Origin: Propionivibrio sp.
GTDB taxonomy: Bacteria > Pseudomonadota > Gammaproteobacteria > Burkholderiales > Rhodocyclaceae
Length of the DNA stretch: 64,000 nt
Reading direction: 5' to 3'
NCBI GenBank assembly: GCA_016705685.1
Contig: JADJLB010000001.1
Span: 496,001-560,000 of the forward strand
Numbering within the stretch: position 1 is the stretch's first letter; the number at the start of each line of letters is the position of its first letter. Under the pieces are notes generated by a model. The model worked only from the letters and a program-made list of their open reading frames with translations. It was not told the DNA's origin and ran no database searches. A program made the translations under genes and the position numbers. Positions 1-64,000 of the stretch are shown here, one piece after another.

Positions 1-63
1 GCCGAAGAAAGTTTCATTTGGGCACGAAAGCACTGCGACAAGTTCCTTCAACCGCATTCCCGG

Positions 64-639
64 CTAGAAACCAATGCGCTCTCCAGCGCCGAGCAAAGTA
101 GCAACGCCGAGCACAGCGAAAATCAAAGCGGCGAGACCATGCACGGCGCGTACCGGAACTTTTCCGGCGATCTGATCGCCAAGCAGGACGGCCGGCACGT
201 TGGCGATCATCATGCCGAATGTCGTTCCGGCCACCACCTGAACGACAGACTGATACTGTGCCGCCAGAGCAACTGTTGCCACCTGCGTCTTGTCACCCAT
301 TTCGGCAAGAAAGAAGGCGATACAGGTCGTGCTGAATACGCCGAAACGTTCCAGGCTGGCGTCCTTCTCGTCCAACTTGTCCGGGATAAGCGTCCACAAC
401 GCCATGGCGATGAAAGAAACGCCAAGCACCCAACGCATCGCTACCGGCCCCAGCAACAGGGTTATCCAGGAACCCAGTACGCCGGCAAATGAATGGTTGA
501 CCAGTGTCGCTACCAGAATTCCCAGAACGATCTGAAGCGGTTTGCGGAATTTTGCGGCGAGGATGAAAGCGAGCAATTGGGTCTTATCGCCAATTTCCGC
601 CAAGGCCACGATACCGGTCGATACGAGAAATGCGTCCAT
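64..639 (-). CDS. GDT1/TMEM165 (UPF0016) family membrane cation transporter
   Basis: About 191 residues when started at the Met that opens MDAFLVS; the frame is open to 663 but those eight extra residues look non-native. The protein is almost entirely hydrophobic with about six membrane segments. It carries two copies of the family signature, ALAEIGDKTQ near residue 12 and FLAEMGDKTQ near residue 115, as expected for the duplicated UPF0016 fold. Characterised family members move Mn2+ or Ca2+ out of the cytoplasm. Substrate here is inference only. The gene begins directly after a strong intrinsic terminator, so its own promoter is unclear. Family assignment is confident, cation uncertain. Confidence 0.85.
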   Translation of the reverse strand: MDAFLVSTGIVALAEIGDKTQLLAFILAAKFRKPLQIVLGILVATLVNHSFAGVLGSWITLLLGPVAMRWVLGVSFIAMALWTLIPDKLDEKDASLERFGVFSTTCIAFFLAEMGDKTQVATVALAAQYQSVVQVVAGTTFGMMIANVPAVLLGDQIAGKVPVRAVHGLAALIFAVLGVATLLGAGERIGF

Positions 640-663
640 CGGACATGCGCTTCGCAGTGGCAT

Positions 664-695
664 AAAAAAACAGCGCTGGGCTTTCCCGCGCTGTT
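664..695 (-). terminator. Rho-independent terminator
   Basis: On the minus strand an 8-bp perfect stem (AACAGCGC/GCGCTGTT, extended inside by GGG/CCC) at 669-695 is followed by a run of T. It lies after zapA and the candidate 6S RNA and ends where the open frame of the GDT1 gene begins. It most simply ends the upstream transcript, but it could also attenuate the downstream gene. Confidence 0.8.
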
Positions 696-737
696 GAATG
701 ATGTCCCCGCGAATGTCGCTAGGCCGGCATCCTGAAC

Positions 738-884
738 CGGGGTTCAGAGAGGTCGCATTCCTTCCGCATCAGGCACGCCCGTCGTATGGGGCGAGCACAA
801 CAGCAGCTTCTATGGTCTGCAACCGACGCCAATTAGCATTGGTTCAAAGAATGTATGGCCTTGGCAAACACCGCAGGGAACAAC
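738..884 (-). ncRNA. ssrS: Candidate 6S RNA
   Basis: The 200-base space between zapA and the terminator at 664-695 has no credible ORF. In proteobacteria the 6S RNA gene typically sits directly downstream of zapA. The minus-strand sequence starts GTTGTTCCCTGCGG and ends TGCGGAAGGAATGCGAC. The ends can pair (GTTG/CGAC, TTCC/GGAA, CTGC/GCGG), giving the interrupted terminal stem expected of 6S. An internal hairpin (CCAATGCTAATTGG) is also visible. Boundaries and identity are inferred from synteny plus hand pairing; a covariance-model search would decide. Confidence 0.45.
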
Positions 885-894
885 TGTCGGAGAC

Positions 895-1238
895 TCAGAT
901 CAACTTGGCCTGTGGTGCAAGCACCGCATCAAGTTCTGCCTCCATGCCGGAAATTCTACGCTTTACGGCCCCAATGTCCAGCGTTGTTTCCGACCCGGCT
1001 TGCGGGTTTGTTTCGGCCGCTGCATGCGTCTGCGAAAGGTATTCGTGGGCGATGTTCAGCGCCGCCATGACGGCGATACGCTCGGCAATCCGGCTTCTGG
1101 TTTTTCAGCAATATCGCGCATCTTTTCATCGACATAGGCGACAGCGGACAACAAAGCATCGTGCTCGTCCGGCGGGCAGGCCACGCGGTATTCCTTACCC
1201 AGCAGGGTAATGTCGAGATGATTGGTTTCGTTGGTCAT
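895..1238 (-). pseudogene. zapA: zapA, cell division protein ZapA, with a single-base frameshift
   Basis: ZapA binds and cross-links FtsZ at the division ring. The reading frame starts at ATG 1238 (MTNETNHLDITLLGKEYRVAC) and leaves the family sequence after EKPEAG near 1090, ending early at 1056. Restoring one base there (TTG-CCG read as TTG-GCC-GAG) regains the normal C-terminal half: RIAVMAALNIAHEYLSQTHA, then a coiled coil ending APQAKLI with a stop at 895-897. The restored protein is about 114 residues, normal for ZapA. Because zapA is conserved and the rest is intact, a consensus-sequence error is as likely as a real mutation. Downstream of a ZapB-like gene. Confidence 0.8.
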
Positions 1239-1246
1239 AAGCGAAT

Positions 1247-1453
1247 TCAAAGCGTGGCTTTGGCCTCCGGCAATTGCCGGGCCAGTTGTTCAAGCCGACT
1301 GCGGGCTGATTCAATACGTTCGGAAAGACCCTTCTTGTCATTTTCGGCAGTGGCAAGCCGCTGCTTCAACTGGTTGTTTTCCGCACGTAGCGCGTGACAA
1401 AGCGTAGCCACCTGGACAACTTTGTTTTCTAGCGCATTCAGTTCGTCGATCAT
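1247..1453 (-). CDS. Small coiled-coil protein, ZapB-like
   Basis: A 68-residue protein starting at ATG 1453 (MIDELNALENKV); the frame is open to 1480 but the preceding residues are not family-like. It is predicted to be one long coiled coil (LENKVVQVATLCHALRAEN, QRLATAEND, SRLEQLARQL). In beta- and gammaproteobacteria a short coiled-coil ORF directly 5' of zapA is common and is often annotated as a ZapB/TIGR02449 family protein, so a role in Z-ring organisation is likely by context. It ends about 10 bases before the zapA ATG, so the two are probably translated from one message. Function is inferred, not shown. Confidence 0.7.
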   Translation of the reverse strand: MIDELNALENKVVQVATLCHALRAENNQLKQRLATAENDKKGLSERIESARSRLEQLARQLPEAKATL

Positions 1454-1473
1454 GCTTCGGACTATAGTTTCAA

Positions 1474-1507
1474 AAACCAAGCGGAGTCAAGGATTAAGCC
1501 TTGGTTT
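1474..1507. repeat. Inverted repeat between zapB-like gene and btuB leader
   Basis: Arms AAACCAAG (1474-1481) and CTTGGTTT (1500-1507) are perfect 8-bp complements separated by 18 bases. The site lies between two divergent transcription units, just upstream of the CRP-like site. It could be a regulator site or a chance palindrome. Confidence 0.4.
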
Positions 1508-1511
1508 TAAA

Positions 1512-1527
1512 TGTGATTTATTTCACA
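1512..1527 (+). promoter_or_regulatory. CRP/FNR-family operator-like site
   Basis: TGTGATTTATTTCACA is a perfect match to the TGTGA-N6-TCACA consensus for CRP-type regulators. Its centre is about 59 bases upstream of the start point predicted from the TATAAT at 1566-1571, close to the class I activation position. It probably controls the btuB riboswitch transcript. Which CRP/FNR homologue binds is unknown. Confidence 0.5.
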
Positions 1528-1542
1528 CGATGCAATGTGTCG

Positions 1543-1571
1543 TTCAGCCGAAAGGGGCTTTACGCTATAAT
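1543..1571 (+). promoter_or_regulatory. Probable sigma-70 promoter for the btuB leader
   Basis: A perfect -10 box TATAAT (1566-1571) lies 17 bases after a weak -35 (TTCAGC, 1543-1548). A weak -35 under a CRP-like site fits an activator-dependent promoter. The riboswitch begins about 75 bases downstream. Confidence 0.5.
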
Positions 1572-1644
1572 CCCGCGCTTCGCTGCTGGCAATGAGCGAC
1601 AAATCGCGTGCAAGGTGCCGCAACGCAGGGATTTCCGGATCTTC

Positions 1645-1800
1645 TGCAGCGGTTAAACGGGAAACAGGTGCGTGTCCGCAAGACATCATGCCTGTGCTGC
1701 CCCCGCAACGGTAAGCGAGTGAGGATGTGTCAGATAGCCACTGGGCGACAGCCTGGGAAGGCGACATATCAAGACTCGTGAGCCCGGATACCGGCCTGGA
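1645..1800 (+). promoter_or_regulatory. Cobalamin riboswitch upstream of btuB
   Basis: The leader carries the conserved cobalamin aptamer blocks in order: a GGTGCG segment near 1668, the core GCTGCCCCCGCAACGGTAAG near 1697, AGCCACTGGGCGACAGCCTG GGAAGGCG near 1735-1763, and the terminal GTGAGCCCGGATACCGGCCTG element near 1779. It is on the same strand as btuB, which starts about 157 bases after it. Adenosylcobalamin binding normally lowers expression of the genes below, here the uptake and salvage genes btuB to bluB. The stretch 1801-1957 is the expression platform and holds no ORF; a GGGAG ribosome site precedes btuB. Confidence 0.93.
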
Positions 1801-1957
1801 CGCAAATTAGCGGAAGTGCCGCGGGGAGGCGGTCATTGAATGCACGACGCTGCTGTCAGCACTCGCGCTCGTTCAGTTCGGTTTTTCCCTGTGGCTTTTC
1901 CAATCTCAAGCACGCCGACTTGCGGGGACGCACGTTGGCCATAGGGAGAAATCGGAA

Positions 1958-3928
1958 ATGTTTCCACGTTGTTCGATTGTGTTAAGCGTTCTTGCGCTTA
2001 CCGCAAGTTTTTCAGCAATTGCTGCTGAAAAGGACGCCGACGACGCAGCAATTGTCGTTACGGCCACACGCTTCAGCGAAGCCGATTACCGCGTATCCTC
2101 CAATATTAGCGTCATTACGCGGCAAGACATCCGTAATACGCCGGCACAAAGCCTGCCCGATGTGCTTGGCTCACTCGCTGGTATCGACGTTCGACAATTT
2201 GGGGGTTCTATGGGGAAAGATGCGACAGTCGACATGCGTGGCTTTGGTTCAACCGCCACCAGCAATACGCTGATCCTAGTCGATGGTCTGCGCGTCAATC
2301 CCGTCGATTTGGGCAGCATCATCTGGTCATCCCTACCGTTGGAAAGTGTGGAGCGAATCGAAATCGTCCGGGGTTCCGGCACCGTTCTCTATGGCGACGG
2401 AGCCACGGGCGGCGTGATCAACATTATCACCAACAAATCAGGAAATCCGGTTGCCGGAGTAACGGCAACGTTGGGCAGCTTTGGCTACAAAGGTGTCGAC
2501 GTTCAGTTGGCCAATGGCAATGACAGGGCGTATTACAACCTTTTCGCGAAATATGCCGACGCCGACGGCTTTCGGAAAAACGGTCAGCAAGATCAGAAGA
2601 CTGCCAGTGGGCGAGCAGGTTATTTGCTTGACCATGGCGAAATTTTTGCCGATTTTGCTATTTACAGCGAATCTTCAGGGCTGCCTGGATCGATTTTCAG
2701 CGCCGCCTATCATAGCGATCCGCGAAGCACTCGCTTTCCCCGCAATACAGAAGACCGTGACGGATACCGCATTCGTCCCGGGATCAGCTATCGAGTCAGT
2801 GAACAAGTCACTCTTGAGGCAGAAGCAGGGCGTGAACACCAGATTCTCAAGTCGAGCATTGTGTCTTCCTCCTTCTTCAGTGATCGCACCCGCGATACCC
2901 ACTCGTTCACGCCTCGCCTCCGTTGGCGGCATGGTATGGGTAGCCTTTTCAGCGAGACGGTGATCGGCACCGACTTCTACGACAGCGATGTTTCTTCACA
3001 TAACCTTGGTGCGCCTGATCAGGGAGCAACCCAAAAGAGTTCGGCTGTGTACTTGCAAAATACGACAGGGATTACATCCAATCTTAGTCTTACCCTCGGT
3101 GGTCGGGAACAGCGTGTCAAGCAAACCGCAAGTCAGGATGCCTATGCCGCTTGGTTTTCGCCTGCCTTTTCCGGAAGCTCGACGCGCGGCCGAAGCGCCT
3201 ACGACCTTGGTTTGACATATGCCCAGAAAGGCTGGCGCATCTACGCAAAGACCGGCACCACTTTCCGGTTTGCAAACACCGACGAACTTTTCGGTTTCGA
3301 TCCTGTTCTCTTCGTCCCTGTGTTTGCCGGTGATCTCAAACCGCAGCACGGCACAATCAACGAGGCCGGCGGTAGTGTTTCCGTTGGCTCAGCAAATGTT
3401 CGTGCCTCGTTCTACAAACTGGATTTGACGGACGAAATTGGTTATGACGGGGCCGTAGGAGCCAACATCAATCTGGCCCCCACACGACGTAAAGGCGCCG
3501 AACTTGAAGCGGACTGGAAGCTTGCCAATAGCGTGTTTCTCAAGACGTCGTATGCCTATATTGATGCCAGTTTCCGCGAAGGCACCTATGCCGGGAAGGA
3601 AATTCCACTGGTCGCGCGCAACCAGGCCAACGCTCAGCTAACGTGGCATACCGGTCGTACGGGAAGTTATACCGCGGCGGCACGATATGTTGGTGATCGT
3701 CGATATGGAAGCGACTTTACCAATTCCCAGGGAATACTCTCAGGCTATTTCACGCTCGACTTGCAAGCAGTCTGGGACCTGAAGCCTTGGAAGATAGCGG
3801 CAAAAGTCCTGAACGCAACTGACAAGAAATATTCGCCATTCGCTGGCTATTCATCCACCTTCAGCGACACTTATTTTTATCCGGCGGATGGTCGTAGCAT
3901 CTTCGTTTCCGGACGTTACGATTTCTAG
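1958..3928 (+). CDS. btuB: TonB-dependent vitamin B12 outer-membrane receptor BtuB
   Basis: 656 residues, usual for a BtuB-type receptor. A signal peptide (hydrophobic LSVLALTASFSAIAA, cleavage after residue 22-23) is followed by the TonB box region AIVVTATRF. Then come the plug domain (SLPDVLGSLAGIDVRQFGG; VERIEIVRGSGTVLYGDGATGGVINI) and a long beta-barrel ending in an aromatic residue (GRYDF), which suits outer-membrane insertion. It imports corrinoids using TonB energy. It directly follows a cobalamin riboswitch and precedes the ABC permease and ATPase by five bases, so B12 or cobinamide is the likely substrate rather than a siderophore. No BtuF binding protein is encoded next to it. Confidence 0.92.
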   Translation: MFPRCSIVLSVLALTASFSAIAAEKDADDAAIVVTATRFSEADYRVSSNISVITRQDIRNTPAQSLPDVLGSLAGIDVRQFGGSMGKDATVDMRGFGSTATSNTLILVDGLRVNPVDLGSIIWSSLPLESVERIEIVRGSGTVLYGDGATGGVINIITNKSGNPVAGVTATLGSFGYKGVDVQLANGNDRAYYNLFAKYADADGFRKNGQQDQKTASGRAGYLLDHGEIFADFAIYSESSGLPGSIFSAAYHSDPRSTRFPRNTEDRDGYRIRPGISYRVSEQVTLEAEAGREHQILKSSIVSSSFFSDRTRDTHSFTPRLRWRHGMGSLFSETVIGTDFYDSDVSSHNLGAPDQGATQKSSAVYLQNTTGITSNLSLTLGGREQRVKQTASQDAYAAWFSPAFSGSSTRGRSAYDLGLTYAQKGWRIYAKTGTTFRFANTDELFGFDPVLFVPVFAGDLKPQHGTINEAGGSVSVGSANVRASFYKLDLTDEIGYDGAVGANINLAPTRRKGAELEADWKLANSVFLKTSYAYIDASFREGTYAGKEIPLVARNQANAQLTWHTGRTGSYTAAARYVGDRRYGSDFTNSQGILSGYFTLDLQAVWDLKPWKIAAKVLNATDKKYSPFAGYSSTFSDTYFYPADGRSIFVSGRYDF

Positions 3929-3933
3929 GCATC

Positions 3934-4923
3934 ATGCCCACTCGCCGCCGCGCCCTGCTCATCCTCGCCGCCCTCGCCGGATTGGCGTTGCTGAGCATTA
4001 CGCTAGCGTTAATGGTAGGCACCATCCAGGTAAGCCCGATCGAGGTTTTTTCGACCCTTGGAAGCAGTGGTGGAGGTATGGCCGGCGATGTGGTGCGCAA
4101 CCTGCGTCTGCCGCGTGCGCTGGCCGGCTTTGCCTGTGGCGGGCTGTTGGCGCTGGCCGGGGCACTGCTCCAGATTCTGTTGCGCAATCCGCTTGCCGAC
4201 CCCTATGTGCTCGGCATTTCCGGGGGTGCCGGCGTAGGCGCGCTGCTGGCCATATTGCTCGGCCTCTCGGCTACCGGCATCAATGGTTTTGCTTTTCTCG
4301 GCGCGCTTGGCGCCATGCTCGTCGTTTTTGGCCTGGCGCACGGCGACGGGAGCTGGACGCAGACCCGCCTGCTGCTCACTGGTGTCATCGTCGCCGCCGG
4401 CTGCGGCGCAGTCGTCGCGCTGATGCTCTCGATCGCCCCCGAGCACAAGCTTCGCGGGATGCTGTTCTGGGTAATGGGCGATCTCTCGCAGAACAACGAT
4501 CCACAGCTGGCACTCGTCATTCTGGCTGCGGCACTGCTCGTCTCGCTGCCTTTCGCCCGCGAGCTCAATCTGCTGGCCCGTGGCGCGGATACGGCGCAGA
4601 CGCTCGGCGTTGCCGTCGTCCGCCTGCGCCGCGGGGTATTCGTCGTGGCCTCGCTGGCCACCGCCGCTGCGGTCACACATGCCGGTTCAATCGGGTTCAT
4701 TGGCCTGATCGTCCCGCATCTGGTGCGCCTCGCCAGCGGCAACGATCAACGCCTGCTGCTTCCTGCCTCGGCGCTCGCCGGCGGTAGCCTGCTGGTCATC
4801 GCCGATACGCTGGCGCGTACCATTGTCGCGCCGCAACAGCTTCCGGTCGGTGTGCTTACCGCGCTGATCGGCGTTCCGGTTTTTCTCTTCCTGCTCACGC
4901 GCGATGCGCGGGCGAGGCATTGA
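3934..4923 (+). CDS. btuC: ABC transporter permease BtuC (FecCD family)
   Basis: 329 residues with about ten membrane helices, typical of the FecCD/BtuC family. Visible family blocks include LRLPRALAGFACGGLLALAGALLQ, NPLADPYVLGISGGAGVGA and the C-terminal GSIGFIGLIVPHLVR loop that contacts the ATPase. The gene is placed between btuB and btuD, under the same riboswitch, so it is assigned to corrinoid import across the inner membrane. Sequence alone does not separate B12 permeases from haem or siderophore permeases, so context carries the specificity. Its TGA overlaps the ATG of btuD. Confidence 0.9.
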   Translation: MPTRRRALLILAALAGLALLSITLALMVGTIQVSPIEVFSTLGSSGGGMAGDVVRNLRLPRALAGFACGGLLALAGALLQILLRNPLADPYVLGISGGAGVGALLAILLGLSATGINGFAFLGALGAMLVVFGLAHGDGSWTQTRLLLTGVIVAAGCGAVVALMLSIAPEHKLRGMLFWVMGDLSQNNDPQLALVILAAALLVSLPFARELNLLARGADTAQTLGVAVVRLRRGVFVVASLATAAAVTHAGSIGFIGLIVPHLVRLASGNDQRLLLPASALAGGSLLVIADTLARTIVAPQQLPVGVLTALIGVPVFLFLLTRDARARH

Positions 4924-5705
4924 TGGCCACAAACGCCGCTCCCCTGCTTGAAGTACGAAAGCTCGCGGTGAGCATCGGCGGCAACACCATTTGCCGTGAC
5001 CTCGACCTGACGCTGCAGCCCGGAGAGCGGCTGGCTGTCCTGGGGCGAAATGGCGCAGGCAAATCAACTCTGCTTTCCGTGCTGGCCGGACTGCGTCTTC
5101 CGCAGGCTGGCCAGGTGCTGCTCCGGGGCTCGAATTACGCAACGCATGGCCCGCGAAAGAGCGCGCTCATTCGCGGCTGGCTGCCCCAGCACCGCGGCGA
5201 CGCCTTCGCCTCCACGGTGCTGGAAGCCGCGCTGGTCGGACGTCACCCGCATCTGGCGCGCTGGGACTGGGAATCCGCCAACGATGCCATGATCGTGCGC
5301 AAGGCGCTGGCGGCCGTCGATCTGGCCGACTTCGAAGAGCGCGATGTACTGACCCTTTCGGGCGGTGAACGCCAGCGGCTGGCGATTGCCACCCTCCTTA
5401 CGCAGGCGCCGCAACTTTTTCTGCTCGACGAACCGATTGCCCACCTCGACCTCAAACACCAGATTGCCATGCTGGAACTCGTTGCCGGTGCAGCCCGCGA
5501 TTGTGGTGCCGGTGTTGTCATGGTCCTGCACGAACCGGCGCTGGCCTGGCGTTTTTGCGACCGCGCGCTACTCATCCACGATGATGGCCGCGTAGAATGC
5601 GGAAATGCGCTTGACATGCTGACCGCCGAACGGCTATCGGCGCTCTATCAATACCCGTTGCAAGCGCTGGAAAGCGAAGGCCGGATCAGTTTCATTCCCC
5701 GCTAG
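4923..5705 (+). CDS. btuD: ABC transporter ATP-binding protein BtuD
   Basis: 260 residues from ATG 4923, which overlaps the btuC stop as TGATG; a TTG three bases earlier is a weaker choice. It has a Walker A (GRNGAGKSTLL, near residue 41), the ABC signature LSGGERQR, and Walker B LFLLDEP followed by the H-loop VLHEP. It powers the BtuC permease for corrinoid import at the inner membrane. The next gene's coding region starts just after its stop, consistent with one B12 uptake and salvage operon. Confidence 0.9.
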   Translation: MATNAAPLLEVRKLAVSIGGNTICRDLDLTLQPGERLAVLGRNGAGKSTLLSVLAGLRLPQAGQVLLRGSNYATHGPRKSALIRGWLPQHRGDAFASTVLEAALVGRHPHLARWDWESANDAMIVRKALAAVDLADFEERDVLTLSGGERQRLAIATLLTQAPQLFLLDEPIAHLDLKHQIAMLELVAGAARDCGAGVVMVLHEPALAWRFCDRALLIHDDGRVECGNALDMLTAERLSALYQYPLQALESEGRISFIPR

Positions 5706-5714
5706 GTGATACTC

Positions 5715-6338
5715 ATGACCGAACATCAAGGCAAGGAAGACCGCCACAATGCGCGCATGCTGCGCAAGAAGTCTATCGTCGACGAAAAGATTGCCGCCGC
5801 GCAGGTCGAGCGCGGCGTGTTGGTGATCAACACCGGAAACGGCAAAGGCAAATCCTCTTCCGCCTTTGGCGTGGTCGCCCGCGCCCTGGGCCACGACATG
5901 AAAGTCGCCGTCATCCAGTTTGTCAAAGGGCGTTCCGACACCGGTGAAGAAGGCTTCTACCGACGCATGGCCGACTCGATGCCGGGTAGCGTACGGTGGC
6001 ACGTGACGGGCGAGGGATTCACCTGGGAAACGCAGGACAGTTCACGCGACGCCGCCGCGGCGCGCGCGGCCTGGGATCTCGCCTGTGCCTATCTTGCCGA
6101 CTCCGAAATCAACCTCGTCGTGCTCGACGAATTCACCTATGCCCTCAAGTACGGCTGGCTGGACGTCGCTCCGGTACTCGCCGCACTTGCTGGCCGGCCG
6201 CCCATGCAACACGTCATCATCACCGGACGTGCCGCGCCCGATGCGTTGATCGAAGCCGCCGATACCGTGACCGAAATGACACTCGTCAAACACGCCTTCA
6301 AAGCCGGCGTCAAAGCCATGCCGGGGCTCGAATGGTAA
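5715..6338 (+). CDS. cobO: Cob(I)yrinic acid a,c-diamide adenosyltransferase
   Basis: 207 residues of the CobO/BtuR/CobA family. It attaches the 5'-deoxyadenosyl group from ATP to cob(I)alamin or earlier corrinoids. The inverted P-loop region NTGNGKGKSSSAFG is near residue 37, and the conserved VVLDEFTYALKYGWLD block lies near residue 135. Start chosen at ATG 5715 (MTEHQGKED), a common family N-terminus, rather than GTG 5706. It ends in TAATG overlap with cobB. Called cobO here to avoid confusion with the methyltransferase cobA in the same window; btuR is an equivalent name. Confidence 0.93.
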   Translation: MTEHQGKEDRHNARMLRKKSIVDEKIAAAQVERGVLVINTGNGKGKSSSAFGVVARALGHDMKVAVIQFVKGRSDTGEEGFYRRMADSMPGSVRWHVTGEGFTWETQDSSRDAAAARAAWDLACAYLADSEINLVVLDEFTYALKYGWLDVAPVLAALAGRPPMQHVIITGRAAPDALIEAADTVTEMTLVKHAFKAGVKAMPGLEW

Positions 6339-7621
6339 TGCGCTCCTGCCCCGCCCTTTTCGTCGCCGGCCCGGCATCCGGGCAGGGAAAGACCACCGTC
6401 GTGGCCGCACTCGCCCGTCTGCATACGCGACAGGGCCGCAAAGTGCGCGTCTTCAAATGCGGACCGGATTTCCTTGACCCGCAGATTCACGCTGTCGCCA
6501 GCGCTGCGCCGTGCTACAACGTCGACCTGTGGATGTGTGGCGAAGCCGATGCGGCGTGGCGTCTGGGCAAGGCGGCGGCGGACGCCGATCTGATTCTCGT
6601 TGAAGGGGTTATGGGACTTTACGACGGTGCGCCGTCCGCTGCCGAGCTCGCAGCGCGCCTGGGCATTCCCATCCTCGCCGTCATCGATGGCGCGTCGATG
6701 GCCACCAGCTTCGGCGCCATCGCCTACGGCCTCAAGCATTACCGCCCTGGCACACAGCTCGATGCGGCCTTTGCCAACCGGGTGGGCAGCGCCTACCACG
6801 CCGAACTGCTGGAAAAAAGCCTGCCCCCCGACATCGCCTGGTACGGCCATCTGCCGCGCGACGCCGACGCGGCGCTCCCGGAGCGCCATCTCGGCCTGCT
6901 GCCGGCTGCCGAGATCGAAGACCTTGCGCGACGCATCGACCGCATGGCCGACCTTCTGGCGACCACCGCCGCCGCTGCGTTGCCGCCACCGGTCAGCTTC
7001 GCTGTTGACCCCGCGCCCTCAATGATCCCGCTGCTCGCCCGCAAGACCATTGCCATAGCCCGCGATGCCGCTTTCTGCTTTCTCTACCCGGCCAATCTCG
7101 ATTGCCTGGTCGCGCTCGGCGCGAACCTGAGCTATTTTTCGCCCTTGACAGACAAAACGCTGCCCGAGTGCGACGCCGTCTGGCTGCCCGGCGGCTACCC
7201 CGAATTGCATGCGGGATTACTCGCCGACAATGCCCCGATATGGGCTTCGCTGGCCGCCCACGTCGAAGCCGGCAAGCCGCTGCTCGCCGAATGCGGCGGC
7301 ATGATGGCGCTGTTCGACGCGCTGATCGACATTGCGGGCCACAGCCATGCCGTAGGCGGCCTGTTGCCGGGCCAGGTGACGATGCAGAAGCGCCTCGCGG
7401 CACTCGGCCTGCAGGAAGTCGAACTGCCTGAAGGCATCCTGCGCGGCCACACTTTCCACTACTCGACAGCGCAAACCACGCTGCCCGCATTGGCCCAGGC
7501 GAAACGGCCTGACGGCCGAGCGGGCGAACCCGTCTATCGCGTCAAGGGGATGACGGCGAGCTATATTCATTTATACTTCCCATCCAACCCCGAAGCAGCC
7601 GCCCGGTTGTTTCTCGTTTAG
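6338..7621 (+). CDS. cobB: Cobyrinic acid a,c-diamide synthase (CobB/CbiA)
   Basis: 427 residues from ATG 6338, which overlaps the cobO stop; the open frame upstream is a shadow of cobO. It amidates the a and c side chains of cobyrinic acid using glutamine and ATP. The N-terminal dethiobiotin-synthetase-like domain shows GPASGQGKTTVVAALARLH and FKCGPDFLDP. The C-terminal glutamine amidotransferase domain shows WLPGGYPELHA and the cysteine nucleophile in LLAECGGMMAL. The final HTFHYS and SYIHLYF blocks are also family-typical. In the cobalt-early route the same enzyme (CbiA) works on cobalt-containing cobyrinate, which fits the cbi genes nearby. Confidence 0.94.
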   Translation: MRSCPALFVAGPASGQGKTTVVAALARLHTRQGRKVRVFKCGPDFLDPQIHAVASAAPCYNVDLWMCGEADAAWRLGKAAADADLILVEGVMGLYDGAPSAAELAARLGIPILAVIDGASMATSFGAIAYGLKHYRPGTQLDAAFANRVGSAYHAELLEKSLPPDIAWYGHLPRDADAALPERHLGLLPAAEIEDLARRIDRMADLLATTAAAALPPPVSFAVDPAPSMIPLLARKTIAIARDAAFCFLYPANLDCLVALGANLSYFSPLTDKTLPECDAVWLPGGYPELHAGLLADNAPIWASLAAHVEAGKPLLAECGGMMALFDALIDIAGHSHAVGGLLPGQVTMQKRLAALGLQEVELPEGILRGHTFHYSTAQTTLPALAQAKRPDGRAGEPVYRVKGMTASYIHLYFPSNPEAAARLFLV

Positions 7622-7633
7622 CCGAGATCAGAC

Positions 7634-8323
7634 ATGCCCGATCAAGACCACCGCTACAGCGATGCCGAAATCGAAGCGCTCTGGCGCACCATGCGCGAGC
7701 GCCGCGACATGCGCCACTTTCTGCCGCCCGCAATCGCCAAGCCGCTACCCGATGGCCTGATCGAGCGCCTGGTTCTCGCCGCGCATCTCGCCCCTTCGGT
7801 CGGCTTCATGCAACCGTGGCGCTTCATCCGCGTTAGCGATCCTGCCTTGCGCGAATCGATGCACGTACAGGTCGAAGTCGAGCGCCAGCGCACTGCCGCT
7901 GCGCTGCCTTCGCGCAACGACGAATTCCTCAAGGTGAAGATCGAAGGCATGCGTGATTGCGCCGAGCTGCTCGTGGTGACCCTGATGGCGGAACGCGAGA
8001 AGCACATCATCGGCCGGCGCACTTTGCCAGAAATGGATGTCGCCTCGGTTGGCTGCGCCATCCAGAACATGTGGCTGGCGGCCCGCGCCGAGGGCATCGG
8101 GCTTGGCTGGGTCTCCTTCTTTGAACCACAGGCGCTTGGCGAACTGCTCGGCCTGCCCGAGGGCACGCATCCGCTGGGCATTCTGTGCATCGGTCACGTC
8201 CCGGCCTTCTACCCGCGCCCGATGTTCGAGGAAACGGGCTGGGGCAAACGCCTGGATCTGACACAGGTGCTCTTCGAAAATCACTGGCCGGAAAGTGCGC
8301 GGCCTACGCCAACCGCCTATTGA
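7634..8323 (+). CDS. bluB: 5,6-dimethylbenzimidazole synthase BluB
   Basis: 229 residues of the nitroreductase-like BluB family, which fragments reduced FMN with O2 to make the B12 lower ligand 5,6-dimethylbenzimidazole. Typical blocks include MRERRDMRHFLP near the N-terminus, AAHLAPSVGFMQPWRFI, VASVGCAIQNMWLAARAEGIGLGWVSFF and LGILCIGHVPAFYPRPMFEETGW. The LAPSVGFMQPWRF segment separates BluB from ordinary nitroreductases. It is the last gene of the riboswitch-led plus-strand operon. Its end overlaps the convergent cobA by 7 bases. The O2 need of BluB contrasts with the oxygen-independent ring-contraction genes on the other strand. Confidence 0.92.
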   Translation: MPDQDHRYSDAEIEALWRTMRERRDMRHFLPPAIAKPLPDGLIERLVLAAHLAPSVGFMQPWRFIRVSDPALRESMHVQVEVERQRTAAALPSRNDEFLKVKIEGMRDCAELLVVTLMAEREKHIIGRRTLPEMDVASVGCAIQNMWLAARAEGIGLGWVSFFEPQALGELLGLPEGTHPLGILCIGHVPAFYPRPMFEETGWGKRLDLTQVLFENHWPESARPTPTAY

Positions 8324-9096
8324 ATTTCAGTAGGGCTGGAAGCCGCAGCCCTATCGTTTTTCAGCAACTGCATCACACTGCCGATGACAATCAACGCAGG
8401 TGGCTTGACCTTATTCTCGCGCGCCGTTTCCGCCAGCGTCGCAAGCTGGCACGGGTAAATGGCTTGTGTCGGCCAGGTGGCGCGGTGAATCAGCGCCGCC
8501 GGTGTATTGCCCGGCAACCCGGCGGCCTGCAGGTTCGACGAGATGATTTCCAGACCGGTGATGCCCATGTAAATGACAATCGTCTGGTTCGGCTGAGCCA
8601 GCGCAGGCCAGTTCAAATTGATGCTGTCATCCTTGAGATGGCCGGTGACGAAAACGCAGCTTTGGGCATGATCGCGGTGGGTGAGCGGAAAGCCGAAACT
8701 CGCCGCTGCCCCCAGCGCGGCGGTAACGCCGGGGACGATCTCGACGTGGATGCCTACGGCCATCAGCACGTCGAGTTCTTCGCCGCCGCGACCGAAAACG
8801 AAGGGGTCGCCACCCTTCAGGCGGACGACGAACTTCCCGGCGAGCGCCTTATCTACCAGCAACTGGCAAATATCTTCCTGCGGCAGCGTGTGGTTGCCGG
8901 CCATTTTTCCGACGAAAATGCGTTCGGCCGTCGGTGAAGTGAAGTCGAGAATTCCGCCGCCGACCAGGTTATCGTAGATCACGACGTCTGCTTCACGCAG
9001 CAGCCGGGCGCCCTTGACCGTGATCAGTTCGGGATCGCCAGGGCCGGCGCCGACCAGGGCGACGCGTCCGACACTCGGCCGGGTGGTTTGGGTCAC
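8317..9096 (-). CDS. cobA: Uroporphyrinogen-III C-methyltransferase (SUMT)
   Basis: 259 residues. It methylates uroporphyrinogen III at C2 and C7 with S-adenosylmethionine to make precorrin-2, the entry to corrin and sirohaem synthesis. Family blocks: VALVGAGPGDPELITVKG at the N-terminus, VVRLKGGDPFVFGRGGEE, EIVPGVTAALGAAASFG, PLTHRDHAQSCVFVTGH, and a GITGLEII segment. There is no CysG-type oxidase/chelatase domain, so it is the stand-alone form. The start is GTG 9096 with CAGGAG just upstream. A 114-base gap (9097-9210) separates it from cobJ and shows no ORF. Last gene of the corrin operon. Confidence 0.93.
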   Translation of the reverse strand: MTQTTRPSVGRVALVGAGPGDPELITVKGARLLREADVVIYDNLVGGGILDFTSPTAERIFVGKMAGNHTLPQEDICQLLVDKALAGKFVVRLKGGDPFVFGRGGEELDVLMAVGIHVEIVPGVTAALGAAASFGFPLTHRDHAQSCVFVTGHLKDDSINLNWPALAQPNQTIVIYMGITGLEIISSNLQAAGLPGNTPAALIHRATWPTQAIYPCQLATLAETARENKVKPPALIVIGSVMQLLKNDRAAASSPTEIQ

Positions 9097-9210
9097 GGGA
9101 ATGCTCCTGATAAACGAAAATTCGGCTTAACCAAGGCGGACACAACGAACGCAGCGGAATGCAAAGTTTTCGCCGTGCCCGTCGTGTGCGCTGTGGCCAA
9201 TATTCACTCT

Positions 9211-10188
9211 TTACTCTGTAACGTCGTCGCTGACTTCTTCATCGAGGTCCAGCGGTTCGCTTAAGACAGCGGCAATGTAACTTTCCGGCAGACGATATTC
9301 ATCGGCCAGTTCTGCGGCGGTTTTAGCGCTGGCGTGAATGGCCGTCAGCCAGCCGTTGAGGCCGGAAGACAGCGAATGCCCGGCCTTTTCTCCCGCACGC
9401 GCCGCGCTGTTGCCCCCTTCGACCGCGTACTTATTGGCATAGCCACGCGGCGTAACCATCAGGCCATGCTTGACAAAGGTGTTCGAATTGCCGATCAGCA
9501 CGGTCGTCAACATGCCAATGTCGGCTTCGCCCATCTTTTCCAGCGTGGTGAATTCGATGCGCTGTTTCGGGCGATAGGCCGATTTGACGATGGCTACCGG
9601 AGTCTGCGGATTGCGGTGCTGCAGAAAGATGCGCTGCGCTTCTTCAATCTGCCGCGTACGGCGGCCGCTTTTCGGGTTATAGAGCGCGACGACGAAATCG
9701 GCATACGCCACGGCATCGAGACGGCGGGCGATGGTTGGCCACGGCGTCAGCAGATCGGACAGCGAAATCGCACAGAAATCGTGGGTCAGCGGCGCGCCGA
9801 CCAGCGCGGCACAGGTGTTGAGCGCCGAGGCGCCGGGAATGATTTCGACTTCGACGTCCGAATCGGGCGTCCAGCCCGCCTGAAAAAGGACTTCGAACGT
9901 TGGCCCGGCCATGCCGTAGACCCCGGCGTCACCGGACGACACCAGCGCCACCTTCTTGCCCATCCGGGCACGCTCGTAGGCTTCGATGGCGCGGTCAAGC
10001 TCTTCCGTCATCGCTTTCTTGACGATTTCCTTGCCGTCCAGCAAGTCCTTGACCAGACGGATATAAGTCGCGTAGCCGATCACGGTATCCGCTTCAGCAA
10101 TGGCGGCACGGGCTCGGGCGGTCAGGTAGTCCTGACTACCCGGGCCAAGACCGATGAGCATGATCTTTCCTGTTTTGTTCGAGGTCAT
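9211..10188 (-). CDS. cobJ: Precorrin-3B C17-methyltransferase (CobJ/CbiH)
   Basis: 325 residues. It methylates C17 during ring contraction of the corrin precursor. Signatures: IMLIGLGPGSQDYLTARARAA, VIGYATYIRLV, VALVSSGDAGVYGMAG, EIIPGASALNTCAALVGAPLTHDFC and a conserved ALYNPKSGRR. The methyltransferase fold ends near residue 260. The remaining residues (AGEKAGHSLSSGLNGWLTA to EEVSDDVTE) are an acidic C-terminal tail longer than in minimal CbiH proteins. The start overlaps the cobE stop as ATGA. In this operon it probably works on cobalt-precorrin-3, since CbiD and CbiG are present and no CobG mono-oxygenase is seen. Confidence 0.92.
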   Translation of the reverse strand: MTSNKTGKIMLIGLGPGSQDYLTARARAAIAEADTVIGYATYIRLVKDLLDGKEIVKKAMTEELDRAIEAYERARMGKKVALVSSGDAGVYGMAGPTFEVLFQAGWTPDSDVEVEIIPGASALNTCAALVGAPLTHDFCAISLSDLLTPWPTIARRLDAVAYADFVVALYNPKSGRRTRQIEEAQRIFLQHRNPQTPVAIVKSAYRPKQRIEFTTLEKMGEADIGMLTTVLIGNSNTFVKHGLMVTPRGYANKYAVEGGNSAARAGEKAGHSLSSGLNGWLTAIHASAKTAAELADEYRLPESYIAAVLSEPLDLDEEVSDDVTE

Positions 10189-10580
10189 TCGTGAATCCTT
10201 GCAATGGAGACGGTGGCGTTGCGCCCGTCGGGGCCGCGCAACTTGTGTTTTTCAATCAACAGATGCGTCATGTCGACGCCGCCGATGAGCAATGCAGCGG
10301 CTTCCGACACCGAGGGCGAGCCGGTGTGTCTGCGCACCGTTTCCGAGGGATTGGGGACATCGACAGCCGCTAGTTCGGCGGCCGGATAAAAGCGGATCGT
10401 CCAGCCGTATTGCTTCGCCACCTGGAGAAGCCCGTCTTCATTGGCTTTCAGGTCGATACTGGCAACCTTTGAAACATCGGCGGCCTGAGCACCGCAAGCG
10501 GTCAGTGCGTCACTGATCGCCTGCGCAATCGTTGCCGCCGGCGTTCCCCGGTCGCAACCCAGACCCAGACTGAGCATCAT
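10185..10580 (-). CDS. cobE: CobE/CbiG C-terminal domain protein
   Basis: 131 residues when started at the paired Met codons at 10580/10577 (MMLSLGLGCDRGTP); the upstream open frame is a shadow of cbiG. The N-terminal LGLGCDRGTPAATIAQAI block is diagnostic of the CobE / CbiG-C family, followed by VASIDLKANEDGLLQVA and a conserved GSPSVSEAAALL segment. In many organisms this domain is fused to the end of CbiG. Here it is a separate gene whose ATGA overlaps the cbiG stop. It is taken to complement the CbiG step (opening of the ring-A lactone with release of acetaldehyde), but the exact job of the domain is not well defined. Confidence 0.88.
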   Translation of the reverse strand: MMLSLGLGCDRGTPAATIAQAISDALTACGAQAADVSKVASIDLKANEDGLLQVAKQYGWTIRFYPAAELAAVDVPNPSETVRRHTGSPSVSEAAALLIGGVDMTHLLIEKHKLRGPDGRNATVSIARIHE

Positions 10581-11323
10581 TTCGGCTCCGGGCGATAGAT
10601 GACACAACGTCCGGCGAGCGTTGCCGCTAGCTCGGCCGGCATTTCGCGTTGGCTGATCCACAGTACGGCAGCGAAGCGTTCGGCATCGACGTCTTCGAGC
10701 AGCTCGAACCGGCTGAGATTGCCCGGTAATGGCGATTGGCGGCCGTTGGCGTGATTGGCCCACCAATCGGGACTGCCGGCTTCCTGAACCAGGGCCACGG
10801 GCTCATCATTCACCACAGCGGCGCTGACACGAACCAGGCTGTCGTGACTGGCCTCGATGCGCCAGCCCAGTTCGCGGCCCAGGAGGTCGACCGCCAGGGT
10901 CTGGCGCACATCGGAGGCCGTGGTCAGCACCGGGGTCGCGCCCAGCAAAGTGGCCAGTTGCCCGGCCAGCGCATTGGCCCCGCCAAGGTGACCCGAGAGC
11001 AGGGGAATGACGAATTGGGCGGCTTCGTCGATGACCAGGACAGCTGGGTCGGTTTCCTTGCTGCCCAGATGCGGGGCGATCAGTCGGACTACAGCACCAA
11101 TCGAAACGATGGCGATGATGGCGTCGCTGGTGGCGAAGAGTGTCGGAATCTGGTCGCCGGTCTTACCGGTGTAACATGAACTATCGCCGGATGCCGCCGC
11201 TTCCGCTTCGGCACGAAACTTCGCCGGAGCAAAAAGATGCGCGCCGGACAAGGCCGCGACAATGCGTCCGCCCAATGCGATGCCGTGGCGGGTGATGGCG
11301 ACGACGGCGATGCGATCAGGCAT
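10577..11323 (-). CDS. cbiG: Cobalt-precorrin-5A hydrolase CbiG (N-terminal and central domains)
   Basis: 248 residues. CbiG opens the delta-lactone of cobalt-precorrin-5A and releases acetaldehyde, a step specific to the oxygen-independent route. The N-terminal domain shows VVAITRHGIALGGRI and IIAIVSIGAVVRLIAPHL. The central domain has VIDEAAQFVIPLLSGHLGGANALA, TTASDVRQTLAVD and a GWRIE segment. The protein ends at IYRPEPK, before the usual C-terminal CobE-like domain, which is encoded by the next gene. The two together cover a full-length CbiG. A 98-base palindromic element lies between its start and cobI. Confidence 0.9.
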   Translation of the reverse strand: MPDRIAVVAITRHGIALGGRIVAALSGAHLFAPAKFRAEAEAAASGDSSCYTGKTGDQIPTLFATSDAIIAIVSIGAVVRLIAPHLGSKETDPAVLVIDEAAQFVIPLLSGHLGGANALAGQLATLLGATPVLTTASDVRQTLAVDLLGRELGWRIEASHDSLVRVSAAVVNDEPVALVQEAGSPDWWANHANGRQSPLPGNLSRFELLEDVDAERFAAVLWISQREMPAELAATLAGRCVIYRPEPK

Positions 11324-11337
11324 GTTGTTTTACCTCT

Positions 11338-11435
11338 TTCAACACAGAGATCACGGAGGCACGGAGAACACCGAGAAGACGTTCTGCTCCGTTTTTCTCC
11401 GTGAACTCTATGTCTCTGTGTTCTCTGTGTTGAAC
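11338..11435. repeat. Palindromic intergenic repeat, type A copy 1
   Basis: A roughly 98-base imperfect inverted repeat. The left arm is TTCAACACAGAGATCACGGAG..., the right arm reads back as the complement (TCTCCGTGAACTC...CTCTGTGTTCTCTGTGTTGAA). It fills the space between cbiG and cobI and has a close relative at 12237-12339. The transcript could fold into a long hairpin inside the operon. Similar ACACAGAGAACACGGAG-type elements are scattered in many environmental proteobacterial genomes. Confidence 0.8.
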
Positions 11436-11439
11436 GCGC

Positions 11440-12219
11440 TTACGCATTTTCCGACGTTTCCTTGCGCTGCCGGCAGCCGCGCCGCAGTTCGCCACGCTCG
11501 CGCTTGGGGTTCTGTACCAGCATCAGCGACAGATAATTGACTTTCTCGCCCTTCAGCCTAGCCACATCCCGCACGATGCGTTCGTCGGGCGATCCCACCT
11601 TTTCAATGAAACAGCTGGTCGCCAGCAGATTGCGGCGTTCGAGCAGTTCAATGACTTCATCGATCAACGGTTTGACCTTGAGCAATACCAGTGTATCGAA
11701 CTCGTCGAGCAGGTGGTCGATGACGCCGACACCGTACGCGGCAGGGATGATGGCCAGCGTTTCGTCCTCCTCGGCCAGACTCGTATCGGCACTGGCCGCC
11801 GCCGCGGCAAAGGACGAAACTCCGGGAATAGTCTCGACTTCGATTTCTGGAACCAGCTCGCGGACAACGCGGGCGAGATGGCCGAAGGTGGCGAAGGTCG
11901 AGGCATCGCCCTCGACCAGGAAGACCAAATCGCGCCCCTCGGCGAGCAGTTCGACGGTACGCGCTGCCGCATTGGCCCAGGCTTTGAGCAGGACTTCCGC
12001 ATCGCGCGTCATCGGGAAGACAAGCTCCTCGGCGTCAGCCGGGACGGGCAACCCGCCGCGTTCGACAATGGACAGCGCGTAGGATTTTTCTTCGGCCTTC
12101 TTGACCGGATACAGCCAGCGCGCGCCCGATTGCAGCACGGCCCAACTGCGCCGGGTAATCAGCAAGGGGTCGCCGGGTCCAAGCGAGGCGCCAATCAGTT
12201 TTCCATAGGATTTTGTCAT
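11440..12219 (-). CDS. cobI: Precorrin-2 / cobalt-factor II C20-methyltransferase
   Basis: 259 residues; equivalent to CbiL. It methylates C20 of precorrin-2 or its cobalt form. Blocks: LIGASLGPGDPLLITRRSWAV near the N-terminus, a YPVKKAEEKSYALSI segment, VFLVEGDASTFATFGHLARVV, ETIPGVSSFAAAAASADTSLA and LLKVKPLIDEVIELL. The YPVKK segment near residue 38 is typical of this family rather than of CobJ or CobM. The C-terminus (RRGCRQRKETSENA) runs into the palindromic element at 11338-11435, which may have contributed the last residues. The gene is flanked on both sides by copies of that repeat. Confidence 0.92.
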   Translation of the reverse strand: MTKSYGKLIGASLGPGDPLLITRRSWAVLQSGARWLYPVKKAEEKSYALSIVERGGLPVPADAEELVFPMTRDAEVLLKAWANAAARTVELLAEGRDLVFLVEGDASTFATFGHLARVVRELVPEIEVETIPGVSSFAAAAASADTSLAEEDETLAIIPAAYGVGVIDHLLDEFDTLVLLKVKPLIDEVIELLERRNLLATSCFIEKVGSPDERIVRDVARLKGEKVNYLSLMLVQNPKRERGELRRGCRQRKETSENA

Positions 12220-12236
12220 GGGATTCTTACCTCTTT

Positions 12237-12339
12237 CGACACAGAGAACACGGAGGCACAGAGTACACGGAGAGAAACAAAAACAAGATTTTCTCTGTGT
12301 TCTCCGTGTCTCCGTGTTCTCTGTGTTCTCTGTGTTGAG
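12237..12339. repeat. Palindromic intergenic repeat, type A copy 2
   Basis: About 103 bases between cobI and cobL. Left arm CGACACAGAGAACACGGAGG..., right arm ...TCTCCGTGTCTCCGTGTTCTCTGTGTTGA complementary to it. It shares the ACACAGAG/CACGGAGGCAC core and the leading TTACCTCTTTC with the copy at 11338-11435, so both are members of one family placed one gene apart. Confidence 0.8.
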
Positions 12340-12352
12340 TGCGGCATGTTCT

Positions 12353-13651
12353 TCATTTCATTTCCTTATGTGCGCTTACAATCCACACCGGGTTTTGCGC
12401 AGCCATCCGGTGCATGTCGAGAATCGGCTGGCTGCGGCTGGCCTGGAGCTGGACAACGTCCCAGGTGGCACCGGCGGCAGCCAGTTCGTGGGTCGCGGTG
12501 GCCAGGTTTTCCAGGGTGACGAAGTTCATCACCAAGCGACCGCGGGGTTTTAGACGGTCAAGAATCAGGCGGATCAGCGCGGCCAGTTCGCCGCCCGAGC
12601 CGCCGATGAAGACGGCATCGGGGTCCGGCCAGGCATCCATGTGCGTCGGCGCCTTGCCTTCGGCGAGCGTGTAATTGCCGACCTTGAAGCGGGCCGCGTT
12701 GGCGCGCGCGTTGGCCGCATCGCCAGCGTTCTTTTCGATGGCCCAGACGTGGCCGTGCGGAGCGAGGCGCGCCGCTTCGAGACCGACCGAGCCGGAACCG
12801 GCGCCGATGTCCCAGACAATAGCGTCCGGCGCCAGCCTGAGCTTGGCCAGCGACAGTGCCCGCGCTTCCTGCTTGGTGATCAATCCTTGTTCAGGGGTGC
12901 GCTGAACGTACTCGAGATCTTCAAGGCCGAAAGCAGCTTCACAGGGATCGGGAGAGCGTTCGACAAGGACGACGTTCGGCTCGGGGAAATCCATTTTCGC
13001 GGCGTCGAGAAGGGAAAGTTCGGGGAACAGTTGCTCTTCCGGCAGGAGCAGGCGACAGGCGACCGAGAGTCTGACGTCGTCACCGCTTTGGCCACTGTAT
13101 CCAGCCGTGAGCAGTGCCCGCGCCAGCCGCGCCGGGCTGTTTTCCGGCCCGGTAAATGTGGCGACGCGCGGATGCAGGGCGATCGCGCGCATCAGTTTGT
13201 ACAGGCCATGTTCAGGTGTCGCGCCGACGTACCAGTCGCCGGCGTCGGTGCTGTGACAGGAGGCGATTTTCACGTCCTGCCAGGGCTGCTTGAAGCGGGC
13301 GAAAGCGAGTTGCAGTGTGGAGGCAGTCGGCAGGATTTCGCACGCTTCAGGCCCCAGCCTGCCGGTCAGCCAGGAAGCGATACCGTGGCACAACGGGTCG
13401 CCGGTGGCGAGTACCACCACGCGCTGTCCGGCTTCACGTGCCGTAACGATCCAGCCTGGCACCTGGCCGAGGGCGCCATCCATGTCTTGCAGCACGGCGC
13501 TTGCCGGCAGATGCTGTCTAACCAGTTCGAGCGTTCGCCCGGCGCCGATCACCACATCGGCCGCAGTCAGGCGCTGGCGTGCCGTATCGGACAGGCCGCC
13601 CCAGCCATCGTCGAGTATGCCGACCAAAGTGCAAGGTTCAGAAGGCTTCAT
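12353..13651 (-). CDS. cobL: Precorrin-6Y C5,C15-methyltransferase (decarboxylating), CbiE-CbiT fusion
   Basis: 432 residues from ATG 13651 (MKPSEPCTLVGILDDGW). It adds methyls at C5 and C15 and removes the acetate carboxyl on ring C. The N-terminal CbiE half shows VVIGAGRTLELV, VVVLATGDPLCHGIASWL and IASCHSTD. The C-terminal CbiT half begins about residue 240 with RTPEQGLITKQEARALSLAKL and then VWDIGAGSGSVGLEAARL, the SAM-binding loop, and DAVFIGGSGGEL. The fusion is the usual CobL arrangement. Its start overlaps the end of cbiD by 14 bases. A type A palindromic repeat follows its stop. Confidence 0.93.
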   Translation of the reverse strand: MKPSEPCTLVGILDDGWGGLSDTARQRLTAADVVIGAGRTLELVRQHLPASAVLQDMDGALGQVPGWIVTAREAGQRVVVLATGDPLCHGIASWLTGRLGPEACEILPTASTLQLAFARFKQPWQDVKIASCHSTDAGDWYVGATPEHGLYKLMRAIALHPRVATFTGPENSPARLARALLTAGYSGQSGDDVRLSVACRLLLPEEQLFPELSLLDAAKMDFPEPNVVLVERSPDPCEAAFGLEDLEYVQRTPEQGLITKQEARALSLAKLRLAPDAIVWDIGAGSGSVGLEAARLAPHGHVWAIEKNAGDAANARANAARFKVGNYTLAEGKAPTHMDAWPDPDAVFIGGSGGELAALIRLILDRLKPRGRLVMNFVTLENLATATHELAAAGATWDVVQLQASRSQPILDMHRMAAQNPVWIVSAHKEMK

Positions 13652-14822
13652 CTTCCTCCACGCGTACAATGAACCGTCCTTCGAAATCGCAGACGTGAAC
13701 GGTCAGGTGATAGAGGCCCGGGTAACAGGATTTGAGGCTGCGAATGGCCTTCCTGGCCAGCGTTCGGTGAAAATCGACGGTCAGGCCCAGCACAGCGAGG
13801 CGTTCGGCGGCAAAACGCGCCGTTTCCGCAGCGCGGATTTCTTCGACCAGATCGGCTTGTGCGCCGACCTCTCGCGCGCAGTCGGCGAGCAGGTCGCGGT
13901 CGATCTCGGCCTTCCAGGCGTGCGTGACGGACAAGCCCTGACCCATCTTGGTCAGCTTGCCGGCCATCGCCCCAACGTGAATGTGCGCCATCCGGTGCTT
14001 GTTGGCGGTCGTAAACGCGGCCTTGACGAAGTCGCCCATCTGAACGAAACAGGATTCGTCGAGTTCCGGCAGCTGGCGCATGGCAAATTTCTCGCTGCGC
14101 CCACCGGTGGTGAACACGACGCTGGTCTGCCCTTGGCGGACGGCGACATCGATGGCCTGCACGACGCTGGCACGGAAGGCGGCGGTCGAATACGGACGCA
14201 CGATGCCGGTCGTGCCGAGGATGGAAATGCCGCCGAGAATGCCAAGGCGCGCATTCAGCGTCTTCTTCGCCATCTCGTCGCCGCCGGGGACGGAAATAGT
14301 GACTTCCAGCCCGTCATGATCGAGCAGTTCGGCGGCTACGGCGCTGACGTTGTCGCGGATATTGCGCCGCGGGACCGGGTTGATCGCCGGGCCGCCGACT
14401 TCAAGTCCCAACCCCTCCTTGGTCACGGTGCCGACACCGGGACCACCCTTCAGGACAATTTCGCCGGCAAGATTGGGCAACAGGCGAACGTCGGCGGTCA
14501 GGTGCGCGCCATTGGTCGCATCGGGGTCGTCGCCGGCATCCTTGACGATGGCCGCGCGGGAAGTGCGTTGTACTCCCTCGCCCTCGACACGGCCCTTGAT
14601 CACGGCAAACGTCACCTCCTGGCCATTGGGCAGGCGGCACAGCACGCTTTCCGGCACCTCGCCGTTGACCAGGCCGAGCGTCGCCGCACGTGCGGCAGCG
14701 GCCGAGCAGGCGCCTGTGGTAAAACCCGTGCGGTTGCCACGCTGGCGGCGACCGTCACCCTTGCGCACCTTGCCGGCGTGACTGCCGAAGGGTGGCTCGG
14801 CCGGATTGACAGTTTCGCTCAT
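13638..14822 (-). CDS. cbiD: Cobalt-precorrin-5B C1-methyltransferase CbiD
   Basis: 394 residues. It methylates C1 in the oxygen-independent corrin route. Family blocks: GNRTGFTTGACSAAAARAA near residue 30, GGPGVGTVTKEGLGLEVGGPAINPVPR, VTISVPGGDEMAKKTLN, LGILGGISILGTTGIVRPYS and VFTTGGRSE followed by a conserved IHVGAMAGKLTKMGQG. Its presence, rather than CobF, together with CbiG, marks the early-cobalt route. It overlaps cbiC upstream (ATGA) and cobL downstream (14 bases), so these three are translationally linked. Confidence 0.95.
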   Translation of the reverse strand: MSETVNPAEPPFGSHAGKVRKGDGRRQRGNRTGFTTGACSAAAARAATLGLVNGEVPESVLCRLPNGQEVTFAVIKGRVEGEGVQRTSRAAIVKDAGDDPDATNGAHLTADVRLLPNLAGEIVLKGGPGVGTVTKEGLGLEVGGPAINPVPRRNIRDNVSAVAAELLDHDGLEVTISVPGGDEMAKKTLNARLGILGGISILGTTGIVRPYSTAAFRASVVQAIDVAVRQGQTSVVFTTGGRSEKFAMRQLPELDESCFVQMGDFVKAAFTTANKHRMAHIHVGAMAGKLTKMGQGLSVTHAWKAEIDRDLLADCAREVGAQADLVEEIRAAETARFAAERLAVLGLTVDFHRTLARKAIRSLKSCYPGLYHLTVHVCDFEGRFIVRVEEDEAF

Positions 14823-15490
14823 GCCGCCCGTTTTTGCGCCGCTTCAGCCAGGCCGAGCAGAGCGTGAATGGCGGCAACCACCAGCGTCGATCCGCCCTTG
14901 CGGCCGCGAATGGCAACCCACGGAATCGTCTTGACGGTCATCAGCAAATCCTTCGATTCGGCGGCAGACACAAAGCCCACCGGCATACCAACGATCAGCG
15001 CCGGCTTGGCTCCCTCCTCGCGAACCAGGCGAACGACTTCGATCAAGGCCGTCGGCGCGTTGCCGATGCCGATAATCGCGCCATCGAGCTTGCCCAGCCG
15101 GTGCGCCTTGCGCATGGCCTGTACGGCGCGGGTGGTTTCCTCGGCCTTGGCCTGTTCGATCACGTCCGGGTCGGAGATGTAGTGATGCGTGCTCATACCG
15201 AAGTGCTTGAGGCGAGGCGCCGAGAGACCGACGCAGATCATTTCGACATCGGCAACGATCGGCGTGCCGCCTTTGAGTACAGCGGCCAGTCCAGCCTGCA
15301 TCGCATCCGGGTGAAAGACGGTGAGTCCGTTGAACTCGAAGTCCGCGTTGGCGTGGATCATGCGGCGTACCAGCGGCCATTGTTCGGCCGCGTAGTTGTG
15401 CGAGCCGACTTCGGCGTCAATGATGGAAAAGGAATCGTGTTCAATGGCGCGTCCGGCGGCGGTCAGTTGTTCGGTAACGGTATTGGTCAT
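14819..15490 (-). CDS. cbiC: Precorrin-8X methylmutase (CbiC/CobH)
   Basis: 223 residues. It moves the methyl group from C11 to C12, converting (cobalt-)precorrin-8 to (hydrogeno)cobyrinic acid. Typical blocks are DAEVGSHNYAAEQWPLVRRMIHANADF, MQAGLAAVLKGGTPIVADVEMICVG, IGIGNAPTALIEVVRLV and LIVGMPVGFVSAAESKDLL. The histidine used in the shift should be in the RRMIHA segment. The start ATG 15490 follows a 107-base gap that holds palindromic element type B. Its stop overlaps the ATG of cbiD. Confidence 0.94.
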   Translation of the reverse strand: MTNTVTEQLTAAGRAIEHDSFSIIDAEVGSHNYAAEQWPLVRRMIHANADFEFNGLTVFHPDAMQAGLAAVLKGGTPIVADVEMICVGLSAPRLKHFGMSTHHYISDPDVIEQAKAEETTRAVQAMRKAHRLGKLDGAIIGIGNAPTALIEVVRLVREEGAKPALIVGMPVGFVSAAESKDLLMTVKTIPWVAIRGRKGGSTLVVAAIHALLGLAEAAQKRAA

Positions 15491-15524
15491 TTTTTCGTCA
15501 TCCTAGGTACGATTAAGTCTTCAC

Positions 15525-15581
15525 CGCCAAGCCATCAAGAAGAGAAAACGGATTTGCCCGGTGTTTCTTGGTGTCTTGGCG
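15525..15581. repeat. Palindromic intergenic repeat, type B
   Basis: Arms CGCCAAGCCATCAAGAA (15525-15541) and TTCTTGGTGTCTTGGCG (15565-15581) are complementary at 15 of 17 positions. It lies between cbiX and cbiC. The sequence differs from the type A elements and resembles the CGCCAAGACGCCAAGA class common in environmental bacterial genomes. Confidence 0.75.
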
Positions 15582-15597
15582 ATTCGCTTTTCATTCG

Positions 15598-16461
15598 TCA
15601 ATGGGCATGGCTGCATGCGGGAGTGGCGGTATGGCTGTGGTCGTGCAGATGTTCGGCTTCGGCGGCCTCGCGGTATTTGCAACCATCGCATTCAAGCAGA
15701 CCGCCCGGCTTCAGTTCGCGGCCGTCCACCTTGGTGTCGAGCAGGTCGAAGATGCCTTTGTCGAAGCCGAAATGCGTACCCAGCGCGAAGGCAATCTGCG
15801 GATATTGCAGTTTCAGACGCTCGACCTGCGCTTTGATACGTTCGATCAGAACGCCGGTAAATAGGTACACTGGAATGATGCAGATTTGCGTCATGCCCAG
15901 CTTCATCTGGCGTTGCACGACGATTTCCAGACGTGGCCAGGTGACGCCGGTAAAGGCGATGTCGACCAGTTCGTGATCGTTGTTCTCGAATATCCAGCGC
16001 GCCATGCGAGCCAGTTCGCCGTTGGCCCCGGCATCCGACGATCCGCGGCCCAGCAGGATGACCCCGGTGGTTTGCGGATCGGGCACATCCAGCGCTTTCA
16101 TCAGGCGGTCGAGCTGACCCTGCAGAACAACCAGGATTTCGCGCCCCAGGCCAAGGTGGCGGGTGACGATGAACTTCACCGCCGGATGTCGGGTACGGGC
16201 GGCTTCGAGGGCGGCCGGCAACTCCATCTTGACGTGGCCGGCGGCATTGAGGATGAAGGGGATGAGTACGACGCGACGCGCGCCTTTGGCGGCACGATCC
16301 AAGCCTTCGTTGATCAATACCTCGGCATGCTCGATGAAGCAGACTTCAATTCGCCACACGGGGTGACGCTCACGCCATTGGGCGGCGAAATGCAGGATTT
16401 CCTTGTTCCCGTCCTGGTTGCGCGATCCGTGGCCGACAAGCAATAGCGTGGTGTTATCCAT
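15598..16461 (-). CDS. cbiX: Sirohydrochlorin cobaltochelatase CbiX
   Basis: 287 residues from ATG 16461 (MDNTTLLLVGHGSRNQDGN). It inserts cobalt into sirohydrochlorin, committing to the cobalt-early route. The two CbiX half-domains each start with a chelatase motif: LLVGHGSR at the N-terminus and ILLGRGSSDAGANGE near residue 133. VLIPFILNAAGHVKMELP near residue 75 supplies the metal-binding histidine. The C-terminus has CDGCKYREA followed by a histidine-rich tail (HLHDHSHTATPACSHAH), which probably binds or stores metal. Its start overlaps cbiF by 8 bases. Confidence 0.92.
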   Translation of the reverse strand: MDNTTLLLVGHGSRNQDGNKEILHFAAQWRERHPVWRIEVCFIEHAEVLINEGLDRAAKGARRVVLIPFILNAAGHVKMELPAALEAARTRHPAVKFIVTRHLGLGREILVVLQGQLDRLMKALDVPDPQTTGVILLGRGSSDAGANGELARMARWIFENNDHELVDIAFTGVTWPRLEIVVQRQMKLGMTQICIIPVYLFTGVLIERIKAQVERLKLQYPQIAFALGTHFGFDKGIFDLLDTKVDGRELKPGGLLECDGCKYREAAEAEHLHDHSHTATPACSHAH

Positions 16462-17257
16462 GGTTGTTCTCCGAATTCTTCTCCAAACCACGGCGAAAGC
16501 GATGCGTAAAGGACGGGTCGTACAGTTTCGAGCGCACCAGGTTGTCCCAGTCGGCCGAGCCCAGGGTCGGGCTGGCGACGATCATGGCCTGGCTCCCGAC
16601 TTTTTCAGCCTGGCATTTCTGCTTGATGTCGGCGAGCGTGCCGCGAATGATTTTTTCCTCGCCCGGCCAGCTGGCTTTCTGCACTACCAGCATCGGCGCA
16701 TCGTCGGCCCAGCCGGCGGCCCGCAGGGCACGCTGGACTTCACCGAGCAGGGTGATGGAGAGGTAGATGCACAGCGTGCAGTGATGGCTGGCCAGCAATT
16801 CAAGGTCTTCGCCGGCGGGCATTGGCGTGCGCCCGGCGACCCGGGTGAGGATCACCGTCTGCGTCACCTCCGGCAGCGTCAGCGTTTCGCCGGCCGCAGC
16901 CACGGCAGCCATGGCCGACGAGACGCCGGGAACCACGGCCCAGTCGATGCCGGCGGCAGTGAGCGGGCGGGTCATTTCGATCAGTGCGCCAAAAAGACCG
17001 GGGTCGCCGGTCTGCAGCCGGACAACGGTGCCATGACGGCTGGTCTGGTCGAGCAGCCAGGCCGTCATTTCATCCAGCGTCATGTCCTTGGAATCGCGGA
17101 TTTCGCACCCCGGCGGGGCGAACTGCGTTGCCGCTTTATCGACCAGCGAACCGGCAAAGAGGATGGCGCCGGATGCTTCCAGCAGTCTGCGCCCCTTGAT
17201 CGTCAGCAGATCGGGATCACCCGGGCCCGCTCCGACAAACCAGACTTTTCCAGGCAT
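16454..17257 (-). CDS. cbiF: Precorrin-4 C11-methyltransferase (CbiF/CobM)
   Basis: 267 residues. It methylates C11 of (cobalt-)precorrin-4. Blocks: VWFVGAGPGDPDLLTIKGRRLL, ILFAGSLVDKAATQFAPPGCEI (the SLVD motif is typical of this family), VVRLQTGDPGLFGALIEM, WAVVPGVSSAMAAVAAAGETLT and TRVAGRTPMP. The tail after residue 245 (PSFTHRFRRGLEKNSENNHG) is polar and overlaps the start of cbiX. A 54-base gap separates it from the cobalt transporter gene cbiO upstream. Confidence 0.93.
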   Translation of the reverse strand: MPGKVWFVGAGPGDPDLLTIKGRRLLEASGAILFAGSLVDKAATQFAPPGCEIRDSKDMTLDEMTAWLLDQTSRHGTVVRLQTGDPGLFGALIEMTRPLTAAGIDWAVVPGVSSAMAAVAAAGETLTLPEVTQTVILTRVAGRTPMPAGEDLELLASHHCTLCIYLSITLLGEVQRALRAAGWADDAPMLVVQKASWPGEEKIIRGTLADIKQKCQAEKVGSQAMIVASPTLGSADWDNLVRSKLYDPSFTHRFRRGLEKNSENNHG

Positions 17258-17311
17258 TAGGTGGTGCTCCAGTGGGTTGGTAACATTTCGCTTCCTTTCA
17301 TGAGGGGCCGC

Positions 17312-18169
17312 TTACAGCAGGGCCAGTAGTTCCCCGTGGGTGCGCGGAGTGCGAGGGGTGCGCTCGTTGGAGAGCGCCCCTTTCGCCATCAAACGGTTAT
17401 GCAACTCCACCACCTTCGGCAGCGGCAACCCGACTGCTGACAAGGCATCGCCGCAATCCGCCAGATCGGCCGCCTCAAGCGTGGCCGTGCAGCGGCCGGC
17501 TGAAATCAGGTGTAAACGATCAGCCCAGCGATAAGCAAAATCGATGTCGTGTGTTGCCAGCAGCAGCGTAATGCCCCGCTCGTGCAATTCATCCAGCACG
17601 ATCAACAATTCTTCCTGCATGCGCTGATCGAGCCCTGCCATCGGCTCATCGAGCACCAGAAGTTCTGGCTCCATGGCCAGCACGCCGGCAATGCAAACGC
17701 GTTTTTTCTCGCCGTAACTCAGGTTGTGCACCGCCTTATTGGCAAATGCCTCCATGCCCACGGCAAGCAGCGCGGCGGCAACACGCTGGCGTACGGCCGA
17801 CTCGGCGAGGCCGAGATTGAATGGTCCAAAAGAGACGTCCTCCTGGACGCTCGCCGAAAACAATTGCCGATCCGGATTCTGGAATACCATGCCGACCTTG
17901 CTGCGTAATTGGCGAAGGCCTTTCCGACCGTAATCGATCGCTTCGCCGTCATAGCGCACAAGCCCCGACTGCGGCTGCAACAGGCCGTTGCAATGCTGAA
18001 ACAAGGTCGTTTTTCCTGAGCCGTTCGCGCCGATCAGGGCATTTCGACTACCGTGCCTGATGATCAGCGTACAGTCGTCGAGACCGATGCCGCCGTCCGG
18101 ATAACTGAAACTGACGTGCTCCAGTTCAAGCAGGTTGCTGTTCGGCGTATTCAATACCGTCGGTTTCAT
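17312..18169 (-). CDS. cbiO: Cobalt ECF transporter ATP-binding protein CbiO
   Basis: 285 residues. Walker A GANGSGKTTLF near residue 43, Q-loop region VGMVFQNPDRQLFSASVQEDVSFGP (a hallmark of ECF ATPases), signature LSYGEKKR and Walker B LLVLDEPMAGLD followed by LLATHDIDFAYRW. It energises cobalt uptake with CbiM, CbiN and CbiQ at the inner membrane. The start ATG overlaps the cbiQ stop. The residues after position 255 (LMAKGALSNERTPRTPRTHGELLALL) form a polar extension with a short TPRTPRT repeat. Confidence 0.93.
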   Translation of the reverse strand: MKPTVLNTPNSNLLELEHVSFSYPDGGIGLDDCTLIIRHGSRNALIGANGSGKTTLFQHCNGLLQPQSGLVRYDGEAIDYGRKGLRQLRSKVGMVFQNPDRQLFSASVQEDVSFGPFNLGLAESAVRQRVAAALLAVGMEAFANKAVHNLSYGEKKRVCIAGVLAMEPELLVLDEPMAGLDQRMQEELLIVLDELHERGITLLLATHDIDFAYRWADRLHLISAGRCTATLEAADLADCGDALSAVGLPLPKVVELHNRLMAKGALSNERTPRTPRTHGELLALL

Positions 18170-18912
18170 GACAGCACGACGGCCAGCAAGACCAGAACAC
18201 TGCCGCCCGCGGTGGCGAATGCGACATCGCGGCGCTTGTTGGTGAAAACCGGTTCGAGAAAGCGCAAGGGACCATCGTTATTGCGCGACTGTGCCGCGAC
18301 ATGCAAGGCGTGGGCGCGTTGCCAGACTTGCAGCGTCAGGTTGGCTGCCAGATCGCCGAGCGAACGTAGCGCCAGTCGCGACGTAGCGTAGCCCAGCCGG
18401 GCGGACTGCGCGGTCAACGTGTCGTGTACGGCTTCCGAAAAGACGAACAGCATGCGATAGCTGAGGACCATGATTTCGAGCAGCGCCTCGGGGGTTTTCA
18501 GACGGCGCAGCATGGCGATCAGGTCGATCAACGGGGTCGTCAGGACAAGGAACAGCAGTGCCGACAGCGCGCCGAGAGAGCGAGCACTAACTTCGGCGAC
18601 TTGTTGCATGCCGGTCGGCGTCAGATGGAACGACAGCGCTTGCGTGTCGCTATTCAGGTTCAGTGAAAACGCCAGCGACAGACAACTGATGCCAAGAAAG
18701 AAGAGGGCGGGGGTGGCTACCCGCAGATAGCGTCCGAACGGGATCCCTGCACCGACCAGCGTGGTTGTGGCGATGAGCAGGGCGACCGCAATGGCGGCGA
18801 TCGGAGCCCTCGCCGCAAAGGCCGCAATGAAGCCGCCCAGAGCAAACAACCCCTTGGCCGCCGGCGCAACCTGCCGCCAGCGGTTGGCATAGGCCGATTG
18901 TTCAATCAACAA
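18166..18912 (-). CDS. cbiQ: Cobalt ECF transporter transmembrane protein CbiQ
   Basis: 248 residues with about five hydrophobic segments. The N-terminus ([26 protein letters not shown]) matches the start of CbiQ proteins, and the coupling-helix region SYRMLFVFSEAVHDTLTAQSARLG near residue 140 should contact CbiO. No ATG is available at the expected position; TTG codons at 18912 or 18909, inside the end of cbiN, are the likely start, which implies coupling to cbiN. Partner of CbiO, CbiM and CbiN in Co2+ import. Confidence 0.88.
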   Translation of the reverse strand: MLIEQSAYANRWRQVAPAAKGLFALGGFIAAFAARAPIAAIAVALLIATTTLVGAGIPFGRYLRVATPALFFLGISCLSLAFSLNLNSDTQALSFHLTPTGMQQVAEVSARSLGALSALLFLVLTTPLIDLIAMLRRLKTPEALLEIMVLSYRMLFVFSEAVHDTLTAQSARLGYATSRLALRSLGDLAANLTLQVWQRAHALHVAAQSRNNDGPLRFLEPVFTNKRRDVAFATAGGSVLVLLAVVLS

Positions 18913-19264
18913 GGTTGTTTATCTCGTCAGGCGTTTCCGATTGCTTTTGCGCTTGGCGGGACATTCTTTCGCGAGTCACCGAAACACCCAGGTAGTAACC
19001 GATAAAGCCAGCCCCCAGTGCCGCCTGCAAGGCAAACAGCAAGGAAGCGATTTCAGCGCTGGCCGGTTGCATCAGCGGCTCGAACCACGGTGTATAGCCC
19101 GGATCGATCTGGCCGATCATGTCTTTCGCCTTGTTGTCCGCACCGGCAAAAATCTCAACCTGTTTACCGTCCGCGCCGGCCGCAGGTCTCTGCACCAGCC
19201 ACAGCGGAATCAACGCGAGCAGAAGAACAACACCCAGCAGTATGAGGTTCTGATGGCGCTTCAT
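18902..19264 (-). CDS. cbiN: Cobalt transporter accessory protein CbiN-like
   Basis: 120 residues with an N-terminal membrane helix ([18 protein letters not shown]), a periplasmic stretch containing [26 protein letters not shown], and a second helix ([22 protein letters not shown]). This two-helix layout and the DxKA...I..I.PxYxPWF.P motif are those of CbiN, which helps load cobalt into CbiM. The polar tail after residue 100 ([21 protein letters not shown]) is a bit longer than in enteric CbiN. ATGA overlap with cbiM and overlap with cbiQ show a compact operon. Confidence 0.85.
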
Positions 19265-19938
19265 ACACGTACCTCCGTGCGGCTGAGGAGGTTCATGTCC
19301 TGCAATTCCCTGGCGTTGAAGCGTTTCAGGGCGTTGAAGATGACTACCGTCAATAGCCCTTCGCTGATCGCCAGCGGGATCTGGGTGATCGCAAAAATTC
19401 CGGCAAACTTGGCGAAAGAGGCGACAAAACCGCCTTCCGGGTCAGGAAACGCCCAGGCCAGTTGCGCGGAAGTGGTCACGTAAGTCAGTAGATCCGCCAT
19501 GCTGGCGGCAATGAACACGCTGACCGCGAAGGAAAGCTTGAGACGGCGAGCCAGGCCAAACAACGCCGCCGCCGCGAACGGCCCGACAATCGCCATCGAG
19601 AAGGTGTTGGCGCCTAGCGTGGTCAATCCGCCATGGGCCAGGAGCAAGGCCTGAAAGAGCAGAACGACCATGCCGATCGGCGCCATGGCAGCCGGGCCGA
19701 AAAGGATGGCGCCCAGCCCGGTACCCGTCGGGTGCGAACAACTGCCCGTGACCGATGGCAACTTCAGGGCCGAAAGCACGAAGGTGAAAGCCGCAGCGAC
19801 GCCCAGCAACATGCGCTGCTCCGGGTTGTCGCGAATCCGTTTTTTCACGGCGTAAATGCCGTAGGCTACGAAAGGCGTGGAGGCGATCGTCCAGCCGAAG
19901 GCATGTTCGACGGGTAAGAAGCCTTCCATAATGTGCAT
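19261..19938 (-). CDS. cbiM: Cobalt transporter substrate-capture protein CbiM
   Basis: 225 residues, mostly membrane-spanning. The family N-terminus MHIMEGFLP is present and provides the metal-binding site at the very N-terminus, so the start at ATG 19938 is firm; GTAGGAGGGAATC precedes it. Other blocks are [23 protein letters not shown] and [22 protein letters not shown], both conserved in CbiM and NikM. Cobalt rather than nickel is inferred from the corrin operon it leads and the riboswitch above it. First gene of the minus-strand corrin operon. Confidence 0.93.
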
Positions 19939-20097
19939 GATTCCCTCCTACTGCTTTACAGCGCCGAAGCGAAGAAAAAGCGTCATTCGCGGGGGCGGGA
20001 ATTGCGGATCGGAAGATAAGCCGCGGGAAGAACCCTGCAAGGCGGAAAATCAACAGAAGCCATCCCTGTGCCCCGGGGAATAACGCTATCTTTGATC

Positions 20098-20250
20098 CGG
20101 GCAGGTCTTCTGGCTCGCCTTCAATCTCGTCCGCCGACCTTCCCATACCCGGAGGCACAGTGGCGTGTGGCGGAGTTGTCTGGCTTACAGCAGCGGGGGC
20201 TGCGCCGGAATGTCTGAAACTGTCCAGAGTCACCGGCTTCCCTTTTCATT
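20098..20250 (-). promoter_or_regulatory. Cobalamin riboswitch upstream of cbiM
   Basis: Reading the minus strand, the conserved aptamer blocks appear in order: GGGAAGCCGGTG (20242-20231), GCGCAGCCCCCGCTGCTGTAAG (around 20203-20182), CCACTGTGCCTCCGGG with GGGAAGG, and the final GAGCCAGAAGACCTGCC box (around 20117-20101). It lies in the cbiM leader, so B12 should repress cobalt uptake and corrin synthesis. Of the 469-base gap (19939-20407) this is the only clear content. The 159 bases between the aptamer and cbiM are the expression platform and show no ORF. Confidence 0.93.
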
Positions 20251-20292
20251 CGCGCCGTGGCAACGGCGGCGAAATCCCGAAACAGGCCAGAG

Positions 20293-20319
20293 GTTATACG
20301 AATTGGCGGGGCATGGCAA
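20293..20319 (-). promoter_or_regulatory. Possible promoter of the cbiM riboswitch transcript
   Basis: On the minus strand TTGCCA (20319-20314) and TATAAC (20298-20293) are spaced 15 bases apart, just upstream of the cobalamin aptamer. The spacing is short for sigma-70, so this is tentative. Confidence 0.3.
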
Positions 20320-20407
20320 ATTGATTCAGCCAATGAGATTCACGGCTCCGTCCAGCCGATTCTGGTATAAAAACAGCGCATGGCCCACGCCAACCGCGCA
20401 TTGAACG

Positions 20408-20854
20408 TCAGCAGCGTGCCCCTGCCGCACACCCCGCCAGCGCATCGCTCGGCACAACGACTGAACGGCCTTCCTGGCTCCAGGCGTTCATCCCGCCACT
20501 GGCGTTGTAGACGGTTTTGTAACCTGCCTGCTGCGCCAGAAACTGCGTCGCTTTGGCCGAACGTTTGCCGCTGCGGCAGATCAGTATGACGGATTGATCC
20601 ACGGTGGCGATTCTTTTCACTTTCTCAAGCCAGGCCGGCGGATCGGACCGGCCCTGCGCATCGAAATAGGTCAGCAGCTTGCTGCCGGGAATGACGCCGC
20701 TCTCCTTCCATTCGCCTTCGGTACGGATATCGATCACCGGAACGCCGCTGGCGGCGAGGCGGGCCAATTCGGCGTTGTCGATGTTCACCACTTCGGCGTA
20801 GGCGCCGAATGCGGCAAGAAGAAACAAGGCGAAAGAAATTGTCTTTTTGATCAT
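20408..20854 (-). CDS. Periplasmic rhodanese-like protein
   Basis: 148 residues. An N-terminal signal peptide (MIKKTISFALFLLAAFGAYA) points to the periplasm. A single rhodanese domain follows: VPVIDIRTEGEWKESGVIPGS, then the active-site loop ILICRSGKRSAKA with the persulfide-forming cysteine, and YKTVYNASGGMNAW. Rhodaneses carry or transfer sulfane sulfur; the acceptor here is unknown. The C-terminus has two extra cysteines (LAGCAAGARC), which might affect redox state. It sits 65 bases after mch on the same strand and could be read through from that operon, but no functional link is evident. Confidence 0.85.
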   Translation of the reverse strand: MIKKTISFALFLLAAFGAYAEVVNIDNAELARLAASGVPVIDIRTEGEWKESGVIPGSKLLTYFDAQGRSDPPAWLEKVKRIATVDQSVILICRSGKRSAKATQFLAQQAGYKTVYNASGGMNAWSQEGRSVVVPSDALAGCAAGARC

Positions 20855-20919
20855 GCGCGTTCCTTGTCGATAGATGCGGCCGGCGCAGAGACGGACGTCC
20901 CGGCGCCGACAAACCTCTC

Positions 20920-21975
20920 TTATCCGATCGGCATCAACACCGTATAGTCGAAGTCGAGGAGAACGCTCGGGTCGTAGCTGCCGTCGCCGAGTTTGTAAGG
21001 AAAGTCGGCACAGGGGCGGTCTTTGGTCGCCACGGTGCGCAGACGGAGCGCACCCAGATCCTTGCGGCCCGGCAGGGCCATCTTGTCGATCACCGACGAC
21101 CAGGCAAAGATAGTATCGCCGGCAAAGGCGGGAGAAACATGCCGGCCGGCATTGATCGCCGCTATGCTGAAGGCATTTGCTAACCCATTGAAAGAAAGTG
21201 AACGCGCCATGCTGATGACGTAACCGCCGTAGACGATGCGGCGGCCGAAACGCCCGGACTTCTCGGCAAACTGGTTGAAGTGCACCCTCGCCGTGTTCTG
21301 GTAGAGGCGGGTGGCCATCATGTGTTCGCTTTCCTCGATGGTCATGCCGTCAACGTGATCGATCTGTTCGCCGACCTGGTAATCGTTCCACAGGTCGGTG
21401 CTGCCAGCCCGGGTGCAGTCATACTGATCGGCCTTGAAGTCCGTCGGTACGATCAGATCGGCCGCCGCGACCGAATCGGGAAGCTCGGGCACAACCGCTG
21501 CCGGTGCCGGGGACGCCGGATCTTTCTTGCGGACCATGACCCAGCGACAGTAGTCGAGCACCATTTCTCCGCGCTGATTGGTACCACGCGAGTTCACATA
21601 CACGACCCCGGTTTTTCCATCGCGATTCTCCTTGAGGCCGATCACCGTCGAATCCGAGCTCAGGGTATCCCCCGGATAGACCGGCTGACCGAAGCGTCCC
21701 GCCGCGTAGCCGAGATTGGCAATGGCATTCAGCGAAATGTCCGGCACCGTCTTGCCGAACACGACGTTGAAGGCCAGCATGGAGTCCACCGGGGATCGCG
21801 GAAAGCCCAGGCGGAGAGCGAAGGCATCGGCGGAACCCACCGCAAAACGAGTGCCGGTCAATGCGGTGTACAGCGCCACATCGCCTTCGGTCACTGTTCT
21901 CGGCGTCGCATGCGTAATCTTCTGCCCGATGCTGAAGTCCTCAAAGTAGTTGCCCAACCTGTTCTTTGTGCTCAT
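20920..21975 (-). CDS. mch: Mesaconyl-CoA hydratase (beta-methylmalyl-CoA dehydratase) Mch
   Basis: 351 residues from ATG 21975 (MSTKNRLGNYFEDF), preceded by GGGAG. A double hot-dog (MaoC-type) hydratase. The N-terminal half has NYFEDFSIGQKITHATPRT and NLGYAAGRFGQPVYPGDTL. The C-terminal half has the hydratase region RLYQNTARVHFNQFAEKSGRFGRRIVYGG and ISMARSLSFNGLANAFSIAAINAGRHVSPAFAGDTI. It interconverts beta-methylmalyl-CoA and mesaconyl-C1-CoA, the step after Mcl condenses glyoxylate with propionyl-CoA. I recognise it as very close to Chloroflexus Mch; relatives also act in the ethylmalonyl-CoA pathway. The adjoining mct, meh and smtAB favour the 3-hydroxypropionate bi-cycle type. Confidence 0.9.
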   Translation of the reverse strand: MSTKNRLGNYFEDFSIGQKITHATPRTVTEGDVALYTALTGTRFAVGSADAFALRLGFPRSPVDSMLAFNVVFGKTVPDISLNAIANLGYAAGRFGQPVYPGDTLSSDSTVIGLKENRDGKTGVVYVNSRGTNQRGEMVLDYCRWVMVRKKDPASPAPAAVVPELPDSVAAADLIVPTDFKADQYDCTRAGSTDLWNDYQVGEQIDHVDGMTIEESEHMMATRLYQNTARVHFNQFAEKSGRFGRRIVYGGYVISMARSLSFNGLANAFSIAAINAGRHVSPAFAGDTIFAWSSVIDKMALPGRKDLGALRLRTVATKDRPCADFPYKLGDGSYDPSVLLDFDYTVLMPIG

Positions 21976-22007
21976 TCGATTTTCACTCCCGTTTGCTGAG
22001 TCAAGCC

Positions 22008-23051
22008 CTACCAACCGTATGCGGCGGCCAGTTCCGGATCCTTTTTGGCGACCAGTTGCGCCAGATCGACAATGACCTTGGCCTGTTTCCAGGTGGCGTC
22101 ATCCTGCATCTTGCCGTCGATCGTCGCCACACCGCTACCATCGGGCATCGCTGCCAGGATGCGTTTGGCGAACAGCACTTCCTTCACATCGGGGCTGAAA
22201 ACGCGTTTGGCAATGGCGATTTGATTCGGCGCCAACGACCAGGCGCCCGAACAGCCCATCAGGAAGGCATTGCGGAACTGCGATTCACAGGCCGCTTCGT
22301 CTTTGAGATCGCCAAACGGCCCGTAGAACGAATGCAAGCCATGCGCCACGGCGGCATCGACCATGCGTGCAATCGTGTAATGCCAGAGATCCTGTTGATA
22401 AAAGGCCCGCTGGCTCTTGCCTTCTTCTTCGTCAACCAGAACGCCGTAGCCTGGATGTCCGCCACCCACCCGGGTGGTCTTCATGCCGCGCGAAGCCGCC
22501 AGATCGGCCGGGCCGAGGCTCAAACCGTGCATGCGCGGACTGGCGCCACAGATGGCTTCGACATTGGTCACGCCCTGGGCCGTTTCGAGCAGGGCGTGCA
22601 GCAGTATCGGCTTCTTGATCGCGTACTTCGCTTCGAGCAACGAGACATACTGATCGACAAAATGAATATCCCACGGCCCCTCGACCTTGGGGATCATGAT
22701 GACATCGACCTTGTTGCCGACGTGCTTGATGATCTCGCTCAAGTCATCGAGTATCCAGGGGCTGTTCAAGGCATTGACGCGCACCCACATGCCGGTGTCG
22801 CCGAAATCGTGGTTGCTCAGCAACTCGATAAAACCTGCCCGCGCCGCGTCTTTGGATTCGATCGGTATGGCGTCTTCCAGGTTGCCGCACATGACGTCGC
22901 ACTGTTTGGCCGTCTCGGGCGCCTTGGAACGGATCTTTTCGATGTGCGGCGGAAAGAAATGAATCATGCGTTCCGGTCTCACCGGTAGTTCGCGCAAGGG
23001 TTGTGGCGCACCGATGGCAAGCGGCTTGTAGAAGTGAACGGGTAGCTTCAT
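22008..23051 (-). CDS. mcl: Malyl-CoA / beta-methylmalyl-CoA / citramalyl-CoA lyase Mcl
   Basis: 347 residues from ATG 23051 ([18 protein letters not shown]), with AAGGA upstream; the longer frame is not coding. A CitE-like TIM-barrel lyase. Visible blocks are [31 protein letters not shown] (acidic Mg2+ site), [41 protein letters not shown] (catalytic Glu) and [21 protein letters not shown]. The Chloroflexus enzyme of this type is trifunctional: it splits malyl-CoA to acetyl-CoA and glyoxylate, condenses glyoxylate with propionyl-CoA, and splits citramalyl-CoA to acetyl-CoA and pyruvate. Trifunctionality here is inferred from similarity and context. Confidence 0.9.
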
Positions 23052-23118
23052 GGCATTTTCCTTAGTCAATACAGAAGTGGTAGTTACGGTGGAAGCAATG
23101 GTGCGGCGCGCGATGTCT

Positions 23119-24339
23119 TCACACCGGGCCGGCGACGATACCCTGATCGTGTAGCCGACCGACTTCGCCCTCACTCATGCCGAGGACTTCGAGCAGAATC
23201 TGGTCGGTATGCTCTCCGAGTACCGGTGCCAGCTTCGCCGGCAGTCTTGGAACGGAATTGAAATCGAGTGGCGTGGCGGGTGCCAGATAGTTTCCGATAC
23301 CCGGTTGTTCGACCATCGAGAACATCGGATTATCAACCGAGCAATCCGGGTCGGTGGCGATGGCTTCCCGCACGCCGCGGTAAGGGCCCCAGGTGACGCG
23401 GTTGGCGTCGAGGATACGCGCGGCCTCGGCCATCGTGCGGGCCTGGAACCAGGGCTCCATGAGCGCGGCAAGCTCCTGGCGGGCACGAAAGCGATTGCCC
23501 TCGTCGGTAAGATCAAGGCCAAGCCGGACACCAAGTTCGTTGATCGCCTCCTGCAGGCCGGTGGCCTTGGTCAGGCAACGCCACTGCATATCGGTCAGAC
23601 CGACGATCATCAGGCGTTTGCCGTCGAGCGTTCTGAAATCGCGCCCGAACGAGCCATACAGATAGTTGCCGTACTTGGGCCGGTCCGCATTGTTGACCAT
23701 CACTTCAGCCAGCAATCCAAGATTGCCGAGCATGGCCAACGCCACGTCCTTCAACGACAGACGTATCAGCTGCCCTTCGCCGGTGAGACGACGATGCCTT
23801 TCGGCGGCGAGAAGGCCAATCGCGATCATGTGTCCGCTGGTGTAATCCCATGCGGGAAACGCGTCATTCACCACCTCTGATGAATTGATCGGCCCGTTCA
23901 AGAAAGGCAGGCCGACCTGAGGGTTCACCGTGTAATCGACCTCCGAACCGCCATCGCGACGACCGAGAAAGTTGATCATGATCAGATCATCGCGATGTGC
24001 TTTCAGCGTTTCGTAGCTGAGCCAGCCCTTGGCCGGAAAATTGGTGCTGAACAGACCGGCGTTTTCACCCGGCGCACAGATCAGCCGGGTCAGTACCTCT
24101 TGTCCTTCCGGCTTGCGGAAATCGATGGCAATCGAGCGTTTGCCCTTGTTCAGGCCGGCCCAGAACAGGCTGTGCTTGCCGTCCAGGGTCAACGGCCAGC
24201 GACCATTGTCCAAACCGCCGTCGATCGGGTCGAAACGTATGACATCGGCACCCAGTTGCGCGAGAGTCATGCCACCTAACGGCGCGGCGACAAAAGCTGT
24301 GCCTTCGACGACACGCAAGCCCTTGAGAATTCCTTCCAT
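23119..24339 (-). CDS. mct: Mesaconyl-CoA C1-C4 CoA transferase Mct
   Basis: 406 residues from ATG 24339 ([13 protein letters not shown]); AGGTGG lies six bases upstream, so it beats the GTG at 24348. A class III (CaiB/BaiF) CoA transferase: [29 protein letters not shown] at the N-terminus, [18 protein letters not shown], and [24 protein letters not shown], whose Asp is the expected acyl-carrying residue. Mct moves CoA inside mesaconate from C1 to C4. It differs clearly from the two SmtAB-type genes next door (no GYGQTGPY block; [16 protein letters not shown] in its place), which supports a separate substrate. Activity is assigned by similarity and neighbours mch and meh. Confidence 0.87.
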
Positions 24340-24380
24340 CTTGTCCACCTATCCTGACGTAGCGCTCAGCTGACGCGGTT

Positions 24381-25607
24381 TCAGATCACACGCTTTTTGC
24401 GCAATTCTTCGATCTCCTGCGGCTCAAGTCCGAGCAGACCGGAAAGTATTTCATCCGTGTCTTGCCCGAGTTTCGGGCCGAGATGCTTGATGCGCCCCGG
24501 CGTTACCGAGAGGCGTGGCATCACCGACGGCACAATGACCGTTTCGCCGATGTCCGGCTCGTCGATGGCCACCAGATTGCGTCGCGAGTGAAACTGCCGG
24601 TCGCCGAAAACATCGGCAATGCTGTTCAGCGGGCCGGCGGGCGCACCCGCGGCAAAGCAACGGGCCAGCAGCTCTTCGCGAGGCAGCGAACCGCACCAGT
24701 CGCGTACGATCTCGTTGACGTCATGACGATGCTCCATGCGCACCTTCTGATCGCCAAAAACGTGCGGGGCTGCCAGTTCGGGGCGGCCCATGGCGGCCGC
24801 CAGCCGCTCGAACAGTTTGTCGGTCACACACGAAATGGCCACCCACTTGCCGTTGTCCTTGGTCGGAAAATGCCCGTGCGGGCAGGCAAAATCGTTATGC
24901 GTCGGCCCGTGCCGCTCGCGCACCGTTCCGTACATGCCATAGGCCGGCGCCAATTCGTCGGTGCAGCGAAACACCGATTCATAGAGTGCAGCGTCGATGT
25001 ACTGTCCGCGGCCGGTGCGTTCGCGGTGGCGTAGCGCCATCAAGATGCCGATGCAGCCGTAGAGTCCGGTCAGATAATCGCCAATCGTGGTCGACCCCGG
25101 GGTGACCGGCGTTCCCCTCGGCATGCCCGAGAGAAAAGCGATCCCGCCAACGGCGTGCGCGACACGGGCAAAACCGGGCCGATCCTTATAGGGGCCGGTC
25201 TGTCCATAACCGGTAACACGCAACATAATCAGACGGGGATTGATTTTATGCAGCACATCCCAGCCAAGACCCCATTTTTCGAGCGTTCCGGGCCTGAAGT
25301 TTTCGCACAGCACGTCCGAGTTCTCGATCAGTTTCTTGAATAACTCGACGCCTTCGGGCAGGTGCAGATCCAGCGTCACCGATTTCTTATTACGTGCTTC
25401 GCTGAGCCAGGCCAGCGTATCCTTGCGCTTGGTCGGCGTACCAAAGTAACGCATGGGATCGCCGCCTTTGGGATTTTCGACCTTGATGACCTCGGCGCCA
25501 AATTCACCGAGAATGCAAGCGCTGTAAGGCGCAGCAATGACCGTGGCCGCATCAATAACACGAATGCCTTCGAGCGGTAGCCTGGTTTCGGTCTGCTCTG
25601 TGTTCAT
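24381..25607 (-). CDS. smtB: Succinyl-CoA:L-malate CoA-transferase, beta subunit
   Basis: 408 residues, class III CoA transferase. Blocks: [79 protein letters not shown] and the catalytic aspartate region [17 protein letters not shown] near residue 180. The [11 protein letters not shown] start and overall sequence match what I recall of Chloroflexus SmtB. Together with SmtA it should make L-malyl-CoA from malate and succinyl-CoA. AGGATTCCC precedes the ATG. The alpha/beta assignment between this gene and the next is from memory and is the least certain part. Confidence 0.8.
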
Positions 25608-25631
25608 GGGAATCCTCGTGCGATGAAATGA

Positions 25632-26954
25632 TCAGATGATCTTGCGTTGCCGCAAGCGCTGAATTTCCGGTCCTGTAATTCCGAGCAACTCGCGCAGAAC
25701 TTCGTATGTCGCGTTACCCAGTGGTGGCCCGAGATTGGAAATCCGGCCGGGCGTCTCAGACAGTGTCGGCACGACTCCCGGAATCACCACATCGCCCACA
25801 CCATCTTCTTTGATATGCGCCAGATTGCCGCGGGCGAGGAAGTGTTCGTCCTCAAAGATGTCTGCAATGCTGTTGAGTTTGCCGATCGGCACTTCACCAT
25901 CGATACAGAGCTTCATGATCTCATCCCGAGTCAGCGAACCGACCCATTCAATGACGATCCTGTTAACTTCATCGCGTGCCGCCAAGCGTTTGCGCTGATT
26001 TCCATAATACTCGGCCGAAGCAAGTTCCGGCCTTCCCATCGCTTCCGCAATGCGCTCGAACATCTTGTCCGTGGTACAGGCAATGGCAACCCATTTGTCA
26101 TCGATGGTGCGGAAATGTCCATGCGGGACGGCAACGAAACTGCCCGCGCCTTCACGTTGACGAACCTTGCCGAACAGGCCGTAGGCCGCAGCGATCTCAT
26201 CCATCTGACGGAATACGGCCTCGTAAATTCCGATGTCGATGATCTGCCCTTCGCCAGTGGCTTCACTGTGTCGCAAGGCCAGCAGAATGCCGATGGCTCC
26301 ATAAAGGCTGGACAGGTAGTCACCCAAAGGGGTGGTGCCGGGGACTACCGGGGTTTCACCCGGGAAGCCGGCAAGGTAGGACAACCCTGCGAAGCCATGG
26401 GCTATGTGCGCGAATCCCGAACGCGAGCGATAAGGCCCGGTCTGCCCATACCCGGAAACACGGAGCATCACCAGCGCGGGATTGGCCTTGCTCAGCACAT
26501 CCCAGCCGAGCCCCCATTCCTCCATCGTGCCGGGCCGGAAATTCTCGATCAGGACATCGGATTTGGCGACCAGTTTCAGGAAAAGCTCGACGCCTTCCTG
26601 CTGACGGAGGTCCATGGTCACCGATTTCTTGTTGCGGCCTTCGCTCAGCCAGGCCAGCGTCGCATCGTGGCGCTTCGACGGTGTACCGAATCTTCGCATC
26701 GGGTCGCCGTTGATCGGGTGCTCGACCTTGAGAATCTCTGCGCCGAACTCGCCAAGCATCGAAGCCGCATAGGGGCCGGCAAGGAAGGTCCCGACGTCGA
26801 TGACACGAATGCCGCTCATCGGCAAATTTTCTGTATCTGGCGAGCGATCCTGCTCCGAGCCCTCCTGCAACGCATCAGCATTCGTACCTGAAGCGCTGGC
26901 TGACGTTTCCTCTGCAGCGGCCGCAGATTTCGTGCTTCCAGCCCCTTTTTTCAT
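25632..26954 (-). CDS. smtA: Succinyl-CoA:L-malate CoA-transferase, alpha subunit
   Basis: 440 residues from ATG 26954 (GAGGAGCAACT just upstream). It is a class III CoA transferase closely related to the next gene, so the pair looks like an ancient duplication. Blocks: [80 protein letters not shown] and the aspartate region TTPLGDYLSSLYGAIGILLALRH. About 45 N-terminal residues rich in Ala, Ser, Thr and acidic residues precede the fold and are absent from the partner. The pair should activate L-malate with CoA from succinyl-CoA. Probable first gene of the minus-strand operon. Confidence 0.8.
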   Translation of the reverse strand: MKKGAGSTKSAAAAEETSASASGTNADALQEGSEQDRSPDTENLPMSGIRVIDVGTFLAGPYAASMLGEFGAEILKVEHPINGDPMRRFGTPSKRHDATLAWLSEGRNKKSVTMDLRQQEGVELFLKLVAKSDVLIENFRPGTMEEWGLGWDVLSKANPALVMLRVSGYGQTGPYRSRSGFAHIAHGFAGLSYLAGFPGETPVVPGTTPLGDYLSSLYGAIGILLALRHSEATGEGQIIDIGIYEAVFRQMDEIAAAYGLFGKVRQREGAGSFVAVPHGHFRTIDDKWVAIACTTDKMFERIAEAMGRPELASAEYYGNQRKRLAARDEVNRIVIEWVGSLTRDEIMKLCIDGEVPIGKLNSIADIFEDEHFLARGNLAHIKEDGVGDVVIPGVVPTLSETPGRISNLGPPLGNATYEVLRELLGITGPEIQRLRQRKII

Positions 26955-27193
26955 AGTTGCTCCTCTCGACAGCAGTGCTTTGAAACGCTTCAATCACTCT
27001 AACCCGCGCCAAGCCGGGCTGCGCAATATAACAAAACAAAAAATCAATAGCAAATGAGGAAATCATCTGGCCAAGCGCAGTTTATTTTACTGTCCGGCGG
27101 TCATCGAACACGAGTTTAAGCGTAACTTGAGTTCAGAAACCGGCTGTGTTTTACTTGCCAACCTTACCCGGAAACCCCGAAAGGAATAGCTCA
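26955..27193. promoter_or_regulatory. Divergent control region between smtA and meh
   Basis: 239 bases, locally AT-rich around 27025-27065, separate the divergently transcribed smtA and meh genes. It must hold both promoters. I see ribosome sites for each gene (AGGAG for smtA, GAAAGGAAT for meh) but no palindrome strong enough to name an operator, and no regulator gene is adjacent. Confidence 0.5.
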
Positions 27194-28042
27194 ATGACCG
27201 ACTCGATAACCGATTACGCTCAATGGATCGGCCGTAAGGAAATCACCGACGACGACCTGGGATTGTCGCCGACACTGGCTGCGGCAGCGACGCTCAATGA
27301 CCAGGCCACCCGCTTTGAAAGCGGAAGTGCACTGCCGCCGTTGTGGCATTGGTTCTACTTTCTTCCCAAGGCACCCCAATCGCAGCTCGATATTGACGGC
27401 CATCCAAAACGCGGCGGGTTCATGCCGCCGATTCCTTATCCGAGACGGATGTTTGCCGGTTCGCGTATGACATTCCATCGACCCTTGGTCATCGGTCAGC
27501 CCGCCCGCCGCGAAGCGGTGATCCGCGACATCCAGCAGAAATCGGGCCGCTCCGGATCGTTGGCTTTCGTTTCAGTCGTCTGCAGCTATTATCAGAACAA
27601 CCAATTGTGCATCGAGGAAGAACAGGACATCGTCTACCGCGAACCCGGTCCGACGGTTCCCAGCCCGCAGGTCGTCGCCTGGCCAGCCGCCCCGGAAAAT
27701 GCCTGGACCCGAATCGTGACGCCCGACCCGAGACTGCTGTTCCGCTTTTCGGCACTGACCTTCAACGCTCACCGGATTCACTATGATCGCCCCTACGCCA
27801 CCGGCGAGGAAGGCTATCCTGGTCTGGTGGTGCACGGCCCTCTGACGGCCGTATTGTTGATGGAGCTGGTTCGGCACAGCGCTACGCGTCCGGCACGCAC
27901 ATTCAGCTTCCGCGGTTTGGCACCCCTCTTCGATTTGGCGCCGTTTCGCCTGGTTGGCGTACCCGACGACGGGAAAGTGTCGCTTGAGGCTCATGGGCCG
28001 GACGGCAAAACCGCCATGAGCGCAAGCTGCGAATTCGCGTAG
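27194..28042 (+). CDS. meh: Mesaconyl-C4-CoA hydratase Meh
   Basis: 282 residues from ATG 27194 (MTDSITDYAQWIGRKEI), with GAAAGGAAT upstream. It belongs to the FAS1-type/HTD2-like hot-dog hydratase group. The N-terminal half contains PPLWHWFYFLPKAPQSQLDIDGHPKRGGFMPPIP and PRRMFAGSRMTFHRPLVIG. The C-terminal half carries the hydratase motif RFSALTFNAHRIHYDRPYATGEEGYPGLVVHGPL (Asn, His and Arg of the hydratase 2 site). It should hydrate mesaconyl-C4-CoA to (S)-citramalyl-CoA, the substrate for cleavage by Mcl. It is transcribed away from the rest of the module. Other members of this family act in lipid pathways, but the context supports Meh. Confidence 0.85.
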   Translation: MTDSITDYAQWIGRKEITDDDLGLSPTLAAAATLNDQATRFESGSALPPLWHWFYFLPKAPQSQLDIDGHPKRGGFMPPIPYPRRMFAGSRMTFHRPLVIGQPARREAVIRDIQQKSGRSGSLAFVSVVCSYYQNNQLCIEEEQDIVYREPGPTVPSPQVVAWPAAPENAWTRIVTPDPRLLFRFSALTFNAHRIHYDRPYATGEEGYPGLVVHGPLTAVLLMELVRHSATRPARTFSFRGLAPLFDLAPFRLVGVPDDGKVSLEAHGPDGKTAMSASCEFA

Positions 28043-28066
28043 CGCCTCAATGACTAACGCGTATTG

Positions 28067-28975
28067 TCACTTGAAGACATCGCGTTCAAACATCTCAGCG
28101 AGCACGCGATCGACGCCCATCTGCCAATCCGGAAGGCTCAAACCGAAAGCGGTTTGTAACTTGCGGGTGTCCAGGCGTGAGTTGAAGGGTCGTTGCGCAG
28201 GTGTCGGATAGTCGCTGCTCGGTATGGCCACGATAGCCTCTCGCGCGACACGAACAGGTTGTTCCGCCCGACGGGCTTGTTCGATCACGTATTGTGCATA
28301 ACCATGCCAACTGGTATTCCCTTCGGCGGCCAAATGATACAGTCCGCCAAGTTGAGGGCTCTCCTGAACGGCTCGCAAGGCATGTGCTGTCACGTCAGCC
28401 ACCAGCTCGGCACCGGTCGGCGCGCCAATTTGGTCGTTTATGACCCTAAGATGATCGCGTTCGAACGCCAGCTGCAGCATGGTCTTGGCAAAATTCTGGC
28501 CGCGTGCGGCATAGACCCAACTGCTGCGAAAGATCAAATGCTTCGAGCAACGGGCGACGGCCAGCTCGCCCTGCAGTTTGGATTTCCCATAAATACTCAA
28601 GGGACCGGTGACATCGCTTTCCTGCCAGGGCTTTTCACCGCGCCCATCGAATACATAGTCGGACGAGTAGTGCACCAGCCAGGCACCCAGTTCTTGCGCT
28701 TCGTCGGCAAGTATGCCGGGTGCAAATCCGTTGATCCTTTGCGCCAGTTCCGGCTCGAGCTCGGCCTTGTCGACAGCCGTATAAGCCGCAGCGTTGACGA
28801 TAACGTCGGGTTTCAGACGCCGAATCGTGCCGGCCAGGCCGGCCCGATTGGTCAAATCGCCGCACAGTCCACCGTCACCCTCGCGGTCCAGTGCGATCAC
28901 CTGGCCCAACGGCGCCAGACTACGCTGTAGTTCCCAACCGATTTGACCGTGTTTGCCAAACAGCAGGATTTTCAT
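28067..28975 (-). CDS. rfbD: dTDP-4-dehydrorhamnose reductase RfbD
   Basis: 302 residues from ATG 28975 ([20 protein letters not shown]). A short-chain dehydrogenase fold with a GxxGQxG nucleotide loop, [18 protein letters not shown] (typical of RmlD/RfbD), [12 protein letters not shown] and the catalytic YGKSKLQGE motif. It reduces dTDP-4-dehydrorhamnose to dTDP-L-rhamnose for LPS or other surface glycans. Its ATG overlaps the rfbB stop as ATGA. rfbA and rfbC, needed for the complete pathway, are not in the window. Ends 24 bases from the convergent meh. Confidence 0.93.
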
Positions 28976-30039
28976 TCGACCCTCTCTCCGTAATTTTTCT
29001 CGATCCATTCTCTGTACGTGCCCGACTGTACGTTACCAACCCAGTCCTGATTGTCAAGATACCACTGCACAGTCTTGCGAATGCCCGTGTCAAAGGTTTC
29101 CTGTGGCCTCCATCCAAGATCGCGTTTTATTTTGCCGGCGTCGATGGCGTAACGACGATCATGGCCGGGGCGATCGGTCACGTACGCAATCTGCTCACTA
29201 TAGGCCTTGCCATCGTCGCGCGGACGCATCTCGTCGAGCAAATCGCAAATGGCATGAACAATGGCCAGATTCGTGTTCTCGTTCCATCCACCGATGTTGT
29301 AAATCTCGCCAAGTCGTCCGTTGGCGAGAACAGTTCGCAAAGCGGAACAATGGTCGGCGACGTACAGCCAATCACGGATTTGTAGTCCGTCGCCATAGAC
29401 CGGCAGGGGCTTGCCAGCCAACGCATTGACGATCATCAGTGGAATCAGTTTTTCAGGAAACTGGAAAGGGCCATAATTGTTCGAGCAATTGGTCGTTAGA
29501 ACGGGCAGGCCGTAGGTATGGTGATAGGCGCGCACCAGATGATCGGAGGCGGCCTTTGACGCCGAGTAGGGACTGTTCGGTTGATACGGATTGTTTTCCT
29601 TGAAGGCCGGATCGATAGCGGATAACGAGCCATACACTTCGTCCGTCGACACATGCAGAAATCGAAATGCCGATTTTTCGGCAGCACTCATCGCTGAGAA
29701 AAATACGCGCACGCCTTCAAGCAGCTTGAAGGTGCCAACGATATTGGTCTCGATGAACTCACCAGGGCCGTGAATCGAACGATCGACATGGCTCTCGGCG
29801 GCAAAATTGATTATGGCGCGCGGCCGGTGTTTTAGAAGCAGCCCCTCAACCAGCGCCTTATTTCCTATATCGCCATGAACGAAAGCGTAACGCGGATCGC
29901 CGGCCAGTTCGAAGAAATTTTCAAGGTTTCCGGCGTAGGTCAGCTTATCCAGGTTGATGACGGATTCGTCGCTTTCGCGAAGCCAATCGAGGATGAAGTT
30001 GGCGCCGATGAAGCCGGCACCTCCGGTTACCAGAATCAT
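28972..30039 (-). CDS. rfbB: dTDP-glucose 4,6-dehydratase RfbB
   Basis: 355 residues. It makes dTDP-4-keto-6-deoxyglucose from dTDP-glucose using bound NAD. Blocks: [61 protein letters not shown], the catalytic [23 protein letters not shown], and [19 protein letters not shown]. All are diagnostic for RmlB/RfbB. It leads a short two-gene rhamnose unit with rfbD, divergent from the LPS core genes waaC-waaA 100 bases away. Confidence 0.95.
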
Positions 30040-30139
30040 TCCGAGTCCTTTCGGGTCTTAAAGGGAAAGCCGGCGCCGAGGCGGCATATACAATCTCTTA
30101 TAATTCAGCCTTTCCAGCCCACACCTATTTTACCCGCCG

Positions 30140-31102
30140 ATGCGCATCCTGTTGGTCAAAACCTCTTCGCTAGGCGATGTCATTCACAATCTGCCCGTGG
30201 TCAGCGATCTTCGCCGTTGTCTTCCCGAAGCGCAAATCGACTGGTGTGTCGAAGAAGCGTTTGCCGAAATTCCCCGTCTCCACCCGGAGGTTGGCGAGAT
30301 CATTCCGGTTGCTCTTCGCCGCTGGCGAAAGTCGCTGATCCAGTGGTCCACCTGGAGCGATTTCGGCGAATTCAAGAAAGAGCTTTCCGGGACATATTAC
30401 GATGCCATACTTGACACGCAGGGTTTGGTGAAGAGTGCACTGCTGGCCAGGTTGGCCCGAGGGCGGCGCTATGGCTACGCGGCCGAAGTGGCACGCGAAC
30501 CATTGGCCGCTCGTTTTTACGATGAAACTTTCGTCATCCCGCCGAATGCGCATGCCGTCGAACGCAACCGCTGGCTGGCCGCCGCCGCGTTCAATCTGCC
30601 CGTTGACCTGCCGTTGAATTACGGCATCGACGTCCCGAAGGTTAACCTGTCATGGTTTATTGGCCAGCGCTATGCCGTATTGCTAACCGCCACCAGTCGC
30701 GATGATAAACTGTGGAACGAACCCGATTGGGTGCTTGTCGCGAGAAATCTTTTCAAACGCGGGCTGATTCCAATCTTCCCTTCGGGTAATGCGCTTGAAC
30801 GTGAGCGCGCTTTGCGCATCGTAGCCGCCGTACCCGGAGCACTGGTCGCCCCGCCCTTGAGTCTGGGCGAATTGGCCTGCCTTATCAGCAAAGCGACATT
30901 GGTCATCGGCGTGGATACCGGTCTGGTTCATCTGGCAACTGCGCTCAAGATTCCGACCATTGCGCTTTATATCGCCAGCGACCCGGCACTCACCGGTGTT
31001 TACGGAACCGGTTTCTTTCGAAACCTCGGAACACCGGGTCGCGCTCCCCGAGTCAATGAGGTGTTGTCGGCGGCGGATCAGGGGATTCATGGTTTTCACT
31101 GA
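30140..31102 (+). CDS. waaC: Lipopolysaccharide heptosyltransferase I WaaC
   Basis: 320 residues, family-typical length. It adds the first L-glycero-D-manno-heptose to Kdo on lipid A at the inner face of the inner membrane. Glycosyltransferase family 9 blocks: MRILLVKTSSLGDVIHNLPVVSDLR (N-terminal substrate loop), IDWCVEEAFAEIPRLHP, DTQGLVKSALLARLARG and the donor site VIGVDTGLVHLATALKIPTIALY. Its TGA overlaps the ATG of waaA (TGATG), tying the Kdo and heptose steps together. Confidence 0.93.
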   Translation: MRILLVKTSSLGDVIHNLPVVSDLRRCLPEAQIDWCVEEAFAEIPRLHPEVGEIIPVALRRWRKSLIQWSTWSDFGEFKKELSGTYYDAILDTQGLVKSALLARLARGRRYGYAAEVAREPLAARFYDETFVIPPNAHAVERNRWLAAAAFNLPVDLPLNYGIDVPKVNLSWFIGQRYAVLLTATSRDDKLWNEPDWVLVARNLFKRGLIPIFPSGNALERERALRIVAAVPGALVAPPLSLGELACLISKATLVIGVDTGLVHLATALKIPTIALYIASDPALTGVYGTGFFRNLGTPGRAPRVNEVLSAADQGIHGFH

Positions 31103-32376
31103 TGCCTCGCCTTATCTATTCTCTAATTTTTTATCTTGTCCAGCCGCTGCTCTGGCTGCGACTGCTGTGGCGATCGCGCAAACAACCCGAGTATCTCCAT
31201 CACGTCGGCGAACGCTACGGTTTTTATGCCAATACAGTACATGCGCCACTGATCTGGCTGCATGCCGTTTCGGTGGGCGAGACCCGCGCGGCTGAACCAC
31301 TGATCAAGGCGTTACTGGAAACCTATCCGGATCACGCGCTGTTGCTGACGCACATGACCCCGACCGGGCGAGTAGCGGGAGCCGAATTGATTGCCAAGTA
31401 TGGCCCTCGGTTGACCCAGGTTTACCTTCCCTATGATCTTCCCGACGCCTGTGCGCGTTTCCTGGATCATTTCAGGCCGCGCCTCGGCCTTCTGATGGAA
31501 ACCGAGCTTTGGCCAAACCTGATCGCTGCATCGCGGTTGCACCGCATGCCCTTGTTGCTGATCAACGCCCGGCTTTCCGTTTACTCACAACGGGGCTATC
31601 AGCGTTTATCGCCGCTCATCCGTCCGGCGTTCAATGCGTTGTATGCCGTTGCAGCACAAACCCCGTCGGATGCCGAGCGACTGACCGCTGTCGGCGCCCA
31701 GCGTGTCCACGTTTTTGGCAACCTCAAGTTCGATGTCCACCCTTCACCGCTGAAAATTGAACTCGGGGCGCAGTGGCGGCAAGCGCTTGGCTCACGACCC
31801 GTCTGGCTGGCTGCCAGCACCCGGGAAGGCGAAGAGACACTGATTCTCGACGCCTTTGCCAGCCTCGACATTCCAGAACTGTTGCTCCTGTTGGTACCAC
31901 GCCACCCGCAACGCTTTGACGAAGTGGCCGATCTGATCGAACAACATAATCTCTGCGCGTGTCGGCGTAGCGACGGCTCGCTGCCCTTACCCCAAACCCG
32001 AGTCTGGCTCGGTGACAGCATGGGCGAAATGCCGGCGTATTTCACGGTCGCAGATCTGGCGTTGATCGGGGGCACCTTGCTCCCCCTCGGCGGACAGAAT
32101 CTGATCGAGGCCGCATCCTGTGGCTGCCCGATACTGGTGGGTCCGCATACGTTCAACTTCGCTCAGGCCACCGATGACGCCATCGAAAGCGGCGCGGCGC
32201 TCAGGATTCACGACGCACGTCACGCCGCCATAACTGCGGAACAGCTTTTAAGTAATGGGAAAGCACTATCTTCGATGCGCGAAGCCGCGTCGGCATTCAG
32301 TCAAACCCATCGTGGCGCAACCGATCGAACCATCGCACTGATTGGAGAAATTACGGCGCTTCGAACAACGGGTTGA
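31102..32376 (+). CDS. waaA: 3-deoxy-D-manno-octulosonic acid transferase WaaA
   Basis: 424 residues. It transfers Kdo from CMP-Kdo to lipid IVA. There is an N-terminal membrane anchor (LIYSLIFYLVQPLLWLRLLWRS), the GERYGF and WLHAVSVGETRAAEPLI blocks with the catalytic Glu, THMTPTGR, METELWPNLI, and the C-terminal donor domain LIGGTLLPLGGQNLIEAASCGCPILVGPHTFNF. Whether it adds one or two Kdo units cannot be told. Its 3' end overlaps the convergent tolC gene by 26 bases. Confidence 0.94.
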   Translation: MPRLIYSLIFYLVQPLLWLRLLWRSRKQPEYLHHVGERYGFYANTVHAPLIWLHAVSVGETRAAEPLIKALLETYPDHALLLTHMTPTGRVAGAELIAKYGPRLTQVYLPYDLPDACARFLDHFRPRLGLLMETELWPNLIAASRLHRMPLLLINARLSVYSQRGYQRLSPLIRPAFNALYAVAAQTPSDAERLTAVGAQRVHVFGNLKFDVHPSPLKIELGAQWRQALGSRPVWLAASTREGEETLILDAFASLDIPELLLLLVPRHPQRFDEVADLIEQHNLCACRRSDGSLPLPQTRVWLGDSMGEMPAYFTVADLALIGGTLLPLGGQNLIEAASCGCPILVGPHTFNFAQATDDAIESGAALRIHDARHAAITAEQLLSNGKALSSMREAASAFSQTHRGATDRTIALIGEITALRTTG

Positions 32377-33682
32377 TCTGTTCCAGATCGTCCTCGCCGA
32401 GCGAACCAACCGCTGCCTTCAGTTTGAGCTGTGAGAGTAAGGTGTCAAATCGCGCCTTGGCCAGGTCACGCTTGGTGACATAGACCTGATTCTCGGCGTT
32501 TAACACGTCGATATTGATACGTACGCCCACCTCATAACCCAGCTTGTTTGATTCGAGCGCGCTGGTGCTCGAAATCAGCGCCGCTTCCAGCGCCCGTACC
32601 TGGGCCAGGCCATTGACTACGCCGAGAAAGGATTGCTGCGCATTCAGCGCGGCTGCCCGTTTGGCGCTTTCCAATGCGGCATCGGCAGCCGATCGATTGG
32701 CCACCGCCTCTCGGGTTTTGGAATTGACATACCCACCCTGGAAAATCGGGATGTTGAGCTGCAAACCGATATTGCGCGAGTCGGTACCGATGCTGGACTC
32801 AAGACCCAGGGCTGAATTGCTCTTGCCGTAGTTGGCTACGACATCAAGCGTTGGAAGGTGGCCAGCGCGTGTACGCTCCACTTCCTTAGCGGCCACCTCG
32901 GCGGCGGCCAGTTGTGCTTGAACGATGAAACTGTCTCTTTCTGCGGCATCAACCCATTTATCCATGCTGGCTGGCTGCGGTGGTTTGAGTTCGGCCTGCG
33001 GCTTGAGCCGGTTTAGCTCACCCGAATTCTTGCCGGTGATAACTCGCAAGGCGAAACGCTTTACTTCCAGATCGCTTTCCGCGGCGATTTCCTGCGCGCT
33101 GGCCAGATCGAAACGCGACTGGGCCTCATGCGTATCGGTGATGGTTGCCGTACCGACCTCAAAGTTCTTCTTGGCCTGCTCGAGCTGCCGCGAAATGGAA
33201 AACTTGTTGGCACGCACTGCCACGAGGTTGTCGGTGGCATAGAGCACGTCAAAATAGGCTTGAGCGACACGCAATACAAGATCCTGCGTGGCCTGAGCAA
33301 AATTTGCTTCGGCCTGGACGACCTGCAGCTTTCCTTGCCCGTACTGCACATAATTCTGCCAACGGAACAGGGGTTGCGTCAGCGAGACATTGTAGGCATG
33401 CGTATTGAAGTTTCTGTTGACGTTGGGCTGATTATCCGGTTTGTACTTGTTTTCGTTCCATACGGTATTGGCTGTAGCGCCGATGGTCGGCAACAAACCA
33501 GCCAATCCTTGAGGCAGCTTCTCGCGACCCGCGTCAACGGTTGCGCGGGCCGCCGCATATTGCTGATCGTTGCTCAACGCGTCGCGGTAGATTTGCAAGA
33601 GGTCCGCAGCAAAGGCCGGCGCCACTGAAGCAATGGCACCCAGCAGAAAAATGAAACGATTTACCGATGGCGTCAGGCGCAT
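32351..33682 (-). CDS. tolC: TolC-family outer-membrane efflux protein
   Basis: 443 residues. A signal peptide (FIFLLGAIASVAPAFA) precedes ADLLQIYRDALSNDQQY, a classic TolC opening. Two outer-membrane-factor repeats follow, with long alpha-helical segments (YGQGKLQVVQAEANFAQATQDLVLRVAQAYFDVLYA; EAVANRSAADAALESAKRAAALNAQQSF) and beta-barrel strands. It forms the outer-membrane exit duct for type I secretion and RND/MFS pumps. Here it follows a pcm-like gene, with a TetR regulator further upstream. No pump subunits are next to it, so it is probably the general housekeeping TolC. Confidence 0.9.
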   Translation of the reverse strand: MRLTPSVNRFIFLLGAIASVAPAFAADLLQIYRDALSNDQQYAAARATVDAGREKLPQGLAGLLPTIGATANTVWNENKYKPDNQPNVNRNFNTHAYNVSLTQPLFRWQNYVQYGQGKLQVVQAEANFAQATQDLVLRVAQAYFDVLYATDNLVAVRANKFSISRQLEQAKKNFEVGTATITDTHEAQSRFDLASAQEIAAESDLEVKRFALRVITGKNSGELNRLKPQAELKPPQPASMDKWVDAAERDSFIVQAQLAAAEVAAKEVERTRAGHLPTLDVVANYGKSNSALGLESSIGTDSRNIGLQLNIPIFQGGYVNSKTREAVANRSAADAALESAKRAAALNAQQSFLGVVNGLAQVRALEAALISSTSALESNKLGYEVGVRINIDVLNAENQVYVTKRDLAKARFDTLLSQLKLKAAVGSLGEDDLEQINPLFEAP

Positions 33683-33703
33683 GGCAGTGCTCTTAACAAA
33701 CGA

Positions 33704-34384
33704 CTAGAAAACAAACTTATTGGCCGGTTTGACATGGGCCAGAGGTGCAACAACGGTTTCAAAAATATTGGTCGTATTGAATGCGTTTTCGTCAGTGCGT
33801 GTCACCAACTGCAACTGCATGACCGGCGCCTCTCCAACAACGGCAACCAGACGACCGCCGATCTTGAGTTGATTGAGCAGCGTGTCGGGTAGTGCCGGCG
33901 TTGAGCCCGAGAGCACGATCGCATCGTACGGGGCATCTTTCGTCCAGCCCCGGGCAGCATTTCCGGTTTCAACGCTGACGTTGGCCACGCCAGCATGTTC
34001 AAGATTTTTTCTGGCGACTTCCGCCAAGCCAGGTTCAATTTCAATGCTGTAAACGTACTCGGCTTTTGCCGCAAGCAGGGCAGCCATATAGCCGCTGCCG
34101 GTGCCGATTTCAAGCACTTTGTCGGTATTTCTGATGGCCAGTTCCTGGAGCATTCGGGCCTCGACCTTGGGCGCCAGCATCGTCTGGCTGGTATTTTCCC
34201 GGGTGCCGAGGGGAATTTCAATGTCGGCGAAAGCCAAATCCTTGTAGGCCTGAGGAACGAAATCTTCGCGTTTAACCACCGCAAGCAAAGCCAGAACGGA
34301 CGGATCCAGCACATTCCAGGGACGGATCTGCTGTTCGATCATGTTAAAGCGTGCTTTTTCGGTATTGATTGTCGCTACAGTCAT
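33704..34384 (-). CDS. Protein-L-isoaspartate O-methyltransferase-like protein
   Basis: 226 residues from ATG 34384 (MTVATINTEKARFNMIEQQIRPW); the upstream codons to 34441 are not coding. PCMT family: KREDFVPQAYKDLAFADIEIPLG, SQTMLAPKVEARMLQELAI, the SAM loop KVLEIGTGSGYMAALLAA and YDAIVLSGSTPALP. Canonical Pcm carries a GQTIS motif where this has TSQTMLAP, as in the betaproteobacterial tolC-linked subgroup, so repair of isoaspartyl proteins is likely but not certain. It lies 21 bases upstream of tolC. A 20-base inverted repeat sits just before its start. Confidence 0.82.
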   Translation of the reverse strand: MTVATINTEKARFNMIEQQIRPWNVLDPSVLALLAVVKREDFVPQAYKDLAFADIEIPLGTRENTSQTMLAPKVEARMLQELAIRNTDKVLEIGTGSGYMAALLAAKAEYVYSIEIEPGLAEVARKNLEHAGVANVSVETGNAARGWTKDAPYDAIVLSGSTPALPDTLLNQLKIGGRLVAVVGEAPVMQLQLVTRTDENAFNTTNIFETVVAPLAHVKPANKFVF

Positions 34385-34406
34385 GGCATTCCCCATCAGA
34401 AATGTA

Positions 34407-34426
34407 ATATTAGCACAAACTAATAT
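34407..34426 (-). promoter_or_regulatory. Inverted repeat upstream of the pcm-like gene
   Basis: ATATTAG (34407-34413) and CTAATAT (34420-34426) are perfect 7-base arms around a 6-base spacer, 22 bases upstream of the pcm-like ATG. Its position over the likely promoter suits a repressor operator controlling the pcm-tolC unit. The binding protein is unknown; the half-site differs from the TetR-type palindrome at 35235-35248. Confidence 0.4.
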
Positions 34427-34547
34427 ATCTACGTACAACAACCGTTGATTATACCTTTACCCGGAGCGGTCAGCGTCGCCTGGAAGAAGATCGCTAGCCC
34501 CTCAGTCATCGACCGGTGAAGCACGAACCTTGTCAGGTTGCTTGTGT

Positions 34548-35219
34548 TCACTGAATGCCCTGACGTCGACTCAGGCCGTTTGCCAGCAACTCAAAATGAG
34601 TTTCAAGATAGGCTGCCGGATCGGTCTCCTGGCCGCAGAAACAAAGTGAAAACCGCCAGATGACCAGCATCAACAAGGGCGCGATGATCACGTCGATTGC
34701 CGTTTCAACATCGAGAGTGCGAAACTCGCCACTGACCATGCCGCGTTGCAGGACCGTGCGTATCAAAGCCCGTCCTCGGACGATCACCTTGTCGTGATAA
34801 TACTGCGCCACGTCGGGGAAATTGCGCGACTCGGAGATGATCAGCTTGGGCACGCCGGCCAGCCGTGTTCCGCCGATTTGCTGCCACCATCCGAACAGCA
34901 GCTTGCGGAGCAATTCGATCGCTGAACCGCTGTGTTCAGCCAGTTGCTGCTCGGCCGCTATCAGCGTCGGCACGATGCCTTCCTCAATGACCGCCTTGAA
35001 GAGTGATTCCTTACTGTCGAAGTAGAGGTAAAGCGTACCTTTGGAGACCCCGGCACGCGCCGCCACATCATCGAGTCGCGTGGCCGCAAAGCCCTTCTCG
35101 ACAAAGAGTTCGAGCGCCGCTGCGGTCAACTCCGAGGGGCGAGCGTCCTTGCGCCGACGTCGCGGCATGCGCCTTCGGGCATCTTTCTCGGATTCAGTTG
35201 GCAGGGCGGGTGTTTGCAT
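34548..35219 (-). CDS. TetR/AcrR-family transcriptional regulator
   Basis: 223 residues if started at ATG 35219; a second Met at 35168 (MPRRRRKDARPSEL) is possible, and neither has a strong ribosome site. The N-terminal helix-turn-helix is clear: TAAALELFVEKGFAATRLDDVAARAGVSKGTLYLYFDSKESLFKAV. The C-terminal ligand domain contains LFGWWQQIGGTRLAGVPKLIISESRNFPDVAQYYHDKV, a segment seen in AcrR-like C-terminal TetR_C families. A perfect half-site palindrome lies 16 bases upstream of the start, pointing to autoregulation. Probable further targets are tolC or pump genes, by position only. Confidence 0.88.
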   Translation of the reverse strand: MQTPALPTESEKDARRRMPRRRRKDARPSELTAAALELFVEKGFAATRLDDVAARAGVSKGTLYLYFDSKESLFKAVIEEGIVPTLIAAEQQLAEHSGSAIELLRKLLFGWWQQIGGTRLAGVPKLIISESRNFPDVAQYYHDKVIVRGRALIRTVLQRGMVSGEFRTLDVETAIDVIIAPLLMLVIWRFSLCFCGQETDPAAYLETHFELLANGLSRRQGIQ

Positions 35220-35234
35220 CGCATTTTGGTAATG

Positions 35235-35248
35235 ACTGACCAGTCAGT
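35235..35248. promoter_or_regulatory. TetR-type operator
   Basis: ACTGAC-CA-GTCAGT: two perfect 6-base half-sites around two central bases, the usual form of a TetR/AcrR-family operator. It is directly upstream of the TetR gene, so it is the likely autoregulatory site. Confidence 0.65.
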
Positions 35249-35451
35249 AATATATCGGCGCAGAAGCGACGCGTCAATGTCGGATATATTTACCCAGCCG
35301 ATTCCTGCAATGGTTCTTACTGAATTCAAAGAGTATTATCGATAGTGATCAACCCACGAAAACCATCTGAGGATCAAGAAACAATGAATGGTATAGACAA
35401 GTTTCCATTTGAAACTCGGCGGCCAGCGACAGTCCAACTGGATGCCATGCC

Positions 35452-36759
35452 ATGAACGAAACCGCAACCACAGAAGCAACACTGTTGCTCGTTGATGACG
35501 AGCCAGGGATTCTTTCTTCATTGCGGCGATTGCTGCGCCCTGCCGGATATAAAATCTTTACCGCTGAAGGCGGTAAGGCCGGTCTTGAAATCCTTGAGCA
35601 TGAATCCGTAGATCTGGTCATCTCCGACATGCGCATGCCAGAGATGGATGGCGCGCAATTTCTTGAGCAAGTACGTATTCGCTGGCCGAAAACGACACGC
35701 ATTCTGCTCACTGGCTATGCCGATGTGTCCTCGACGATTGCCGCCATAAACCGTGGCGAGATATTTCGTTATGTCTCGAAGCCGTGGGACGACAACGAAC
35801 TCACGCTGCTCGTACGCGACGCCCTGGAAGGAATGAGGTTACGCAACGAAAACGTACGTTTGCTGGCTTTGACACAAGCACAGAACGAGGAGCTGAAGGA
35901 TCTCAATAGCAGTCTCGAGGACAAGGTCAGGCAACGCACATCAGAAATCGAGCAGGTCAATAGTTTTCTCAACCTGGCCAACGATAAGCTCAAACAGAAT
36001 TTTCTCGTTTCAATCAAAATGTTTTCCGGTCTCATGGAATTGCGCGGCGGCGCCATGGCGGGACACTCGCGTCGTGTCGCCGATCTGGCCCGGAAGTTGT
36101 CCAGCCGCCTGAAGATTGAGGCCAAAGAACAACAGGACATATTTTTTGCGGCCCTGTTGCACGATGTCGGCAAGATCGGATTTCCCGACAGCCTGCTCAT
36201 ACGACCCGTGTCCAAGATGAACAGTGAAGAACTTGGGCAATACCGTAAACATGTCATTGCCGGGGAATCGGCGTTGATGCCGCTGGATGAGTTGAAGGAC
36301 GTCTCGCGAATCATCCGCTCGCACCATGAACATTTTGACGGCAAGGGTTTCCCGGATGGGCTTGAAGGATCGGATATCGTGCGCGGCGCACGAATACTGA
36401 GCGTCATTAACGACTACGACGGCTTGCAGATCGGAACGCTTTCCGAAAGACGAATGAGCGCCGATGAAGCAAAAGCGCTGATCTCCCAATCGGGCGGCAA
36501 ACGATACGACCCGGAAATTGTCGATGCCTTCATCGAAATGTTGGGTGGTTTGGCGCTTGAAGCCGACCGTGGAAAAGCCGTTTCTCACGCCGATCTTAAA
36601 GTCGGCATGGTATTGGCACGTGATCTGCTGAGCCGGGATGGCATCCTTTTGCTGTCAGCGGACTTTACGCTCAATGTTCCGCTCATCAAGCAGATACAGG
36701 AGTATGCACGTCGCGAAAATCACGCCATTACGATTTATATCCGTACGGACAAAAACTAG
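35452..36759 (+). CDS. Response regulator with HD-GYP c-di-GMP phosphodiesterase domain
   Basis: 435 residues. A receiver domain (residues 10-125, LLVDDEPGILSSLRRLL, phospho-acceptor Asp59 in VISDMRMPEMDG, KPWDD) is joined by a coiled coil (residues about 135-170) to an HD-GYP domain. The metal-binding HD is H237-D238 (LLHDVGKIG). The signature at 291-301 reads HHEHFDGKGFP, so the usual Tyr of GYP is Phe. RpfG-type proteins of this layout hydrolyse c-di-GMP when phosphorylated. A C-terminal tail of about 75 residues (DLKVGMVLARDLLSRDGILLLSADFTLN) is often found after the domain. First of three signalling genes on this strand; the sensor kinase is not adjacent. Confidence 0.92.
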   Translation: MNETATTEATLLLVDDEPGILSSLRRLLRPAGYKIFTAEGGKAGLEILEHESVDLVISDMRMPEMDGAQFLEQVRIRWPKTTRILLTGYADVSSTIAAINRGEIFRYVSKPWDDNELTLLVRDALEGMRLRNENVRLLALTQAQNEELKDLNSSLEDKVRQRTSEIEQVNSFLNLANDKLKQNFLVSIKMFSGLMELRGGAMAGHSRRVADLARKLSSRLKIEAKEQQDIFFAALLHDVGKIGFPDSLLIRPVSKMNSEELGQYRKHVIAGESALMPLDELKDVSRIIRSHHEHFDGKGFPDGLEGSDIVRGARILSVINDYDGLQIGTLSERRMSADEAKALISQSGGKRYDPEIVDAFIEMLGGLALEADRGKAVSHADLKVGMVLARDLLSRDGILLLSADFTLNVPLIKQIQEYARRENHAITIYIRTDKN

Positions 36760-36771
36760 AGGTAAGACGCG

Positions 36772-37362
36772 ATGAGCCGAATCCTGATTGTCGACGATGA
36801 AGAATCCATCCTCAAATCCCTGCGCCGCCTGTTATCCCTGACGCCATGTACGGTCGGCGACGAAACCTACAAACTGGTGGTAGATATTTGCAGCTCACCG
36901 GTTGAGGCTTTGGAAAAGGCCCGCCATACGGCTTACGACCTCGTGCTTTCCGACTTTCGCATGCCCGTCATGGATGGAGTGCAGTTCCTGAAAGCGCTGC
37001 GCGAGATCCAACCCGATACCGCGCGCTTGATCCTCTCCGGCTACGCCGATCTGAACGGACTGATCGGCGCCATCAATGAAGCGGGAATCAGCCGCTTCAT
37101 ATCAAAGCCGTGGAACGACTATGAACTGGTCTCTACGCTTGGGCAGGTGCTGGCGCTACGCGAATTGACGCTGGAAAACCAGCGTCTGGCGGATCAGGCC
37201 AGATTGGCGATGGGCACCATTTCAGCCGAGGAAATCGAACGCAAGCGTCTTGAAGCATCCGAGCCCGGCATCACCCAGGTCAACTGGGGACCGGACGGTT
37301 CGGTGCTACTGGATGAATCAGTCCTTGAGCACGATAACTCAAGCGACAAGTGGATGCGCTGA
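36772..37362 (+). CDS. Stand-alone response regulator receiver protein
   Basis: 196 residues. The receiver domain covers the first 130 residues: ILIVDDEESILKSLRRLL, phospho-acceptor Asp61 in VLSDFRMPVMDGVQF, LILSGYADLN and SRFISKPWNDYEL. The receiver is most like those of the genes on either side. The last 65 residues have no recognised output domain: a helix (RELTLENQRLADQARLAMG) then VNWGPDGSVLLDESVLEHD. It begins 12 bases after the HD-GYP gene, so they share a transcript. It may act by protein contact or as a phosphate sink for the same kinase. Confidence 0.88.
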   Translation: MSRILIVDDEESILKSLRRLLSLTPCTVGDETYKLVVDICSSPVEALEKARHTAYDLVLSDFRMPVMDGVQFLKALREIQPDTARLILSGYADLNGLIGAINEAGISRFISKPWNDYELVSTLGQVLALRELTLENQRLADQARLAMGTISAEEIERKRLEASEPGITQVNWGPDGSVLLDESVLEHDNSSDKWMR

Positions 37363-37493
37363 ATAGCAAGCCACAATTGGAGTAAGCATTTGCTTATCGT
37401 ATACCCTCTTAATTTCGTACATACCTGGACCGGTGCTTGGGTAGGCATGGCGAAGGGCATGGCTCGTTTCGATAGCGCCGAGGCGACCCAGGC

Positions 37494-39989
37494 ATGACCC
37501 GCGACGCCAGGGAGTCGAATTTCTATGACGCGCTCGGCTGTTTGGTGATGCGTCTTGACCGCAAACAAACCATCCGATTCATCAATCACTCCGGACTGAA
37601 ACTTTTGGGTTACGAACGGATAGGAGAGCTGTTCGGCAAACCCTTGGCTATGCTGTTTCCGGAAAATGATCCGATGAGCATCGATCTGACGCAGCGAATC
37701 GGCGACGAATCCCCATGTGCTGTATCTGCTCCGTTTGAATCTGACTTGCTGCACCGAGAAGGATTTCGCGTTCCGATCGCCTGGATACTCAACAATCAAA
37801 ACAAGGGCGCAGGCGAAGCGGAGCAAACCCTCTTGGTCGGCTTCGATGCCAGCACGATGCGTGAAAGCCAGGCCGCTGCCACCATGTTTCAGACGGTGAG
37901 CGACAATTTTACCGGCAGCATTCTCATAACCGCCCCGGACAATTCGATCCTCTACGCCAACCCGGCGCTCTTGCAGATGACTGGCTATGCTTTGGAGGAA
38001 CTGATCGGCAAAACTCCGGCCGTCTTCAAATCCGGGCAGACTTCTGGAGAGGTCTATCGAAACCTCTGGGAAACCATCGAATCGGGCGGCATCTGGAACG
38101 GCGAAATGATCAACTGCCGGAAGGATGGAAGTCATTACCTGGAATTCAAGACCATCGCCGCGATACGTGACTCACAGCGCCAGATACAGTTCCACTTGGC
38201 GATCGGCGAGGATGGCTCGCAACGCCAACAACTCCAGCAGCACATCGACAGACTTCTGGCCTTTGACCAGATGACCGGCTTGCCCAATCGCACCGCCTTC
38301 ATGAACCTCCTGGTGGGGACGCTAAACAGTGCGGCAAAACAAGGGCGGGAAACGACCGTCCTGCATATTGACATTGATGATTTCTTTATGGTCAACGACG
38401 CCATCGGAGCCAATGAGGCAGACTTGGTTATTGTCGAAATCGCCATAAGCATCAAAGGCGCGTTGCGACAAGCTGACACATTGGCTCGCCTGGGCAACGA
38501 CAAGTTCGCCATACTTCTTGGCCCGCACGATTCCGGATTCGACGATGTAATTTTCGATGTGTCTGAACGCGTATTGGCAGCCATACGATGTCCTGTTCTA
38601 TTCACGGACAACCCAATCAACGTCACCGCTTCGATTGGTATCGCCGGTTACCCGGTTGATGGAGAAAGTGCCAGTGAGCTGCTGAGCCACGCCATGAACG
38701 CAACCGAGCGTGCCAAATCGGGCGGCGGCAACAGCTTTTGCCGCTTTGATGCGCAGACGGCAAGCAGCGCCAGCGGGCGCCGCGAACTGATCAACGATCT
38801 ACGTCTGGCAATCGAACGCAATGAGATGTTTCTCCATTTTCAACCGCAGGTCAGCCTTTTTTCAGGCGCGATCATCGGCCTGGAAACCCTGATTCGTTGG
38901 CGACATCCCCAGCGCGGCATGGTATCGCCCGGTGAATTCATTCCCCTGGCTGAACAAAGCAATCTCATCATCGACATCGGCGAGTGGGTGTTAAGCGAAA
39001 CGCTCAGGCAGATGCGTGCCTGGCTGGATGCCGGATTGCCTTTGGTCAAGGTCGCCATCAATCTGGCTGCCCGTCATCTTCTCGCCCCCGAGCTGCATAC
39101 CCGGATCGGCAACGCCTTGTCCTTGCAGCGCATCGATCCCCATATGCTCGAAATCGAGATTACCGAAGGCGCCATGATGCAGGATGTTGCGGGTGCCATT
39201 CGCATCACAACGCTCTTGAAGAAAGTTGGTGTTCGTCTCTCCCTGGACGATTTTGGTACGGGCTATTCATCGCTGGCTTATCTTTCGCGTTTCCCCATCG
39301 ACGTGGTCAAGATCGACCAGTCCTTCATCAGTGACATCACCACCAATCCGGTCAACGCGGCCATTGCCCAGGCAACCATCGCCATGTCGCACAAACTGGG
39401 CAAGGTGGTACTGGCCGAGGGTGTGGAAACCGAAGAGCAGATGCAGTATTTGCGTCGGAATGATTGCGACGAAATGCAGGGTTATTATTTTTCCCGGCCC
39501 CTTCCGGCGGAAGACATAACGCCCATGCTGCAGGAAGGTTTGACGATGAACCTTGCCGCAAAGCGGGATTCGGAACCGCGCAGCACGGTGTTATTTGTCG
39601 ACGACGAAGCCAACATCCTCGCCTCGCTCAAGCGCACGCTCCGCCGTGAAGGATATGAAATCCTGACGGCAGGCAGCGCTGCCGAAGGGCTGTCGCTATT
39701 GGCCACCCATGACATTCAGGTGATTGTTTCCGATCAGCGCATGCCGGAAATGAACGGAACCGAATTTCTTTCGCGTGTTAAGAGCCTCTATCCGGAGACG
39801 GTGCGCATGGTCCTTTCCGGCTATTCGGAGATTACGGCCGTTACCGATGCCATAAACAAGGGCGCGGTCTATCGTTTCATGCTGAAGCCTTGGGACACGG
39901 AAATGCTGAAGAAGGAAGTCATCGGCGCCTTGCGTCATTGGCGTGAGCTTTATGCTTCAAGGAGAAAGGACGACCGGATCAATTCCTGA
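37494..39989 (+). CDS. PAS-PAS-GGDEF-EAL-REC c-di-GMP signalling protein
   Basis: 831 residues. The order is a PAS-like region (about 10-110), a second PAS (about 135-245; ILYANPALLQMTGYALEELIG), a GGDEF domain (about 255-420; MTGLPNRTAFMN), an EAL domain (about 430-680) and a C-terminal receiver (about 697-820). The GGDEF active-site motif reads RLGNDKF near residue 331, so cyclase activity is probably lost. The EAL domain has GLETLIRW and DDFGTGYSSLAYL with IDQSFI, so phosphodiesterase activity may persist. The receiver keeps its Asp (VIVSDQRMPEMNG) and KPWD. No membrane segment is visible. It starts 131 bases after the previous gene; TAAGCA-TT-TGCTTA at 37383-37396 is a small palindrome in that gap. 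Confidence 0.92.
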   Translation: MTRDARESNFYDALGCLVMRLDRKQTIRFINHSGLKLLGYERIGELFGKPLAMLFPENDPMSIDLTQRIGDESPCAVSAPFESDLLHREGFRVPIAWILNNQNKGAGEAEQTLLVGFDASTMRESQAAATMFQTVSDNFTGSILITAPDNSILYANPALLQMTGYALEELIGKTPAVFKSGQTSGEVYRNLWETIESGGIWNGEMINCRKDGSHYLEFKTIAAIRDSQRQIQFHLAIGEDGSQRQQLQQHIDRLLAFDQMTGLPNRTAFMNLLVGTLNSAAKQGRETTVLHIDIDDFFMVNDAIGANEADLVIVEIAISIKGALRQADTLARLGNDKFAILLGPHDSGFDDVIFDVSERVLAAIRCPVLFTDNPINVTASIGIAGYPVDGESASELLSHAMNATERAKSGGGNSFCRFDAQTASSASGRRELINDLRLAIERNEMFLHFQPQVSLFSGAIIGLETLIRWRHPQRGMVSPGEFIPLAEQSNLIIDIGEWVLSETLRQMRAWLDAGLPLVKVAINLAARHLLAPELHTRIGNALSLQRIDPHMLEIEITEGAMMQDVAGAIRITTLLKKVGVRLSLDDFGTGYSSLAYLSRFPIDVVKIDQSFISDITTNPVNAAIAQATIAMSHKLGKVVLAEGVETEEQMQYLRRNDCDEMQGYYFSRPLPAEDITPMLQEGLTMNLAAKRDSEPRSTVLFVDDEANILASLKRTLRREGYEILTAGSAAEGLSLLATHDIQVIVSDQRMPEMNGTEFLSRVKSLYPETVRMVLSGYSEITAVTDAINKGAVYRFMLKPWDTEMLKKEVIGALRHWRELYASRRKDDRINS

Positions 39990-40016
39990 TCGAAACGTCG
40001 TCCTTCAGGGTCGAGG

Positions 40017-43000
40017 TCAGACATCCACCGCCAGCAATGCCACGGGAAAATAATTCAGCAGCTCTCCCACAGCCAGATGATCGGCTGCTGCGTGGGTTTC
40101 GCCGCTCAGCACATTGAACCACGGCAGAGAAGCGAGTTCGGGCGAAAATTCCAGCCGCGTATCGCCCCACGCCCTGAGTCCTAACGGCAAGGTATTGATA
40201 TCACCCGACAAGCGAAGCGGAAGACGAGGTACCAGGGCAACCAGTACGCGCACGCCAACGCGCCGGGCAAAAGCACAAACGTGAGCGGCGCTCTGACCGC
40301 TGACCGTAAGCGGCAGATACTCGCCATCGCGAAACACCTCGGGCCAGCGTTGGCGCAGCATCAGGGTTTGCCACAACGTGTAGAGCTTGATGCGGCCATC
40401 GGCCATTTCGTCCACCAAGGGTTGCAAGTTCTGCCGCCACTGCGGCTTTGGTACGGCAACGCGATTCTTCACATCGGCCAGCAATTGGCGACGCTGGGTG
40501 AAATCCACCGGGCGCCGGTTGTCCGGGTCAACCAGGTTGAACTGCCACAACTCGCAACCCTGATAAATGTCCGGCACTCCCGGCGAGGTCAGCTTGATCA
40601 AGGTCTGGGCCAGGCTGTTCAGCAAGCCGTAACGGGCAATCGGCTGAACCATGGTCACGAAATCCGCCATGAACATGTTCTTCTCGCCAGGCGTGAGCAA
40701 CGCCTGTACAAAGTCGCTCATGGCCGCCTCGTAGTCGACGTTCACATTGGCCCAACTGCTGTGCTCCTTGGCTTCGCGCAAGGCCTTTATCATGTAAGCC
40801 TGAATACGCTCACGGAATTCGGTGAGTGCCCCCCCGCTCGGGGACGTCAGCGGCCAAGCGCCGATAAGCGTCTGATAAAGCAGGTATTCATCGTTGCGAG
40901 ACGGTGCACTTGAACCATCGACCATGCGCTTGCGTCCGCGATTCAAACGACTCCAGCGCTTTAACATCAACTTCCACGCTGCCGGCATTTCGGATAAGAC
41001 ATTGATTCGCGCACGCACGTCTTCGGAGCGTTTGCTGTCGTGGGTTGAGGTAGCCAGCATGGTGTGCGGCCAACTGGCGGCGCGGATGCGCGTCGCGGCG
41101 TGGAAGGCGGCGACGGAAACCCCAAACCGCCGCGGTTCGCCGCCCACGTCGTTGAGCGAACTCAAACGGTGGTAACGGTAAAAGGCCGTATCCTCCACTC
41201 CCTTGGCCATGACCGGCGAGGAGAACTGCTGGAATTTCATGGCAAAGGCTTCGACCGGTTCCCGGAAAGCGGCGCTGCGACCATACGCGATTTCGGTGGT
41301 GAGTACAGCGTGGAAGAACTCGTAGATACCGGTATCCGCCGCCGGGCTGCGTTTCTTCGCCACTGCCAAGGCCCAGCCGATGTGCCGGCGATCATCGGCG
41401 GAAAGCTCTCCGCCCGCCACATAGCTGCGGTATACGGGGAAACAGGCCACCACCTCGATCAAGGCATTGCGCAGACCGTTGAGGGTAAAGTCGCAGGTGT
41501 CGCGGCTGGCGGCGGCAATCCGTGAAAGACGGGTAGCCAGTACGTTGAGCTCGCCGGCCAGGGCCGTGTTCATGATGAGCTTTTTGGCTTCGTAGGCGAG
41601 CGTCTCAAAGTCGTCGCTGGTTTCCGTAAAGCTCTCGTAGATGCGCGTCATGCGCCGTTCGGCTGCGCCATCCACGAACAGAGCATTGGCCAGATTGGAA
41701 AAGCGATAGCCGGTGGCACCATGTATCGGCCAGTCGTCAGGCAAACGCTCATGGTCGGCGAGAATCTTCTCGATTACCAGATACATCGGCAGCGATGCGC
41801 CAGGCTCAAGGGGGCCACCACCAACGGCTTGTTGCAGGCGACGAAAATACCCTGCCGGATCGTAGAGGCCATCCGGATGGTCCAGGCGCAAGCCGTCTAC
41901 CTTCCCCTGGGCCACAAGATCGAGCACCAAACGGTGCGTGGCGTCAAATACGGCGGGCTCCTCCAAGCGCAAACCAGCCAGGTCATTGACGTCAAAAAAG
42001 CGGCGATAATTGATCTCGTCGGAGGCGACGCGCCAGTACGCCAAACGGTACCCTTGGAGCTGGATCAACGCGTGCAACCGGTCAAAACTAACTGTGTCTC
42101 CGGCTCGGCCGTTAAATTCGGCCAAATTGTCGGCGATATGCCGGATGATGTCCGGACAACTCTCGCATAGCGCGGCCAGGTGGCGTTTGTGTACCTCCTT
42201 GTCGCGCTGGCGCTCGGCAATGACGGCCGGCAAGGTCTCAACACGCGCCGGCAAGCGGGCAAAGGCGGTGAGCAGCGTTTGCAGTTCCACGTAGTGCACA
42301 TGGTTCTCACCCAGAATGTCGGCAAGACGTTCGCTCTGGTACCCGACAATATAGGGGTAGGTTGCCGGATCCGCCGGAAGCCGGTGCTGATGATAAAAAA
42401 TGCTGAACTCGCCGCGCACCGCGTCAAAATCAAGACGTAATTCGCCACGTTCAAGTATGGTGCCGTAGTGGTCCCCCAGCAGGGGCAGCAGCACTTTGCC
42501 TCGAAGTTGGGGGTTGAGTGGCTCCCAATCGACATCGAAGAAGGCGCCCCACTCCGAAGCCTGGCCATTCTCCAGCACATCCAGCCACCAGGCATTGTCG
42601 GCGCCCATGATGCCCATATGGTTGGGAACGACGTCGAGGATTTGACCCAGGTCGTGCGCCTTGAGAGCCGTGACAAAATCCTCGTAGCTCTGCGTGGTCC
42701 CAATTTCCGGGTTGAGGACGCTGTGATCGACAATATCGTAACCATGGGTGCTGCCGGGACGTGCTTTCAGGTAGGGCGAGGCATAGCAATGGCTGATCCC
42801 GAGTTCGGCCAGGTAGGGCACCAGCTCGGTGGCCTGGGCGAAGGTGAAGTCCCGGTTGAATTGAAAGCGATAGGTGGCGCGAGGTATCACTGCGGTGCGG
42901 CGGGGCAGTGCCACTTCGCCATGCCGCAATGGCGTGTTGCCGCGCTCGCGTCGTAGTGCCTCACCGAGGGCGTTGAAGCGCTCATCGCCACTCCAGTCTT

Positions 43001-45158
43001 CGAGATTCAGGAGCAGACGACGACGCCAGTTGGGATGCTGATCGTCCTGGCTGCCCGGCAAATTGGCCTGCTCGATCTGGCCAAAAATATCTTCCGGCTG
43101 TACCACGAGCACCTGTGCGGGTGAGCGCGCAAGGTAGGCGTGGATGGCAACCATAATCGAGGGCGTCATGACGGGCATCGACACCGGATGGACACTCGCG
43201 TCCTCGGGCAATAGTCCGGCATTTTCCAGGGCCATCAAGAAGCGCGCGCGATCCTGGGAACGTTCGAGTAGTTGTCGTCCACGCAATTCTTCTGTCGGGA
43301 AAAGCTTCAGCGCGCTGCGCAGGTCAAGATCATGGCCCTGCCACAAACCGCTCAGCGTCGGCAGATCGTGAGTACTGACGGCAACCAACGCCTCGCGCGG
43401 GTACTCGGAAGGTGGCTTGAAGTTACCCTCATCGGTCCGCTCGAACAGGAAAGGACGGTACGAAAGGATGCCGGCAGCATTGAGTCGGGCTTGAAAACCG
43501 TCGGGTACCGTACCCAGGTCTTCACCGATTACCAGGCAGTGATTGCGCTGGCTTTCGAGGGCGACGATACCGAGCAAGTCCTCCAGCGGGCAGGCCACAT
43601 AGCTTCCTTCGGTCGCCGGCAAGCCAGCAGGTACCCAGAAAACGCGCGCCAGACCGATCACATGATCGATGCGCAAGGCCTTGCAATGCTGCATGTTGGC
43701 TCGCAAGACGGCGATAAAAGGAGCGTAGGCTGCATCACGGAGGCGGTGCGGGACAAACGGCGGCAAGCCCCAGTCCTGCCCATAGAGATTGAAATCGTCG
43801 GGCGGTGCACCCGCATAAGCGCCCCTGGCAAACACCGTCTGGTTTATCCAGAACTCGGACCCTCCGGGATTTACCCCCAGAGCCAGGTCCTGATACAACC
43901 CTACACCCAGTCCGCGCTGTGAAGCGTGCTGACCGACGGCAGCCAATTGCTCGTCAGCCAGCCATTGCAGCCAGATAAAGAACGTCACGGCTTCCCGGTA
44001 TTCTTCGGCAAAGAGAGCGACTGCCGGCGATTCGGGGTGATGATAGCCCTCCGGCCAGGCTGGCCAGCCCCATACCTTGGGGTTCTCGTGGTGAAAATGA
44101 TCCTGTAGCGCCTCAAACCGGGCATGCTGTTCCAGGCTTACACCGCCCTGTTCTCGATAGCGGTTGAAGGCCTGAGCCCGGTCATCGTCCTGGCTCAGAT
44201 GCTTGTCAAAGAAGTGGCGGTAGAGCAGGGCGAGCACCTCGCGTTTGGCCGCGCTGGCTTCTTCGTAAGCCACTTCGCTGCCGCTGCGCAGCCGCCTCAA
44301 ACGCGCCTGAAAGGTCTCGCTGCCAACGAGCTGACGCGCAGCATCACACTCGGCAAATTCCGGCACCGCCGCCACGTCCAGATAGAGGATGTTCAAATAG
44401 CAACGATTTGACGGGCTGTAGGGACTGATGCGCCCGGGGTTTTCAGGGAACAGGGCATGCAAGGGGTTAACCCCGAGCACGCCGCCGCCGGCTTCCGCTG
44501 TCATGTCTACCAGCGAGTGCAGGTCGCTGAAATCACCGATGCCCCAATTACGACGCGAACGCAAACCGTACAATTGCACGGTCAAACCCCAGACGCCGTT
44601 GGTTCCCGATACGGCCTCAGGCTGATAGCAAATGTCCGGAGCAACGATCAGCGTCATCACGGCGAGGGGGGTGGAAGACCCGGGTTCCGGATCTGATTTC
44701 CCGATCTCCAGACGGTGGTATCCGGGTTCTGCCGACGCCGGCAGAACCAGTTCGACGCGCACGAAGGGGACATCGTCCAAAAGTCTTTCACCCAGCCGGT
44801 TCAGCTGGCAAGGCACGAATTCTCCGCTGCTTCTGTTCCCCGCTTCAGCGGTCAGTGTCCACCACAAGCGAAGATTTTCTTCCGACTTTGGTAGTGAGAG
44901 CGGCATGACGGACTGTGTATCACACTGAGAAACCAGAACCGGCGGCAGCATCCTACGCCATTCGCCGTCTTCAAGCTCATCTAACAGGGTCGCCGGATCG
45001 GGTTCGGCAGGAAAGTGCATTGCCGTCAGCAGTGCGCGCCGCGTTTGATCCGGAGTGGGATGGAAATTGCCCCAGATATCGTGATAGCCCGCGGCGATGC
45101 CACAACGATCGGCGAGTTGAGTCAAAGCGTCCTGATTGCCAGGCGTCGGGAGAGTCAT
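40017..45158 (-). CDS. Bifunctional 4-alpha-glucanotransferase / maltooligosyl-trehalose synthase (MalQ-TreY fusion)
   Basis: 1713 residues from ATG 45158 ([20 protein letters not shown]). Residues 1 to about 740 are MalQ: [24 protein letters not shown], the nucleophile in [24 protein letters not shown] and [11 protein letters not shown]. From about residue 755 a TreY domain starts ([36 protein letters not shown]) with [21 protein letters not shown], the catalytic [19 protein letters not shown] and [16 protein letters not shown]. MalQ shuffles alpha-1,4-glucans; TreY turns the reducing end into a trehalosyl unit. TreZ, which frees trehalose, is encoded 11 bases upstream. I find no internal stop or frameshift, and fusions of this kind are known in other proteobacteria. 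Confidence 0.95.
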   Translation of the reverse strand: [1713 protein letters not shown]

Positions 45159-45169
45159 GTACAGGTTTC

Positions 45170-47002
45170 CTATTGCAGATGCCAGATCGTCGACCACGCG
45201 GGCAGTTGTCTGGCATCAAGCTTGGTATCGTCAAAATTACGTGTGGCAAAGAGCCGGGTACCAGGCGCAGCGGGTACGTCGATCGCGGTTTCGCCAAGAT
45301 TGGCGTGTAGCGACAGCAGGCTGCCGTCGCCAAGGCACCAATGGATGGCCAGTGCCCGCTCGGACAGGAGCGCGACCTGCGGATCGCCGTTGCCCATCCC
45401 GACCAGCCGCGGGGCTATCCATTGGCGACGCAAGGCGAGCAGTTGTCGGTGCAATTCAAGGGTAGCGCGTTGCGGCATGCGCTCTATGGCGCTCCAGTCC
45501 AACACGCAGTTCTTGAACGTTGCCGCTGCATTGGGATCCGGGATGCTTTCACGCACGGCCGGGTCGGCAAAGCGGGCAAAGCGCGAAAATTCACGCCGAC
45601 GGCCTTCGGTTACGGCGTGGGCGAGTTCGGGGCCGAAATCGCAGAAAAACAGGAAAGGCTGGGTGGTCGCAAATTCCTCACCCATGAACAGCATGGGCGG
45701 TTGCGGCGACAAGAGCAGCACCGAAGTGAGTGCTTCCATTGCCGTTGATGAGGCCAGATGGCTCAGGCGTTCGCCAAACGCCCGGTTTCCGACCTGGTCG
45801 TGATTCTGCAGGAAATTGATGAAGGCCGCCGGCGGAAGATGAGCGCTCGGCTCACCGCGCAATTCGCCGTTGGCGAAAACAGACGCTTCCCCCTGATAGG
45901 CGAACCCTTCACTCAGGCAGCGACCGAGCAACCCCGCCGGCTGGTCAGCGTAGTCAGTGTAGTAACCGTCGGTTTCGCCAGTGGCCAGAACATGGAATAC
46001 GTGATGGATGTCATCGTTCCACTGGGCCGTCGCCTGAAGAGGTCCGCCGGTGGTGTCATTTTCGAAGTGGCGGCCCAGGTAGCGGGCCTGGTTGCGCTCG
46101 TTCTCCAGCACCATGTGCACGTGGCGCTGGAGACCTGGGCCTGACCGGATGGCTGCGGCGATTTCTTCGATGATGTCGGGCGAACTGTCGTCGCAAATGG
46201 CGTGGATGGCATCCAGACGCAATCCGTCCAGGTGGAACTCCTCCAGCCAGTAAAGGACGTTGTGCACGAAGAAATCGCGCACCGTCCGACTGTTCTCGCT
46301 GTCGAAGTTGATCGCCGCACCCCACGGCGTGGCGTGGCGCGGATTGAAGAAGTCCTTGGCGTAGGCGTGCAAGTAATTGCCTTCCGGCCCGAAATGATTG
46401 TAGACCACGTCAAGCAACACCATCAGGCCGCGCTCGTGCGCCGCATTGATCAGGCGTTTGAAGTCGTCCGGCCGGCCATAGGCGGCATCCGGCGCAAACA
46501 AAAGTACGCCGTCGTAACCCCAGTTGAAACGCCCGGGGAAATCGGCAACGGGCATGATCTCGAGAGCAGTAACACCCAGCTCGACAAGATAGCCGAGACG
46601 CTCAATCACGCCATTGAAATCGCCCGCCGACGTAAAGCAACCGATGTGCAGTTCGTAAATGACCGCCTCTTCCCACGGGCGACCGAGCCAAGTGTCATCC
46701 GACCAGTCGAAAGCGGCCGGATCGATCACCTCAGATGCACCATGGACGTCGTCAGGATTGGAACGGGATACGGGGTCGGGAACCAGCAGTCCGTCGGGCA
46801 GGCGGAAACGATACCGGCTGCCAGCGTGTGCTGTCGGATGACTGAGCTCGAACCAGCCCTGGCCTTTCGCCGGCATAGGATGTTCGTTATCCCCGTCAAG
46901 TTGCAAGCTCACCGTCTCGACGCCGGGAGCCCAAAGGCGGAAGCGAACGCCGCCGCTGCTGAGTGGCTCGGCGCCGAAGGGCATGGCGTGCTTACGCTTC
47001 AT
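45170..47002 (-). CDS. treZ: Maltooligosyl-trehalose trehalohydrolase TreZ
   Basis: 610 residues, normal for TreZ. It cleaves trehalose from the maltooligosyl-trehalose made by TreY. An N-terminal carbohydrate-binding module 48 (MPFGAEPLSSGGVRFRLWAPG) is followed by a GH13 barrel: VIYELHIGCFTSAGDFNGVI, FNWGYDGVLLFAPDAAYGRPDDF (TreZ-specific), VVYNHFGPEGNYL, the nucleophile in GLRLDAIHAI, the acid in MVLENERN and FLQNHDQVGNRAFGERL. GlgB would instead show branching-enzyme motifs, so it is not that. Its start overlaps the end of glgX by 11 bases. Confidence 0.93.
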   Translation of the reverse strand: MKRKHAMPFGAEPLSSGGVRFRLWAPGVETVSLQLDGDNEHPMPAKGQGWFELSHPTAHAGSRYRFRLPDGLLVPDPVSRSNPDDVHGASEVIDPAAFDWSDDTWLGRPWEEAVIYELHIGCFTSAGDFNGVIERLGYLVELGVTALEIMPVADFPGRFNWGYDGVLLFAPDAAYGRPDDFKRLINAAHERGLMVLLDVVYNHFGPEGNYLHAYAKDFFNPRHATPWGAAINFDSENSRTVRDFFVHNVLYWLEEFHLDGLRLDAIHAICDDSSPDIIEEIAAAIRSGPGLQRHVHMVLENERNQARYLGRHFENDTTGGPLQATAQWNDDIHHVFHVLATGETDGYYTDYADQPAGLLGRCLSEGFAYQGEASVFANGELRGEPSAHLPPAAFINFLQNHDQVGNRAFGERLSHLASSTAMEALTSVLLLSPQPPMLFMGEEFATTQPFLFFCDFGPELAHAVTEGRRREFSRFARFADPAVRESIPDPNAAATFKNCVLDWSAIERMPQRATLELHRQLLALRRQWIAPRLVGMGNGDPQVALLSERALAIHWCLGDGSLLSLHANLGETAIDVPAAPGTRLFATRNFDDTKLDARQLPAWSTIWHLQ

Positions 47003-49130
47003 TAGGTATCTCCTGCTTCAGCAGAGCCAGCGAACGACCCGCGAGTGAATAAACGTCGCCGCCGCTAAACGTACCGTCTGCCTTCAGGCCTGCCGCGAAA
47101 TTTGTGTCGAGGATACTCGACCATTGACAGTCTTTGCAGATGACGGGTAGCTTGAACGGAATCGCTTGGTGGTGACTATTGAAGAGCAGCAGAAAGTTAT
47201 CGTCCTTGATCGGGCGACCGCGCCCATCACGCTCTGCAATGGCCTCACCGAAGAAATAGGCTCCGAGACAGCGGGCAAAATCTTGCGCCCATTCGTCATT
47301 GCTCATTTCGTTGCCGTCAGGCTTGATCCAGTGGATGTCCTTGTTATTCGAGCCGCCGATGGCCTTGCCCTGGAAAAAGTTCTTCCGATGGAAAACGGGA
47401 TGGTCTCGCCTCAGGGCGATGACGCGCGTAACGAAGGCCAGAAACTCGCGGTCGGCGTCAGACAGATTCCAGTTGACCCAGCTGATTTCATTGTCCTGGC
47501 AGTAGGCATTGTTGCTCCCCTTCTGGCTGCGGCCCATTTCATCGCCGGCCAGCAACATGGGAACACCCTGCGAAAAAAAGAGCGTCGCCAGCAGATTGCG
47601 TTTCTGGCGGGCACGCAGGGCATTGATTTCGGCATCCGTGCTGTCCCCCTCGGCACCGCAGTTCCAGGAGTTGTTGTTGTTGGTACCGTCTCGGTTGCCC
47701 TCGCCGTTGGCATCATTGTGCTTGTCGTTGTAGCTCACCACGTCATGCAGGGTAAAGCCGTCGTGTGCGGTAATGAAATTGACGCTGGCGTAAGGCTTGC
47801 GGCCGCTGTGGTCGTACAAATCGCTGGAACCGGTCAATCGTCGCGCAAAATCTCCGATCAGCCCACCATCCCCCTTCCAGTAGGCGCGCATGGTGTCACG
47901 GTAACGATCATTCCATTCGCCCCAGCCGGCGGGAAAATTACCTACTTGGTAGCCGCCTTCGCCCAAATCCCAGGGTTCGGCGATCAGCTTGACCTGCGAC
48001 AGCACTGGATCCTGGACCAAAATGTCGAAGAAGGAACCGAGGCGATTGACTGCGTGGAGTCCGCGCGCCAAAGCCGAGGCCAGATCGAAGCGGAAGCCAT
48101 CGACATGCATCTCCAGCACCCAGTAACGCAAGGAATCCATGATCAACTGCAGCATGCGCGGATGTTGCAGGTTCAGGGTATTGCCACAGCCCGTATAGTC
48201 CATGTAGTAACGCGGATTGTCGCTAACCAGCCGATAGTAGGCTGCATTATCGACGCCCCTGAAAGAGAGCGTCGGCCCGAGGTGGTTGCCCTCGGCAGTG
48301 TGATTGTAGACCACATCGAGAATGACCTCGATACCGTTCGAGTGCATGGTCTTGACCATGGTCTTGAACTCGCTGACCACGCCACTTGAGCTGTACCGGT
48401 GATCTGCGGCAAAGAAACCGATGGAGTTATAGCCCCAGTAATTGGACAGACCTTGATCAAGCAGATGCCGGTCGTCGAGGAAAGCGTGTACCGGCATCAA
48501 TTCGACCGAAGTGACCCCCAGGCGCTTAAGGTGATCGATTGCCGGCGCTGTCGCCAAGCCCGCATAGGTACCGCGCAATGGGGCCGGGACTTCAGGATGG
48601 TTCTTGGTAAAGCCGCGCACATGCAATTCATAAACCACCATGTCGGACCAGGCGATATGCGGCGACTTGTCCTCACCCCAAGTAAATGCCGGATCGATGA
48701 CGCGGCACTTGGGCATACCGGCAGCATTGTCGCGGCGATCGAATGACAAATCCTGTAAACGATGCCCTATCTTGTAACCGAAATGGGCATCGCTCCAGCG
48801 CAGATTGCCGACAATGTCCTTGGCGTAGGGCTCGATCAATAACTTGTTGGGGTTGAAACGGTGGCCGCGCGCCGGATCGTAAGGCCCATGCACACGATAC
48901 CCGTAGAGCAGGCCAGGGCGGGCTTCGGGCAAATAACAATGCCAGATCAGGTCGGTCCGCTCGCGCAGTTCGATGCGCTGAATTTCCTTTTTTCCACCGG
49001 GATCGAACAGGCAGAGCTCGACCTTGGTCGCGTTCTCGGAAAAAATGGCGAAGTTGACGCCTTCGCCATCCCAGGTGGCACCGCGCGGGAACGGTGCTCC
49101 GGGCCAAATTGCAGTTACTGGCAGGTACAT
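46992..49130 (-). CDS. glgX: Glycogen debranching enzyme GlgX
   Basis: 712 residues. An isoamylase-type GH13 enzyme that removes alpha-1,6 branches from limit glycogen. Blocks: GAPFPRGATWDGEGVNFAIFSENATKVELCLFD (CBM48), YELHVRGFTKNHPEVP, VTSVELMPVHAFLDDRHLLDQGLSNYWGYNSIGFFA, ILDVVYNHTAEGNHLGPTLSFRG, GFRFDLASALAR, LIAEPWDLGEGGYQVGNFP and FITAHDGFTLHDVVSYNDKHN. These are diagnostic of the bacterial GlgX group. Linear chains it releases can feed MalQ and TreY in the genes that follow. Confidence 0.95.
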   Translation of the reverse strand: MYLPVTAIWPGAPFPRGATWDGEGVNFAIFSENATKVELCLFDPGGKKEIQRIELRERTDLIWHCYLPEARPGLLYGYRVHGPYDPARGHRFNPNKLLIEPYAKDIVGNLRWSDAHFGYKIGHRLQDLSFDRRDNAAGMPKCRVIDPAFTWGEDKSPHIAWSDMVVYELHVRGFTKNHPEVPAPLRGTYAGLATAPAIDHLKRLGVTSVELMPVHAFLDDRHLLDQGLSNYWGYNSIGFFAADHRYSSSGVVSEFKTMVKTMHSNGIEVILDVVYNHTAEGNHLGPTLSFRGVDNAAYYRLVSDNPRYYMDYTGCGNTLNLQHPRMLQLIMDSLRYWVLEMHVDGFRFDLASALARGLHAVNRLGSFFDILVQDPVLSQVKLIAEPWDLGEGGYQVGNFPAGWGEWNDRYRDTMRAYWKGDGGLIGDFARRLTGSSDLYDHSGRKPYASVNFITAHDGFTLHDVVSYNDKHNDANGEGNRDGTNNNNSWNCGAEGDSTDAEINALRARQKRNLLATLFFSQGVPMLLAGDEMGRSQKGSNNAYCQDNEISWVNWNLSDADREFLAFVTRVIALRRDHPVFHRKNFFQGKAIGGSNNKDIHWIKPDGNEMSNDEWAQDFARCLGAYFFGEAIAERDGRGRPIKDDNFLLLFNSHHQAIPFKLPVICKDCQWSSILDTNFAAGLKADGTFSGGDVYSLAGRSLALLKQEIPNEA

Positions 49131-49151
49131 GGTATTCCTTCTATGCGCTTT

Positions 49152-50375
49152 CTATTGCTGGTAGCACGACGGATCGGGCACTTCCGACCCCTTGGGCAAT
49201 ACCACCACGCCACCCTCGCTAACGTGGTAACGCGCTTTGTCGGCCACCGGGTCAAAGCCGATGCTGGTGTTGGGCGCTATATTGTTATAGCGATCGACAA
49301 TGACACGCCGCAGGCGACTGCCACGGCGGATCACCGAGTGATCCATGATGATGCAATCGTCGATTTCCACGTCCTTTTCGACGATCACCTCGCGACGCAG
49401 AATCGAGTTGCGGACGCTGGCACCTCTGATCAGCGAGCCCGGGCCGAGGGCCGTGTTCTCGATATGGCCAGAGAGGATGCGCGCGGACGGCCCTTGGTAG
49501 TTGCTGGAATTGACCACCCACTGGGGGTTGAAAAGCTTGAAACGGGGCTGCTCACCCATGGCATCACGGTGCGCATCGTAATAGGCGTCGATGGTACCCA
49601 CGTCACGCCAGTAAGCCTGCTCTTCATAATCGGCGACGCCGGGAACACGGTTATTGGCGAAATTGTAGGCATAAACGTTATGGGTCTTGATCAGGCGTGG
49701 CAGGATATTGTGTCCAAAATCGTGCTCGCCACGTTCTTTTGCTTCGCGCAATGCAGTCAGCAGCACTTCCGTATCGAACAGGTAGTTACCCATCGAGCCA
49801 TAGGCGCGGCTCGGGTCGCTGACCATCGGTGGCGGGGTTTTCGGCTTTTCCAGGAAGCCCTTGATACGGCCCGCGCCATCGGCATCAATGATTCCGAAAG
49901 CCGAAGCTTCGGCCAGCGGAATTGGGATAGCCGCCACTGACACATGGGCAGAACTCTGGTGATGAAAATCAATCATCTGCCGAACGTCCATGCGGTAGAT
50001 ATGATCCGCACCAAAGACGGCGACCATGTCCGGGGCGTGACGTTCGATCAGGTTGATGTTCTGAAACACGGCGTCCGAAGTGCCCTGAAACCACTCCGGC
50101 CCCTCGCGCATCTGCGGTGGAACGACAGTGACGAACTGCCCTGGGAAGGGCTGGGTCTGTCCCCAGGACTTGTTGACGTGTTCGATCAGCGACTGGGACT
50201 TGTACTGCACCAGCAGGTAGATTCCGTGAATTTCAGAATTCACCAGGCTGCTGAGAACAAAATCGGCGATTCGATATCGACTTCCGAATGGTACAGCGGG
50301 CTTGGATCGCTCCGCCGTCAGTGGGTGCAATCTTGTTCCCTGACCACCGGCCATGACCATAGCTAGAACCTTCAT
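49152..50375 (-). CDS. glgC: Glucose-1-phosphate adenylyltransferase GlgC
   Basis: 407 residues. It makes ADP-glucose, the activated sugar for glycogen synthase. Blocks: VLAMVMAGGQGTRLHPLTAERSKPAVPFG, YRIADFVLSSLVNSEI, PEWFQGTSDAVFQNI, VAVFGADHIYRMDVRQMIDFH, FLEKPKTPPPM, YWRDVGTIDAYYDAH, and a C-terminal left-handed beta-helix. An allosteric enzyme in other bacteria. GlgA and GlgB are not in the window, so glycogen polymerisation genes lie elsewhere. It lies between treS-mak and glgX with gaps of about 20 bases each side. Confidence 0.95.
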   Translation of the reverse strand: MKVLAMVMAGGQGTRLHPLTAERSKPAVPFGSRYRIADFVLSSLVNSEIHGIYLLVQYKSQSLIEHVNKSWGQTQPFPGQFVTVVPPQMREGPEWFQGTSDAVFQNINLIERHAPDMVAVFGADHIYRMDVRQMIDFHHQSSAHVSVAAIPIPLAEASAFGIIDADGAGRIKGFLEKPKTPPPMVSDPSRAYGSMGNYLFDTEVLLTALREAKERGEHDFGHNILPRLIKTHNVYAYNFANNRVPGVADYEEQAYWRDVGTIDAYYDAHRDAMGEQPRFKLFNPQWVVNSSNYQGPSARILSGHIENTALGPGSLIRGASVRNSILRREVIVEKDVEIDDCIIMDHSVIRRGSRLRRVIVDRYNNIAPNTSIGFDPVADKARYHVSEGGVVVLPKGSEVPDPSCYQQ

Positions 50376-50397
50376 GAGTTTTCTCCTTGATGTAAAT

Positions 50398-53300
50398 TCA
50401 TACTGTTTCGACTGGCAAATCCAGCGATCTGATCAAACTGAAAAGCGGAATCGGCAGCCAGTCGGGGCGGTTATTCATTTCGTAACGCATCTCGTAAAGC
50501 GCTTTTTCAATGACGAAGAATTCGATCAGTCGTTCGGCTGCGCCGGGTTCCTCCGGCCAGGCCAGACAACCCTTAATGGCCTTGCGGTAGCCTACCAGGA
50601 AAGCGTCGGTAACCTGCGACTCCCAAGTCTTGACCAGCGGACCGATGCGCGAGCGGTCCGCCGGACGCTCGGCGGTGATACGATTGGTCGCGACCGCGGC
50701 GGCATAACTGAAGGAACGCAACATACCGGCCACATCACGCAACGGAGAGTGTTTCTGTCGCCTTTCCTCCATCGGACGCCCCGGTTCGCCCTCGAAATCG
50801 ATAATGACGAAATCGTTATCGACGCGAAGTACCTGTCCGAGGTGATAATCACCGTGATAACGCATTTTAGCGGCAGATATACCCGCCAGCGCCTTTTTGG
50901 AAATTCGGTCAAGGAGTGTCGGTCGCAGTGCGGACAGGTGGTCGCCGGCGGCGCGTAGATTTTCGGGCAAGCTGCTGCGCCGACTTTCCAGTTCATTCAA
51001 GGTCGCGGCGGCATCGGCCTGTACAGCGCCCGACCAACGGGCAATGTCCTCCGACGTAATCGGTTCCGGTTCGAATGCCGCATCGCCGGTCGATACACCA
51101 AAGGCCTGGTGCAATTCGCCGGTACGGCAGCCGAGCAGTTCCATCAACGAGAGGAAATAGGCGTGGGGATTGGGTTTTGTTTCCTCGGACGCCAGTTCGG
51201 GTTCGGAAAGGAAACGCTCAAGGTAATCCACCGCGTAACTCCAGTTGTCTCCCTGATTCTCGGTGAAGCCCTGCAGCAACGCCAAAGTCATTGTCTGGCC
51301 ATCGGCGCGGCGGAACTCGACCGATCCGGCGACCGGCGCGACCTGCGGGTAAGGCGAGTGCTCGGTCAGGTAGCGGCCCACTTCGACCTCGGGGTTGGTG
51401 CCAAGCTGAAGACGACGATAACCCTTCAGGAACAGCTGATTGCCGAAGTAGACTGCGGTATTGCTCTGTTCCAGCGCCGGATGACGCACCGGTGAAGCCA
51501 GGCCGTCAGCCAGCCGGGCGAATGCCGGTGTGGCTCTGAATTCGAGACGTCCCTTGCCAAAGGGAAGCGAGATATTTTCGCCGATGCCCTCAGCCAGCGC
51601 GCGGCAGAAGCCATCCGCACCGAAGGCTCCGTATAGTATTCCGGTACGGTCTTTCTGACGCACTTTGGCCAAGGTCCAGGGGGCCAGTACCGCGCGCTGC
51701 TCCTCGCTGGTTTCTTCGTCCCAACTGATGGCCAAGGGCAGAAAATAGAGCTGCGGCGGTGTTTCATTGCAGTGTACTTCGACGATGGTCAGCAACCAAC
51801 TGCCGGAAGAGGTTTCCCAGGCGTCCTGTTCGATGATCTTGATGTGCTCGATCTTGTGGCCCTTGGCGGCGAACCAGCGCTTGCTCACCAGATAGGGCGC
51901 CATAACCTTGTTCTGGAACTGCTCGCGCGTGGTGGCCGCGATCGCACGACGCACGGTAGTGGCGCTGGCTTTGCCACCTGAAAGGGTCAACCAGCCCTGG
52001 CTGAGAACCAGCACCGGGAGTTCCGGCCGGGTCAGGCGTTCTTCATGCCAGTAGGGGACTTCGACATTGGACGTCAGACTGAAGCAGTAGGTGCCGTGCC
52101 CCTGCAGCGTGAGCAGATAAGGCAGATCGCCAATCGGCGGGAAGGAAGACCGCCCAAGCAGCTCGACCGGCACCCGTGTCTTGTAGGCCGCGAGGTCGAG
52201 CTCTACTGGCTGCGCGTTGCGCGAGAGATTGACCACGCACAGCAGCGTCTGGTCCTCCCATTCACGGACATAGGCGAGGATTTTCCGGTTTCCGGGCTCA
52301 AGAAACCTGATGCTGCCGCGTCCAAAAGCCTTGTAGTTCTTGCGTACAGCGACGAGGCGTTTGAACCAGTGCAACAGCGACGACGGATTGCGCATCTGGG
52401 CTTCGACATTGATGGCCTCGTAGCCATAGATCGGATCCATGTTGGGCGGCAGGAACAGACGTTGGGGGTCGGCTTTGGAAAACCCGGCGTTTCGATCCGG
52501 ACTCCACTGCATCGGGGTTCGCACGCCATTGCGATCACCCAGATAGATGTTATCGCCCATGCCGATTTCGTCGCCATAATAAAGGACCGGGGAGCCGGGC
52601 AAGGTCAGGATCAGGAAGTTAACCAGCTCGATCTTGTCACGGTTGTTCTCCATCAATGGCGCCAGACGACGGCGGATTCCGACATTGACACGCATACGTG
52701 GGTCGGCAGCGTACATCTGATACATATAGTCGCGCTCGCGCTGAGTAACCATTTCCAGCGTCAGCTCGTCATGATTGCGGAGAAATATTGCCCACTGGCA
52801 GTTCGCTGGGATCTCGGGTGTCTGGTTCATGATCTCGATGATCGAGTGGCGTTCCTCCTGGGCAACTGCCATGAAGATTCGCGGCATGACCGGAAAGTTA
52901 TAGGCCATGTGGCATTCGTCGCCATCACCGAAGTACTCGCGCACATCCTCGGGCCATTGGTTGGCTTCGGCCAGCAGCATCCGATTCTTGTAGTGGGCAT
53001 CGATCACCGCGCGCATTTGCTTGATGACCTCGTGGGTCTCGTGGAGGTTTTCGTTGGCAGTGCCTTCGCGCACACAAAGGTAAGGAATGGCATCAAGCCG
53101 CAGACCGTCGACTCCCAGATCAAGCCAGAAGCGCATGATACGGATCACGGCCTTTACCACCGCCGGGTTATTGTGGTTCAGATCGGGTTGGTGTGAAAAG
53201 AAACGGTGCCAATAGTAAGCCCCGGCCACTTCGTCCCAGGCCCAATTGGATTTTTCCGAATCAGTAAAGATGATTCGAGTCTCGGGAAACTTCTTGTCGG

Positions 53301-53751
53301 AGTTCGACCACAGGTAAAAATCACGTTTTGAAGAACCCTCCGGCGCACGGCGCGCGGCCTGAAACCAGGGATGTTGATCGGAAGTGTGATTGATGACCAG
53401 CTCGGTTATGACCTTCAGGCCCCGCCGATGCGCCTCGCGGATGAAATTGCGCACATCCGTGCGGGTTCCGTATTCGGGATGGACATTGTGATAGTCGGAA
53501 ATGTCGTAGCCATCGTCGCGAAAAGGAGACGGGTAGAAAGGCAGCAACCATAAGGTATTAACGCCAAGATCCTGCAGATAGTCCAGCTTTTCGGTTAAGC
53601 CTTTGAAGTCGCCGATACCGTCGCCGTTGCTGTCGAAAAAAGCCTTGACGTGCAGTTCGTAGATGATGGCGTCCTTATACCAGAGTGGATCCTTATCCCA
53701 CGCCAGATCGGCAGGTGAATTGGCGTCATGCTTGATGTCGTTGTCGTGCAT
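50398..53751 (-). CDS. treS: Trehalose synthase / maltokinase fusion (TreS-Mak)
   Basis: 1117 residues from ATG 53751 (MHDNDIKHDANSPADLAWDKD). The N-terminal half, to about residue 550, is a GH13 trehalose synthase: WYKDAIIYELHVKAFFDSNGDGIGDFKGL, LPFYPSPFRDDGYDISDYHNV, the nucleophile in GLRLDAIPYL, MLLAEANQWPEDV and FLRNHDELTLEMVT. The C-terminal half is a maltokinase: YLVSKRWFAAKGHKIE and the kinase motifs MRYHGDYHLGQVLRV and FVIIDFEGEPGRP. TreS interconverts trehalose and maltose and Mak phosphorylates maltose to maltose-1-phosphate. That product normally feeds GlgE, which is not present here. First gene of the five-gene operon. Confidence 0.95.
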   Translation of the reverse strand: MHDNDIKHDANSPADLAWDKDPLWYKDAIIYELHVKAFFDSNGDGIGDFKGLTEKLDYLQDLGVNTLWLLPFYPSPFRDDGYDISDYHNVHPEYGTRTDVRNFIREAHRRGLKVITELVINHTSDQHPWFQAARRAPEGSSKRDFYLWSNSDKKFPETRIIFTDSEKSNWAWDEVAGAYYWHRFFSHQPDLNHNNPAVVKAVIRIMRFWLDLGVDGLRLDAIPYLCVREGTANENLHETHEVIKQMRAVIDAHYKNRMLLAEANQWPEDVREYFGDGDECHMAYNFPVMPRIFMAVAQEERHSIIEIMNQTPEIPANCQWAIFLRNHDELTLEMVTQRERDYMYQMYAADPRMRVNVGIRRRLAPLMENNRDKIELVNFLILTLPGSPVLYYGDEIGMGDNIYLGDRNGVRTPMQWSPDRNAGFSKADPQRLFLPPNMDPIYGYEAINVEAQMRNPSSLLHWFKRLVAVRKNYKAFGRGSIRFLEPGNRKILAYVREWEDQTLLCVVNLSRNAQPVELDLAAYKTRVPVELLGRSSFPPIGDLPYLLTLQGHGTYCFSLTSNVEVPYWHEERLTRPELPVLVLSQGWLTLSGGKASATTVRRAIAATTREQFQNKVMAPYLVSKRWFAAKGHKIEHIKIIEQDAWETSSGSWLLTIVEVHCNETPPQLYFLPLAISWDEETSEEQRAVLAPWTLAKVRQKDRTGILYGAFGADGFCRALAEGIGENISLPFGKGRLEFRATPAFARLADGLASPVRHPALEQSNTAVYFGNQLFLKGYRRLQLGTNPEVEVGRYLTEHSPYPQVAPVAGSVEFRRADGQTMTLALLQGFTENQGDNWSYAVDYLERFLSEPELASEETKPNPHAYFLSLMELLGCRTGELHQAFGVSTGDAAFEPEPITSEDIARWSGAVQADAAATLNELESRRSSLPENLRAAGDHLSALRPTLLDRISKKALAGISAAKMRYHGDYHLGQVLRVDNDFVIIDFEGEPGRPMEERRQKHSPLRDVAGMLRSFSYAAAVATNRITAERPADRSRIGPLVKTWESQVTDAFLVGYRKAIKGCLAWPEEPGAAERLIEFFVIEKALYEMRYEMNNRPDWLPIPLFSLIRSLDLPVETV

Positions 53752-53820
53752 TGTTCTTCTCCACTCGAAACAGCTTGTCAAATTCGCGATTGCTGCAGTT
53801 CTCTAGGTTAGCGATCAGGT

Positions 53821-54744
53821 TCACTGGGGATTTTTAGACGGTGACGATCCATCCAGCAACAAGCGCAGAGGCGGGCTGGCCCCCGCTTTGTCCTGGCCCG
53901 GATAGAGCGTGAGGTGCGGGAAAGGGATTTCGATGCCGGCTTGGTCGAAAGCGTGTTTGAGGCGACGCAGATATTCTCGGCGCACGCCCCATTGCTCTAT
54001 GGGCGCCACTTTGAAGCGACAGCGCAGCATTACCGCCGAATCAGCCCAGGCTTGAACGCCGACGATCTCAACGTCTTCGAGGATCTTTGGGGCGTAGGCC
54101 GGATCGCCGCGAAGCTCGACGCCGGTTTGGCGCATGATCTCCAGCACCTGATCAACATCTTCCCTGTAGGCCACACCGACATCCACAACCGAGTAGGCGA
54201 ATCCTCGGGTTTTGTTGGTAACGGTCGTGATCGTGCCGTTGGGAACATAGTGAACATTCCCGTCGTAGTCACGCATCCGGACGAAACGCAGGGTAATCTC
54301 TTCAACCACCCCGGATTTACCGCCGGCCTCGACAACATCACCTTGCCGTATCTGATTTTCAAGGAGTAGAAAGAAGCCGGTAAAGTAGTCCTTGACCAAG
54401 CTTTGGGCTCCAAAACCTACAGCAAGGCCCACCACGCCGGCAGCGCCGAGAATAGGCGCAATGGAAATCCCAAGCTCGCTCAGGATCAGCGTGACGGTAA
54501 CCAGCCAAATGATCACCGAGGCGATATAGCGGAACACTCGACCCAAGGTGGCCGCGCGTTTTACCTCCTCAGGGTCGGCAAGATTCTTACTGATGAAAAG
54601 GCGGAAAGCGCGAATCAGCTTATGGGAGAAGGCCATGGCAAACCATGCCAGGGCAGCGATCAGGACAATCCGCAGACCCGAATTGACCGCAGGCGAAAAC
54701 TGGTTGCCCAGAGAAAAGAGTTGGTCGAATTGAAGTTTGTTCAT
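53821..54744 (-). CDS. Small-conductance mechanosensitive channel (MscS family)
   Basis: 307 residues. Hydrophobic N-terminal segments (LRIVLIAALAWFAMAFS; FRYIASVIIWLVTVTLILSEL) are followed by the pore helix and beta-domain: LGAAGVVGLAVGFGAQSLVKDYFTGFFLLLENQIRQGDVV, GVVEEITLRFVRMRDYDGNVHYVPNGTI and VVDVGVAYREDVDQVLEIM. This is the canonical MscS core. It opens under membrane tension to release solutes on osmotic down-shock. It lies downstream-facing from the trehalose/glycogen operon, and osmotic stress is a loose shared theme. Divergent from the MarR gene; 149 bases of intergenic DNA precede it. Confidence 0.92.
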   Translation of the reverse strand: MNKLQFDQLFSLGNQFSPAVNSGLRIVLIAALAWFAMAFSHKLIRAFRLFISKNLADPEEVKRAATLGRVFRYIASVIIWLVTVTLILSELGISIAPILGAAGVVGLAVGFGAQSLVKDYFTGFFLLLENQIRQGDVVEAGGKSGVVEEITLRFVRMRDYDGNVHYVPNGTITTVTNKTRGFAYSVVDVGVAYREDVDQVLEIMRQTGVELRGDPAYAPKILEDVEIVGVQAWADSAVMLRCRFKVAPIEQWGVRREYLRRLKHAFDQAGIEIPFPHLTLYPGQDKAGASPPLRLLLDGSSPSKNPQ

Positions 54745-54893
54745 TGCGCTTCCAGTCCTTGCCCTTAGCTGGTGAAATGTGTTGTAAAAGAGGGAATTAA
54801 TAAGGTCATCACGCGATTCTTTGCTTGACTCTTATGTTTGTGGAAAATAGTATTGCACAAATATGTATTTCTGGCAAATTTAGGAGCCTTGCA

Positions 54894-55364
54894 GTGGTCA
54901 TGGAAAGTAAACGTGGTGGTGGGTCACAACCCAAGCCCGAGCTGGTTGCCGCTGAGGAAGCCTTTAGTTTAGTCTTGCAGTTGGTTCGCGCTGTTCAATC
55001 GGGCATGCAGAGTATCGACGCCAGCCAGGGGATGAGTGGCTCCCAACTCTTGGCGCTCTGGCAAATATCGGCGCAACCGGGGTTGCGCGTTGCCGAGCTG
55101 GCTGAGGCACTGCACATACACCCATCAACCGCCAGTAATCTTCTTGACAAGATCGAAGCTCGCGGCCTGGTACGCCGCGAGCGAAGCAAATCCGACAATC
55201 GCGTTGTGCATCTTTTCCTGAATGACTCGGGAGTCAATGTTGTCAAGGGACTTCCTGGCCCCTTGCAGGGCCGGTTACGTTTCGCACTGCGCGAAGTGCC
55301 GTTACCGGCGCTGAGTGGTCTTCTATTAGGGTTGACCTCTGTACTGGAAAAGATGGGTAATTGA
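54894..55364 (+). CDS. MarR-family transcriptional regulator
   Basis: About 156 residues. I choose the GTG at 54894, seven bases after AGGAG (54882-54886); ATG 54900 is the alternative, and the frame upstream to 54825 is not convincing. The winged helix-turn-helix is GMSGSQLLALWQISAQPGLRVAELAEALHIHPSTASNLLDKIEARGLVRRERSKSDNRVVHLFLNDSG, with the wing arginines in RRERSKSDNR. MarR-type proteins bind as dimers to palindromic promoter sites and respond to small molecules or oxidation. The target is unknown; an mscS gene is divergent and rsuA-oxyR follow. Confidence 0.85.
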   Translation: MVMESKRGGGSQPKPELVAAEEAFSLVLQLVRAVQSGMQSIDASQGMSGSQLLALWQISAQPGLRVAELAEALHIHPSTASNLLDKIEARGLVRRERSKSDNRVVHLFLNDSGVNVVKGLPGPLQGRLRFALREVPLPALSGLLLGLTSVLEKMGN

Positions 55365-55427
55365 CCCGTTCATATTGCTTATGGATTTTTGATCACACAG
55401 CAACTCCATTGGGTGTGGTGCCAGACT

Positions 55428-56147
55428 ATGTCGATAATGCAACTGGAGCGCCTACTCAGATCGCAGGGTTTTGGCAGCCGGTCCGAGTGCCGCTCCCTGA
55501 TCTGTTCAGAACGGGTTCGTGTAGGTACAGAACGTTGTGTCGATCCTTATGCTGAATTCGAGTCGGACGGTTTTCAGTTCTCGGTCGATAACACGGGCTG
55601 GACCTACCGCAAGTTTGTCTATCTCGCGCTTAACAAGCCAGCCAATTACGAGTGCTCGCATCAGCCCAAGCATCATTCAAGTGTCTATTCCCTGTTGCCT
55701 GATGTCTTGCGTAATAGAAGAATTCAAGCGGTTGGTCGGCTGGATGCAGACACGACAGGGCTGCTCCTTCTTTCAGACGATGGGCAGTTTATTCATACCT
55801 ATACGTCGCCTCGGAAGCATATTCCCAAGGTCTACGATGTGACGGTCAAGCATCCGCTTGACGAGCTTCAAGTAGCTGCCTTGCTCGACGGAGTTTGTCT
55901 TCATGACTCACTTGCGCCGGTTGCTGCGGTCCGCTGTGAAATCCGCTCGGAGCGACTGCTAAGGATGACCGTTACCGAAGGCAGGTATCATCTTGTCAAA
56001 AGGATGGTGGCGGCCGCCGGGAATCGTGTCGACCGCCTTAACCGCCAATCGATTGGCGGGCTCGCTTTGCCCGAAAGCTTGCCCATCGGCGAATGGACGT
56101 GGCTTGAAACGGCCGATCTGGCGCGCCTGGCACAGCATCCGCAATGA
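55428..56147 (+). CDS. rsuA: RsuA-type 16S rRNA pseudouridine synthase
   Basis: 239 residues if started at ATG 55428; the next Met at 55437 (MQLERLLRSQGFGSR) is an equally possible start. An N-terminal S4 RNA-binding domain precedes YLALNKPANYECSHQPKHHSSV and the catalytic loop QAVGRLDADTTGLLLLSDDGQF, where the Asp is the nucleophile. SPRKHIPKVYDVTV and ITEGRYH-like VTEGRYHLVKRMVAAAGNRV then match RsuA (pseudouridine 516 of 16S rRNA) better than RluB or RluF. Its last four bases overlap the oxyR start as ATGA. Confidence 0.85.
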   Translation: MSIMQLERLLRSQGFGSRSECRSLICSERVRVGTERCVDPYAEFESDGFQFSVDNTGWTYRKFVYLALNKPANYECSHQPKHHSSVYSLLPDVLRNRRIQAVGRLDADTTGLLLLSDDGQFIHTYTSPRKHIPKVYDVTVKHPLDELQVAALLDGVCLHDSLAPVAAVRCEIRSERLLRMTVTEGRYHLVKRMVAAAGNRVDRLNRQSIGGLALPESLPIGEWTWLETADLARLAQHPQ

Positions 56148-57064
56148 CACTGACCGAACTTCGCTACATCGTGATGCTAGCCAGAGAGCGGCACTTCGGA
56201 CGTGCCGCCGAAAGATGTCATGTCAGCCAGCCGACGCTTTCGGTAGCAGTGAAGAAAGTTGAGCATCGGCTTGGTGTGATTCTTTTTGAGCGCTCCTCTG
56301 CAGACGTTCGTCTAACTCCGATCGGCGAACAGATTGCACGGCAGGCAGTAAGGGTTCTCGAGGAAGCGGGCAGACTTACGGAAATCGCAACTCAGGGAAA
56401 GAACCCCCTTGTCGGCCCTTTGCGGCTTGGCGTGATCTACACCATTGCCCCCTATCTCTTGCCACGCCTGATACCTGCGCTACACATACGTGCCCCACTG
56501 ATGCCGATGTTCCTGTACGAGAACTTTACCGTCAGCCTGGCCGAACAGCTGCGGCGAGGAGATCTGGATGTGATTGTTGTTGCCCTGCCGTTTGCCGAAC
56601 CGGGTATCGTTTCATGCGCGGTGTATGACGAAGCCTTTTGTGTTGTCATGCCCGCCGGGCATCCGTTGACCGCACTCTCCGCAATTCCCCCCGACCAGGT
56701 GGCCGCTGAGAATTTGTTGCTGCTTGGCCAAGGCAATTGTTTTCGTGATCAGGTGGTGCAGGCTTGCCCGCAACTCATGGAACCAAGGGGGATTGAGGGA
56801 GCGCTTGAAGGCAGCTCTCTGGAAACGGTACATCATATGGTGGCCAGCGGAGCCGGGATCTCCGTTGTGCCGGTCTCAGCCGCCAATTCCTGGCCGCAGA
56901 ATGAGCCGCTGCTGCAGTTCCGACACTTTACCGACCCTGCCCCCTTCCGCCGGGTCGTTATCGCCTGGAGGGCCACTTTCCCGCGCCCACAGGCCATTGA
57001 TGCCTTGCGCGCCGCAATCCTCGACTCGCCACCGGCCGGAGTTACCCTGGCAAGCTCCGGTTAG
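56144..57064 (+). CDS. oxyR: Hydrogen-peroxide-responsive LysR-type regulator OxyR
   Basis: 306 residues, the length of E. coli OxyR. N-terminal LysR helix-turn-helix: LTELRYIVMLARERHFGRAAERCHVSQPTLSVAVKKVE. The effector domain contains LLLLGQGNCFRDQVVQACP, where the two cysteines fall at residues 199 and 208, exactly the redox pair of E. coli OxyR. That and the spacing make OxyR much more likely than CysB or CatR. Peroxide should form the disulfide and switch on defence genes. No katG or ahpC is next to it. ATGA overlap with rsuA couples their translation. Confidence 0.92.
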   Translation: MTLTELRYIVMLARERHFGRAAERCHVSQPTLSVAVKKVEHRLGVILFERSSADVRLTPIGEQIARQAVRVLEEAGRLTEIATQGKNPLVGPLRLGVIYTIAPYLLPRLIPALHIRAPLMPMFLYENFTVSLAEQLRRGDLDVIVVALPFAEPGIVSCAVYDEAFCVVMPAGHPLTALSAIPPDQVAAENLLLLGQGNCFRDQVVQACPQLMEPRGIEGALEGSSLETVHHMVASGAGISVVPVSAANSWPQNEPLLQFRHFTDPAPFRRVVIAWRATFPRPQAIDALRAAILDSPPAGVTLASSG

Positions 57065-57096
57065 GTCATGTCAATTCTGTCTCGATCGCTGCGGAC

Positions 57097-57110
57097 GTTT
57101 CACGTGAAAC
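57097..57110. other. parS-like ParB-binding site
   Basis: GTTTCACGTGAAAC is a perfect 14-base palindrome identical to the core of the parS consensus TGTTTCACGTGAAACA; only the outermost base on each side differs. It sits in the 87-base gap between convergent oxyR and topB. ParB spreads from such sites near the chromosomal origin to direct segregation. gyrB 6.5 kb away supports an origin-proximal position. Confidence 0.72.
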
Positions 57111-57151
57111 CAAGACTCCGGGATTCACTGGTCAGTATCGATAAGCTCACC

Positions 57152-59746
57152 CTATCCGGCCTTCTTGATCGGGCTTTCTTTCTTTGACGCGGATTTTCCG
57201 GTTGCGGACTTCTCCGTCAAAATCTTCTTTGCTTTAGGCGGTGATTTCGTCTTGGGTTCCCGCTTTTCAAACTCGAACCCGACTTTACCGTCAATTCCGC
57301 GCACCAGAAAAGCTGAAAATTTACGTTTTGTCCTGGCAGAAATGAAGTCCTTGAGAAGATCGGTACGACCGGTGGCCAGCAATTTCTTCATCTGTTCTTC
57401 TTCAACTGATTGTTGCAGAATCACCTTGCCGGAGCGGAAATTACAACTCTTCGATGGCCCTACGGATTTCTCGCAAACGTAAGCCATGCCGTGACCAAAA
57501 ACGCGCGATGCACATTTCGGGCAGGCGCCAAGCGCTTCCTGCTGGGAGAAATCAACTTCTTCGGCATTGCTGTCGTCACCGTTTGCCCCTTGACCGAAAT
57601 CGAATTCCGGCGAGTTTTCTGTATTGAGCTTGATGATCGCGTTGAACGGACGCCCCATCTTGTTTCGGAAACCCGTTATCGGGCCAATCTTGCGTTCCGT
57701 CAGCAAGGTCTCAATCTCCGCGGCCTCAAATTGACGGCTGGCCACGATTTTCCAAAGCGAAAAATCACAGGCTACGCATTGGAATTTCTTGTAGGTTTCC
57801 TTGACCTTGCCACCACATTTTGGGCACGGCGTGGCAAGCTCTCCAAAATCCCCGGGGATGGTATCGCTATCGTAGCTCTTGGCGCGATCGACAATATGTT
57901 GCGTCATCTTCGCGATTTGCTTCATGAACTCTTCACGCGACATTTCGCCGCGCTCCATTCGGGCAAGTTTCCACTCCCAGTCCCCAGTGAGTTCGGGAGA
58001 CGTCAGTTCTGGAATACCGAGACCATTGAGCAGCGTCATCAATGAAAAGGCTTTGGCGGTCGGTTGCAGTTCTCGGTTTTCGCGGTGCAGGTATTGCTCA
58101 CCCAGCAAATTTTCGATGATCTGGGCACGCGTGGCGGGCGTACCGAGACCCCGGCCGGCCATAGCCGCTTTCAATTCCTCGTCGTCGACCATCTTGCCGG
58201 CACCTTCCATGGCCGACAGCAAGGTTGCTTCGGAATATCGGGGCGGTGGCCGGGTTTCTGTTGCGTTTAAAACAACCTCTTCCGCGAGCACCTGTTCCTT
58301 CGGTTCTACGGCGACAAGATTTCCTTCATCGCCTTCCTGTCCTTCACGACCATAAACCGACAACCAACCAGGATTGATCAGAACCTTGCCCTCCGTCTTG
58401 AAGGGTTCACCCTCAACGCGGGTGATCCGTGTCGAAATCATGAATTCCGCAGCCGGATGGAAAACGGCAAGAAAGCGCTTGACGACCATGTCGTAGAGTT
58501 TTTGCTCGGGCTCCGAGAGGTGCTTTGGCGCCTGCAATGTCGGAATGATGGCAAAGTGATCGGAAATCTTGGCATTGTTGAAGATGCGCTTGTTCGGGAT
58601 AACCCACTGACGCGCCAGGATTTGATGGGCAAAGGGCGAGTAACGCGCCAATAATGTCTCGTCGTGACCTTTACCCACGCCTTCACCGGTCAATATGGCG
58701 AGTGTGGCTTTTACCGTCGGCAGATAGTCTTCCGGCAGAGCGCGAGCATCGGTTCGCGGATAGGTCAATACCTTATGTTTTTCATAAAGCGCTTGCGCCA
58801 GTCCCAATGTGGACTTTGCCGAGAATCCAAAACGGCTATTGGCTTCGCGCTGCAAACTGGTCAGATCGAAGAGTAAAGGTGAAAGCTGGGTGGAGGGTTT
58901 AGTCTCTTCACTGACATCACCCGAGCGACCTGCACACTTGGCCTGTAAAGCCTTGGCCCGGGATTCATCCCATAAACGTTCGGCGCGCTGATGTTCGTCT
59001 TCTTCGGTCTTTCCCTTCGCAAATTTCTCGTCAAACCACTTCCCCTTATACGTACCTGCAGTACAGGTGAAGCACCCTTCCAGCTCCCAATAGGGCCGTG
59101 CCTTGAATTTGCGAATCTTGTCTTCGCGCTCGACCATCAGCGCCAGGGTCGGCGTCTGAACTCTACCCACGGTCGTCAGATGAAAACCGCCGGTCTTCGA
59201 ATTAAAGGCGGTCATGGCGCGCGTGCCGTTGATTCCGACCAACCAGTCGGATTCCGAACGGCACACCGCGGCATCGGCAAGCCCCTTCATTTCGGCACCG
59301 GCGCGCAGCCTTGAAAAACCTTCCTTGATCGCTTGTTGCGTCATTGACTGCAGCCATAGTCGTTGGACCGGCTTTCCCGATTTGGCGTGCTGAACTATGT
59401 AATTGAAGATCAGCTCGCCTTCCCGTCCCGCGTCACAGGCGTTTACCAGCCCGTCCACATCCTTGCGTTTGATCAGCCGGGTCAGCAGTTTGAGCCGAGG
59501 TTCCGATTTTTCGATCGGCCGCAGGTCGAAATGCGGCGGGATGACCGGAAGATGAGCGAACGACCACTTGCCACGTTTGACTTCATAATCTTCAGGGCAG
59601 GTCAACTCGAGCAAATGGCCTACAGCGGATGACAGGACAAAGTCTTCGCTCTCGAAATACTCGTCGTGTTTAGTAAAGCCACCCAGCGCACGTGCGATAT
59701 CCCCTGCGACGGATGGTTTTTCGGCAATGATTAGCTTCTTGCTCAT
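57152..59746 (-). CDS. topB: DNA topoisomerase III TopB
   Basis: 864 residues. A type IA topoisomerase that decatenates DNA. TOPRIM region: KLIIAEKPSVAGDIARALGGF at the start and the acidic NACDAGREGELIFNYI near residue 107. The catalytic tyrosine lies in KVLTYPRTDARALP, and SRFGFSAKSTLGLAQALYEKHK is conserved. After the core there are C-terminal Zn-ribbon/Topo_C repeats (CPKCGGKVKETYKKFQCVACDF and CPKCASRVFGHGMAYVCEKS), then a lysine-rich tail. Longer than E. coli TopB (653), which is common in betaproteobacteria. Convergent to oxyR. Confidence 0.94.
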   Translation of the reverse strand: MSKKLIIAEKPSVAGDIARALGGFTKHDEYFESEDFVLSSAVGHLLELTCPEDYEVKRGKWSFAHLPVIPPHFDLRPIEKSEPRLKLLTRLIKRKDVDGLVNACDAGREGELIFNYIVQHAKSGKPVQRLWLQSMTQQAIKEGFSRLRAGAEMKGLADAAVCRSESDWLVGINGTRAMTAFNSKTGGFHLTTVGRVQTPTLALMVEREDKIRKFKARPYWELEGCFTCTAGTYKGKWFDEKFAKGKTEEDEHQRAERLWDESRAKALQAKCAGRSGDVSEETKPSTQLSPLLFDLTSLQREANSRFGFSAKSTLGLAQALYEKHKVLTYPRTDARALPEDYLPTVKATLAILTGEGVGKGHDETLLARYSPFAHQILARQWVIPNKRIFNNAKISDHFAIIPTLQAPKHLSEPEQKLYDMVVKRFLAVFHPAAEFMISTRITRVEGEPFKTEGKVLINPGWLSVYGREGQEGDEGNLVAVEPKEQVLAEEVVLNATETRPPPRYSEATLLSAMEGAGKMVDDEELKAAMAGRGLGTPATRAQIIENLLGEQYLHRENRELQPTAKAFSLMTLLNGLGIPELTSPELTGDWEWKLARMERGEMSREEFMKQIAKMTQHIVDRAKSYDSDTIPGDFGELATPCPKCGGKVKETYKKFQCVACDFSLWKIVASRQFEAAEIETLLTERKIGPITGFRNKMGRPFNAIIKLNTENSPEFDFGQGANGDDSNAEEVDFSQQEALGACPKCASRVFGHGMAYVCEKSVGPSKSCNFRSGKVILQQSVEEEQMKKLLATGRTDLLKDFISARTKRKFSAFLVRGIDGKVGFEFEKREPKTKSPPKAKKILTEKSATGKSASKKESPIKKAG

Positions 59747-59848
59747 GGAGTAATGCGCCAGGAAGGGCCTTCAATTAATATGACTATTGTATGGCCGGGC
59801 AGCGCCACGATGCTGGGCATGATAAAAGCACAAAGCCGCGCTTGGCAA

Positions 59849-59878
59849 GTAAGGGATCGTGTAATGGTTATCCCTTAC
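59849..59878. repeat. Inverted repeat between dprA and topB
   Basis: GTAAGGGAT (59849-59857) and ATCCCTTAC (59870-59878) are perfect 9-base arms around 12 bases. The 156-base gap between dprA and topB holds nothing else I can name. Without a T run it is not a canonical terminator; it might be an operator for topB or a weak termination hairpin after dprA. Confidence 0.45.
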
Positions 59879-59902
59879 ATCTTTCAGTGGGGCTTGTTGA
59901 TC

Positions 59903-60994
59903 TTAATTCTTGAAAAGTTGCTGGTAGCGGCCACCAGGCAAGTTGGCCACTTTACCATCGAGTTCCAGATTCAACAGAATGACGGATAGCGAATCGGCTG
60001 TCAGACCACTACGCTCCGCCAGTTCATCCAGACCGCAAGGGTCGAAGCCCATTAACGATAGCAGTCCATGCGGCAACCTGTCGGCATCGTCAGCAACTGC
60101 TGACGTCACGATCGAGGGCGTGCACATGTTCAACTCCTCAAGAACATCCTGAGCTGATTCGACCAGTTTTGCACCTTGTTTGATCAGCTTGTGACAACCT
60201 TTGGATTGGGGTGAATGAATTGATCCGGGAACAGCAAACACCTCGCGCCCTTGCTCTCCGCCGAGTCGGGCTGTGATCAACGAGCCACTTTGAATGGCTG
60301 CTTCCACAACCAGCACACCCCGTGCAATGCCCGAAATCAGTCGGTTACGCCGAGGAAAATTGGCCGCACTGACCGGTGTGCCGATGGGAAATTCGGAAAC
60401 GATCGCCCCACGAGCGGCGATTTCAAGAGCCAATTCCTTGTTGCGCGCCGGGTAGATACGATCGATGCCGGTGCCGATAAATGCCACTGTATGACCCGTA
60501 GCGGCCAGTGCCCCACGATGTGCTGCTGCATCGATGCCAAGCGCAAGACCGCTGGCGATGACCAACCCCGCGTCGGCGAAAGCCGAAGCGAAACGTTCGG
60601 CGTTCTGGATGCCCTGGACTGTCGGATTCCGGCTGCCAACGATGGCCAGCGTCGTACAATTCAGCAGGTCAAATTGTCCTCGCACATAAAGCAGCGTCGG
60701 GGGATCTGGAATTTCAAGCAGCGCCCGTGGGTACTCGGGGTCGGCCAAAGTGATAATGTGCTGATCTGGCTCCTGCGCCCATGCCCTGGCTGAAGCAATC
60801 AGGCTTTCATTTTCGGCATCAAGCAGAAGGCTGCAGGCTTTGTCGCCAATGACGCCGCGTAGCGCACTTCGTCCGACGGAAAAAACTGCTTCTGGAAGCC
60901 CGAACGCGGCAAGTAGCTTACGCTGCGTTTCGCCGCCAATCCCGGGAATAAGTGTCAGTCGTAACCAGTACGTTAGTGACTCGCCATCCGTCAT
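59903..60994 (-). CDS. dprA: DNA-processing protein DprA
   Basis: 363 residues. It loads RecA on incoming single-stranded DNA during natural transformation. An N-terminal SAM-like helical region (LRLTLIPGIGGETQRKLLAAFG) precedes the Rossmann fold with LAIVGSRNPTVQGIQNAERFASAFADAGLVIASGLALGIDAAAHRGAL, FPIGTPVSAANFPRRNRLISGIARGVLVVEAA and SLITARLGGEQGREVFAVPGSI. The C-terminal winged-helix (DELAERSGLTADSLSVILLNLELDGKVANLPGGRY) is present. It starts 2 bases after the LysM gene stop, a common arrangement next to def-fmt. Confidence 0.95.
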   Translation of the reverse strand: MTDGESLTYWLRLTLIPGIGGETQRKLLAAFGLPEAVFSVGRSALRGVIGDKACSLLLDAENESLIASARAWAQEPDQHIITLADPEYPRALLEIPDPPTLLYVRGQFDLLNCTTLAIVGSRNPTVQGIQNAERFASAFADAGLVIASGLALGIDAAAHRGALAATGHTVAFIGTGIDRIYPARNKELALEIAARGAIVSEFPIGTPVSAANFPRRNRLISGIARGVLVVEAAIQSGSLITARLGGEQGREVFAVPGSIHSPQSKGCHKLIKQGAKLVESAQDVLEELNMCTPSIVTSAVADDADRLPHGLLSLMGFDPCGLDELAERSGLTADSLSVILLNLELDGKVANLPGGRYQQLFKN

Positions 60995-60996
60995 TT

Positions 60997-62016
60997 TCAG
61001 GGCGTACGGACGAAGTCATTGACCTCGATGGTTCCCTCGGACTGGACAATAAGTGCATATGAAATACGTTCGAAGGTGCGGAATATCAACACCAGTCCCA
61101 TGCGCTCGGCAGGGATCTGCACATTCACCTTGCGATCCTCTTCATCACGCTGGACAACAGTCCGGTTACGTTCGAGCGCCAGCACATGGCCAATTTCAAG
61201 ACCATCCTTGGAACCCTTGTTGAGCGAGACGATCGAGCCACGTCCAGCAGCCCCAACGCCACCGTAAACTGAAATGACGCGCCCGTCGATCAGGCTATCC
61301 GGCTTATGGGGTATGTAAGCGACCAAGGCCGGGCGGACAGCCGGGATCAGACGGTCGCCACGGCCAATTTCCTGTTTAGCCGTCATCACTTCAAAAGTTG
61401 CGGGGCTTCCGGGTCTGATCTGTGTTGCCGTACCCAGAAAAAATGCTTCGTATCCCAGTATCTGCTTGGGATCGTCGGGATTGAGCATCGGCTTGCCGTT
61501 GCGATATACCTGCCACTTCGACTGTGCAGGATCGGCGTTGTCGACATAAGCTGTATCGCCATTGCCTAGAAATACCCGATCTTGCTGGGTAGCTACGATA
61601 CGTGCAGCACTGTCAAGACCATTGACCTCAACAACAAGTGGCGCGGAGAGGAACGGTTCTATCGTATTGGGAGGAATAGGTGGAATTGCCTGACTGATCT
61701 GCTCAGAGTAAATCTGGGGCTGCAGCTTGCCATTTTGCATGCGCAACATGGGATTACCGCTTGAATCGTAATCGAGAACAATTACATCGCCTGGATAAAT
61801 CAGATTAGGGTTCTTGATCTGTTGACGATTCATCCGCCAGATTTCAGGCCATCGCCAAGGTTCTTTGAGAAATCGACCGGAGATATCCCATAACGTGTCG
61901 CCTGGAACAACTATATGTCGATCCGGAGCATGATCAGCCAGTTGTAGCGGTGGTTCTGCGGCGCTGCACAGCAGGGCGGAAAAGGCTAGAACGAGCATGG
62001 ATATAATTCGGATCAT
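60997..62016 (-). CDS. LysM-domain exported protein
   Basis: 339 residues from ATG 62016 (MIRIISMLVLAFSALLCSA), a signal peptide. A single LysM domain follows immediately: HIVVPGDTLWDISGRFLKEPWRWPEIWRMNRQQIKNPNLIYPGDVIVL. The LysM fold binds peptidoglycan N-acetylglucosamine. The remaining 260 residues have no catalytic motif I recognise; they contain an SH3- or beta-rich region (GRVISVYGGVGAAGRGSIVSLNKGSKDGLEIGHVLALERN). This gene is regularly found between dprA and def in beta- and gammaproteobacteria, but its role there is not defined beyond cell-envelope binding. Confidence 0.88.
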   Translation of the reverse strand: MIRIISMLVLAFSALLCSAAEPPLQLADHAPDRHIVVPGDTLWDISGRFLKEPWRWPEIWRMNRQQIKNPNLIYPGDVIVLDYDSSGNPMLRMQNGKLQPQIYSEQISQAIPPIPPNTIEPFLSAPLVVEVNGLDSAARIVATQQDRVFLGNGDTAYVDNADPAQSKWQVYRNGKPMLNPDDPKQILGYEAFFLGTATQIRPGSPATFEVMTAKQEIGRGDRLIPAVRPALVAYIPHKPDSLIDGRVISVYGGVGAAGRGSIVSLNKGSKDGLEIGHVLALERNRTVVQRDEEDRKVNVQIPAERMGLVLIFRTFERISYALIVQSEGTIEVNDFVRTP

Positions 62017-62219
62017 CGTGTTATCCTCATACGAGCGGTCGGCAACATCTGTGAATACGTGTTGAACCTGGGTTCCGGAGATTGATCGGGCCCTGTCCAC
62101 GGCCTACCCTCACAGCACTCCCCCGCCTCATTCTTCGCATACAATGCGCAAATATAGCGCCGTTTTTCAAGATGTTGCATTGGATTCTGCACGTAATTAC
62201 TTCTTCGATCAAGCTTTTT

Positions 62220-62723
62220 ATGCCACTACTACCTATCCTCCGTTACCCCGATCCACGGTTGAAACAAATCGCCACACGGGTCGAAAATATCGACGATAGC
62301 ATACGCTGCCTAGCGCGTGACATGGCGGAAACGATGTACGAGGCTCCGGGTATTGGTCTTGCGGCGACCCAGGTGAATGTGCTCAAGCAAGTCATCGTCG
62401 TCGACGCCTCCGAAACCGGGGATCGTCTTTTGGTGCTGATCAACCCGGAACTACTGGAAAGCGAAGGTCTTCAGGTTTCAGAAGAAGGTTGTCTTTCTGT
62501 TCCCGGTATCTTCGACAAGGTCGAGCGTGCGGAACGCGTTGTCGTAAGTTATCAGGATCCGGATGGTGAAAACAAAACCATTATTGCCAATGGCCTGCTT
62601 GCCGTGTGTTTACAGCATGAAATAGACCATTTGCACGGTCGCGTGTTCGTCGAGCATCTTTCACAACTCAAGCAAACGCGCATCAAGGCCAAGTTAGCCA
62701 AACAATCGCGTATCACCGCGTGA
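62220..62723 (+). CDS. def: Peptide deformylase Def
   Basis: 167 residues from ATG 62220 ([18 protein letters not shown]). It removes the formyl group from N-terminal methionine of nascent proteins using Fe2+. All three motifs are intact: GIGLAATQV near residue 45, [10 protein letters not shown] with the metal cysteine near residue 90, and [12 protein letters not shown] with the two metal histidines and the catalytic Glu. Upstream codons to 62082 are open but precede the family start. Its TGA overlaps the GTG start of fmt (GTGA). Confidence 0.96.
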
Positions 62724-63646
62724 AACTGATCTTTGCCGGTACACCGGCCTTTTCAGCCACCATCCTGGAGGCCATTATCGCTTCCGGGCATCGGGTTGCG
62801 CTTGTGCTGACGCAACCCGATCGACCTACGGGGCGGGGCATGACGCTCCGCGCATCGCCTGTCAAGGCACTCGCACTCGCTTCGGGTATCGAAATTTTCC
62901 AGCCGCAAACATTGCGCGATACTGTAGCCCAGGAACGCGTTCGCGCTGTGGGTGCTGACGTCATGATAGTCGCCGCTTATGGACTGATATTGCCGCAAGC
63001 GGTGCTCGACTTGCCGCATTTCGGCTGCATCAACGTCCATGCCTCTTTGCTACCACGCTGGCGTGGTGCCGCGCCGATCCAGCGAGCAATCTTGGCGGGC
63101 GATGAGCAAACCGGTGTGTGCATCATGCAAATGGAAGCGGGACTGGATACCGGACCCGTATTGCTTTCGGAAACGCTTCCGATTGCACCGCACGACACTG
63201 CGGCAACGTTGCACGATAGCTTGTCGGTCGTTGGTGCGCGATTGATCATGAAAGCTCTTGAAGCATTACCTTTGCCGTCCTGTCCTCAACCGGAAACAGG
63301 CGCGACCTATGCCAACAAGATCGAGAAAAGCGAAGCATCGCTTGATTGGGGTTTATCCGCCTCACAGCTTGAAAGACAGATCAGGGCCTTCAACCCCTTC
63401 CCGGGCGCCACCTTCAGCCTGAATGGCCATGCGCACAAAGCTTGGCAATCCGAAGTGCTGAATGTCTCTGGCAGCCCACCCGGGACGGTGCTTACCGCGG
63501 ATAAACGGGGCATCACGGTCGCCTGTGGAGAACGCGCCTTGCGTTTGACGGAATTGCAAAGAGCCGGGGGCAAGCGTCTGTCGGCCGCTCAATTTCTCGC
63601 TGGAGCCCCAATGCTTCCCGGAATGAGCCTTGACCTGTTGACTTGA
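62720..63646 (+). CDS. fmt: Methionyl-tRNA formyltransferase Fmt
   Basis: 308 residues; start GTG 62720 inside the def stop. It formylates initiator Met-tRNA. Blocks: [20 protein letters not shown], the folate/active region [29 protein letters not shown] (with the SLLP motif), [16 protein letters not shown], and the C-terminal tRNA-binding domain beginning [19 protein letters not shown]. Adjacent to def, which reverses the modification on finished proteins. Ends four bases from the convergent gyrB. Confidence 0.96.
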
Positions 63647-63650
63647 CTGG

Positions 63651-64000
63651 TTAAACGTCGATATTGCGTGCCGCCAAAGCATTCGCTTCGATAAAATTGC
63701 GTCTCGGCTCGACAAGCTCGCCCATAAGCGTCGTAAAGATTTCGTCGGCGCCAATCACGTCCTCAATCTGGACTTTAAGCAGACGTCGAACTTTGGGATC
63801 CATTGTTGTTTCCCAGAGTTGTTCAGGATTCATCTCGCCCAAGCCCTTGTAACGCTGCTTGCTGATGCCGCGCTCAACTTCGCTGAGCAGCCAGCGCATG
63901 GTTTCGGCAAAGCTTGCAACAGTCTGCTTCTTCTCGCCTCGGGCGACGAAGCCCCCGGCACCATACAGGCCGGCCAGCGTTTCCGCCGTCTTGCGTAACT
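63651..64000 (-). CDS. gyrB: DNA gyrase subunit B, C-terminal end (partial)
   Basis: Only the last 115 or so residues are in the window; the 5' part lies beyond base 64000. The frame runs [22 protein letters not shown], then [35 protein letters not shown] and [18 protein letters not shown], ending NIDV. The [20 protein letters not shown] block and [12 protein letters not shown] are the standard GyrB C-terminus; ParE differs here. In betaproteobacteria gyrB usually follows dnaA and dnaN near oriC. Confidence 0.94.

Follow-up and report, generated by a model that had tools for sequence, protein, structure and literature searches.

The second half of the 3-hydroxypropionate bi-cycle is best known from Chloroflexus and Roseiflexus, where it is carried out by the products of six genes, mch, mcl, mct, smtB, smtA and meh. 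Its net reaction converts malate, succinyl-CoA and propionyl-CoA into succinate, pyruvate and two acetyl-CoA, with no loss of CO2 and no redox step. The ethylmalonyl-CoA (EMC) pathway (ccr, ecm, mcd, mch, mcl) has the intermediate mesaconyl-C1-CoA in common with this module. A partial bi-cycle has been described in Accumulibacter, Competibacter, Kentron and Thiosymbion, and in reported gene phylogenies Chloroflexi, too, acquired the cluster by transfer (PMC6593406). Clusters for itaconate and methylsuccinate degradation also finish by cleavage of citramalyl-CoA; their dehydrogenase yields mesaconyl-C4-CoA directly (PMC12290011), so that Mct would not be needed in those clusters.

The window, a stretch of 64,000 nucleotides from a Propionivibrio sp. 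contig, contains the same six genes at positions 20920–28042. They are intact open frames whose positions, order and strands agree with those given in the preliminary description of this DNA. With the adjoining genes they are as follows.

20408–20854, minus strand: rhodanese-domain gene (Pfam Rhodanese), adjoining the end of mch
20920–22014, minus strand: mch, predicted mesaconyl-C1-CoA hydratase; likely start 21975; matches PDB 4e3e and 8hgn
22008–23051, minus strand: mcl; open reading frame from 23174, likely start 23051; matches PDB 6kin and 4l7z
23119–24348, minus strand: mct; assigned by TIGR04253, identity to PDB 8apq and 7xkg, and active-site equivalents
24381–25607, minus strand: smtB; Pfam CoA_transf_3 and the order of Chloroflexota loci; predicted specificity
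25632–26954, minus strand: smtA; Pfam CoA_transf_3, named from gene order; likely start 26954
27194–28042, plus strand: meh, predicted mesaconyl-C4-CoA hydratase, divergent; open reading frame from 27146; matches PDB 8huc and 8khg
28067–29008, minus strand: rfbD, dTDP-4-dehydrorhamnose reductase (NCBIfam NF007440)

Likely starts of the cluster genes were placed by alignment to solved chains and relatives. The gene order, including the divergent meh, is identical to that of the Chloroflexota loci, with 65–82% identity between the proteins. The same six-gene order and orientation is seen again in several phyla, and the cluster is therefore not a chance assembly. All 10 window genes scanned occupy one frame each, and each of the six module genes matches its reference in a single frame (that for Mct being from G334, a genome of the same genus).

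The six enzyme assignments, and the chemistry predicted from them, are supported by scores, identities and active-site residues. Mct passes the cut-off of the NCBIfam 2-methylfumaryl-CoA isomerase equivalog TIGR04253 (784 bits against 725), is 77% and 75% identical to the solved Chloroflexales enzymes (PDB 7xkg and 8apq, respectively), and conserves the equivalents of the catalytic D165 and the pocket residue R47 (PMC9813914). The best PDB matches of Mcl are 6kin (675 bits) and 4l7z (660 bits), as opposed to 189 bits for the Rhodobacter sphaeroides lyase 4l9y, and all six residues of the Chloroflexus enzyme (E60, D61, R92, E157, D184 and D318; PMC3832036) are kept. By pairwise score Mcl is thus clearly of the Chloroflexus type, which rules out an EMC-type origin of mcl; its three activities are predicted. 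Mch is mildly nearer to the Chloroflexus enzyme (4e3e, 570 bits) than to the EMC-pathway enzyme of Methylorubrum (8hgn, 465 bits), a difference that on its own separates the two types weakly, and is 67–72% identical to Mch of the Chloroflexota clusters. By pairwise score, therefore, neither mch nor mcl sides with EMC enzymes. SmtA and SmtB are family III CoA-transferases (Pfam CoA_transf_3), ordered as in the Chloroflexota loci and 76–82% and 74–79% identical to their counterparts there. Meh, which resembles itaconyl-CoA hydratases (best PDB matches 8huc and 8khg, 239 bits), shares 65–71% identity with Meh of the Chloroflexota clusters. Mch, Meh, SmtA and SmtB stand together in one conserved cluster.

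In the phylogenetic tree the window cluster, those of two same-genus genomes, locus L068 and the Accumulibacter clusters of the published partial bi-cycle (PMC6593406) form one clade (100/100), and other Burkholderiales group with most Gemmatimonadota (100/100). These two separate clades rule out a single donation from Chloroflexus to all Betaproteobacteria. Consequently, of the transfer between Chloroflexus and proteobacteria put forward in the preliminary description, horizontal transfer as such appears likely from the sequences, albeit not in one such step; its mention of related clusters in Accumulibacter was correct (PMC6593406). The loci of Competibacteraceae contain a different set (Mct about 60% and Mcl about 31% identical). 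Recent arrival of the cluster is not indicated by its G+C content, which displays no clear shift (cluster 58.8%, window 58.1%, left flank 61.3%, right flank 55.4%).

Unlike the Chloroflexus and Roseiflexus systems, the window module resides in a relative of Accumulibacter that possesses both enzymes of the glyoxylate shunt: profile searches of the genome identified isocitrate lyase (438-aa frame, PF00463) and malate synthase (561-aa frame, PF01274). The genome also differs in having, on a separate contig (C12), an EMC cluster that is broken in the assembly. The preliminary description had envisaged assimilation without the glyoxylate shunt or the EMC pathway; absence of the former is ruled out by the two frames, and the latter is represented by the apparently broken cluster. 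Searches for aceA/aceB, ccr and mcm found the lyase, the synthase and, likewise in an intact frame, methylmalonyl-CoA mutase, but ccr in pieces.

Among 28 genomes of the genus, mct and ccr are found in the same three only (3/3 versus 0/25), and in a family sample of 61 genomes in the same two only (2/2 versus 0/59), the window genome being counted in both sets. EMC and mesaconyl-CoA genes adjoin in G334 and in most Accumulibacter loci, in at least three arrangements, whereas the window cluster, with its Chloroflexus-type Mcl, contains no EMC genes. A full-length ccr was present in 15/15 clade relatives tested. The same is true of all 11 named Accumulibacter genomes tested, eight of which have EMC genes inside the fetched flank of the module, in contrast to the window genome with its ccr pieces on another contig. 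The smtAB genes, retained in the window cluster, are absent from six of the 11 named Accumulibacter loci. Outside the clade, ccr was not found in 20/20 genomes with similar clusters. What looks new here is the genomic context of the module relative to the EMC genes, the kind of cluster being already known.

On C12, ccr, ecm, mcd, a DUF6986 gene and ech are frameshifted as assembled: ccr lies in two frames and ecm in three (references G334, G339 and G291), mcd in three and the DUF6986 gene in two (references G334 and G291), and ech in two, with stops (reference G334). Accordingly, the assembled genome lacks the combination of intact ccr, ecm and mcd that defines the EMC pathway; no Ccr match above the cut-off was found in the whole genome, the two best matches being the two ccr pieces. 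Codon alignment to G334 revealed two in-frame stops in mcd, probably located in its altered 5′ part (the matched mcd pieces contain none), and one in ech. These two genes have the highest dN/dS relative to G334 (0.108 for mcd, 0.126 for ech). The values for the broken ccr (0.042) and ecm (0.047) are as low as those of intact genes, so that the breaks are either very recent or not real, dN/dS mainly reflecting the time before them. The EMC genes, about 9.1 kb, carry 13 frame-breaking gaps, or seven if the count is restricted to frame changes of matched pieces; equal decay, under a neutral assumption, predicts about 9.6 (or 5.2) breaks in the 6.7-kb module, in which none was observed. By gene, five of the seven in the EMC cluster, within about 9 kb, are broken, and 0/6 in the module.

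In G334 a partial rfbD also lies 3′ of meh, and the EMC genes are situated beyond mch on the opposite side; the window rfbD shares 68% identity, across 101 aa, with the partial frame that closes the G334 contig. The junction lies at the rhodanese gene, in whose place G334 carries a phaJ-like MaoC gene and the EMC genes (comparison with L139). The flanking genes of C12 (ETF-QO and quinone reductase, with ccr) and of the window (rfbD next to meh) are consistent with a single cut of a G334-like arrangement; the separation could also stem from an assembly misjoin.

Taken together, we consider it reasonably probable that a 3-hydroxypropionate bi-cycle module serves here in heterotrophic co-assimilation, and that it once lay beside an EMC cluster that is now separated from it and recently disabled. 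Ancestrally the module would have adjoined the EMC cluster; in the window genome the two would have parted between phaJ and mch, and frameshifts would recently have disabled the EMC half, with the six module genes still open. Since the EMC half looks broken and the module is open, the latter would be used independently of EMC-derived mesaconyl-CoA. Taking into account the outside clusters without detected ccr as well, the module probably consumes propionyl-CoA, glyoxylate and malate and yields pyruvate and acetyl-CoA. SmtAB would transfer CoA from succinyl-CoA to malate, and Mcl would cleave malyl-CoA to glyoxylate and acetyl-CoA and then condense glyoxylate with propionyl-CoA. Mch would dehydrate the product to mesaconyl-C1-CoA, Mct would shift the CoA intramolecularly to give mesaconyl-C4-CoA, Meh would add water to form citramalyl-CoA, and Mcl, acting again, would release pyruvate and acetyl-CoA. 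Isocitrate lyase may be a second source of glyoxylate.

The reality of the breaks is central to this reading. Several of them are one-base changes within short single-base runs, a pattern expected of sequencing error, which is possible. Were the frameshifts local assembly or sequencing errors, the EMC genes would be intact and the organism would work as Accumulibacter does, mesaconyl-C1-CoA from Ccr, Ecm and Mcd passing either to Mch (glyoxylate and propionyl-CoA) or to Mct and Meh (pyruvate and acetyl-CoA). The low dN/dS of ccr and ecm and the retention of ccr throughout the clade relatives tested are in line with this. So is breakage nearby: a frameshift also affects etfB, some 4.5 kb from ccr, and the end of C12 (1–10 kb) has few long frames and apparently broken genes, as would be expected from patches of poor sequence or from erosion on a wider scale. 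Ribosomal RNA was rejected as the cause of the poor frames, no RNA gene reaching the Rfam threshold in that 1–10 kb. An IS21-type gene lies at 16.6 kb of the contig. However, the breaks are concentrated in the EMC cluster, while eight glycogen-metabolism genes just upstream are in one frame each (the first cut by the stretch edge), EtfA, ETF-QO, quinone reductase and the phaJ-like gene are open, as is the meaB-like gene except for its last few codons, and the scanned window genes are unbroken. Moreover, single indel errors do not account for the stops seen in ech or for the altered 5′ end of mcd. We therefore regard intact EMC genes as unlikely, albeit worth keeping in mind. As to controls, in open-reading-frame coverage (frames of at least 200 aa) the EMC stretch ranked 10th lowest of 33 and was not singled out, and a control based on homology to a 400-kb portion of G359 yielded two comparable genes from 307 open reading frames, too few for use.

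It is improbable that the module mainly runs in reverse, in the manner of a citramalate cycle, using pyruvate and acetyl-CoA to make glyoxylate and propionyl-CoA, the latter for PHV storage. Malyl-CoA lyases are reversible and a citramalate cycle has been proposed in Rhodospirillum rubrum (PMC8307300), but the Chloroflexus lyase reportedly formed citramalyl-CoA only at high pyruvate excess (PMC3832036), the retained smtAB suits malate as the supply of glyoxylate, and methylmalonyl-CoA mutase is another possible source of propionyl-CoA. We give equally little credence to the module being an unused leftover of an EMC supercluster, merely unbroken so far: its EMC partners appear broken and its low dN/dS mostly predates the breaks, but all of its own genes are open and such clusters persist outside the clade where ccr was not found.

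Turning from the favoured co-assimilation role in the window genome to its relatives, it is conceivable, and we suggest it tentatively, that Mct and Meh form a pyruvate-yielding exit of the EMC pathway in Accumulibacter and its kin, and likewise in those Alphaproteobacteria, Defluviicoccus and Roseospira among them, in which mct is paired with meh and ccr is present. The window genome would then represent a loss of the EMC half that occurred in nature. Crotonyl-CoA and CO2 would lead through mesaconyl-C1-CoA, mesaconyl-C4-CoA and citramalyl-CoA to pyruvate and acetyl-CoA, in net terms acetyl-CoA and CO2 to pyruvate; after the EMC loss the window module would be left with propionyl-CoA and glyoxylate duty. 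If true, stored polyhydroxybutyrate could be converted via pyruvate to glycogen without isocitrate lyase. Two papers on Accumulibacter and glycogen-accumulating organisms cast the EMC pathway as a source of propionyl-CoA, and a third has it lead to malate and succinyl-CoA; the term 'mesaconyl' appears a single time in one of the three and is absent from the main text of the others. A route may therefore be missing from carbon and redox models of phosphorus-removing sludge. Relatives in which both modules adjoin, one genome with its carboxylating half apparently newly broken, and unrelated genomes where one module only was found make up a comparison set with which it becomes testable what Mct and Meh do in heterotrophs, including whether they provide the EMC pathway with a pyruvate exit. 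The Accumulibacter-like reference genome G291 belongs to a different genus of the same family group as the window genome.

The six genes that the preliminary description had assigned to a mesaconyl-CoA module (mch, mcl, mct, smtB and smtA on the minus strand and the divergent meh on the plus strand) are all present and uninterrupted at positions 20920–28042, and each of the ten window genes scanned occupies a single frame. Mct scored 784 bits against the curated cut-off of 725 bits of an equivalog model; its identity to the enzymes solved from Roseiflexus and Chloroflexus is 77% and 75%, respectively. The equivalents of the catalytic Asp165 and the pocket residue Arg47 named for Mct (PMC9813914) are both kept, as are all the residues named for Mcl (Glu60, Asp61, Arg92, Glu157, Asp184 and Asp318; PMC3832036). 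Mcl matched the Chloroflexales lyases at 675 and 660 bits, compared with 189 bits for that of Rhodobacter sphaeroides (4l9y), and Mch matched the Chloroflexus enzyme (4e3e) at 570 bits, compared with 465 bits for the ethylmalonyl-CoA (EMC) pathway enzyme of Methylorubrum (8hgn). Meh, SmtA and SmtB are putatively assigned from solved relatives and conserved gene order, and the specificity given for SmtAB is a prediction. The cluster is real, intact and of an already known kind; a partial bi-cycle has been reported in Kentron, Thiosymbion, Competibacter and Accumulibacter, with a discussion of transfer (PMC6593406).

Mct-like matches above 500 bits were found in six of 274 genomes of the class, one of which, the window genome, passed the cut-off; carriers of mct, this genome counted, amount to two of 61 in the family sample and three of 28 in the genus. 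Across named genomes, at least 593 stretches were scanned; relatives are encoded in at least 558, and the best 80 of 558 were taken. Among the matches listed, clusters of the same order occur in Accumulibacter, Chloroflexota, Gemmatimonadota, Rubrivivax- and Methylibium-like Burkholderiales and Woeseiaceae. A six-protein tree (unrooted, weak in its deep branches) was built from 48 loci, each carrying three or more of the genes, after removal of duplicates. It unites the window, the same-genus genomes G334 and G339, a named betaproteobacterial MAG (L068), 11 named Accumulibacter and the Accumulibacter-like genome G291 in one clade (100/100), and the remaining Burkholderiales cluster with most Gemmatimonadota (100/100). 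The window/Accumulibacter clade is also recovered in an 84-row Mct tree (100/99).

Within this clade the module has a characteristic neighbourhood. The gene order in G334 is ccr, meaB-like, ecm, mcd, a DUF6986 gene, ech, phaJ-like, mch, mcl, mct, smtB, smtA, meh and a partial rfbD. In G291 and in seven named Accumulibacter loci, at two of which (L032 and L040) no meh is visible, the EMC genes are instead found at the meh end, and in the Accumulibacter locus L033 they are inverted, with ccr and phaJ closest to meh. Altogether, EMC genes fall inside the fetched flank at eight of the 11 named Accumulibacter loci, the other three having full-length ccr elsewhere in the genome; in G339 the modules are on two separate contigs, so it is uninformative on adjacency. 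Since the modules adjoin in at least three arrangements, their adjacency suggests a functional tie beyond mere shared descent. Mct and Ccr were found in identical genomes, three of 28 in the genus and two of 61 in the family sample, an overlap with a plain chance of 3e-4 and 5e-4, respectively, uncorrected for kinship.

The window genome departs from its relatives in the state of the EMC genes. No Ccr scored over the cut-off, and the two best matches represent fragments of a single gene on another contig, C12. Full-length ccr is present in all 15 tested relatives of the clade, G334, G339 and G291 included; among the members tested, ccr is broken in the window genome only. Around it, ecm and mcd lie in three pieces each and the DUF6986 gene (Pfam) and ech in two each, ech with stops. 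Comparison with G334 shows the breaks in all five genes; comparison with G291 also shows them in all but ech, and comparison with G339 in ccr and ecm. Genes for a quinone reductase, ETF-QO, EtfA and a phaJ-like protein are open, and the meaB-like gene is open but a few codons shorter at its end than the G339 and G291 copies. The eight glycogen-metabolism genes directly upstream have one frame each, the first being truncated by the edge of the stretch. It looks as though a G334-like cluster had been severed between phaJ and mch: its flank with ETF-QO, quinone reductase and ccr remains on C12, and its rfbD flank remains in the window.

The breakage on C12 extends beyond the EMC genes, because etfB (L128, 15198–16033), next to etfA and ETF-QO and about 4.5 kb from ccr, is frameshifted as assembled, and because the contig end carries apparently broken genes; either error or erosion may account for this. 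At that end (L150, 1–9800) long frames are few and there are pieces resembling broken genes, including EamA-like and SpoIIE-like fragments; no RNA gene reached the Rfam threshold in the first 10 kb. An IS21-type ATP-binding gene follows at 16593–17381. The six module genes have dN/dS of 0.012–0.088 against G334; because the broken ccr and ecm are equally low, these values reflect the past. A stronger point is that none of six genes is broken in the module, compared with five of seven in the EMC cluster. One module of the two-module neighbourhood of the Accumulibacter clade looks freshly broken in the window genome, a setting of which we found no description in the openly licensed PubMed Central literature. 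Frames for isocitrate lyase, malate synthase and methylmalonyl-CoA mutase are intact. The DUF6986 protein (480 aa; L129 10451–11831 on C12, L139 4145–5587 in G334) has weak Pfam matches to HpcH/HpaI and malate synthase; its gene is part of the EMC cluster both in G334 and at Accumulibacter loci, and its dS between G334 and the window genome (0.18) is under that of the other genes compared.

For the window organism we favour a route that would co-assimilate propionyl-CoA and glyoxylate/malate into pyruvate and acetyl-CoA. In Ccr-bearing relatives, Mct and Meh would carry mesaconyl-C1-CoA on to pyruvate. The R. sphaeroides lyase forms citramalyl-CoA reversibly, with a large excess of pyruvate (PMC3832036), so such an exit from the EMC pathway would need the addition of Mct and Meh only. 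The smtAB genes are absent between meh and mct at six of the 11 named Accumulibacter loci (L026, L028, L029, L030, L034 and L036), leaving about 320–460 bases between matched parts, and the tree suggests several separate losses; L040 has a short smt match only. Their absence fits mesaconyl-CoA being supplied through the EMC pathway rather than from malate. Against this, the locus of L064 (Gemmatimonadota) likewise lacks smtAB in a genome without a Ccr match, and meh was not seen at L032 and L040.

Ccr was over the cut-off in 24 of 50 named Mct-carrying genomes, all drafts of unstated completeness, which we chose from the 80 loci. It was found in 12 of 12 named genomes of the Accumulibacter clade and in none of 20 drafts with Chloroflexus-type clusters outside it; 16 of those 20 loci have all six genes, L037 and L042 run into contig ends, and L058 has one smt gene and L064 none. 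Where Mct occurs without Chloroflexus-type mcl and mch, Ccr was found in 12 of 18 genomes, including all of L045, L046, L051, L053, L055, L057, L099 and L104 (six labelled as or belonging to Alphaproteobacteria, one Gammaproteobacteria and one close to Defluviicoccus), six of which have a Meh homologue in the locus; it was not found in the drafts of L054, L076, L079, L086, L095 and L103. The EMC pathway of Accumulibacter has been discussed as providing propionyl-CoA and glyoxylate (PMC12604563, 2025), in a main text where the terms 'mesaconyl' and '3-hydroxypropionate' are absent. PMC8956781 mentions mesaconyl-CoA once and PMC9041414 (Defluviicoccus) not at all, and no description of a natural pyruvate exit was found in excerpts of openly licensed PubMed Central literature linking EMC with citramalyl-CoA.

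In eight loci of Porticoccaceae, Marinobacter and other Gammaproteobacteria (L086, L089, L092, L094, L095, L100, L102 and L103), Mct of about 60% identity adjoins acyl-CoA dehydrogenases that share 55–61% identity with the methylsuccinyl-CoA dehydrogenase of the G334 EMC cluster. Ccr was not found in the three of these genomes tested (L086, L095 and L103), and these loci possibly serve a methylsuccinate route via a C1-CoA ester. A cobalamin riboswitch (107 bits) lies on C12 (L130, 17108–17293). Beside the window cluster are cobalt uptake genes (17312–19938; CbiM by Pfam, CbiQ/CbiO-like neighbours by eye), with putative cobalamin genes, recognised by eye only, to their left. Two glycogen/trehalose clusters (L128 26–14701 on C12, by Pfam, and window 40017–53781, by eye) are in keeping with a glycogen-storing organism. 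A tRNA-Arg called by ARAGORN at 9876–9970 of the window lies within a same-strand open frame and is probably spurious. In G291, mch is followed by two putative pyruvate/2-oxoacid:ferredoxin oxidoreductase genes, recognised by eye (L111, 13411–15253).
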